Below are positions 1 to 34,475 of a DNA stretch of 34,475 bases, one piece after another. Within the stretch, counting starts at the first letter, position 1. Every line of letters starts with the position of its first letter. The stretch lies in contig SXID01000066.1 in the NCBI GenBank assembly GCA_005772955.1, forward strand, positions 1 to 34,475. The letters are read 5' to 3'. Below the pieces are notes generated by a model. The model did no database searches, was not told the origin of the DNA, and was given only the letters and a program-made list of their open reading frames with translations. The position numbers were made by a program, and so were the translations under genes. Source of the stretch: Planctomycetia bacterium (GTDB taxonomy: Bacteria; Planctomycetota; Planctomycetia; Gemmatales; Gemmataceae).

Positions 1-75
1 ACTCCTTGCGTAACACCTGATCGACGCGATACCACGCCCTTCCCCGCGACAGTGGTCGCGATAGCCGCTCTTCGC

Positions 76-681
76 TCATTTGAGGATAAAGCACTTCGGC
101 AGCGCCTTCTGGAGATCCTTCAGCCCCGCCTTCGTTACCTGTGTGCCAGTCAGGTTGAGAATGGTGAGGTTTTTGAGTGCGGCGAGTTCCTTTAACCCCG
201 CGTCCGTCACCTTCGTGCCACCCAGGTTGAGGACGGTGAGGTTCTTGAGTGTGGCGAGTTCCTTCAACCCCGCGTCCGTCACGTTCGTGGCAACCAGGCA
301 GAGATAGGTGAGGCTTTTGAGTGGCGCGAGTTCCTTCAACCCCGCGTCCGTCACGTTCGTGCCGAGCAGGGAGAGTGAGGTGAGGTTCTTGAGTGTGGCG
401 AGTTCCTTCAACCCCGCGTCCGTCACCTTCGTGAAACCCAGGTCGAGATCAGTGAGGCTTTTGAGTGGCGCGAGTTCCTTCAACCCCGCGTCCGTCACCT
501 TCGAGACGAACAGGTTCACCATAATGACAGGTTTGCCGGGTGCCTTCTCGTCGTGGGTGACTTTCCCGCGGAGCTTTTCCACGAACGCGACGGCCTTGTC
601 TTCCGCGTCGTCGGCCCGGACTGGGGCGGACGAACACAGGATCACTCCCGCCATGAGACCGCACAGCATCAACCGCGACAT
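76..681 (-). CDS. Secreted leucine-rich-repeat protein
   Basis: A 201-aa protein of unknown partner. Residues 1-24 form a signal peptide ending near PVRA-DD. From about residue 60 to the C-terminus it consists of 24-residue leucine-rich repeats with the unit pattern VTDAGLKELAxLKxLTxLxL, which normally build a curved solenoid for protein binding. I chose the ATG at 681 because the signal peptide starts there and AGGGG lies just upstream; the frame stays open to 918, but that extension looks like untranslated sequence. Successive units alternate between APLKSLT and ATLKNLT, so the array probably grew by copying a two-repeat block. The last unit is degenerate and the protein stops shortly after it. 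The gene is divergent from the dehydratase at 845. Short planctomycete LRR proteins are common; no function can be assigned. Confidence 0.85.
   Translation of the reverse strand: MSRLMLCGLMAGVILCSSAPVRADDAEDKAVAFVEKLRGKVTHDEKAPGKPVIMVNLFVSKVTDAGLKELAPLKSLTDLDLGFTKVTDAGLKELATLKNLTSLSLLGTNVTDAGLKELAPLKSLTYLCLVATNVTDAGLKELATLKNLTVLNLGGTKVTDAGLKELAALKNLTILNLTGTQVTKAGLKDLQKALPKCFILK
109..510 (-). repeat. 72-bp tandem repeat coding for LRR units
   Basis: The motif GCGAGTTCCTT followed by AACCCCGCGTCCGTCAC recurs every 72 bp (unit starts near 181, 253, 325, 397 and 469), with a decayed sixth unit near 109. Units at 325 and 469 share one linker version and those at 253 and 397 share another, giving a 144-bp higher-order period. 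The array lies wholly inside the leucine-rich-repeat gene. Confidence 0.85.
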
Positions 682-844
682 GGTTGCCCCTCGCACTGCG
701 TGAACGATTCCTGAAACTGCCCCAGCATGACCGATCCACTGCCGGATGCAAGCCTGCAACAGCAGGTATTCCGCGTCGATCCGGCAAAAACGAGTGTGAC
801 CGAGTACTAGCATTCGTACTTCCGGCACGCGACAATGAGCGGCC

Positions 845-2023
845 ATGAAGATCACGCGAGTCGAAACGCACGTCTGCCACGCCCGGATGCGGAACTGGGT
901 GTTCGTCAAGGTCGTCACCGATCAGGACGGGCTGTTCGGGTGGGGCGAAGCCACGCTCGAATGGCACACGCGAGCCGTCGTCGGGGCCGTCAGTGATTGC
1001 GCCGAATTAATCTTGGGCGAAGACCCCACGCGCATCGAACACCTGTGGCAGATGATGTACCGCCAGCACTTCTGGCACGGGCACGGCATCACCCGCAGTA
1101 CCGCCATCGCAGGGATCGACCTCGCGCTCTGGGACATCCTCGGCAAGGTGTGCGGCGTGCCGTGCTCCAAACTCTGGGGCGGGCCGGTGCGCGATCACGT
1201 CCGCACCTACTGTCACCTCGGCGGCGGGAAGATGGAAGACTTCTACGACACCGCGGCCGAAGACGCGAAGCGGTTCGCGGACCTCGCGCGGCAAGCGGTC
1301 GCGGACGGGTTCACCGCGTTCAAGTCGATGGCCGTTCCGCCAACGCTGCCGCTCGAAGGGCTGAAGCCGATCCGCACGGCGGCCCAGTGCGTGGCCGCGA
1401 TGCGCGAAGCCGTGGGCGACGGTATCGACATCATGGTGGACTGCCACGCGCGGCCTTCGCCCGCGATGGGATTGCAGTTCGCGAAGGCACTCGAACCCTA
1501 TGGCCTCTACTTCCTCGAAGAACCGTGTTGGCCCGAAAGCGTGGACGGCCTCGCGGCAATCAACGCCGCCGTCAGCACGCCCATCGCGACCGGCGAACGC
1601 GTCACCAATCTTGCCGCGTTCAAGGATCTGTTCAACGCGCGCGGGTGCGAAATCTGCCAGGTCGATATCACGCACTGCGGCGGGTTCACCGAAGCGCGGC
1701 GCATCGCTGCTCTTGCCGAAGCGCACCGGATCGCGCTGGCCCCGCACAACCCGCAAGGGCCGGTCAGCACCGCCGCGAGCCTCGAATTCGGCTTCTCGCA
1801 ACCGAGCTACATCATCTGCGAAACCGTTCACGCCGACGTGCCGTGGCGCGCCGATGTGGTGCAGGAAGGGTTCACCGTCGAGAAGGCGGGACGGATCGTG
1901 CGCCCGAACACGCGGCCAGGTTTGGGCATCGTCATCAACGAAGCGGAAGTGAAGAAGCACCCGTTCGAGCAGGAACTACCGCAACGCGTGTTCTACACCG
2001 ACGGAAGTGTTGGGGACTGGTAG
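845..2023 (+). CDS. Enolase-superfamily dehydratase, galactonate-dehydratase-like
   Basis: A 392-aa cytosolic enzyme of the mandelate racemase/muconate lactonizing family. Such enzymes abstract a proton alpha to a carboxylate with Mg2+ help; the closest functional type by motif is D-galactonate dehydratase, which makes a 2-keto-3-deoxy acid. Visible residues fit: metal-ligand candidates D199 (in VDCHARP), E225 or E226 (LEEPCWPE) and E251 (TGERV), with candidate catalytic histidines H201 and H301 (APHNPQG). The N-terminal capping domain spans about residues 1-125 and the barrel follows. Length is normal for the family. It heads a co-directional cluster with a DapA-family lyase and an MFS transporter, which suits dehydration followed by aldol cleavage. 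No strong Shine-Dalgarno is visible. The substrate could be another aldonate or glycan acid; the exact sugar cannot be read from sequence. Confidence 0.88.
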
Positions 2024-2025
2024 GC

Positions 2026-2104
2026 GAACCGCCAGCGTAAGCTGGCTGGGTCACAACGCACACCCAGCGGTTCAGACAACCCATCCGGCTTACGCCGGCG
2101 GTTC
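2026..2104. repeat. Intergenic imperfect palindrome, REP/MITE-like
   Basis: Arms 2026-2045 and 2085-2104 are near-perfect inverted copies (17 of 20 positions by eye) built on GAACCGCC and GCGTAAG. A second inner stem pairs GCTGGGT (2045-2051) with ACCCAGC (2062-2068). The element fills almost the whole 94-bp gap between the dehydratase stop and the aldolase start. It resembles the extragenic palindromes scattered in planctomycete genomes. It could fold in the mRNA and affect expression between the two genes. Confidence 0.7.
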
Positions 2105-2117
2105 GACGGGGAACAAC

Positions 2118-3038
2118 ATGCCCAAGAAGTTACATGGCGTACTCGCGATCGCGCACACACCGTTCACCGATACCGACGAGATCGACGCGCCTTCATTGAA
2201 GCGCGCGGTGGACTGGTCGTTTGACGTCGGCGCGGACGGCATCGGCACCGGCATGGTGTCCGAGACGATGAAGCTCACCAGTGACGAACGCGTGTCACTC
2301 GCTGAGATGCTGGCAGAGTTCGTCGCGGGTCGCGGGCCGGTGTTCGTGGCCGTCGGCGCGGAGAGTACGAAGCAGTCGCTCGCGTTCGCGGTCGCCGCGG
2401 AGAAGGCAGGCTGCGACGCGGTGATGGCTGTTCCGCCGCTCACCGCGAAGTTGTCCGAAGCGCACCTCGTCGATCACTTCCGCGCGCTGGCCGACGGCAT
2501 CGGCATTCCGGTTATCGTGCAGGACGCGAGCGGCTACGTTGGGCAGTCGATCCCGATTAGCGCGTGCGTGAAGTTGCTCGACCGCTACGGCCCGGAGAAG
2601 ATCCTGTTCAAGCCGGAAGCGAACCCGAACGGCCCGACCCTCTCCGCGCTTCGCGACGCGACCGCCGGCCGCGCCACCATATTTGAAGGCTCCGGCGGCA
2701 TCTTCCTGATCGACAGCTTTCGTCGCGGGATCACCGGCACCATGCCGGGCATGGACCTACTCGACGGCGTCGTTGCCATCTGGAAGGCGCTTCAGCGCGG
2801 CGACGAGCAGGCCGCGTACCGTGTGTACTTCCCGGTGTGCGCGATCGTCGCGTTGCAACTGCAAGCGGGGTTAGACGGGTTCCTCGCGGTCGAGAAGTAC
2901 CTGATGTACGAGCGCGGACTGTTCCCGAGCGTGCGCCGGCGGAGGCCTTACGGTTGGGAACTCGACGCCGAAACCGCGGCCGAAGTGGACCGCCTCTTCG
3001 CACACCTACAGAAAGCTCTTGTGGCACAGGCTTTCTAG
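2118..3038 (+). CDS. DapA/NanA-family aldolase or lyase
   Basis: A 306-aa class I (Schiff-base) TIM-barrel enzyme of the dihydrodipicolinate synthase / N-acetylneuraminate lyase family. The Schiff-base lysine is probably K165 in ILFKPEANP, and the glycine-rich loop EGSGGIF is at 190-196. The usual GTTGE motif is changed to GTGMVSE (43-49), and the usual YNxPxRT segment with its catalytic tyrosine is replaced by VQDASGYVG (134-142). True dihydrodipicolinate synthase activity is therefore unlikely. In context it probably cleaves or dehydrates a 2-keto-3-deoxy acid made by the upstream dehydratase. The ATG at 2118 is chosen because homology begins there; the frame runs back to 2007, but that part lies in the palindrome. 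The last residues (VAQAF) and stop codon are encoded by another palindrome at 3019-3050. Confidence 0.85.
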   Translation: MPKKLHGVLAIAHTPFTDTDEIDAPSLKRAVDWSFDVGADGIGTGMVSETMKLTSDERVSLAEMLAEFVAGRGPVFVAVGAESTKQSLAFAVAAEKAGCDAVMAVPPLTAKLSEAHLVDHFRALADGIGIPVIVQDASGYVGQSIPISACVKLLDRYGPEKILFKPEANPNGPTLSALRDATAGRATIFEGSGGIFLIDSFRRGITGTMPGMDLLDGVVAIWKALQRGDEQAAYRVYFPVCAIVALQLQAGLDGFLAVEKYLMYERGLFPSVRRRRPYGWELDAETAAEVDRLFAHLQKALVAQAF

Positions 3039-3050
3039 CCTGTGTGCCAA
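3019..3050. repeat. Palindrome overlapping the aldolase stop codon
   Basis: TGGCACAGGCT and AGCCTGTGTGCCA face each other around a short TTCT loop, with a 2-nt bulge in the right arm. The TAG stop of the aldolase lies inside the element and the MFS start lies just after it at 3057. This GTGGCACAGGCT-type sequence looks like a repeat family seen in planctomycetes (recollection, not checked). It may have been inserted at the gene end. Confidence 0.65.
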
Positions 3051-3056
3051 TCACCC

Positions 3057-4268
3057 ATGAGATACAACCTCCTCTCGTTCCTCGGCGCCATAACTGTCAT
3101 CGCCTACCTTCAGCGGTCGGCGCTCGGCGTGCCGTCGAAGAAGATCGAGGGCGAACTCGGCATCACGTCGCAAGACATGGGCCTGGTGTGGCTCGCGTGG
3201 TACGCGGGGTACGCAGTGTTTCAGCTACCGGCAGGGTGGATCGCGGACCGCCTTGGCAGCAAGGCGGCGCTGATCCTGTTCGCGGTGACGTGGTCCGCGC
3301 TCACCGCGTTCGTCGGCGCCGCGACCGGGTTCACGGGGTTGGTCGTGTTGTGGGGGCTAATGGGTGTCGCGCAGGCGGGTATCTTCGTGTGCGCGACGAA
3401 GGGCATCGGCGCGACGTTCCCGACGACCCAACAAGCGTTCGCGGCCGGCACACTGGCGTGCTGCATGGCAGGCGGCGCAGCGCTGTCGCAGTTCGTCACG
3501 GGGAAGTTGCTCGGTCCGCTCACGTGGCAAGAAATCCTCATCGTGTACGCGGTGCCAGGGTTGGTGTGGGCGGCGGTGTTCGCGCTACTTGTCCCGCGGC
3601 CCGACACACCGCTTCAACCGGTAGTCGAACCGCAAACGCCGGTCGCGCCGGTGCGCTGGTCGCGGTTGTTCACCGACCGCAACATGCTGTTGCTCTGCGC
3701 GCAGCAGTTCCAGCGAGCCGCCGCGGTCGCGCTGTTCTTCACCTGGTTTCCACGATACTTGCAGGAAAAAATGGGCGTCAGTGTTGCAGAATCGGGGCGC
3801 CTCGCTGCGTGGCCGCTGATCGTCGGCATGTTCGGCGGCTTGACGGGCGGTACGGTTTCCGACTGGCTGTTGCGACGAACCGGCAACGCGCGACTCAGCC
3901 GGCAGGGGTTGGCCGTGATGTGGACGGCCGTGTGTACGGTCGTCGCGCTCGCCGCGTACCGAGCGGCGAGCGCGCAGGAACTCGTGATCCTGGTCAGCAT
4001 CGCCGCATTCTGCGGCTACGCCAGCGGAGTGAGTGCATACGCGACCGCGATCACGATGGGCGGCACACGGGTCGCGCCGGTGTTCGCGACGATGAACACG
4101 TTTGGGAACATCGGCGCGGGGATCTTCCCGTTCGTGGTCGGCCGGCTTGCGGACACAACCGGCAACTGGAACCTCACCATGCTCCTCTTCGCGGGGCTGT
4201 TCGCCGGGTCCGCGGTGTGCTGGGCGTTCTTGAATCCGAAGGGCACGCTGTTCGAGGAATCGAAATGA
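3057..4268 (+). CDS. MFS transporter, sugar-acid (ACS-like) family
   Basis: A 403-aa inner-membrane protein of the major facilitator superfamily with alternating hydrophobic helices along its whole length. Motif A is clear between helices 2 and 3 as GWIADRLGSKAAL (60-72), and the N-terminus (IAYLQRSALGVPSKKIEGEL) resembles anion:cation symporters for hexuronate, galactonate and glucarate. It probably imports the acid used by the two upstream enzymes together with H+. I prefer the ATG at 3057 over the in-frame GTG at 3042, which lies in a palindrome. Its TGA overlaps the next gene's ATG (ATGA at 4265-4268), a sign of translational coupling. The substrate is inferred from context. Confidence 0.87.
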   Translation: MRYNLLSFLGAITVIAYLQRSALGVPSKKIEGELGITSQDMGLVWLAWYAGYAVFQLPAGWIADRLGSKAALILFAVTWSALTAFVGAATGFTGLVVLWGLMGVAQAGIFVCATKGIGATFPTTQQAFAAGTLACCMAGGAALSQFVTGKLLGPLTWQEILIVYAVPGLVWAAVFALLVPRPDTPLQPVVEPQTPVAPVRWSRLFTDRNMLLLCAQQFQRAAAVALFFTWFPRYLQEKMGVSVAESGRLAAWPLIVGMFGGLTGGTVSDWLLRRTGNARLSRQGLAVMWTAVCTVVALAAYRAASAQELVILVSIAAFCGYASGVSAYATAITMGGTRVAPVFATMNTFGNIGAGIFPFVVGRLADTTGNWNLTMLLFAGLFAGSAVCWAFLNPKGTLFEESK

Positions 4269-5698
4269 AGACGCGCGTTGAAACGCCGCAATCGCGGTGC
4301 GATGTCGGGTTCGCACGAGCCGACATCACGCCGCCCGTGGGCATTTATCATCGCATGTGGGGCGCTGCACTGCACGACCGCGCAACTGGCGTTCACCGCC
4401 CACTCACTGCAACCGCAATGTACCTGGAACAGCGAGACGGCTCCGGCCGACTGCTCGTAGTCGGCCTCGATCATTGCATCCTCGACGGCGCGGAAATCGA
4501 GAATATCCGCACGGGGATCGCGGGAATGGCGCCGAGTGACATTGCGGTGTCCCTCTCGCACACGCACGGTTCCGGGTGGATGTCGCGCACGCGTTCCTCG
4601 CTTCCCGGTGGCGACCTCATAGCCCCGTACCTCGACAGACTTGTAGAGGTGTGCGTTGCGCTCGCGAAAGAGGCGGCTGGACGGGTACGTCCCGCGACCA
4701 TCCTCTACGGCTACGCGCGGTGTTCGCTCGCGGCGCACCGCGACACCTGGGACGAAACCGCGAAGCAGTTCGTGTGCGGCTTCAACACCGAGGGCGCTGC
4801 CGATGACACCGTTCTCGTCGCGAAGGTCGTCGCGGACGGCACCGGTGACACTCTCGGCACGGTGGTGAACTACGCGTGCCACCCGACGACGCTCGCGTGG
4901 GAGAACACGCTCCTCAGCCCGGATTACGTAGGTGCGATGCGCGAAGTGATCGAAGCGAGTACCTCCGCGCCGTGCCTGTTCATCCAGGGTGCGTCCGGTG
5001 ATCTCGGCCCGCGCGACGGCTACGTCGGTGATACGCGCGTCGCGGACCGCAACGGCCGGCAACTCGGCTTCGCGGCGCTCTCGGCGATGGAAGCACTACC
5101 GGTACCGAATACCGCGTTCGAGTACGCCGGGCCGGTCGTGTCCGGCGCGATCCTCGGCACGTGGAAGCACCGCACCGTGACCGACGCCGAACAAAAAAAG
5201 TTCGCCGCGTGGGACGCGCGGCAGGTCGTTGTGCAACTCCCCTACCGACTCTCGCTGCCGACGGTCGAAGCCACGAAAGCGGAGTTAGCGAAGTGGGATC
5301 TTGAAGAAGCCTCGGCGCGAAAGGCCAACGACGAAGCTCGCGTCTCGAAGTGTCGGGCGCTCGCCGAACAGATGACGCGACAACTCACGCGACTCGCGTC
5401 GATGCCACCGGGGAAGGCGTACCCGTACCGCATCGCGCTATCGCGCGTTGGTGGTGCGGTGTGGGTGTTCTGCCCCGGCGAGTTGTATCAGGTCTTCCAG
5501 ACGACGCTCCGCGCCCGCTTCCCCGATGTGGCGCTGGTCATCAGTACGGTGACGAACGACTGGCAACCGGGCTACCTGCCAAGCGCGAGTAGCTACGACT
5601 ACGGCATCTATCAGGAGATCATCGCGGCCGTCGCGCCCGGCTCGCTCGAAACGGTAATCGAGGTGGTGAGCCGCGAAGTGAAGGCGCTACAGGAGTAA
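4265..5698 (+). CDS. Neutral/alkaline ceramidase-like hydrolase
   Basis: A 477-aa protein resembling the N-terminal domain of neutral/alkaline non-lysosomal ceramidases, zinc amidases. Seen in sequence: VGFARADITPP at the start, a SHTHGSG motif (98-104) and YACHPTT (203-209), where H99, H101 and H206 are candidate zinc ligands, then QGASGDLGPRDG (241-252). Characterised ceramidases are secreted and longer; this protein has no signal peptide and lacks an obvious C-terminal immunoglobulin-like domain. Many planctomycete homologues have unknown substrates, so ceramide hydrolysis should not be assumed. Its start overlaps the MFS stop by 4 nt, which ties it to the sugar-acid operon and suggests it may act on an amide or ester of the imported compound (inference). 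The frame is open upstream to 2837, but that part is a shadow of other genes. The stop codon lies in the palindrome at 5696-5800. Confidence 0.8.
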   Translation: MKTRVETPQSRCDVGFARADITPPVGIYHRMWGAALHDRATGVHRPLTATAMYLEQRDGSGRLLVVGLDHCILDGAEIENIRTGIAGMAPSDIAVSLSHTHGSGWMSRTRSSLPGGDLIAPYLDRLVEVCVALAKEAAGRVRPATILYGYARCSLAAHRDTWDETAKQFVCGFNTEGAADDTVLVAKVVADGTGDTLGTVVNYACHPTTLAWENTLLSPDYVGAMREVIEASTSAPCLFIQGASGDLGPRDGYVGDTRVADRNGRQLGFAALSAMEALPVPNTAFEYAGPVVSGAILGTWKHRTVTDAEQKKFAAWDARQVVVQLPYRLSLPTVEATKAELAKWDLEEASARKANDEARVSKCRALAEQMTRQLTRLASMPPGKAYPYRIALSRVGGAVWVFCPGELYQVFQTTLRARFPDVALVISTVTNDWQPGYLPSASSYDYGIYQEIIAAVAPGSLETVIEVVSREVKALQE

Positions 5699-5800
5699 TG
5701 TGGTCCGCCGCTCCGCGGCGGCTCTGCTGCTTTCGGCGTGCCCCGCTTTCGGAATGCGCGGAGCACACCGAAGACCGCCGCGGAGCGGCGGACCACATTA
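5696..5800. terminator. Long palindrome holding both convergent stop codons
   Basis: Perfect 26-bp inverted arms at 5696-5721 and 5775-5800 begin with TAATGTGGTCCGCCG on each strand. A partly self-complementary centre contains the motif CTTTCGG twice and is read again inverted as CCGAAG. The first TAA is the stop of the ceramidase-like gene and the mirrored TAA is the stop of the DUF1501 gene on the other strand. It could act as a bidirectional terminator, although no T-tract follows, and may be a mobile or REP-like element. Confidence 0.75.
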
Positions 5801-7078
5801 AAGCACTTCCTTGATCGGCGTCGGGTCGTCGAGCAAAAAGATCGGCCTTCCGGTGTGGTCGGGGAAGGTCGTCTGTGGGTCGATGCCCAAGTGACCGTAG
5901 AGCGTCGCCAACACGTTCTGCGGTGTGTATGGCGTGCCCACGGGGCGCTCGCCCTTCGCGTTCGTCGCGCCCACCGCTTGCCCGGTCGTGAACCCGCCGC
6001 CGGCGAGGATCGCGAAGCCGGATTGCGGCCAGTGGTCGCGACCGCCTGTCGTGCCGTTCTGCGTGCCGACGCGCGGCGTGCGGCCCATCTCGCCCCAGAT
6101 CACTACCGCTACGTCCTCCGATAACCCGCGATCGTGCAAGTCCGTGATGAGCGCGTGAACCGATTTGTCGTATTGAGGAAGTACCGCCTTCAGGCACTCG
6201 AACACGTGGTCGTGGTGGTCCCACTGACCGTTGCACTTCTGCGGGACGCCGTGGTTCTGCGGCGTGATCGTCACCACCGGTACACCGGCTTCCACCAACC
6301 TGCGCGCGAGAATGTACTCGGTGCCTTTGCCGTACCGCTCGCGGAGCTTCACCGGTTCCTTCGACAGGTCGAACGCGTCGCGGGCCGCGTCCGTGGTCAT
6401 CATTTCGAGCGCCTGCGCCGTGAACGAATCCATGCTCGCGCGGCTGCCCTTCGGGTCGTCGAGTTCGCGGCGCGTGGCGTCGAAACTCTTCAGCAACTCG
6501 CGGCGCTCACCGAGCTGTTCGAGGCTGACCGACTTCGAGCGCCCGAGGCTCATCGCCTTCTCGCCGGGGATGTACGCTTCGTGCGCTTTGCCGAGGTAAC
6601 CAGGGTGGCCGACGTGGTTCGCGTCACCGAGGTACACGTAGGGCGGGAGCGACGCGCGAACGCCCGCGTCCGTTCGCAACTTGCTCACGACCGACCCGAA
6701 CGCCGGGCGGTTGCCGCGAAGGAAGCCGCTGTAAAGCTCCGGTGCGGTGTGGCCTTCCTGCTGGAACTTCATGTTGCGAATGATCGCGAACTTGTCCGTG
6801 ATCTTGGCATGCAGCGGCAAGTGTTCGCTAATCTGTACGCCCGCGACGTTCGTCTGGATCGGGCGGAACTCGCCGCGGTATTCGACCGGTGCGTCGGGCT
6901 TGAGGTCGTACATGTCCATGTGCGACGGCCCACCGTTGAGGTAGACCATGATGACCGACTTGCCGCGCGTGGGCTTCAGCGGTTGCGCGGCGCGTGCGCG
7001 AAGGAGGTTCGGCAGTGTGAGACCGCCGACAGCAAGCGCGCCGGCGGTCAGGAACGAGCGGCGTGAGAGGGTGTGCAT
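5798..7078 (-). CDS. DUF1501 protein, Tat-exported (paralogue A)
   Basis: A 426-aa protein of the DUF1501 family, distantly related to the alkaline phosphatase/sulfatase superfamily and abundant in planctomycetes; no reaction is established. A twin-arginine signal is seen at the N-terminus (SRRSFLTAGALAVGG, 5-19), so it is probably exported folded. Family motifs: GGPSHMDMYDLKPD (49-62), the segment HLPLHAKITDKFAIIRN, and near the C-terminus GEMGRTPR followed by GGRDHW, whose acidic and histidine residues are candidate metal ligands. I chose the ATG at 7078 because the Tat signal begins there; the frame stays open to 7363 inside the upstream gene. It is the last gene of a cluster whose previous member is another DUF1501, 44 bp upstream. 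Its stop codon is in the palindrome shared with the convergent operon. Confidence 0.88.
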   Translation of the reverse strand: MHTLSRRSFLTAGALAVGGLTLPNLLRARAAQPLKPTRGKSVIMVYLNGGPSHMDMYDLKPDAPVEYRGEFRPIQTNVAGVQISEHLPLHAKITDKFAIIRNMKFQQEGHTAPELYSGFLRGNRPAFGSVVSKLRTDAGVRASLPPYVYLGDANHVGHPGYLGKAHEAYIPGEKAMSLGRSKSVSLEQLGERRELLKSFDATRRELDDPKGSRASMDSFTAQALEMMTTDAARDAFDLSKEPVKLRERYGKGTEYILARRLVEAGVPVVTITPQNHGVPQKCNGQWDHHDHVFECLKAVLPQYDKSVHALITDLHDRGLSEDVAVVIWGEMGRTPRVGTQNGTTGGRDHWPQSGFAILAGGGFTTGQAVGATNAKGERPVGTPYTPQNVLATLYGHLGIDPQTTFPDHTGRPIFLLDDPTPIKEVL

Positions 7079-7122
7079 GGGGGCAGTTCCATGTGCAAGG
7101 TCGTCGCGTAGCCGCGAGGGCG

Positions 7123-8451
7123 CTACGCAATCGCTTCTTTGATGATCGGGGCGTCTTCGACGATCAGCTTCACCGGGCGGTTCGCGGGCGTGTGAATTAC
7201 CGTGTCCGGGTCGATGCCGAGCAAGTGATACAGCGTGCGGCCGAAACTCTCCACCTTGTAGAAGTTGTCCTTCACGCGCTCGCCGAGTTTGTCGGTCGAG
7301 CCGACCACGCACCCACGGTTGAACCCGCCACCGGCCGCGATCACGAACTGAGCGTAGTCCCAATGGTCACGCCCGGCCCCGACCGCCTTCGGGCTATCGA
7401 TCTTCGGCTTGCGGCCCATCTCGCCGAGCGCCAGCACGATCGTCGATTCGAGCAGGCCGCGCGATTCGAGATCGTCGAGCAGCGCCGCGAGGCACGAGTC
7501 GAACATCGGGATCTGCTGCTTGCCGGCGGTGAAGTTGTCGCCGTGCCAGTCCCAGTAACCGAGGTTGAAGTGAACGACCGGCACGCCGGCTTCCACTAGC
7601 CTGCGCGCGAGGAGGAAGTGCAGCGGGTCGCCGATCGGGTATCTCGCCTTCATGGGCTTGTTGCGCGTAAACCGCTCCACCGACTTCGCCGATTCCTTCG
7701 AGATGTCGAGCGCCTGACGGAGCTTCGGCGAGCGCAGAAGATTGAACGCGGTCTGTTGGTACTGATCCAGACCCGCGATCAGTTCGTCTTGCGTGTCGTC
7801 TCGGCGGAGCTTCGTGTCGAGCGCCTTCAGCAGGTCCGCGTTCTTGTCGAACGCCGGCACTTCGAGTTGCGGCGTCAGCATCTTCGTGACGGCATCCTTG
7901 TCCTTGAGCGGTTGCATGATGAACGGGCTGTGCGCCGAACCCATGAAGTTGCGCGCCAGCGCGTTGTGCGTGTGAACGTCGATCTCGTCCAGCACCGCGA
8001 ACGTCGGCAGGTCTTTCGGGCCGGGCCGGAGCTTGTTCACCACGCTCCCGTACATCGGGTACTCGTCCGAACCGGTCGTGAGTCGCGGGTTCCCGGTCAA
8101 CCAGTAGAGCGGCGCCTGGCTGTGATCGCCTGGCTTGTTGAGCGTACTCACGGAGCGAATGACGGTGTACTTGTCGGCACGCTTCGCCAACTCCGGTAGC
8201 AACTCACCGACTTGCAAGCCGGTCACGTTGGTCTGAATCGGTTTGAAAATGCCGCGGTACTCTTCGGAGGAGTCCGGCTTCAGGTCGAACATGTCGGTGT
8301 GCGGCGGGCCACCGCCGAGCCAGCACACAATCATCTGCTTGGCCTTGGCGCTTGAATCGGGCGCCGCGTGCGCGCGGATCACGTCCCGCGCACCGACCCC
8401 GCACAAGCCCAGGCCACCGATCTTCAGAACGTCTCGTCGTGAAATGGACAT
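7123..8451 (-). CDS. DUF1501 protein, Tat-exported (paralogue B)
   Basis: A 442-aa DUF1501 protein with Tat signal SRRDVLKIGGLGLCG (4-18). Its metal-site-like motifs match paralogue A: GGGPPHTDMFDLKPD at 46-60, and GEMGRKPK followed by GAGRDHW toward the C-terminus. Similarity to A is clear in the motifs, but the middle differs enough to suggest an old duplication. The ATG at 8451 is supported by GAGGAG seven bases upstream. It sits between the DUF1549/DUF1553 gene (55 bp upstream) and paralogue A, as part of one transcript with the WD40 gene. DUF1501 genes commonly sit next to DUF1549/DUF1553 genes in planctomycetes, which suggests the products act on the same extracytoplasmic substrate or complex, but the activity is unknown. 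Confidence 0.88.
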   Translation of the reverse strand: MSISRRDVLKIGGLGLCGVGARDVIRAHAAPDSSAKAKQMIVCWLGGGPPHTDMFDLKPDSSEEYRGIFKPIQTNVTGLQVGELLPELAKRADKYTVIRSVSTLNKPGDHSQAPLYWLTGNPRLTTGSDEYPMYGSVVNKLRPGPKDLPTFAVLDEIDVHTHNALARNFMGSAHSPFIMQPLKDKDAVTKMLTPQLEVPAFDKNADLLKALDTKLRRDDTQDELIAGLDQYQQTAFNLLRSPKLRQALDISKESAKSVERFTRNKPMKARYPIGDPLHFLLARRLVEAGVPVVHFNLGYWDWHGDNFTAGKQQIPMFDSCLAALLDDLESRGLLESTIVLALGEMGRKPKIDSPKAVGAGRDHWDYAQFVIAAGGGFNRGCVVGSTDKLGERVKDNFYKVESFGRTLYHLLGIDPDTVIHTPANRPVKLIVEDAPIIKEAIA

Positions 8452-8506
8452 GGCAGGCTCCTCGCGCCGCGCTCGCCTTCGGCTTGCGGCTAACAGGAAA
8501 AACCAA

Positions 8507-11146
8507 TCAGTGCTGGATCAAAAACTCTCGTGTATTGAGCAGGCTCCACAGCACGCCCTGGAAGCCCTTCTCCGCGCTCTCGGCTTCCTTCACGAACTTC
8601 AGGCACGCGTCGCGCTCGGTCGCGCTCGGCAACCGACTCACGGTCGCGAGGAACAGCGCGTCCACGCGATTCGTGTCGTCGGTCACGTCCTTCAGTAGTT
8701 TCGCGACGCGTCCCTGAGGGTCGCGGATCTTCTCCCACACACGCGGGTGGTTCGCGAGTGTGAGTACCTGGAAGATGGACGATGCACCTTCGCGCTCGCA
8801 GTCGCACTGCACCGCGGAGTTGCGCTTAGGGCGACCATACGTATCGAGCACGAACGTGACGAACGCGTTCCGCGGCGCGAACGGCACCTCCACCGTTTTC
8901 ATCTCTTCGGGCCAGTGATGGTACTTCATGTCCATCTTCTCGGTCGTGCCAGTCGCCGTATTGAGCGCGTCGAGCATCACTTCCGCGGGCAACCGGCGCA
9001 GCGGGAAGAACGCGTAGTGCGTGCGGTCGGCTTCCGCGCCCTTCGCCGGGGTGCTGTCCTGTTGGTAGGTGCGACTGTTGAGGATCGTTCTGTGCAGCCA
9101 GCGCAGATCGTACTTGTTCGCGATGAAGCCGTCGTACAACTCCTTCAGCAACTCAGGGTGCGTGGCCGGGTTGAACGCCGAGAGATTGTCCGGCGGGTCG
9201 ATGATACCACGCCCGAAGTAGCTCGCCCACACGCGATTCACGATCGCACGCGCGAAGTACGGGTTGTCCGGCTTCCGCATCCACGCGACGACGAGTTCGC
9301 GCGGGTCTTTGTCAGGCGCGACCGTGACCGCGTCTGCTTCGCCGAGCAGCCGGAACGCGGTCGATTCCTTCGAGCCTAGCGTACTCGACACCTTCGCGAC
9401 CTTGCCCGGCGGCAACACGCGACTCTCCGCCTGAAGCAACCGCCGCGCGACCTCGGGCATCTGCTTCGCGCGTTTCTCCATCTCCGCGGTTTGCTGCCGG
9501 AACTTGTCGGCGTTCGCAATGATCTCTTTGAGCTTGGCGAGTTCATTTTGTTGCGAAGCCGCGAGCGGCTTCGGACCGGCCATGATCTTGTCCGCGTCCA
9601 ACTTGGCCTTCTTCGCGTCGTCGTCGAGTTTCTTGCCGTCGCCCTCTTTCCGCTTCTTCGCATCGGATTCGAGGGTCTTGGCCTCGTCGTTGAACTTCTT
9701 GAAGTACGTCGCGGCGTCGGCGAACTTCTTCTCGTTGTCGCCCTGGAATCCGACCGTGCGGACCCGCATGAAGAAATTCGCGAAGTCGAGCAAGTCCTCC
9801 TGCTGCCAGTTGTCGTGCGGGTGGCGGTGGCATTGCGCGCATTCGAGCCGCAGTCCCAGGAACGCGTGCGCGACTTGCAGCGTACCGCTCACGCCATCGG
9901 ACCCGCGGCGCTGCCAGAAGAGATCCAGTGTCTTCCGACGCGCGTAGAGTTCCAGGTCTTTGCGGCCCGGCGAATAGCCTTCAAACAGCGACTTCACCTC
10001 GCTCGCGTATTCGTCCATGGTGCGCCCTTCGCGGCTGGTCGCTAGCAGGATGCGTTCGACCAACACGTCGTACGGCATGTTCTCGCCGAGCCGGGCGCGG
10101 ACCCACGCCTGAAAGCGCGGCGCGTCGGCTTCGAGCGACATCGCGTCCGCGTACACGCCAAAGTCCGCGGCTTTGAGCAGGTCACAGAACTTGAGCGTCC
10201 ACAGGTCCGCGTGCCCAGGTCGCAGGAGCAATTCGTCGATCTTCTTCGCGCGCTTATCGGCAGAACTATCCGCGAGGAACTTCTGAACCTCTTCCGGGGT
10301 GGGAAGTTCGCCGGTCACATCGAGGTGAACACGCCGCAAGAACGTGGCGTCGTCCGCGAGCGCCGCGGGCGGCAGATTGAGCCGCTTGAGCTTCGCGAGG
10401 ACGTGCGCGTCCACGAAGTTGTTCGGCTTCACATCGGGGAACGCGGTCGCAGCCGGGCGCGGCACGAGTACACGCGCCAGCGCCGGTTGGGCACGATACC
10501 GCACGATGATCGGAGCGTCGCCCACGCCTTTCCCGGTGACGGTGCCGTTTGCCTCGACGGTCGCGGTAGCCGTGTCGAGCGACTCGAACGAGCAGTACGG
10601 CGTCACGTCTTCGGTAGTGCCGTCCGCGAACGCGGCTTCCACCTTCAGGCGGAACGTCTCGCCCTTCTTCGCGACCTGCTCCGCGGGCGTCACCTTCAGT
10701 TCTTTCACGCGTGCAGAGGCGGCGGTGTCGGCTTTCGCGCCGTTCGCGATCCACTTGCGAATCACTTCGTACTCGGGGCTATCGGCGCGGAGGCGAACCC
10801 CGCCGCCGTGTTCGGCCTGCCCGGTCGCCTTACGGAGCAGAAGACTCGCGGACGCGTCGTTGAGGTTGGTGCGCCGACCGGCGAACTCGCGCACGATGCG
10901 GTCGTGGTCGCCGGCCGCGTCCGCACCGAACAGCGAGAGACGGAAGCCGTTTTGCCCCTTCACCGCGCCGTGGCAGGTGCCGCCATTGCACCCGAGTTTG
11001 CTGAACAGCGCCGAGACGTGCCGCTGATACGAAGGGGCGTCGTCTGCCGAGACGAAGTTGGGGAATGCGAGGAGGAACGCTGCGCCGCAAGCGGCTCGAA
11101 AGGCCCAGCCGCTTGCGGCATAGCGAGTGCGCGATGTAGCGATCAT
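8507..11146 (-). CDS. Cytochrome/BIG2/DUF1549/DUF1553 protein
   Basis: An 879-aa exported planctomycete multidomain protein. Order seen: N-terminal signal segment (about 1-35); a PSCyt1-like domain with C53-x4-C58-H59 as a possible haem site; a bacterial immunoglobulin-like (BIG2) domain at about 147-230; DUF1549 at about 245-460, ending in CAQCH (436-440), a second possible haem c site, with HPHDNW after it; a lysine/aspartate/glutamate-rich probable coiled coil at about 470-575; and DUF1553 at about 615-870. The family is known from planctomycete genomes and has been proposed to bind haem or act on polysaccharides; none of this is proven. The start ATG at 11146 overlaps the WD40 stop (ATGA). 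Inverted repeats lie in the signal-peptide coding region. The CX4CH spacing of the first site is not the canonical CXXCH, so haem attachment there is uncertain. Confidence 0.9.
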   Translation of the reverse strand: MIATSRTRYAASGWAFRAACGAAFLLAFPNFVSADDAPSYQRHVSALFSKLGCNGGTCHGAVKGQNGFRLSLFGADAAGDHDRIVREFAGRRTNLNDASASLLLRKATGQAEHGGGVRLRADSPEYEVIRKWIANGAKADTAASARVKELKVTPAEQVAKKGETFRLKVEAAFADGTTEDVTPYCSFESLDTATATVEANGTVTGKGVGDAPIIVRYRAQPALARVLVPRPAATAFPDVKPNNFVDAHVLAKLKRLNLPPAALADDATFLRRVHLDVTGELPTPEEVQKFLADSSADKRAKKIDELLLRPGHADLWTLKFCDLLKAADFGVYADAMSLEADAPRFQAWVRARLGENMPYDVLVERILLATSREGRTMDEYASEVKSLFEGYSPGRKDLELYARRKTLDLFWQRRGSDGVSGTLQVAHAFLGLRLECAQCHRHPHDNWQQEDLLDFANFFMRVRTVGFQGDNEKKFADAATYFKKFNDEAKTLESDAKKRKEGDGKKLDDDAKKAKLDADKIMAGPKPLAASQQNELAKLKEIIANADKFRQQTAEMEKRAKQMPEVARRLLQAESRVLPPGKVAKVSSTLGSKESTAFRLLGEADAVTVAPDKDPRELVVAWMRKPDNPYFARAIVNRVWASYFGRGIIDPPDNLSAFNPATHPELLKELYDGFIANKYDLRWLHRTILNSRTYQQDSTPAKGAEADRTHYAFFPLRRLPAEVMLDALNTATGTTEKMDMKYHHWPEEMKTVEVPFAPRNAFVTFVLDTYGRPKRNSAVQCDCEREGASSIFQVLTLANHPRVWEKIRDPQGRVAKLLKDVTDDTNRVDALFLATVSRLPSATERDACLKFVKEAESAEKGFQGVLWSLLNTREFLIQH
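11084..11119. repeat. 13-bp inverted repeat inside signal-peptide codons
   Basis: GCCGCAAGCGGCT (11084-11096) and AGCCGCTTGCGGC (11107-11119) are perfect inverted copies with a 10-nt spacer. They lie about 25 nt downstream of the start codon of the DUF1549/DUF1553 gene. The hairpin would form in the mRNA near the initiating ribosome and could limit translation, or it may be a captured extragenic palindrome. Confidence 0.6.
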
Positions 11147-12171
11147 TTCTCAACCTTCCGTAACTCACTCAAGTCCCACACCTTCACGGTCTTGTCACGA
11201 CTGCCGGCAGCAAGAATCGCCTTTGTCGGGTGGAACGCGATGCATAGCACCTCGTTCGTCTGCTTCAGTCTGGCGCGTTCTTTCCAGGTAGTCGTGTCCC
11301 AGAGCACAACATCGCTCAGTTTGTCCCAGTCGCCGTCGCCAACCGCGAGCGTGCGCCCGTCGTGGCTGAATGCGACGCCCCACACATCGCCGGTGTGTTT
11401 GCCCTTCAGCGAAGCGACTTCGTCGCCGTTGTTGTCCCACACCTTCGTGACGCCGTATCGCGTGCCGGTCGCGAGCAACTTGCTGTCCGGTGTGAACGCG
11501 ACCGAACGCACTTCCCCGATTTGCGGCCGAACGGTGATGAGTTTCCCGATCGACGGATTGTACCAGACCTCGTTGTCGGAGCTGACCGAAGCGACTCCTT
11601 CGCCGTCGGGTCGGTACGTCAGCGCGTTCACCCACGATTTGTGTGTGCGCTGGATTCGTCCCTCGGCCTTCGCCTTGCCATCCAGTTCCCACACGCGCAC
11701 GTTCCCGTCGATTCCGCCCGCGGCGAGCGCGCGCCCGTTCGGGTTAAAGCTGACCGTGAGCAGCGCACCTCGCGCGCCCTTGAAGGTATGCACGAGTTCG
11801 CGATTCGCGTTGGTCCACACCTTCGCGGTGCCGTCGAAGCTCGCGGTCGCGATGTGCGTTCCGTTCTTCGAGTACGTGACGGCGGCGACGATGTCGCTGT
11901 GTGCGTCGAGAGTTGTCTGAAGTTTACCGGTCGCGGCATCCCAGAACTTCACGGTGTGGTCGGCGCTCGCGGTGGCGATCGTCTTGCCGTCGGGGCTGAA
12001 CGCGACCCCACCGACCCAGCCCGTGTGGCCCTTCAATGTGAGCGGTTCGGGGGGCGCAGCGTGACTCGCGCCCGCGAACAGAATCGCTGCGAAGGTCGCC
12101 AGAGCAAGTTGGGTACGGCAACGGCCGAAAGCAGTGGGGGACAAGGCGTGATCCCCGGCGGGAGTGAACAT
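11143..12171 (-). CDS. Secreted seven-bladed WD40 propeller protein
   Basis: A 342-aa protein. After a basic, hydrophobic N-terminus ending near GASHA-AP (a probable signal peptide, cleavage near residue 39) there are exactly seven WD-type repeats. Examples are HTGWVGGVAFSPDGKTIATA ending in VKFWD, and the last ending in VKVWD. Seven blades make one closed beta-propeller, usually a protein-binding platform with no catalysis. Its stop codon overlaps the start of the DUF1549/DUF1553 gene by 4 nt, so the two are probably co-translated and may interact outside the cytoplasm (inference). It is the first gene of the minus-strand cluster running to the two DUF1501 genes. No Shine-Dalgarno is visible; GATAAT lies only five bases before the ATG, so the transcript may be leaderless. 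Confidence 0.88.
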   Translation of the reverse strand: MFTPAGDHALSPTAFGRCRTQLALATFAAILFAGASHAAPPEPLTLKGHTGWVGGVAFSPDGKTIATASADHTVKFWDAATGKLQTTLDAHSDIVAAVTYSKNGTHIATASFDGTAKVWTNANRELVHTFKGARGALLTVSFNPNGRALAAGGIDGNVRVWELDGKAKAEGRIQRTHKSWVNALTYRPDGEGVASVSSDNEVWYNPSIGKLITVRPQIGEVRSVAFTPDSKLLATGTRYGVTKVWDNNGDEVASLKGKHTGDVWGVAFSHDGRTLAVGDGDWDKLSDVVLWDTTTWKERARLKQTNEVLCIAFHPTKAILAAGSRDKTVKVWDLSELRKVEK

Positions 12172-12248
12172 CGGAGATTATCGCACACCCGCGCCGCGAT
12201 TCGCAACAGATTCTTGTGAACGCGGCGCGACTCGGATAACCTCGCGGT
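12172..12248. promoter_or_regulatory. Divergent promoter region with inverted repeat
   Basis: This 77-bp gap separates the divergent WD40 and prenyltransferase-repeat genes. It holds CGCGCCGCG (12190-12198) and its inverted copy CGCGGCGCG (12221-12229). Minus-10-like hexamers point both ways: GATAAT at 12182-12177 (-) and GATAAC at 12235-12240 (+), each only 5-8 nt from the respective ATG. The palindrome could be an operator shared by both genes. These are visual assignments. Confidence 0.4.
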
Positions 12249-13259
12249 ATGAAACTTCTCACTCTTAGCACCGCGCTTGTCTTGCTCGCGTCTCTGGTCG
12301 CCGCGCCCGCGGCCGAACCCAAGCCCGAGACGACGGACAACGTGCTCACCGACCTGAAGACCTTCTTCGCGAAGACCGCGAAGCCGGACGGTTCGTTTCG
12401 GCCCGGCATTGACCTCAAGTACGACGGCATTTCCGACAGCGCGTACAGCGACCTCGCACCGGTCACTTACGCGGTCATCATTCACAAGACGTTCGGCTGG
12501 AAACTCCCCGACGAAGAGAAGACGCGCGCGTTCCTGTTGTCGCGTCAGCAAGATGACGGGGCGTTCGTGAACGTCGCGGGCACGGTCGATCCGAAGTCGG
12601 CCGCGGGGCGCGCGTACAACACGACGATGGCGCTGATGGCCCTTCGCGCGCTCGGAACCAAACCCAAGCACGACCCGCTACCGGTGTTCGACGTGGTGCT
12701 GAAGGCCGATTACAAGGACTTACCGCTGTACATGACGAGCTTCTTCCCGCTCGCGTACCGCGCGTGCGACAAGCCAATTCCGAAGGACGCGGACAAGAAG
12801 ATCAAAGCGTTGATGGTGCAGACCGACGACGGCTACATCAACGACCACGTCGCGGCGACGTTCCACGCGGCGCACTATTACCGGCTCGTCGGCGAAGAGG
12901 TGCCCAAAGCGGACGCGATGTTGAAGCGTGTGCTGCGCGACCAGAAAGCGGACGGCAGTTGGATGCTGAACCCGCCGGCCCGCGACCGGCACGCGTCGTT
13001 CGACGCCGCGTTCATCATCCGGCAGCTCGGTGGCGACAAGCCCGAAGCGAAGAAGTCTTTGGAGAAGGTGGCGAAGTGGTCGTTGTCGTGCCGCAACGCG
13101 GACGGCGGGTTCGGGCACTACCCCGGCAGCACCTCCGACGCGGACGCGTGTTTCTTCCACGTCGGCACGCTGGTGATGGCCGGTTGGCTGAAGCCGGCGA
13201 ACCCGCTCCCGAAGGACGCGCACTTGTTAGGCTGGGGCCACCTGTTCCCGGTAAAATGA
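12249..13259 (+). CDS. Secreted prenyltransferase/squalene-oxidase-repeat protein
   Basis: A 336-aa protein with a clear signal peptide (LLTLSTALVLLASLVAAPAA, 3-22). The rest consists of helical-pair repeats typical of the terpene cyclase / protein prenyltransferase alpha-alpha barrel: KPDGSFRPG (45-53), QQDDGAF (100-106), QTDDGYI (191-197), KADGSWM (233-239) and CRNADGGFGHYPG (281-293). The stretch SDADACFFHV (296-305) sits where the zinc-binding D..H motif of farnesyl/geranylgeranyl transferase beta subunits would be. Export makes protein prenylation unlikely; the barrel may bind a hydrophobic or peptide ligand. Planctomycetes have many such proteins without known function. It starts a two-gene plus-strand group and is divergent from the WD40 cluster; no Shine-Dalgarno is visible. 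Confidence 0.8.
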   Translation: MKLLTLSTALVLLASLVAAPAAEPKPETTDNVLTDLKTFFAKTAKPDGSFRPGIDLKYDGISDSAYSDLAPVTYAVIIHKTFGWKLPDEEKTRAFLLSRQQDDGAFVNVAGTVDPKSAAGRAYNTTMALMALRALGTKPKHDPLPVFDVVLKADYKDLPLYMTSFFPLAYRACDKPIPKDADKKIKALMVQTDDGYINDHVAATFHAAHYYRLVGEEVPKADAMLKRVLRDQKADGSWMLNPPARDRHASFDAAFIIRQLGGDKPEAKKSLEKVAKWSLSCRNADGGFGHYPGSTSDADACFFHVGTLVMAGWLKPANPLPKDAHLLGWGHLFPVK

Positions 13260-13346
13260 CGGCGATCCACTCAGCGTCGCGCCGATATTTGTTCGACTCT
13301 GTGTCTGGTTCGAGCGGGTCGCGTGCAGCCGGTTGTGAGGTGAGCT

Positions 13347-14096
13347 ATGCAAGTCGCTTTCGTCTGTCCCGCGTGCCGGGACACCATCAACGCGCCCGCC
13401 TCCCTCGCGGGGGAGGAGGCGCCGTGCCCCAAGTGCGGGGCAGACGTGGACCGCTGGCCGTCACCGGTCAGTTCGCCCGGCGTCGTTCGCGTCGTGCCGC
13501 AACCCCCGCCCGCCGAGTCGGCGGTGTGGTTCTACATGGTGAACGGCGCGCGGCGCGGGCCGGTGACGGTCGCGCAGCTCAAAGCGCTGGTCGAATCCGG
13601 CGTGCTGCGCGCCAACGACCTGCTCTGGCGCGGCGGGATGCCGGCCTGGGTCGTGGCCGGCACGGTCCCCGAACTCTTCCCGGACGCTGGGGCGCTGGTT
13701 CCCGCCCTGCAACTGCCGCCCCCACCAGCGGACGGGCGCGACGGCCGGTCGCAGGTGCAGCCGATCCAGGTGAACGTCAACCAGGTAGTCGAGCGGGACG
13801 AGGACCGCCGTCCGCGGCGGCGGCCGCGCCGCGAGGGATTCTGCTGCCCGTACTGTAGCTCGCCGCACCCGATCAGCCGGGAGCACGTGGCCCCAGGCGG
13901 GTGGGTGCTGTTCTCCCTCCTCATCGCGTTCTCGGCCTTTCTTTGCCTCCTCGGACTGATCATCAGTTTGAGCGACGGCGGCTGGATCGTGTACGCCATC
14001 CTCCTGATATTTTCCACCATCTTTTCTTTCGCCAGCCTGCTCCTCAAAGAGGAGGTGGTCTATTGCCGGGAGTGCAAGTCGCGGGTCGGGCGCTGA
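13347..14096 (+). CDS. Zinc-ribbon, GYF_2-domain membrane protein
   Basis: A 249-aa protein of unknown role. Order: an N-terminal zinc ribbon with C7/C10 and C27/C30; a GYF_2 (DUF4339) domain at about 61-112 with WFYMVNGARRGPVT and LLWRGGMPAW; a proline- and arginine-rich linker (121-163); then CCPYC (166-170), two predicted membrane helices (about 185-207 and 213-233) and CREC (240-243). The CPYC and CREC pairs flank the helices and may form one zinc site closed across the helical hairpin. GYF_2 domains are thought to bind proline-rich peptides and are frequent in planctomycete membrane proteins. The AGGTGAG before ATG supports the start. It is convergent with the DUF1501 gene at 14134, with a 37-bp gap. 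Confidence 0.82.
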   Translation: MQVAFVCPACRDTINAPASLAGEEAPCPKCGADVDRWPSPVSSPGVVRVVPQPPPAESAVWFYMVNGARRGPVTVAQLKALVESGVLRANDLLWRGGMPAWVVAGTVPELFPDAGALVPALQLPPPPADGRDGRSQVQPIQVNVNQVVERDEDRRPRRRPRREGFCCPYCSSPHPISREHVAPGGWVLFSLLIAFSAFLCLLGLIISLSDGGWIVYAILLIFSTIFSFASLLLKEEVVYCRECKSRVGR

Positions 14097-14133
14097 ACCG
14101 GCCGATGGCACGCCGCGATCGTTGCGACCGCAC

Positions 14134-15495
14134 CTACCGGAACAACTCCCGTACCGGTTCGCCGGTTTCCACGAGCGCCGTCGGGCGGTTCTGCGTGTCG
14201 GGGAAATGCACCTTCCGCGCGTCGATGCCGAGGTGCTTGAACACGGTCGCGGTCACGTCCTGCGGCGACACCGGGCGGTCCGCGACGTACTCGCCGCGCG
14301 GATTGCTACGCCCGATCACCTGACCCATCTTCATAGAGCCGCAACCCATCAGCACGCTGAACACGTTGCCCCAGTGGTCGCGACCGCCTTCGGGGTTCAT
14401 TCGCGGCGTGCGCCCGAACTCGCCCATCGCCACCACCAGCGTCCGCTCGTACAGCCCGCGTTCGATGAGATCGCTTACCAGAGCCGCGAGAGCTCTGTCG
14501 AACGGCGGGATGAGCAGTTCCGCGCCCGGCTTCGTCGCGAGCCGGTTCGCGGTGCCGTGGTGGTCCCACGGGACGCAGTTCACCGTTACGAACGTCACGC
14601 CCGCTTCGACCAACCGCCGCGCTAACAGCGCGCTCTGCCCGAACGTGTGCCGACCGTAAGCGTCTCGCGTCTTCTTCGGTTCGGCGTTGATGTCGAACGC
14701 GGCTGCGGTCGCCTTACTGGTAAGCAGCGAGAACGCGCGCTCCGCGTGCGGATCGAGACTCACGCTGCGCGCGTCCACCGTGCGCTTGCTGGCGTCGAGC
14801 GATTCGAGCAGGTGCTTGCGGTCTTCGAGCCGCGAAATGGGCATGTCGGTGGGGAGCGACAGGTTCCGCACGCGGAAGTCGGGCAGGTTCGGGTCGGACT
14901 CCGTGACGAACGGGTTGTACCCGCGACCGAGGTACGCGGAGTAGTGGAAGAAGTTGTCCGTGCCGCCGCGCAGGTGCGGTACCGCGGCGTAAGGTGGCAA
15001 GCCGGGTTTGTTCGCGCCGATCAGCTTCGCGGTCGCGGACCCCATACACGGGCGGCGCTGCACGTTGAAGTCCGCGACGTTGAACGCCGGCCCTTCCATG
15101 CCGGTGAGCATCCAGTGGTTGCCCTTCGTGTGGTCGCCGGAGCCGTGGTTCACGCTCCGAAGAATCGCGAGCTTGTCAGCGATCTTCGCTTCCTCCGGGC
15201 ACAGTTCGCCGAACTGAACGCCGGGGATGGTGGTCTTCGTCGCCCCAAACGGCCCGCGAAACTGCGCGACCGCGTCCGGCTTCGGATCCCACGTTTCCAT
15301 GTGACCCGGCCCGCCGCTCATCCAGAACAGGATGACGCTCGCGCCTTCGACGTGCGGGATCGCGTGTTCGTCGCTGGCCTTCGCGCGAAGGAAATCACCG
15401 AGCGCGAGTCCGCCGCCGAGCACGCCGGCTTGCAGGAACGTGCGCCGCGTGACGCCGGTGCAATCCGACCCGCGTCCGCCTGTAACTCGGAACAT
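14134..15495 (-). CDS. DUF1501 protein, Tat-exported (paralogue C)
   Basis: A 453-aa DUF1501 protein. Its Tat signal is TRRTFLQAGVLGGG (16-29), preceded by a cysteine (C12). The motif is GGPGHMETWDPKPD (61-74), so it keeps the histidine of A and B but has E in place of D two positions later. Toward the C-terminus it has GEFGRTPR and GGRDHWG. I chose the ATG at 15495 because the MFR start matches the other family members; the frame is open to 15561. It lies 62 bp after the pseudouridine synthase gene in the same direction, so it may be the tail of the long minus-strand run or have its own promoter. No Shine-Dalgarno is seen. Confidence 0.87.
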   Translation of the reverse strand: MFRVTGGRGSDCTGVTRRTFLQAGVLGGGLALGDFLRAKASDEHAIPHVEGASVILFWMSGGPGHMETWDPKPDAVAQFRGPFGATKTTIPGVQFGELCPEEAKIADKLAILRSVNHGSGDHTKGNHWMLTGMEGPAFNVADFNVQRRPCMGSATAKLIGANKPGLPPYAAVPHLRGGTDNFFHYSAYLGRGYNPFVTESDPNLPDFRVRNLSLPTDMPISRLEDRKHLLESLDASKRTVDARSVSLDPHAERAFSLLTSKATAAAFDINAEPKKTRDAYGRHTFGQSALLARRLVEAGVTFVTVNCVPWDHHGTANRLATKPGAELLIPPFDRALAALVSDLIERGLYERTLVVAMGEFGRTPRMNPEGGRDHWGNVFSVLMGCGSMKMGQVIGRSNPRGEYVADRPVSPQDVTATVFKHLGIDARKVHFPDTQNRPTALVETGEPVRELFR

Positions 15496-15557
15496 GAGCA
15501 ATACCCGTTCGAGAGAAGAGAACGTTCGCTTAACTCTACCCTGGAAATCTGCCCGTG

Positions 15558-16418
15558 TCACGCGATCATCACGATGCGAGACAACAGCTCCGGGAGCGGC
15601 GATTCCAGTTCCCGCCGATCCCCATTAAAGGGATGGTCGAAGGCAAGACGCCACGCGTGCAAGCACAACCGGCGCACCGGGTCGGTGGTCGCACCGTACA
15701 TCTTGTCGCCCGCGACCGGGCACCCCAGGCCCGCCAGGTGAACGCGGATCTGGTGCTTGCGCCCGGTCTCCAGTCCCACCTCCACGAGCGAATACTTGCC
15801 GCGCGTTTCGCGAACCGTGTACCGCGACACGGCTCGCTTCGCGTCCTTGCCGGGGTGTTTGCTCGCGCGCACGCGAAGGTCGCGCCCTTCGGTCAGGTAG
15901 TTCTCGACCAACCCCGCGGCCGATTCAGGCGCGCCCTCCACCACCGCGAGGTAGGTCTTGGTCACCGATTCCCAGTTCGCTTGAAGCTGATCGCGAACGT
16001 CGGTACTTCGCGCGAAGAGGAGCAAGCCGGACGTGTCGCGGTCGAGCCGGTGAACGACGAACGGGCGCCCGGCGTTCCGCGCCGCGAGGTGCGCGCTCAT
16101 CCGCACGAACGCGGTGTCGGTCTTCTCCGATTCGGTAGCGACGGTGAGGAGGCCCGAAGGCTTGTCGATCACGACGAGGTACGCGTCTTCGTGGACGATC
16201 ACGATGCCGGACACGTCCGCGGCGACCGGTGCCTCACGCGAAACGCTCACTGTGTCGCCGGGGCGCAGCGCGTGATCGTGCCGCGTGACGGAAGTGCCGT
16301 TCACGTGAACGCGCCCGGAGCGGAGCACCTGCTTCACTCGCGTGCGGTTCATTGGTGCGAGTGCTGTGAGCAAGAAGTCGAGGAGCTGTGATTCGGCGGT
16401 GGGCGTCAGGTCGCGCAT
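15558..16418 (-). CDS. RluA-family pseudouridine synthase
   Basis: A 286-aa cytosolic enzyme that converts uridine to pseudouridine in rRNA or tRNA. Residues about 10-60 form an S4 RNA-binding domain (LRSGRVHVNG and LRPGDTV). The catalytic motif HRLDRDTSGLLLFA starts at H123 with catalytic D126. GRKHQIRVHLAGLGCPVAGD, typical of RluA-type enzymes, lies toward the C-terminus. Whether it is an RluA, RluC or RluD type cannot be decided. The ATG at 16418 starts inside the aldo/keto reductase gene, a 13-nt overlap, so the two are likely translated together. The frame is open upstream to 16901, but that part is a shadow of the reductase. An RNA-modifying enzyme behind a metabolic cluster probably just shares its transcript. 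Confidence 0.92.
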   Translation of the reverse strand: MRDLTPTAESQLLDFLLTALAPMNRTRVKQVLRSGRVHVNGTSVTRHDHALRPGDTVSVSREAPVAADVSGIVIVHEDAYLVVIDKPSGLLTVATESEKTDTAFVRMSAHLAARNAGRPFVVHRLDRDTSGLLLFARSTDVRDQLQANWESVTKTYLAVVEGAPESAAGLVENYLTEGRDLRVRASKHPGKDAKRAVSRYTVRETRGKYSLVEVGLETGRKHQIRVHLAGLGCPVAGDKMYGATTDPVRRLCLHAWRLAFDHPFNGDRRELESPLPELLSRIVMIA

Positions 16419-17317
16419 CGCGAAACCTCCGCGACGTGTGCCGGCGAACCGAACCCAATGATCGCGGACGACACCGCCGCGTGACCCAGCACGAAGCGCA
16501 GCGCGAGTTCCGTCGGCGTGAATCGCCCAACGGCGTTCTCGCGGAGGTGCTTCGCGCGTTCCGAATCGCGTTCGTAGAGCGCGAGCGGGAAGTACGGCGT
16601 CTTCAGCGTGTGCGCGCTCGGCGGTTGATCGAGCAGCGCCCCGCCCGCGAACACGCGAATCGCGAACACGCCCATGTTCATCTGGGCGCAGTCCGCGATG
16701 ATGTTCCCGTAATCGGTTTCGCCGGGTGCACAGGTCGCACTGCCCGCGCTCGGGTTCAAGATGTTGAACGGCACCTGCATCGTGTCGAACACACCCGAGC
16801 GCACCACTTCGCGCATCGCTTCCGGGTGCCCAGTCCCGGTCAGTCCGATGTGCCGTACCAAGCCCGCGTCGCGCACCTTCGCCATTGCTTCCGCGATGCA
16901 AAGGACGTCTCGCGGCGCGATCGCAGCCGGCTCGTCGTCGCGGTGGCGTGTTATTCCGTTATGAAGCTGAAGCAGTGTGGCGTGTGATACGCGCAGCCGT
17001 TTCAAGCTCTCTTCGACTGAGCGCCGCACGTAGTCCTCGGGGTTATCGAGCACCTCCGCGGACACGCGAACTTTGGTGGCGATGTGGAAACGGTCGGACA
17101 CTCCGAGTTCCGCGAGCGCGCGACCAAGGTTCGCTTCCGACTGCCCCTGCCCGTAGCCGGGCGCAGTGTCGAACCAGTTGACACCGGCACCGATCGCACG
17201 CTCAACCGTGGCCAGTTGCGCCGCATGGTCGTTGCCGGTCATGAGGCCCGATACCGGGCCCGCGCCGAACGCGACCGCCGACACCGTCAACCCCGTGCGC
17301 CCCAGCGTGCGGCACAT
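16406..17317 (-). CDS. Aldo/keto reductase
   Basis: A 303-aa NAD(P)H-dependent oxidoreductase with a TIM-barrel fold that reduces aldehydes or ketones or oxidises sugar alcohols and lactols. The catalytic tetrad is visible at the usual spacing: D50 and Y55 (FDTAPGYG), K82 (IATKVR) and H119 (LLQLHN). The start MCRTLGRTGLTVSAVAFGAG is typical of AKR families acting on sugars, such as the L-fucose or galactose dehydrogenase-like group. I chose the ATG at 17317, which overlaps the upstream dehydrogenase stop by one base (TGATG); a GTG one codon earlier is possible. It overlaps the pseudouridine synthase gene by 13 nt. Within the cluster it probably acts on the sugar or sugar acid imported by the MFS protein. 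The substrate is not readable from sequence. Confidence 0.88.
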   Translation of the reverse strand: MCRTLGRTGLTVSAVAFGAGPVSGLMTGNDHAAQLATVERAIGAGVNWFDTAPGYGQGQSEANLGRALAELGVSDRFHIATKVRVSAEVLDNPEDYVRRSVEESLKRLRVSHATLLQLHNGITRHRDDEPAAIAPRDVLCIAEAMAKVRDAGLVRHIGLTGTGHPEAMREVVRSGVFDTMQVPFNILNPSAGSATCAPGETDYGNIIADCAQMNMGVFAIRVFAGGALLDQPPSAHTLKTPYFPLALYERDSERAKHLRENAVGRFTPTELALRFVLGHAAVSSAIIGFGSPAHVAEVSRCAT

Positions 17318-18180
17318 CACGGTTGCTCTCCCTCGAACGCGAGAATCACCGCGCTGTTATCACACTCACCGAAGCCACGCTCCACGAGTTCCGTGAGTAC
17401 CTCTTCGTGCATCGTGCTGAACGGTAGTGCCGCCCCGACCTCGCCACCCGTTTCGAGGATCAACCGCACGTCCTTGAGGTGCTGCGACAGCTTTGCGTGC
17501 GGCTCGAAATAGCCCGATATCATCCGCTGTCCTTTCGTGTCCATCGCGCGCGAGTACGCGGCACCCGTGCGGAGAATGTTGAATGTCTGCTCCATTTCGA
17601 GACCGCAGCGCCGCGCTAACGCGAGTCCTTCCGCGAGCGCCACGCGGTTCAAACCGAGAACGAGGTTAATGATGAGTTTGATCCGCGCCCCGCTCCCCCA
17701 CGGGCCAACGTGAAAACACCTCTCACCGAACAGCCGCAAGACCGGGTCGATTCGCTCGAACACCTTCGCCTTCCCGCCCGCGGTGACAACCAGGGTGCCG
17801 TTGCGTGCGTCCGGTCCGGTGCCACTAAGCGTGGCGTCGAGGTAGTCGCAATCGACCGCGGCAAGCGCCTTCCCAGTAGCCGCGGTCGCGTTCGGTTCGC
17901 CCGTGGTGGTGTCGATGATCGTGGCCCCGCGAACCGAATCACCGGCCTCCGCGACCACCGCGGCGACAACATTACTATCCGGCAAGCTGAAGACGACGGT
18001 CTTTACCGAACCGAACACCTCACACACGGATTGCACCGGCTCGCCGCCGATCTCCGCGAGCCTCGCACGGCACTCCTCCCGCGGGTCGTAACCGACAACG
18101 CGAAGCCCGTGCGGTGCGCGGAGGCGTTGTGCCAGCGCGCCACCCATCAACCCCAAACCGATCATGCCGATCGCGTCCAT
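17317..18180 (-). CDS. 3-hydroxyisobutyrate-dehydrogenase-family oxidoreductase
   Basis: A 287-aa beta-hydroxyacid dehydrogenase. The N-terminal Rossmann fold has GLGLMG (8-13). The substrate-binding segment DATLSGTGPDARNGTLV (115-131) corresponds to the family DAPVSGG motif, with two small-residue changes. The catalytic lysine is probably K168 in GSGARIKLIINL. Known members oxidise 3-hydroxyisobutyrate, tartronate semialdehyde, 6-phosphogluconate-like acids or sulfolactaldehyde. Next to an MFS transporter and an aldo/keto reductase, a role in sugar-acid breakdown is plausible. I chose the ATG at 18180, one base after the MFS stop codon; the frame runs to 18219, but that would overlap the MFS gene. 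The downstream gene starts within the stop (TGATG). Confidence 0.88.
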   Translation of the reverse strand: MDAIGMIGLGLMGGALAQRLRAPHGLRVVGYDPREECRARLAEIGGEPVQSVCEVFGSVKTVVFSLPDSNVVAAVVAEAGDSVRGATIIDTTTGEPNATAATGKALAAVDCDYLDATLSGTGPDARNGTLVVTAGGKAKVFERIDPVLRLFGERCFHVGPWGSGARIKLIINLVLGLNRVALAEGLALARRCGLEMEQTFNILRTGAAYSRAMDTKGQRMISGYFEPHAKLSQHLKDVRLILETGGEVGAALPFSTMHEEVLTELVERGFGECDNSAVILAFEGEQP

Positions 18181-18181
18181 T

Positions 18182-19483
18182 TCAGTCCTCCAATTTGCCG
18201 CCGGTCGCTCGCGGGACAAACCAGATTATCAGCATCCCGACACCGTAAATCATGCCGCTCCACAGCCCGACTTGCGAGTAGTTGCCGGAAAACTGATCGA
18301 GCAGGAACCCGGCCGAGAGTACCACAATCGCCGCGACCACACGACCCGTGTTGAACGAGATGCCGGTCCCAGTGGAGCGTACACGTGTGGGAAACAACTC
18401 CGGCAGGAACAGCGGCAACCACCCGAAGTACGTGATACCGACGAACCCCAACACGAACGTGAATATCTGGAACTGCGGGTGCAGCGGGTCGAGTTGCGAG
18501 AAAATGTACGTACTGACCGCGAGCGTGCCGAGGCTGATGAAGAAGTAGCTCAAGCGCCGGCCGAGAACGCTCGCGACGACCCCGCCGAGCAAGCTGCCGA
18601 ACACCGCGCCGCCGGACCGCGTCATCTGCGTCTTCGCCTTGCTCCGCGCGTCCGGCTTCTTCACCTCACCGCCACTCGCGAGCGCCTTCTGTTGTTGCGC
18701 GTGGTCAGTCCACGGAACGACCCAGTTCGCGTTCGCGGCGGAGCCGACAACCGGAATCGCGCCGAGCATCACGCCGAGAACTGTGCGCGACAGCAGCGGC
18801 GGTGTCAGCACCGCGCGCAGCGGCGACGCACTCGCCTGCGCCTCGTTCGCCTGTGCGCGGCTCGCCAACCAGCGCGGCGATTCCGGCACGCACAGTAGAA
18901 TCAGCACGCCGATTATGCACGGCGACGCGGCGACGAGAAACGCCCACCGCCACGACTCCTGTTCGATGGGGAACGCGTAGCCGATCGCGCCGAGCAGCAC
19001 GAAGCCGACGTTCGCGGCGGCACCGAGCAGCCCCGCCAAGAACGGGCGCGACGCGTTCGGCCACGCCTCCGCGACGAGCGCCACCGCGTTCGGCCACACA
19101 CCGCCCACGCCCAGACACGCGACGAACCGCACCACAAGCATGGTGCCCACGTCATTCACGAAGTAACACGCGAGCGTTCCCAGCGAGTAGCACAGCACGC
19201 CCGCGCCGAGCGAGCGCGTGCGCCCGATGCGGTCGCCAAGAAAACCGAACAACCACCCACCGACCGCGGCCCCGAACAGGAACGCGGCCTGGAACCACGT
19301 GAACCAGCGCGTCACGTCCTTCTCCGGCGTGGATGTGCCGAGTAGTTCGAGCGTCATCTGCCGGTGGATGAGAACGAACAGCGAGATTTCCATCCCCGCG
19401 AACATCCACGCGAGGAACGCGGCGCCGAGCACGCCGTACCGCTGCGTACGTGTGAGTGATTGAACCTGAGAAGTGTCGCTCAC
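18182..19483 (-). CDS. MFS transporter, sugar/aromatic-acid-like
   Basis: A 433-aa multi-pass inner-membrane transporter. It has the motif GDRIGRTRSL (83-92) between helices 2 and 3, and LPELFPTRVRSTGTG in the second half, a pattern of the sugar-transporter Pfam family and of aromatic-acid:H+ symporters. The loop with SGGEVKKPDARSKAKTQMTR is a basic cytosolic segment between the two six-helix halves. The start is GTG at 19483, overlapping the TGA of the beta-helix gene (GTGA). It probably imports a product released by the exported beta-helix and DUF1501 proteins and passes it to the two dehydrogenases downstream. It differs from the other MFS protein at 3057 and is not a recent copy. The substrate is unknown. 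Confidence 0.85.
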   Translation of the reverse strand: MSDTSQVQSLTRTQRYGVLGAAFLAWMFAGMEISLFVLIHRQMTLELLGTSTPEKDVTRWFTWFQAAFLFGAAVGGWLFGFLGDRIGRTRSLGAGVLCYSLGTLACYFVNDVGTMLVVRFVACLGVGGVWPNAVALVAEAWPNASRPFLAGLLGAAANVGFVLLGAIGYAFPIEQESWRWAFLVAASPCIIGVLILLCVPESPRWLASRAQANEAQASASPLRAVLTPPLLSRTVLGVMLGAIPVVGSAANANWVVPWTDHAQQQKALASGGEVKKPDARSKAKTQMTRSGGAVFGSLLGGVVASVLGRRLSYFFISLGTLAVSTYIFSQLDPLHPQFQIFTFVLGFVGITYFGWLPLFLPELFPTRVRSTGTGISFNTGRVVAAIVVLSAGFLLDQFSGNYSQVGLWSGMIYGVGMLIIWFVPRATGGKLED

Positions 19484-21450
19484 CAGTCGCGCCCCAATCT
19501 GTTGTTCGGGCCGACCTGGAGCCGTTCGGGGCCAAACGGGAGCGCGCCGATATCGGGCTTGCCCTTGTCCTCTTTGCGCAGCGGGTCCGGCCAGTCGGCG
19601 GGCAGTTCAATTCCCGCGTCGAGGAGCGGGCTGCCCTTCTCGAGGCAGAACTCCTTGTCGAACTTGGGGTCGGCCACGCGGCAGTTCGTCGTCGAACCGG
19701 GCGCGTGAAGTTTCTGACTCGCGACGAACGCCGGCGACTTGCGGAACTTGTCGAAGAACGTCGCGCCGACCTTCTCCGGCACGCCAGGCGCCCAATACAG
19801 GTTGCCGTCGGCGACACAGTCCGCGACTGGGTCCGGGAGCGCGAATGCGGGCAACTTGTCGCCGTGCAGGAACACGTTGTTGAAGACGCGTCGCGTTTGA
19901 GGCACCCGTGACGCGGCGAACGTCGCCATCGCGGTGTCGCGCGAGCCGCCCGCGGTCACGAACGTGTTGTGGTAGATGTTCATCGCGGACCACGGCGGCG
20001 AACCGTGATCGCCGATCACCTTGCCGGTCGCAAGCCCCGGCTCCGCGCGTCTCGTGGTCGGGCGCCCGGTTTGAAGCGTGCCGCGAAGGTCGAACACGTT
20101 GCGGTACACAAACACCTTATCCGGTGCGAGCGGTTCCGTGCCGCCGAACGCGAGGGCTGTAAGCATCGCTCCAAATCTGTTCTGGTAGATGTGAATCTGC
20201 GCGTCCTTCTTGTCGAGTTTGTGCCGCGCGTACATCGGGCTGAGGTAGATGCCGTCGTCCTGAAGCCCTTCCATCAGGTTGTGATGGAACTTCACGTTGA
20301 TGCCACCAAGATAAATGCCGTCGTGCGAGTCCGTGAACTCGCAATACTCGATCTCCCAGTTGTCGTTTTGCGGCGTGGCGTACACCGACGACTCGCGCCC
20401 GGAGTCGAGTTCGAGGAGCGCGTGCGTGTTGAGGCGCGAGATGTTCCGGTGCGGCCGGCCGGGGTAGTCGCGCTTGCTGCCGTCGGTGCGGAACGTCCAC
20501 GGCGCAACGTTCCCGTAGAACCGGCACCCGGCCAACTTCAGCGGCCCGGCGCAGCCGGCGCGAATGCCGTACGCGCCGCACCACACCGTCACGTTGTCGA
20601 ATTCAACGTGCTGCGCGTGATCGAGCATCACCGCGGTGTAGCCCGATCCGCGAACAACAACGTCACTGATGCGAACGTGCTTCGCGCCGTCAAGGTGAAG
20701 CGGAACAGAGTTGAACCGCGAGAGGACGAGTGGCAGCTTTCGCGGATCGGTTTCGCCCGCGTAGTTCGGAATCGGCTTGGGAAGGTTGGTGTGAGCGAGC
20801 CGCGCGTAGATGTATCCGGTCTCGCGGTCGTACCACAGGCCCGGCCCGCAGTACAGCGGTTTGATGTCGCTCTCGGCTTGCTTGTCCCAGTTCTCCCAGT
20901 CGATGAGTTCGTTGGTCGCGCGCAGGTCTTGCGCGTGGTGGTACGTCTGAAGTCCGATCATGGAATCGCCGAAGGAGCCGAGCACGTCGCGAAGGTTCGG
21001 GTAGGTGCGCTTCGAGCGGTACTCGCCCGGTGCGCCCTTCGGCACCGGTTCCCACGCCTCGCCCGGCGTGTCGAGGAACTCGCGCATCCCGCCGTCGATG
21101 ATCGCTTGTTCGCCGGGCACGGAGCGAATGGAGATCGGCGCACCCGGTTTTCCCGTGCGCGCGACGTAGACGTTCTCGTAGTAGGTGCCGCCGTGCAGGT
21201 AGAGCGTGTCGCCAGCCTTGAGTTGCTTCACGCCATGCGCGATCGTCTTCCACGCGTTCGCTTTCGTGCCGTCCTTCGCGTCGTCACCCTTCGTGGGGTG
21301 AACGAAGAGCGCGCGCCCGAACAGACCGGGAAGAACTCCGACCGCGGGGTGCGGCTTCGGGTTCTGGCGCAGCGGCGGGTGCGATTGCACATCGGCCGCG
21401 AAAGCAGTGGGCGCGGTGAGGAGCAAGGCGAGCGCGGAGAGACGGAACAC
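19480..21450 (-). CDS. Secreted right-handed parallel beta-helix protein
   Basis: A 656-aa protein starting at GTG 21450, chosen because the next residues form a signal peptide (FRLSALALLLTAPTAFA) and GGAG lies a few bases upstream. After it comes a DUF1565-like entry, ALFVHPTKGDDAKDGT and AGDTLYLHGGTYYENVYV (about 47-95). A long series of helix coils follows, with YCEFTDSHDGIYLGG, LMEGLQDDGIYLSP and IYHNTFV as repeated turns. It ends near DIGALPFG, a common ending of such proteins. The fold is shared by pectate and alginate lyases and by binding proteins; no catalytic triad can be assigned. The gene sits 10 bp after a DUF1501 gene and overlaps the MFS start. A polysaccharide-binding or lyase role is plausible but unproven. 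Confidence 0.85.
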   Translation of the reverse strand: MFRLSALALLLTAPTAFAADVQSHPPLRQNPKPHPAVGVLPGLFGRALFVHPTKGDDAKDGTKANAWKTIAHGVKQLKAGDTLYLHGGTYYENVYVARTGKPGAPISIRSVPGEQAIIDGGMREFLDTPGEAWEPVPKGAPGEYRSKRTYPNLRDVLGSFGDSMIGLQTYHHAQDLRATNELIDWENWDKQAESDIKPLYCGPGLWYDRETGYIYARLAHTNLPKPIPNYAGETDPRKLPLVLSRFNSVPLHLDGAKHVRISDVVVRGSGYTAVMLDHAQHVEFDNVTVWCGAYGIRAGCAGPLKLAGCRFYGNVAPWTFRTDGSKRDYPGRPHRNISRLNTHALLELDSGRESSVYATPQNDNWEIEYCEFTDSHDGIYLGGINVKFHHNLMEGLQDDGIYLSPMYARHKLDKKDAQIHIYQNRFGAMLTALAFGGTEPLAPDKVFVYRNVFDLRGTLQTGRPTTRRAEPGLATGKVIGDHGSPPWSAMNIYHNTFVTAGGSRDTAMATFAASRVPQTRRVFNNVFLHGDKLPAFALPDPVADCVADGNLYWAPGVPEKVGATFFDKFRKSPAFVASQKLHAPGSTTNCRVADPKFDKEFCLEKGSPLLDAGIELPADWPDPLRKEDKGKPDIGALPFGPERLQVGPNNRLGRDW

Positions 21451-21460
21451 GGTTGGCTCC

Positions 21461-22948
21461 TTATGCGAAAACCTCTTGCCGCACCTTGCCGTCGCCCGCG
21501 ATGTGCGCGGGTTTGCCCTGCGCGTCGGGCACAGTGGTGTGAACGTCGATGCCGAGCAGGTGGAACGCGGTCGCGAGAATGTCCTTCGGTGACACCGGGA
21601 TGTCACGGACTTCGCCGCCGTGCTTGTCGGTGCTGCCGACGACCTTGCCGCGCGCGATCCCGCCGCCGGCCATCGCCACCGAGTACGCCCGCGACCAGTG
21701 GTGCCGCCCGGCGCCCTTTGGTTTAGGGTCGATCTTCGGCGTGCGCCCGTGTTCGCTCATCCAGATCACGAGCGTTTCGTCCAGGAGGCCGCGCGCTTCG
21801 AGATCGAGCAGCAGCGCCGGGTACGCGGTGTCGAAGCCCGGAAGCAGGTACTCTTTCAGCCGCGGGTAGTGGTTCGCGTGCGTGTCCCAGGCGCAACCGG
21901 AGAACTGACCGAAGCCGTCCCAGAACACCGTGACGAACTTCGAGCCGGCTTCCACCAGCCGCCGCGCGCACAAGCACGACTGACCGAAAAGCGTGGCGCC
22001 ATAGCGCTCGCGCACGCTCAGCGGTTCGCGACTCACATCGAGCGCGTTTCGCATCTTGTTCGTGGTGAGCAGAGAGAACGCCATGTCACGGAACTTGTCG
22101 TGTCCGTCGGTTGTGGCGCGAGCGCGAGCAGCGTCGAACTGCGCGAGCAGCGAGCGCCGATCATTCAGGCGCGCGGCCGGCACTTCGGGCGGAAGCTCGC
22201 CGGTCGAAGACAGCCTAAACTGCCCATCGAGGCCGCATGCCGCGAACGGGTCCATGAATTCCTTCGACTGCCCGTCGGTGTACTTCGGGGCGATCTTCTT
22301 CCCGGCGCCTTCATAGGACGCCCACACCGGGTCGAACCCCTGACCGAGAAACGCCGCGTACGGCCCGGCACTCACGTTCTGGTCGGTGCGCGAGTTGAGC
22401 AACCACGGCAGCCCAACGTTTCGCGGCACCGCCGGGGTAGGATCACCACTGAGTTTGGTTTCGAGGTAATCGACGATGGAGCCGATGAACGGCCAGTGAC
22501 GCGAATCGCGCGGCGCGGCTTCAAGTGCAGGCGTGTAAGTCGGAATCCCACTGACCGCGTAAGCGACACCGTGTTCGGGGTACGGGTGCGTGACCGACCG
22601 CACCACGGTCACGCGATCCAAGATCTTCGCGATGCGCGGGAGTAATTCGCACACGCGTACGCCGGGCAGCACGCTTGGAATGGACTTCAGTTCGCCCTGA
22701 ACTTCGGCGGGAGCGTCCGGCTTCGGGTCGAACGTCTCGTGCTGCGGCGGCGAGCCGTAGGGGAACAGCAGGATGCACGCCTTCGCGCGACCGAAAGACG
22801 AATCCTTCGCGGGCGTCGGTTCGCTCGCGCGGAGCTTCAAAAATGAAGGGAGCGTCAGCCCGAACGCGCCTAACCCGCCAACGTGCAGCAGGTCGCGCCG
22901 CGTCAGGCCGTCGGATAGCGTCTTCGGTGAACCGAGAATGCGAAACAC
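21461..22948 (-). CDS. DUF1501 protein, Tat-exported (paralogue D)
   Basis: A 495-aa DUF1501 protein starting at GTG 22948; the start is set by MFRILGSPK, which matches paralogue E, and by AGAGGAAC upstream. Its Tat signal is TRRDLLHVGGLGAFG (16-30). The active-site-like motif is divergent: YGSPPQHETFDPKPD (64-78) has Q where A, B and C have H, with H moved one place, and the C-terminal motif reads GAGRHHW in place of GRDHW. SEHGRTPKID also replaces GEMGRTPR. If these residues bind metal in the family, D has altered ligands. It lies 43 bp after paralogue E and 10 bp before the beta-helix gene, so its partner set differs from that of A and B. Confidence 0.88.
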   Translation of the reverse strand: MFRILGSPKTLSDGLTRRDLLHVGGLGAFGLTLPSFLKLRASEPTPAKDSSFGRAKACILLFPYGSPPQHETFDPKPDAPAEVQGELKSIPSVLPGVRVCELLPRIAKILDRVTVVRSVTHPYPEHGVAYAVSGIPTYTPALEAAPRDSRHWPFIGSIVDYLETKLSGDPTPAVPRNVGLPWLLNSRTDQNVSAGPYAAFLGQGFDPVWASYEGAGKKIAPKYTDGQSKEFMDPFAACGLDGQFRLSSTGELPPEVPAARLNDRRSLLAQFDAARARATTDGHDKFRDMAFSLLTTNKMRNALDVSREPLSVRERYGATLFGQSCLCARRLVEAGSKFVTVFWDGFGQFSGCAWDTHANHYPRLKEYLLPGFDTAYPALLLDLEARGLLDETLVIWMSEHGRTPKIDPKPKGAGRHHWSRAYSVAMAGGGIARGKVVGSTDKHGGEVRDIPVSPKDILATAFHLLGIDVHTTVPDAQGKPAHIAGDGKVRQEVFA

Positions 22949-22991
22949 AACTGTTCCTCTCGCTCCCTGTTGGGTCGCGGCTAATCTGGTG

Positions 22992-24431
22992 TTACGCCAA
23001 CACCGCGCGGACCGGCGTGCCGTCGGCATAGAGCATGTGCGGGCGGTTGAGCCGGTCGCGGATCGCGACATCGGACCCGATGCCGCACAGGTGGTACACG
23101 GTCGCGAGCACGTCCTGCGGTGACACCGGACTGTCAGTCACGTAGGCGCCAATCTTGTCGCTCTTCCCATACACGACGCCACGTTGAACGCCCGCACCCG
23201 CGAACATCGCGCAATACGAACCGACCCAGTGGTCGCGCCCGGATCGGGCGTTCACTTTCGGCGTGCGGCCCATCTCGCTCATCACCACCACCAGCGTTTC
23301 ATCGAGCAGCCCGCGGTCTTCGAGATCGTCGAGCAGGGACGCGAGCGCGCGGTCGAGGCCCGGCAGCAGCCACCCTTCGCACGCCTTGAAGTGATCCCAG
23401 TGCGTGTCCCATCCCAGCGTCGCGATGTCCGGGCCTTCCTTCGTGCAGTCCCAAATCGCGGTGACGAGCGGAACCCCGGCTTCGACCAGTCGGCGCGACA
23501 TTAGCACGCTCTGACCGAACAGGTTCCAGCCGTACGCGTCGCGCAACTTCGTCGGCTCCGAGGAGATATCGAGTGCGCGTCGGAACTTCTCTGAGGTGAT
23601 GACGCCGAGGGCGCGCTTGCGGGAATCGTCGAACCCGTCGATCGCGGCCGACGACATCAGCCGACCGCGGGTCGCGTCGAGTTGGTCCACCAAACTCGAT
23701 CGCGATTTGAGCTGGTCGAGCGTGATATCGAGATCGAGATCCGCGCCGGGTGGAGCGAACTTCAGCTTCTCCGCCTTCACGCCGTTTGGGTTGAAAAGCA
23801 GTTCGCCATTGTTGCCGACGCGGGTACAAACCGGGTCGAACTTCGCGCCGAGGATGCCGCCATACGGCCCGGTGCGTGTGTAGCCTTCGAGCAGCCCGAG
23901 GCGGTTCGGGACACACACGTGATTCGGTATCGCGCCGTTGGCCCTGAGATCGCCGCCGCGCTCGCGCACGTGATGCACGGCCGACATGAAGAACGGCCAG
24001 TCCGACGGGATGCCAGGGTTGATACCCTTGATCGCGGTGCCGCCCAGCGTCGCGTGCTTCCCTGTCAGGACGAAACTGGTGTTGTGGTTCGAGTCCTCGC
24101 TGTGAACCGACCGAATCACCGACACTTTGTTCAGGCGCCGCGCCATCAGCGGCAGGTGTTCGCACACCGGGAAGCCGGGCAGCGCCGACGCGATCGGCTT
24201 GTACGGCCCGCGAATGTCAACCGGCCCGTCCGGCTTCATGTCGAACGTTTCGAGTTGACTCCACCCGCCGAACAGGAATAGACAGATGACCGACTTGGCT
24301 TTCGGCTTGGCTGCGGTCGCGAGCGCCGGCGCGCTGAGGCCACCGAGCAGCCCGAAGCCGCCCGCGACGAGCAAGTCGCGCCGACTGACACCGGCACAGG
24401 AGCGTTTCGGATTACCGAGGATGCGGAACAT
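22992..24431 (-). CDS. DUF1501 protein, Tat-exported (paralogue E)
   Basis: A 479-aa DUF1501 protein starting at ATG 24431 with MFRILGNPKR, then C12 and the Tat motif SRRDLLVAGGFGLLGG (16-31). The motif at 55-68 is GGWSQLETFDMKPD: the histidine of paralogues A-C is Q and the acidic residue is E. The C-terminal motif is SEMGRTPKVN and SGRDHW. The middle carries family-specific insertions (about 170-260) such as GEDDD-poor but asparagine-rich NGELLFNPNG. It opens a close-packed group with D and the beta-helix gene. D and E share the MFRILG start but differ in the metal-site motifs. A small hairpin lies 28-43 bp upstream of the start. Confidence 0.87.
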   Translation of the reverse strand: MFRILGNPKRSCAGVSRRDLLVAGGFGLLGGLSAPALATAAKPKAKSVICLFLFGGWSQLETFDMKPDGPVDIRGPYKPIASALPGFPVCEHLPLMARRLNKVSVIRSVHSEDSNHNTSFVLTGKHATLGGTAIKGINPGIPSDWPFFMSAVHHVRERGGDLRANGAIPNHVCVPNRLGLLEGYTRTGPYGGILGAKFDPVCTRVGNNGELLFNPNGVKAEKLKFAPPGADLDLDITLDQLKSRSSLVDQLDATRGRLMSSAAIDGFDDSRKRALGVITSEKFRRALDISSEPTKLRDAYGWNLFGQSVLMSRRLVEAGVPLVTAIWDCTKEGPDIATLGWDTHWDHFKACEGWLLPGLDRALASLLDDLEDRGLLDETLVVVMSEMGRTPKVNARSGRDHWVGSYCAMFAGAGVQRGVVYGKSDKIGAYVTDSPVSPQDVLATVYHLCGIGSDVAIRDRLNRPHMLYADGTPVRAVLA

Positions 24432-24458
24432 GCTTGTCTTTGGTAGGTGCCGCACGCC

Positions 24459-24474
24459 ACGCGGCTTGCCGCGT
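24459..24474. promoter_or_regulatory. Short hairpin upstream of DUF1501 paralogue E
   Basis: ACGCGGC (24459-24465) and GCCGCGT (24468-24474) pair perfectly around TT. The hairpin lies in the 122-bp gap between the phospholipase-like gene stop (24554) and the DUF1501 start (24431). It may be a terminator or attenuator for the upstream gene or a 5' untranslated structure. No T-tract follows on the minus strand. Confidence 0.35.
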
Positions 24475-24553
24475 AGCATCTTCGTAGGTTTCGCAGCGGC
24501 AGGATCACGTAAGGGTACCCGCTCGCAGGTGCCGAAGTCCAGCGCCACAGTCG

Positions 24554-25918
24554 CTACTTCTTCGCAAACGCGACCGCAACGTGCCGCACCGCCTTCGCCG
24601 GTTCGCCGTCAGTGTGCAGCAGAACCTCCAGATACAGATACCCCTTCTCGAATGGCTTCATCAGGACGTCGGGCGCGACCTCCACCGGAAATTTTGCGAC
24701 GTCGAGTGCCGTCTCGCGACCGCCGACGGTCGAAGACGGATTGCTCCGCCAACGAACCGACACCGGCACTTTCTTCTCGCCCACGAACTCGACTCGCACG
24801 ACACACGCCTGACCCACCGGCACGCGAACTGGGGCACTCACCCACCGCCCGCCCTTTACGGTGTCGCGTGACCAGCCGTCGGGCTGATCGGCGAGTATCC
24901 ATTTGTGCGCGAACCGTGGGTTGCGCACGAGGTTACCCGCGTCCGGTTTCAGCTTCGGTTCCACGGTCGCGGTCTTACCCGCTTCGAATATCACATCCTG
25001 CACGCGTTCCACTTCGTACCCGGTTGCGAGCACCGACACCGCGTAGCGCCCCGGCGGTACGTCGCGAAAATGATACCGCCCTTCCCCATCGGTCGTCGTT
25101 GAGAAGTCGGTGCCCTCGATGATGATCTTTGCGGGGACAGTCGCGTAACCTGCGGGCGGTTCGTAGTTGAGCTTGCCTTCGAGCGCCGCGCCGGGTTTGG
25201 GTGGCTCCTTCAGCCCGAGCGCGAACAGGGTGTGAACGACGTCCGCGGTGACCCGCGCGACCTCCAGCGCGCATTCTAATTCCAGCGGTTGGTTCTCGCG
25301 TTTCTCCAACTTCTCTACCAACAACTTCAGTTGCTCCGCGCGCAGTCTTGAGAAGTCGTGCAGTTCGGCCATGCGCTCTTCAAAGCCGCGCAGCGCCTCC
25401 GCGTCGGTCTTGCCGAGCAACCTCGGTTTGTAGCCACCAATCGCGATCTTCGACTCGTCTACCCAGCGTTCCATCTTGCCGTGCAGTTCGCCACCGATGC
25501 CGGTCGTGTGAGGCGGCGAACCGGCGTCCTGAACGAAATGCAGCAGGCTCCCGACCCAGCGCGCCGCGTTTCGTGGCGACTCGGTGCGGATCGCCTGCAG
25601 TGCGCGTTTGAAGAATGGCGCGTACGTCTTTCGCACTTGAGGGTGCATATGGGAGACGTGTAGCGGGCTTTGCGGGAACAGCAGGTAGTCGTCCGCGTAG
25701 TGGTCCGGTCGCACGGCTTCCTGCCAGTCGCCCATCCAGCAGTAATCGCGCGAAAGGCGCGAGAAATCGTCGCCCAAGTACTTCTGGAGTTTCTCCTTCT
25801 CCGGTTGCACGGCGAGGCCAGCCGCGGTGATCTCGGTATGAGGCCCCCACGCGCGCGCGATCCCGCACAACCCCGCAACGAGGCACACCACAAGAACCAC
25901 ACGAATGCGACTGGGCAT
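24554..25918 (-). CDS. Zinc phospholipase C/P1-nuclease-like secreted protein
   Basis: A 454-aa exported protein. The signal peptide (1-23) ends ARA before W24. In the phospholipase C / P1 nuclease fold the mature N-terminal tryptophan binds zinc through its amino group, which would fit here. Further candidate ligands: H27 (WGPHTEI), D64 (WMGDW), H90 or H92 (HVSHMH), H127, D131 and H137 (LLHFVQDAGSPPH), and H146 and E150 (ELHGKME). The H-x3-D-x5-H spacing equals that of the known enzymes. C-terminal to about residue 290 is a carboxypeptidase-regulatory-like beta-sandwich (TTDGEGRYHFRDVPPGRYAV), then a further beta-rich region. The ATG at 25918 has GAGGAG upstream. It could cleave phospholipids or nucleic acids. 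It lies upstream of the DUF1501 group but is probably a separate unit. Confidence 0.78.
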   Translation of the reverse strand: MPSRIRVVLVVCLVAGLCGIARAWGPHTEITAAGLAVQPEKEKLQKYLGDDFSRLSRDYCWMGDWQEAVRPDHYADDYLLFPQSPLHVSHMHPQVRKTYAPFFKRALQAIRTESPRNAARWVGSLLHFVQDAGSPPHTTGIGGELHGKMERWVDESKIAIGGYKPRLLGKTDAEALRGFEERMAELHDFSRLRAEQLKLLVEKLEKRENQPLELECALEVARVTADVVHTLFALGLKEPPKPGAALEGKLNYEPPAGYATVPAKIIIEGTDFSTTTDGEGRYHFRDVPPGRYAVSVLATGYEVERVQDVIFEAGKTATVEPKLKPDAGNLVRNPRFAHKWILADQPDGWSRDTVKGGRWVSAPVRVPVGQACVVRVEFVGEKKVPVSVRWRSNPSSTVGGRETALDVAKFPVEVAPDVLMKPFEKGYLYLEVLLHTDGEPAKAVRHVAVAFAKK

Positions 25919-26011
25919 GCGAACTCCTCGCGAACCGCCAATCATTATGCCACTCCCGGCCGAAACCGGGTAACCTGTTCGCAGCGAACCCCCGAACACG
26001 CGGAGCAACTC

Positions 26012-27844
26012 ATGCGAGCCATCTTCTTCGCCGCGGCGGTACTGGCACTGCTGGCCGGTGGCACACTTCCGGCCGCGGACCCGACCCCACCGAAGCGAGC
26101 CGAGTTCACGCGAATGATCGCGCACTGGGCGGAATACGCGGACGACGATTACCTCACGTTTGTCGAAGAGGCGAAGCCGGAGGTGTGCCAGATCGGGTTC
26201 TACGGCGGGCACTTCTACAGCCTCGCGCACACGCCGCAATACAAGGGCTACCCCGCGCACTTCCCGGTGCAAGGCCTGGATAAGTGCGGGAAGTGGTTCG
26301 AGGACCGCAACGCGGCCATTCACAAGCGCGGCGCGAACGTGGTCGGACACTTCAACGTGTCGTTCCTCGTGGGAGAACCCGAAGGTAAGAATGGGCCGCA
26401 AGGCTTCTTCAAGTTCTATCGCGAGTTGTGGGACGAGAAAGAACTCGGCCCGAAACCGGTCAAAGACCCACTCGATCTGATCGCCAAGAACGCCGACGGC
26501 ACCCCGATGGCATCAAAACAATACAGCATCGGCCAGATGCGCGAGTACACCGCGTGTCTCAGCAATCCGCACTGGCGCACCGTGCTGAAGGCGTGGGCGA
26601 AACGCGGCATCGAGCGCGGTGTGGACGGTTACGTCGCGAACTACTTCTACAGGCACAACTGCCTCTGCGATCACTGCCAGACCGGGTTCCGCGCTTACCT
26701 CGGCGGTCGCTTCACTGCGGCGGAGATGAAAGAGAAGTTCGCCATCGCCGACCTCAAGTCGCACAAGTTTGAAGAAATCGTGGGCTGGCACAACCCGAAG
26801 GAATCGACGCCGTTCCGCCGCGAACAACTCCGGTTCTCGCAGCTCACCTGTAAAGAGGCGTTCGACGAAGTGTTCGTGAAGTACGCGAAGTCCCTCAAGC
26901 CGGGGTTGATGGTGGCGCAGTGGAACCACCTGGGCGACTTCAGCCAAATCAGCGGTGACGAGCGCTGCATGTTGTCTGCGGACAAGTGGGGCGCGAACGA
27001 AGACTACCTCTGGTACAGCACCGGCGGCTCGGCGTGCTTCACCGATTTGAAGGAAGGGTTCCTCGGCGAAGGAACACTACAAGCGCGGTACATTCGCGGC
27101 GCGTTCGACGACAAGCCGTTCACGCTGGGCAAGTACGAATCGACGCGTATCCGCGTCGCGATCTCGGAACTTGCCGCCAACGGCGGCGCACCGATGGGCT
27201 TCTACACGCGATTCAAAGACCCGGAAGCGCGCAAGGAGATCACGCGATACTACAGCTTCATGGCGAAGTACGACGACCTCTATCGCGCGAACGTTCCGCA
27301 CGCGGAGGTGTTGCTCCTCTTCCCGCGAACGGATGTTCACAAGGGGAACGTGGACGCGGTGGATGCGTTCAAGAAACTCGGCAAGGAACTGCTCGACAAG
27401 CACGTGCTGTTCGACGTGCTGCCGGACGAACAAATCCCCGAGGGAAAGCAGGCCGGATACAAGGCGGTGTTCAACCCCGCGAAGCCGGACGCGCCGCCTG
27501 CGGGCCTGAGCGCGTTTGCCGCGCCGCGGACGGTTCGCGTGTCCGCGAGCAAGCCCGCGAAGGGTAACGAGATCACGTTGCACTTCGTGAACTACAACCG
27601 AACCGAACCGGAGAAACCGAAGAGTCCCGGCGGCGGCATCAAGGACGAGAAGCCCACTGCGGTCGAAGGCGTGAAAGCCGACTTCGTGCTGCCCAAGGAT
27701 GCGAAGGTGAAGAAGGTGATGGTGGCGACACCAGAAGAGCCAGACGGCGCCGAAGTGAAGTTCGAGGTGAAGGACGGGCGGCTCAAGTTCGAGGTGCCCA
27801 AGTTCCTGGTGTACGCCATCGCGCGCGTGGTGTTGGAGAAGTAG
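26012..27844 (+). CDS. Secreted glycoside-hydrolase-like protein
   Basis: A 610-aa exported protein. The signal peptide is [21 protein letters not shown] (2-22). The main part (about 30-420) looks like a TIM-barrel glycosidase of the uncharacterised GH42-like group: [36 protein letters not shown] with a CxxC pair, and [10 protein letters not shown] following segment ([15 protein letters not shown] to [11 protein letters not shown]) resembles the Rossmann-like trimerisation domain of beta-galactosidases, and the last 110 residues form a beta-sandwich with long charged loops. No catalytic acid pair can be assigned with confidence. The ATG at 26012 has GGAG six bases upstream. It is divergent from the phospholipase-like gene and precedes asnS with a palindrome between. 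A sugar-cleaving or sugar-binding role is inferred. Confidence 0.6.
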
Positions 27845-27853
27845 GCCGTTCCC

Positions 27854-27888
27854 GTTTAGCGTTCGCCCCGGCGGGGCGAACGCTAAAC
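27854..27888. repeat. Perfect 35-bp intergenic palindrome
   Basis: GTTTAGCGTTCGCCCCG (27854-27870) and its exact inverse (27872-27888) flank a single central G. It lies 9 bp after the glycosidase-like stop and 60 bp before the asnS start. As RNA it would form a 15-17-bp stem with almost no loop. No T-tract follows, so it may be a repeat element more than an ordinary terminator. Confidence 0.65.
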
Positions 27889-27948
27889 GACGCCACGCCC
27901 CACACCTACACTGACATCTCACCAGTCCTCACGAAGTGGGTGGGTAGC

Positions 27949-29346
27949 ATGGACAAGATCAGTGTCGCCGACGCGCGCAAGGCCGAGGCCATCGGACGGC
28001 AAGTTCGCCTTCAGGGGTGGGTGCGCACGCGGCGCGACTCGAAAGGCGGGTTCAGCTTCATCGAACTGAACGATGGTTCGTGTCAGGGGAACGTGCAAGT
28101 CGTCGCGCCGGGCGAACTCACGAACTACGAAGCCGTGGTCAAGCACCTGCACACCGGCGCGAGCGTGAGTATCGACGGCGAGGTGAAGACGTCACCCGCG
28201 AAAGGGCAGGCCACGGAAGTGCTCGCGTCACACGTGGCGTTAATCGGCGACGCCCCCGTGGAAACCTACGCCCTTCAGAAGAAGGGGCACAGCTTCGAGT
28301 TCCTTCGCGGGATCGCGCACCTGCGCCCGCGAACAAACACGTTCGGTGCGGTCGCGCGGGTGCGGCACCAGGTGTCGATGTCGATTCACCAGTTCTTCCA
28401 CGAACGCGGGTTCTATTACGTTCACACGCCGATCATCACCGCGAGCGACTGCGAGGGCGCCGGCGCGATGTTTCGCGTATCCACCATCGACCCCGACGCG
28501 CCACCGAAGGCGGAAGGGAAGGTGGACTACACCAAAGATTTCTTCAACAAGCCCGCGTATTTGACCGTGAGCGGGCAGCTTCAGGGCGAAGCGTTCGCGT
28601 GCGCGCTGGGGAAGATCTACACGTTCGGCCCGACGTTCCGCGCGGAGAACTCCAACACCCCGCGACACCTCGCCGAGTTCTGGATGATCGAGCCGGAGAT
28701 GGCCTTCTACGAACTCACCGACAACATGGACCTCGCGGAAGCGTTCCTGAAGCGGATCATTTCCGACGCACTGAAGTTCTGCATGGAAGACCTGAAGTTC
28801 TTCGCGGAGCGCCTCGACAACAACAAAGAACTGTTCACGAAGTTGGAGAACGTGCTGAACAACCCGTTCAAGCGCGTCTCTTATACGGAGGGCGTCGATA
28901 TCCTCTTGAAGTCCGGCAAGACGTGGGAGTACCCGGTGTCGTGGGGCGTGGACCTTCAGAGCGAACACGAGCGCTATCTAGCGGAGCAGCACTTCAAGTG
29001 TCCGGTGATCCTGTACGACTACCCGCGCACGCTGAAGCCGTTCTACATGAAGGTGAACGACGACCAGAAGACGGTGCGCGCAATGGATGTGCTGGTGCCG
29101 GGCGTGGGCGAGATCATCGGCGGTAGCCAGCGCGAGGAGCGCCTCGACGTACTCGAATCGCGAATGAAAGAGCAAGGGCTGGAGCCAGAAGCGTACTCGT
29201 GGTATCTCGACCTCCGGCGCTACGGCACCGTACCGCACTCGGGCTTCGGCCTGGGGCTGGAGCGCACGATTCTCTTCCTGAGCGGCATGGCGAACATCCG
29301 CGACGTGATCCCGTTCCCGCGCACACCGGGCAACGCCGAGTATTGA
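27949..29346 (+). CDS. asnS: Asparaginyl-tRNA synthetase
   Basis: A 465-aa cytosolic class IIb aminoacyl-tRNA synthetase that charges tRNA-Asn. An N-terminal OB-fold anticodon-binding domain (about 18-100) has [20 protein letters not shown]. The catalytic core has motif 2 [20 protein letters not shown] (226-245) and motif 3 [18 protein letters not shown] near the C-terminus, then [13 protein letters not shown]. The ENSNTPRH and EFWMIEPE strings favour AsnRS over AspRS. Length matches the family. I use the ATG at 27949; the GTG three codons earlier is possible. It ends in a strong terminator at 29358 and seems to be a single-gene unit. Confidence 0.96.
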
Positions 29347-29357
29347 GCAACACAAAT

Positions 29358-29401
29358 GCGACCGCCCGCCTTCGGATTGAAGGCGGGCGGTCGCGTGTTT
29401 T
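29358..29401. terminator. Rho-independent terminator after asnS
   Basis: A perfect 16-bp GC-rich stem, GCGACCGCCCGCCTTC (29358-29373) with GGATT loop and its inverse (29379-29394), is followed by GTGTTTTG. It stands between convergent genes (asnS and the small minus-strand gene at 29415), so it may serve both directions. This is the clearest terminator in the window. Confidence 0.85.
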
Positions 29402-29414
29402 GTGGGCCACAACT

Positions 29415-29780
29415 TCAGTCGCGAATCGGCGGTTTCGGCTTTGCTCCCTCCTTCGGCGCCACCGGCAGCACCGGTGAGGACGGGTTCAGCATTCCCTTCT
29501 CCAAGCTCTCGATCCGCCTCAGGTCGTCGGCCTCCAGTTCCTTGAACCTCTTGAGCAGGGTGGCTTTCGCCGCCCGCACCCGCGGGTCCGGCTCCTCCTC
29601 GATCTTCTTGATAGCTTCCCGCATCGTGGCGAGCGACCTTTTGTAATTGGTGAGGAGGCGGTCGATAATCTCCTGCTGCACGGCTTCCGGCGTCGGCAGT
29701 TTGCGGAACTGCTCTCCGGGCGCTGATGGCAGCAAGCCGAAAGCAAGGGCAACCGCCTTCATACAGCACAGAGCGAGCAT
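29415..29780 (-). CDS. Small secreted helical protein, unknown function
   Basis: A 121-aa protein not recognised. Residues 1-22 are hydrophobic (LALCCMKAVALAFGLLPSAPG) and probably a signal peptide. The centre (about 30-95) is rich in Glu, Lys, Arg and Leu in a helical or coiled-coil pattern (IKKIEEEPDPRVRAAKATLL and RRIESLEKGM). The C-terminus is proline-rich (VAPKEGAKPKPPIRD). GGAG lies six bases before the ATG at 29780. It is convergent with asnS. Upstream lie a broken coding remnant and the RLETLDARDLPS gene, all on the same strand. It could be an exported scaffold-like protein; nothing more can be said. Confidence 0.65.
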   Translation of the reverse strand: MLALCCMKAVALAFGLLPSAPGEQFRKLPTPEAVQQEIIDRLLTNYKRSLATMREAIKKIEEEPDPRVRAAKATLLKRFKELEADDLRRIESLEKGMLNPSSPVLPVAPKEGAKPKPPIRD

Positions 29781-29836
29781 AGTTACTCCAGTCAGGTTTT
29801 TGACATCGGGTTCTCAGACCGGGGTCGGGGAAATAG

Positions 29837-30226
29837 TTAAAGTGGCGGGTCAAGATACGCGAAGTACTGCTCCGGGTTAACGAATTTCCCCGGTGGCTCA
29901 GTCAAAGTCGCACGCTGGTCGGGTGGAAGAATCTGGAGGCGCTGCGCGCATTGGGAAACCGCCTCTTCGTACTGGGTTTGATACGTGCTGTAAGCGCTGA
30001 ACAACTAGCGTTCGACGCCGCGGACTTCCGCGATGGCGAACTCCAGGTACGCGCCGTAGACGGCTTGCCCGAGCGGGCTTGATGCACAACTTGCGAGAGT
30101 TACGGCCTCGTCGCGGCGGCTCGTCCAGTAGTCGTGCCGATTCAGCAACGTCTGAAGAATACCACTCCTGCCGTCTAAAATGGAGGGGCCCGCCGTGTAG
30201 CGGCTTAACTCCGAGAGGGCCGATTC
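29837..30226 (-). pseudogene. Degraded coding remnant with in-frame TAG
   Basis: One minus-strand frame stays open across 130 codons except for a TAG at 30007-30005. It shows the biased, mostly G/C third positions of real genes in this genome, but has no ATG or GTG start and no Shine-Dalgarno. The upstream part (73 codons) reads LLNRHDYWTSRRDEAVTLAS and VYGAYLEFAIAEVRGVER. The downstream part (55 codons) reads STYQTQYEEAVSQCAQRLQI and FVNPEQYFAYLDPPL. It is in the same register as the CDS ending at 30227 and begins directly after that stop. It is most likely the tail of a lost gene; I do not recognise the family. Chance openness in high-GC DNA is possible. Confidence 0.4.
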
Positions 30227-30646
30227 TTAGGATTCAACAGCCACCGCCCAGTCGGTTGGGCCGACTCCCGGAACCGGTGTGATCGGGTTGTCCGGTAGGA
30301 CGGGCACCGAGACCGGATTGAGAACCCCCGTCGTGTCGATGATCTCAACTGTACCATTGGCGATCGCGACTCCGCTCAACACCAGCCCTTGGAACTGACC
30401 CAGCGCGAACGCCGCTGCTGGCGCGCTCAATTGAATCGGGAGGGTCGCCGTTTGGCCATTCAACGTCACCGTCAGGTCAGAGACGGGAATCTGCTGCGAC
30501 ACCAGCGACGTATCAACCGATGTGTCCGCGTAGGCGAACGTCTCACTGACCGGCGTACCATTACTCAACGTGAATGTGAAGGGTGTAACGGACGGCAAAT
30601 CGCGAGCGTCGAGGGTTTCCAGGCGCGGACAGAAGGATGTGGGCAT
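30227..30646 (-). CDS. Small exported protein with RLETLDARDLPS motif
   Basis: A 139-aa protein. It begins MPTSFCPRLETLDARDLPS, matching the planctomycete N-terminal pattern (LExLExRxLPx) found at the head of many exported or cell-surface proteins in this phylum. It is followed by a threonine- and valine-rich beta region (TPFTFTLSNG, LTVTLNGQTATLPIQLS) without enzyme motifs. AGGAGGT six bases before the ATG at 30646 is the best Shine-Dalgarno in the window and rules out the longer frame to 30922. Function is unknown; homologues are usually much longer, so this may be a short stand-alone surface protein or a truncated one. It is divergent from the methyltransferase gene at 30761. Confidence 0.75.
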   Translation of the reverse strand: MPTSFCPRLETLDARDLPSVTPFTFTLSNGTPVSETFAYADTSVDTSLVSQQIPVSDLTVTLNGQTATLPIQLSAPAAAFALGQFQGLVLSGVAIANGTVEIIDTTGVLNPVSVPVLPDNPITPVPGVGPTDWAVAVES

Positions 30647-30760
30647 GAGGCGACCTCCTGATCGGAGGATAGTTGCTCTTTCACAGCAGCCCATGTTCTC
30701 AGGGGGAGAGATTGTCAAGCAGTTTTCTCGGTTTTCACGCATTGCCCGTACAGTACTCAC

Positions 30761-31993
30761 ATGGAGAAGAACCTGGATCGCGACGAGATGCGGGAACTCA
30801 TCGGCGAGGCGGTGCGAGGCGAAGCGTTCCGCCGCGCGACGTTCGCCGGCGCGACACGCGGCGCGCCGTGCGAATGGGTTCGCGTCGTGGTGCGGCCCAT
30901 CGACTTGCGCGGGACGCGTCACTTCCAGTTCGCCTACCAGAGCGCGAAGAAAGCCGTCACGAAGAACTTCCTCGACGACGAAGTAGAGGCACCGCTCGAT
31001 GAGTTAATCGGCTATGGCTTCGCGGGCGTTCACATCACCGCGGGCGCGGAAGAGATCGACATTCGCACGAGCCGCAAAGGGCGTGTTCACGTCGGGCGCC
31101 ACATGCTCAAGGAAGCCGCGAACGCGCCGGAGTTGGAAGCGCACAACCGCGTGAAGGACGTGCCGCTGCCCGAAGGCAAGGCCGACGCGCTGCTCGAAAT
31201 CATGGGCATCGCGACACCGGACGGCCGCGTGCGCCCCACCATGCGTGCGAAGTTCACGCAGATCAACGAGTTCCTCAAGCAACTCCAACACGTCTTCGAC
31301 GACGCGAAGCTGAACGACCTCGGCCGTGACGTGTCGATCCTCGATTGCGGCTGCGGGTCGAGTTACCTCACGCTCGCGGCGCACCACTACCTCAACAACG
31401 TGCTGCACGTTCCTTCGCGTATTCTCGGAGTTGATGTCAACGAAGAGGTCATCCGCAAGAGCGTTGAGCGAGCAGACAAACTCGGCGTGGCCAACCTCTT
31501 CTTTGAATGCCGCCGTATCGGAACGGTCGATGTCGCGGCGGACATCGTGTTCGCGTTGCACGCGTGCAACACCGCGACCGACGACGCCATCGCGCAAGCG
31601 GTGCGCAGTGAAGCGCGATTGCTCCTGAGTGTGCCGTGCTGTCATCACGACTTGAACAAGGTGATCCGCGCCGACGGCCCGACCGAAGTGCTGCGCCCGG
31701 TGTTGCGACACGGCATCTTGCTTCAGCGCACCGCCGATCTGATTACGGACGCGTTCCGCGCGCTGGCGTTGCGCATCATGGGCTACCGCACCGACGTGGT
31801 GGAGTTCGTCGCAACCGAACACACACCGCGCAACCTGATGATCCGCGCCGTTCGGGTCCGCGACCTCGCGAAGCCGCAAGCGGCGGAAATCAGCGAGTAC
31901 ATCGAACTGAAAAGATTCTGGCGCGTTACGCCATACATCGAAAAGGTTCTGGGTGAAGCGTTCCAACAGCTTGTGAAGGCCACCGCACTATGA
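30761..31993 (+). CDS. SAM-dependent methyltransferase, Methyltransf_32-like
   Basis: A 410-aa protein. The N-terminal 150 residues are a separate domain of unknown role. From about 160 there is a Rossmann-type methyltransferase with ILDCGCGSSYLTL (193-205) as SAM motif I, GVDVNEEVI (223-231) as the acidic loop, FALHACNTATDDAI (264-277) and SVPCCHHDLN (290-299). The HAC and PCCHH motifs are typical of the Methyltransf_32 family that includes the eukaryotic GSTCD and METTL25-type proteins, probably acting on RNA or protein. No substrate is known. The stop overlaps the next gene's start (ATGA at 31990). No Shine-Dalgarno is seen before the ATG at 30761. Confidence 0.82.
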   Translation: MEKNLDRDEMRELIGEAVRGEAFRRATFAGATRGAPCEWVRVVVRPIDLRGTRHFQFAYQSAKKAVTKNFLDDEVEAPLDELIGYGFAGVHITAGAEEIDIRTSRKGRVHVGRHMLKEAANAPELEAHNRVKDVPLPEGKADALLEIMGIATPDGRVRPTMRAKFTQINEFLKQLQHVFDDAKLNDLGRDVSILDCGCGSSYLTLAAHHYLNNVLHVPSRILGVDVNEEVIRKSVERADKLGVANLFFECRRIGTVDVAADIVFALHACNTATDDAIAQAVRSEARLLLSVPCCHHDLNKVIRADGPTEVLRPVLRHGILLQRTADLITDAFRALALRIMGYRTDVVEFVATEHTPRNLMIRAVRVRDLAKPQAAEISEYIELKRFWRVTPYIEKVLGEAFQQLVKATAL

Positions 31994-32808
31994 GCGCATC
32001 GGATTACGTTCTCGGTCAGTCGGAGCGAGCCGGGCGCCGGCTCGCGCTGCAAGACCTGCACTTCGCGGCAGCGTCCGAGTCGCTGCTCGACGCACTCGCG
32101 CTCAAGCCCGGCGATCGCGTCGTTGAACTCGGCTGTGGCGCGGGCGCGTTCACGCGGCGCATCCTGAACCGGCTCGGGCCGAACGGCGTCGTGGTCGGCG
32201 TGGATTCGTCCACGAGCATGCTGGAACAGGCCAAGGATTCGCTCGCGCAACACGACGGCCAGCGGTTCAAGCCGACGCTCGCGGACGTGTCGAAGCCAGC
32301 CGCGTGGCTCGATAACGCGGACGTTGTCACCGGGCGCGCAGTGTTGCACCACGTCCCGATGGCAGAGTTCCTGCTCGGCCGGTTACGCGTCACGCTCCGC
32401 CCCGGCACGCGAATCGGGTTCCTCGAACCGGACTTCCGGCGGCCGTTAACGAACCTCGCACTTCACGAAGTGACCCGCCCGGAGCTGGCGCCCCTTCTGC
32501 GATTCGCGCGCGCGATCAACGACCTGTATTCCGCGTGGCGCATCTCGCCCGCGGTCGGTGCGTCGCTCGCGCCGACGATTGAGGACGCGGGCTACACGAA
32601 CGTGCGCCACGCATGGCACCCGTTCGTGACCGACGAGAGCGTTCTCGAAAACATGGGGCTGATCTACGACGAGGTTCGCGACACGTACGTTTCGCTCGGG
32701 ATCATCACTTCACCGGAAATCGATGAGCAACAGAAGTTGCTTCGTGCGCTCCCTGTCGGCGACCTGCCCCCAGTGTGGGGGCTTCATCAGGTGACGGCAA
32801 TTGTGTGA
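31990..32808 (+). CDS. Class I SAM-dependent methyltransferase, UbiE-like
   Basis: A 272-aa cytosolic methyltransferase. SAM motif I is VVELGCGAGAFTRRIL (44-59), followed by VVVGVDSSTSMLEQA (67-81) and ADVSKPAAWLDNADVVTGRA. The pattern resembles UbiE/Coq5-type small-molecule methyltransferases, but no quinone-pathway neighbour is present and the substrate is not identifiable. It overlaps the preceding Methyltransf_32 gene by 4 nt, so the two are probably translated together. The transcript ends near the small palindrome at 32815. Confidence 0.85.
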   Translation: MSASDYVLGQSERAGRRLALQDLHFAAASESLLDALALKPGDRVVELGCGAGAFTRRILNRLGPNGVVVGVDSSTSMLEQAKDSLAQHDGQRFKPTLADVSKPAAWLDNADVVTGRAVLHHVPMAEFLLGRLRVTLRPGTRIGFLEPDFRRPLTNLALHEVTRPELAPLLRFARAINDLYSAWRISPAVGASLAPTIEDAGYTNVRHAWHPFVTDESVLENMGLIYDEVRDTYVSLGIITSPEIDEQQKLLRALPVGDLPPVWGLHQVTAIV

Positions 32809-32814
32809 CTTGAT

Positions 32815-32832
32815 TTCGCCGCTCGCGGCGAA
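32815..32832. terminator. Compact bidirectional hairpin
   Basis: TTCGCCGC and GCGGCGAA flank TC between the convergent methyltransferase gene (stop at 32808) and the secreted-protein gene (stop at 32836). The position favours a terminator for both directions, though no T-run follows. Confidence 0.5.
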
Positions 32833-32835
32833 GCC

Positions 32836-33867
32836 CTATGGCCCCTTCGTCAACTTCCAACCCTTTTCGCTCACCTCAAGCCCCTGGTGGCCCGCGAACT
32901 CGTCGTACACCTTCTCCATCTCCTCGATGGAGTCGAAATAGCCGACGATGAATGCGGCCCCAAACGTGTCGCCCGCCTTCACCGCGCGGCCCCCGATCTC
33001 CTCGATCATGCAGATATAACTGCGCTGGTGGCACCACCCTTCGTAGACGACGCCGGGGTCGAGCGTCATACCCGCCAACCACGGGCCGTCTTTCCCGGTC
33101 TTCGGGTCGCGAATGTGGTACGCGCGGATGACGCGCTTCGGAATCTTCTTGTCGTCGCGCGTGTAGAGGAACTTCTCGTCCGGGGCGAAGTCCTTCGCAA
33201 ACTCCTTCGCTTCGATCTTGCCGTGATAGCTCAAGTACACTTCGCTGAACGTGTCCCCCGATCTGTGCTTGATGTGTCCAGGCATGTCGATGCGGAGGAA
33301 CATCGCGTCACTCGCGTTCATTGCCGTAATCTTGTCCGCGGAGATGAAGTAGCGTTTGCCCGCGGGGAAAACGATGGTCTGTGCCCACTTCGACCCGGTC
33401 TTCTTACCCGGCGCCGCGAGCGTGTAGTTGTAGTCCTGCTTGATCGCGACGAAGTCCTTGCCCGAAATCACGGTCGGCTTCAGTTCCTTCGCCTTCGTGC
33501 AGATTTGCGGCCCTTCGATGCTGCGCTTCGCACGCTTGCCGTGGTAGAGGTTGTTAAACACGTACGGCAGATCGCCCGGCAGCTTGTCGCGGTAGGCTTC
33601 GTCGCTGCCCGGCTCCATGATCCAATCAACAATGTCCAGCCCGAAACCGAGGTCGCGCGCCCCGGTCTTCACGTCCAGAAAACTCGCGGCTTCGACACCG
33701 CTCACGTACCCCTTCTTCTTGACGGACGCTTCTAGCGTGCTACCCGCGATGCGGATACGATCCGCGTCTTCCGTCAACTTGAACGGTGGTAAGGGGTCCG
33801 GTGCCGCGGGCGTGATGCCGACGAGCGTGACGAGGGCGAATACGACAGGCAAAAAGTAACGAAACAT
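32836..33867 (-). CDS. Secreted protein of unknown function
   Basis: A 343-aa protein not recognised. Residues 1-22 form a signal peptide (FRYFLPVVFALVTLVGITPAA). The mature part is rich in beta strands with KLTEDADRIRIAGSTLEASV, GKRYFISADKITAMNASDA, HIKHRSGDTFSEVYLSYHGK and VVYEGWCHQRSYICMIEEIG. The two cysteines of that last segment could form a disulfide. The layout resembles large planctomycete families of exported sugar-binding or sugar-acting beta proteins, but no motif proves it. I chose the ATG at 33867 because the signal peptide starts there; the frame is open to 33915. It is convergent with the methyltransferase pair. Upstream is a 340-bp stretch holding a nested palindrome. Confidence 0.7.
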   Translation of the reverse strand: MFRYFLPVVFALVTLVGITPAAPDPLPPFKLTEDADRIRIAGSTLEASVKKKGYVSGVEAASFLDVKTGARDLGFGLDIVDWIMEPGSDEAYRDKLPGDLPYVFNNLYHGKRAKRSIEGPQICTKAKELKPTVISGKDFVAIKQDYNYTLAAPGKKTGSKWAQTIVFPAGKRYFISADKITAMNASDAMFLRIDMPGHIKHRSGDTFSEVYLSYHGKIEAKEFAKDFAPDEKFLYTRDDKKIPKRVIRAYHIRDPKTGKDGPWLAGMTLDPGVVYEGWCHQRSYICMIEEIGGRAVKAGDTFGAAFIVGYFDSIEEMEKVYDEFAGHQGLEVSEKGWKLTKGP

Positions 33868-34207
33868 CACGCGACTCCGTAGCTTGCGGCGGGGTGAATA
33901 CCAGGCTACCATCATCGCGTTCCCGCGTCCGTTGTCTAGCTCGTGGTTTCACCACAGGCTGATGTTGCGTCAGTCGAGCACACTCTGTGCCATACTCCGC
34001 GAGGAAGGCTGTTCCAGACCCGCTATCACCCTGGATCCAGGGCGAGTCCCCCAGGCTGGAACAACTCCGCCAATCGTGATTCCCTGGGGGACGCGCCCTG
34101 GATCCAGGGCGGCGGGTCCGTGAGCCTTCCGCACCACAGGATGAGAAGTAGACGCGTGCGCGAACACAGCGAGCCGGGGAGAAATCCTCGGCTCGCTTCG
34201 TTTCGCG
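33868..34207. other. 340-bp intergenic stretch between two minus genes
   Basis: Apart from the 128-bp palindrome at 34003-34130, I see no credible gene here; short frames give low-complexity peptides of palindrome-derived repeats. The segment presumably holds the 3' end signals of hutU and the promoter of the secreted-protein gene, but no clear hexamers stand out. Confidence 0.6.
34003..34130. repeat. 128-bp nested palindrome
   Basis: Three nested inverted pairs are seen: GGAAGGCT with AGCCTTCC (34003-34010, 34123-34130); GACCCGC with GCGGGTC (34017-34023, 34112-34118); and a 27-bp near-perfect pair (34029-34055, 34083-34109; one mismatch). Each inner arm starts with CCCTGGATCCAGGG, which is itself a palindrome, so the element can cross-pair several ways. 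It may be a MITE-like element or structured RNA signal. Confidence 0.7.
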
Positions 34208-34475
34208 TCACTCGCCGACCATCGGAAGATCCAGTCCGTTCTCTTTCGCGCATTGAATCGCACTATCGTAGCCCGCGTCCGCGGGGCGCATCACGCCGGT
34301 GCCGGGGTCGTTGCGAAGTACGCGCCCGATGCGACGTACCGCGTCCGGTGTGCCGTCGCACACGATCACGACGCCCGCGTGCTGACTGAAGCCCATCCCC
34401 ACCCCGCCACCGTGGTGGAACGAAACCCACGTCGCTCCGCTCGCGGTGTTCAAGAGCGCATTCAACAGCGGCCAG
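34208..34475 (-). CDS. hutU: Urocanate hydratase, C-terminal end (partial)
   Basis: At least 88 codons are seen; the gene runs off the right edge, so its start is missing. Urocanate hydratase converts urocanate to imidazolonepropionate in histidine degradation and carries a tightly bound NAD+. The visible part has the family's highly conserved end: [37 protein letters not shown] and [18 protein letters not shown]. The frame is open up to the edge, with the TTG-started frame at 34465 being an artefact. Downstream is a palindrome-filled gap before the secreted-protein gene, so no other histidine-use gene is visible here. Confidence 0.93.

Follow-up and report, generated by a model that had tools for sequence, protein, structure and literature searches.

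A conserved importer and two oxidoreductases at the core of a possible sugar or sugar acid scavenging operon in the Gemmataceae

A run of eight genes in the window (the whole 34,475-nucleotide stretch of DNA that was analysed) looks to be built around three of them, which encode an MFS importer, a HIBADH-like protein (HIB) and an aldo/keto reductase (AKR), with the DUF1501 and RluA genes at its ends as looser neighbours. Comparison with relatives supports the importer and the two oxidoreductases as a conserved module. We give roughly even chances to the reading that the run is a scavenging operon around this MFS-HIBADH-AKR cassette, taking in and oxidising a sugar or sugar acid. Open reading frame calls placed all eight genes on the minus strand, spanning 24431 to 14134, in the following order of transcription:

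22992..24431 (-), E, DUF1501 protein (Pfam DUF1501, 244 bits)
21461..22948 (-), D, DUF1501 protein (Pfam, 256.6 bits)
19480..21450 (-), BH, right-handed beta-helix protein of 656 aa (Pfam Beta_helix)
18182..19483 (-), MFS importer (Pfam Sugar_tr, 114 bits, and MFS_1, 110 bits)
17317..18180 (-), HIB, HIBADH-like (beta-hydroxyacid dehydrogenase) protein (NAD_binding_2 and NAD_binding_11)
16406..17320 (-), AKR, aldo/keto reductase (Pfam Aldo_ket_red)
15558..16418 (-), RluA-family pseudouridine synthase (PseudoU_synth_2 and NCBIfam TIGR00005)
14134..15501 (-), C, DUF1501 protein (Pfam, 303.8 bits); start uncertain, GTG at 15561 possible

All eight products scored above the Pfam cut-offs for their domains (DUF1501 in three of them, and five other gene types). 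Gaps of 43 nt and 10 nt separate E from D and D from BH, BH and MFS overlap by 4 nt, and MFS and HIB are 1 nt apart. The overlap of HIB and AKR is 1 nt (ATG start) or 4 nt (GTG start), that of AKR and RluA is 13 nt, and RluA and C are either 56 nt apart (start at 15501) or overlap by 4 nt (GTG at 15561). In gene content, strand, gaps and overlaps the ORF calls and coordinates agreed with the original prediction. Promoter-like and terminator-like sites between 13000 and 26500 were at chance level (2 against 1.0 expected, and 11 against 11.8 expected), and the grounds for regarding the run as a putative operon are gene spacing and conservation.

Conservation was examined in 95 genomes of the family, many of them drafts with short contigs, and in a wider scan of genome contigs that yielded the best 80 HIBADH loci of at least 522 relatives. 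Genes of the relatives were called by codon-score scripts, except that four lower-GC loci were taken as plain ORFs; one window query of the neighbour comparison, the DUF1501 gene at 5798, began at a wrong start and carried an X in place of a stop codon. All neighbour counts are inflated by shared ancestry. Among the family genomes, MFS adjoined HIBADH in 19 of 21 HIBADH carriers, with one DJ-1 gene between them in 2 of those 19, and AKR lay beside both in 8 of 10 AKR carriers. G060 and G066 have HIBADH without an MFS neighbour. At the thresholds applied, G019 and G034 carry AKR but neither HIBADH nor a cassette-type MFS neighbour. Of the best 80 loci in the wider set, 31 had MFS adjacent and in the same orientation, and 11 had all three genes together, 3 of which overlap the family set. 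The spacing of 1-2 nt between MFS and HIBADH in the window, G024, G016, G013 and G014, with start codons chosen by us, is more than chance. A cassette widespread outside the family gained little support from 392 genomes sampled evenly across the phylum, with 5-6 candidates scored per genome: AKR was next to HIBADH in one of the four other AKR carriers (G181). Other MFS-HIBADH loci lie near sulfatase, TonB receptor, Amidohydro_2, GFO/IDH, DUF6807 or DHDPS genes.

The eight genes do not form one conserved unit. Synteny of the whole run in other Gemmataceae, which had been put forward as a check on the original prediction, failed, C, E and BH each being missing from the run in some relatives. C was not found past RluA in G013 and E not in the G024 stretch, and neither BH, D, E nor RluA lay beside the cassette in G014, G089, G059 and G058, where the three genes stand without a DUF1501 gene within 5 kb (L052-L055). 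The G016 contig ends at RluA, so the presence of C there cannot be judged. RluA itself scores above the NCBIfam cut-off (TIGR00005, 204.5 bits against 192.7). The window, G024, G016 and G013 are the only places where it was seen next to the cassette. The predicted 13-nt overlap of AKR and RluA is present in the window and absent in those three relatives, where the genes are 9 nt (G024 and G013) or about 77 nt (G016) apart, and it was rejected as a conserved coupling. In the alignment with G024, the window has 58 nt of gaps at this junction, and its AKR is about 13 aa shorter than that of G024. RluA and the last DUF1501 gene, C, are probably bystanders.

The loci that lack BH bear on a second explanation, in which the cassette is an independent operon that takes up and oxidises a small organic acid or a semialdehyde, and BH, DUF1501 and RluA were placed alongside by rearrangement in one clade, sharing at most a transcript. 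We consider this doubtful, though a real possibility. It is favoured by the three genes standing without a BH match in G014, G089, G059 and G058, and by the wider scan, whose eight additional loci with all three genes, some on short contigs, showed no BH-cluster member. The importer also resembles acid:H+ symporters, its best NCBIfam models, neither of which reached its cut-off, being those for aromatic-acid and sialate:H+ symport; a sugar acid thus fits better than a neutral sugar. Against independence, the 4-nt overlap of BH and MFS, itself more than chance, recurs wherever the pair occurs (4 of 4 genomes), and the order inside is constant while the flanks change on the E side in G016 and on the RluA side in G013. 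Counting against the scavenging reading, 19 genomes have BH and it adjoins the cassette in just 4 of them, all of the window's own genus. In favour of that reading, BH of at least 59% identity was found in 6 of the 95 family genomes, all within the 9 that have AKR at that level, and two other genera (G059 and G034) have both BH and AKR, on separate contigs.

The start of BH is signal-peptide-like as judged by eye. Its model (pLDDT 81.8) is a right-handed beta-helix over nearly its full length, and the best structure match by VIA was BT_1002 (Z 25.6), with XylC at 22.4 and LnbX, which we take to be a GH136 enzyme, at 21.4; XylC was also found by Foldseek (E 1.3e-12, TM 0.44). Lyases scored alike, with an alginate lyase (6kfn) at 24.0, Pel9A at 22.5, a rhamnogalacturonan lyase at 22.4 and PL6 lyases at Z of about 18-20. 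Sequence-profile matches (7v6m, 3vst, 6kqs, 5mqp) fell mainly in the N-terminal 130 positions, and the record title of 6kqs gives GH136. Four aspartates, D374, D377, D398 and D399, are invariant in 21 BH sequences and could include a catalytic acid pair like that of the glycosidase families; for BT_1002 the accessible literature names D523 and D564. BH thus models as a glycan-active protein with the fold of GH141 (BT_1002), GH120 (XylC) and GH136 (LnbX) glycosidases, a fold common to lyases too, and its matches mix hydrolases and lyases. It differs from these glycosidases in sharing only 15-19% identity. The GH numbers of BT_1002 and XylC come from the accessible parts of the literature.

HIB belongs to the HIBADH family (Pfam 103.6 and 90.9 bits against cut-offs of 21 and 30). 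Its K168 and N172 are invariant in 15 of 15 sequences; a catalytic Lys in the KxxxN region marks beta-hydroxyacid dehydrogenases. In place of what we take to be the counterpart motifs of known members, DxSxxxP and SGG, it has DTTTG and (S/T)GS. The best NCBIfam models were tartronate semialdehyde reductase (TIGR01505, 164 bits against an equivalog cut-off of 340.75) and L-threonate dehydrogenase (140.5 bits against 350), and neither identity was accepted at scores so far below cut-off. The two matches count on the side of an independent operon. HIB resembles both enzymes in NAD_binding_2, NAD_binding_11, K168 and N172, and differs from them in sharing one ORF with AKR in relatives. AKR scored 128.5 bits against the Pfam cut-off of 24, and its D51, Y56, K83 and H120, the Asp-Tyr-Lys-His tetrad of aldo/keto reductases, are invariant in 10 of 10 sequences.

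HIBADH and AKR form a single ORF of about 600 aa in G024 and G016, of the same genus, and two contig pieces of G013 agree with such an ORF as far as they show. The joining of the two enzymes in three own-genus genomes argues for consecutive steps. No report of a HIBADH-AKR fusion was found in the open-licence papers searched. The same part of the window stands out against the sister genome G024:

17000..18160 (-), divergent tract covering HIB and the 5' half of AKR (window/G024 alignment)

Identity to G024 is 0.67-0.77 in this tract and about 0.8-0.98 in most of the 100-nt blocks on either side. HIB has dN 0.24 and dS 0.85, and D, BH, MFS and RluA have dN 0.05-0.09 and dS 0.38-0.47, a pattern that may reflect replacement of the tract by recombination. 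The shared ORF is also what favours a third explanation, that one of the two enzymes oxidises and the other reduces a single hydroxyl, so that an imported sugar acid is epimerised with no net redox change. The three genes mostly have no other catabolic genes adjoining them, and DON 3-epimerase, an AKR, is among the AKR matches; direct evidence of a common substrate is absent, however, and the Asp of GYDP in HIB, presumably of NAD type, does not fix the direction. We judge epimerisation very improbable.

A more specific route, from L-fucose or L-galactose, was also weighed, with BH as an alpha-L-fucosidase-like enzyme, AKR as L-fucose/L-galactose 1-dehydrogenase and HIB in a later oxidation. 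The top match of BH, BT_1002, is described as a GH141 fucosidase in the accessible part of PMC10154630; the next matches, alginate lyase and Pel9A, follow closely, and GH141 also contains a xylanase and endo-fucanases, according to the sources available in part. L-galactose dehydrogenases are the nearest solved relatives of AKR (profile search, E 1.1e-27), which keeps the AKR tetrad, yet the lead over other AKRs is narrow (GSP69, 8.8e-23). In L112 an FAA_hydrolase gene precedes HIBADH-AKR-MFS with a gap of 3 nt, and the Opitutae locus L103 has an Amidohydro_2 gene; both fit the route. Contrary to it, no fucose permease model was among the 25 of 34 NCBIfam matches of MFS listed, and the available part of PMC8857213 describes fucose breakdown in PVC bacteria with microcompartments. 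No paper on fucose in Planctomycetes was found among the open-licence papers searched. On balance this route is improbable.

The DUF1501 proteins C, D and E pass the gathering score of PF07394 by a wide margin (244-304 bits against 27), and E has a Tat-like N-terminal RR motif (SRRDLLVAG) as judged by eye. D models (pLDDT 72.6) with an alkaline-phosphatase/sulfatase-superfamily fold, its structure matches by VIA being PafA (best, Z 20.0), ENPP6 (19.8) and a Pedobacter sulfatase (18.2), with steroid sulfatase found by Foldseek (E 1.3e-6). Formylglycine sulfatases carry a C/S-x-P/A-x-R motif near the N-terminus. The motif is absent in D, which in this is unlike sulfatases, and in C, and the single CVPNR of E lies at 173, mid-protein, so that this class was rejected. 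In the open-licence papers searched, as far as they were accessible, no description of DUF1501 function was found; the main text of PMC5615132 has no DUF1501, and in the accessible part of PMC4982196 it appears only as a hit name.

The original proposal that the arrangement could point to a polysaccharide substrate for DUF1501 proteins gains no support from synteny: the genome carries at least 127 DUF1501 genes (127 of 177 candidates scored, 2 of the 5 window copies not among them), and with so many copies synteny cannot name the substrate. Nor is DUF1501 supported as a fixed part of the cassette, with which it is not regularly kept beyond the own clade; in the wider set, 8 of 80 HIBADH loci (raw count) had a DUF1501 gene no more than 5 kb away, 3 of them on the same strand. 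Among 18 HIBADH loci (L052-L068 and L071), L063 and L071 have a same-strand DUF1501 within 5 kb (raw count), and in L061 one lies 5.4 kb away, just beyond that limit, in a same-strand run. G076, G066 and G060 are genomes in which a HIBADH run contains a DUF1501 gene or has one nearby. E is kept beside D in G016, C follows RluA in G024, and in G019 C is grouped with PSCyt/WD40 genes at a distance of about 1.5 kb from AKR. D adjoins BH or is one gene away from it in G024, G013 and G016, and D occurs with BH in four own-genus genomes. The D-BH pairing, C near AKR in G019 and the runs of L061, L063 and L071 are observations that speak against dismissing DUF1501 from the core.

The original prediction had an extracellular polymer attacked by exported proteins and a monomer imported, then oxidised or reduced. 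The conserved importer and oxidoreductases and the glycan-active fold of BH make release, import and oxidation a fair reading; DUF1501 as a fixed part is what fell away. In a scavenging operon, exported BH, as a GH141/GH120/GH136-like glycosidase, would cut a residue off a glycan outside the cytoplasm, MFS would import the sugar or sugar acid by H+ symport, and AKR and HIB would carry out two consecutive redox steps. DUF1501 D and E may trim ester groups off the same glycan in this clade, as accessories at most. The product would pass to central metabolism or to a galactonate-dehydratase/DHDPS-type cluster at 845-3038 of the window. Against this reading, the run holds no dehydratase, aldolase, lactonase or kinase. 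DHDPS (E at most 1e-70) is present in 40 of 95 family genomes and 7 of 8 three-gene genomes, but shares a contig with the cassette only in the window, the syntenic G024 and G014 (same strand, 2.4 kb away, two genes of the other strand intervening), and the cluster was rejected as a fixed partner. Polysaccharide-utilisation-like loci of PVC bacteria, in the accessible parts of PMC5615132 and PMC8857213, likewise encode exported proteins that act on glycans, close to genes for importers and sulfatase-like proteins; unlike them, the eight genes include no SusCD-type or shell protein by Pfam.

If the scavenging reading is extended, the locus may represent a new sugar-acid pathway in Planctomycetota, Verrucomicrobiota and Acidobacteriota, with a channelled beta-hydroxyacid-dehydrogenase/AKR pair as key enzyme, one polypeptide in some Gemmataceae, and DUF1501 esterases of the alkaline-phosphatase superfamily stripping charged groups before a GH141-like cut, a speculation that we hold unlikely. 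The predicted fold of D directs tests to phosphate and sulfate esters, away from glycosidic bonds. While the substrate of DUF1501 is not settled by it, the locus offers a testable set in a fused enzyme, an importer and an exported glycosidase-like protein.

We compared the eight-gene run at 24431-14134 on the reverse strand, which in transcription order encodes DUF1501 proteins E and D, a beta-helix protein (BH), an MFS importer, a HIBADH-like dehydrogenase (HIB), an aldo/keto reductase (AKR), the pseudouridine synthase-family RluA and a third DUF1501 protein, C, with its relatives. The source genome is a 5.9-Mb draft in 278 contigs, one of which is the window. Gene order, strand and spacing were all as originally described, and Pfam concurred with the family names. 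The run of the own-genus genome G016 reads E-D-BNR-BH-MFS-HIB/AKR-RluA; beyond E its genes are not those of the window, and its contig stops at RluA. In G013, of the same genus, the genes beyond RluA are unlike those of the window, and no DUF1501 gene was found past RluA. These differences on the two sides place the limits of the block in the own clade, as judged from gene order, at E and RluA. E is absent from the sister genome G024, and C is variable; RluA and DUF1501 were not supported as fixed members. Directly upstream of E, 24554-25945 encodes an exported-looking protein with a carboxypeptidase-regulatory-like domain; the syntenic region of G024 showed no counterpart.

To follow the genes across the family, 95 genomes were searched with BH, HIB, AKR and MFS. 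HIB was present in 21 (E ≤ 1e-45), and MFS neighbours it in 19 of these, with a DJ-1 gene intervening in two (G055, G056); G060 and G066 lack the MFS neighbour. AKR was present in 10 of the 95 (E ≤ 1e-50), together with MFS and HIB in eight: the own genome, G024, G016, G013 (counted though its trio is split across two contigs), G014, G089, G059 and G058. Neither gene lies beside AKR in G019 or G034. Among the best 80 of at least 522 HIB relatives in a wider scan of named genomes, MFS adjoined HIB on the same strand at 31 loci, and all three genes occurred together at 11, of which three repeat G024, G089 and G059 and one (L073) has a partial MFS only. The trio is, by adjacency, patchy outside the family, since in an evenly drawn phylum sample of 392 genomes four besides the own one carry AKR (E ≤ 1e-75), and only one of these (G181) has HIB beside it.

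HIB and AKR form a single ORF of about 600 aa in G024 and G016, and the G013 pieces are consistent with one; in the window, G014 and G089 the two genes overlap by 4 nt. The catalytic Lys/Asn of HIB and the AKR tetrad were invariant in the respective sets aligned. The fusion and the repeated adjacency suggest that HIB and AKR catalyse linked steps.

Window and G024 share 89-92% identity in BH and MFS and 66% in HIB, while HIB of G024 is 75% identical to that of the more distant G016. Between window and G024, HIB showed dN of 0.24 and dS of 0.85, versus 0.05-0.09 and 0.38-0.47 for D, BH, MFS and RluA, with AKR intermediate. The tract of low identity, at about 18160-17000, covers HIB and the 5' part of AKR. 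It probably reflects replacement by a divergent allele. The alternative is that the tract evolved faster. HIB dS is also raised between G024 and G016 (0.93 versus 0.55-0.78 in other genes), which speaks against a purely recombinational reading, and part of the excess is therefore intrinsic to HIB. Allelic replacement, if true, would also account for the split HIB/AKR form in the window. At the AKR/RluA junction (16400-16460), 58 nt of gaps relative to G024 coincide with the 13-nt overlap and with a shortening of AKR by about 13 aa.

Neighbours at other loci were as follows.

Genes near HIB or the cassette at three other loci
L103, Opitutae MFS-HIB locus: GntR/periplasmic-binding-type regulator, TonB receptor, cytochrome protein, Amidohydro_2, GFO/IDH, DUF6807
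L080, Bryobacteraceae locus: DHDPS and TRAP transporter nearby, beyond one opposite-strand gene
L112: FAA_hydrolase adjoining HIB

Families of these kinds typically serve the breakdown of carbohydrates and sugar acids, and clusters like that of L103 recur at other loci. No pathway partner common to the further three-gene loci L074, L083, L085, L087, L105 and L122 was found among the neighbours scanned. DUF6807 recurs near MFS-HIB at several loci; at L063:2478-6395 a DUF7133/cytochrome protein fused to DUF6807 lies directly upstream of a HIBADH-like gene. The window holds a second catabolic cluster at 845-5698 (+), with galactonate-dehydratase-like, DHDPS-family and galactonate-type MFS genes and one further gene, presumably ceramidase-like. 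In G014 (L052) this cluster and MFS-HIB-AKR share a strand and are 2.4 kb apart, separated by two genes of the opposite strand.

The DUF1501 proteins D, E and C scored well above the Pfam cut-off. Modelled at pLDDT 72.6 with some weak stretches, D has a predicted alkaline-phosphatase-superfamily fold, because it matches alkaline phosphatase PafA and also ENPP6 with Z-scores near 20; the sulfatase formylglycine motif is absent from D. D accompanies BH in four own-genus genomes, with an extra gene intervening in G013 and G016, which in G016 is a sialidase-like BNR_2 match (L036:6321-7292). Its G013 counterpart is L035:1612-2583; window and G024 are without it. We also retrieved 18 other BH loci, of which several are on short contigs: a same-strand DUF1501 gene lay within 5 kb in five, three of them the own-genus orthologues, and an opposite-strand one in one further. 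DUF1501 genes also occur in or near the HIBADH runs of L061, L063 and L071; in G019 the distance between C and AKR is about 1.5 kb. The apparent association of DUF1501 with BH and HIBADH loci is weak, because the own genome carries at least 127 copies, five within the 34-kb window. Synteny gives no polysaccharide substrate for DUF1501, contrary to the original suggestion that the gene arrangement could point to one.

The BH model was good (pLDDT 81.8). Foldseek ranked the glycosidase XylC (GH120) first and BT_1002 (GH141) second, at TM-scores of about 0.4 only; with VIA the top match was BT_1002 (Z 25.6, rmsd 3.4, 396 aligned), followed by alginate lyase (Z 24.0) and pectate lyase Pel9A (Z 22.5). 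Sequence-profile matches (lacto-N-biosidase-type, XylC and BT_1002 chains) fell mainly in the N-terminal part. Two papers describe a fucosidase, a xylanase and endo-fucanases in GH141 (PMC10154630, PMC12786026), and with activities so varied the fold does not indicate the substrate. Of the 19 genomes with a BH match (E ≤ 1e-60), four have BH next to MFS; all four are own-genus, and in each the two genes overlap by 4 nt. Orthologues at ≥59% identity occur in six family genomes, every one with AKR, a co-occurrence count inflated by shared ancestry; BH and AKR are on separate contigs in G059 and G034. The DUF1501 and RluA parts of the run were not supported as fixed, but scavenging by BH, MFS, HIB and AKR is a reasonable reading.
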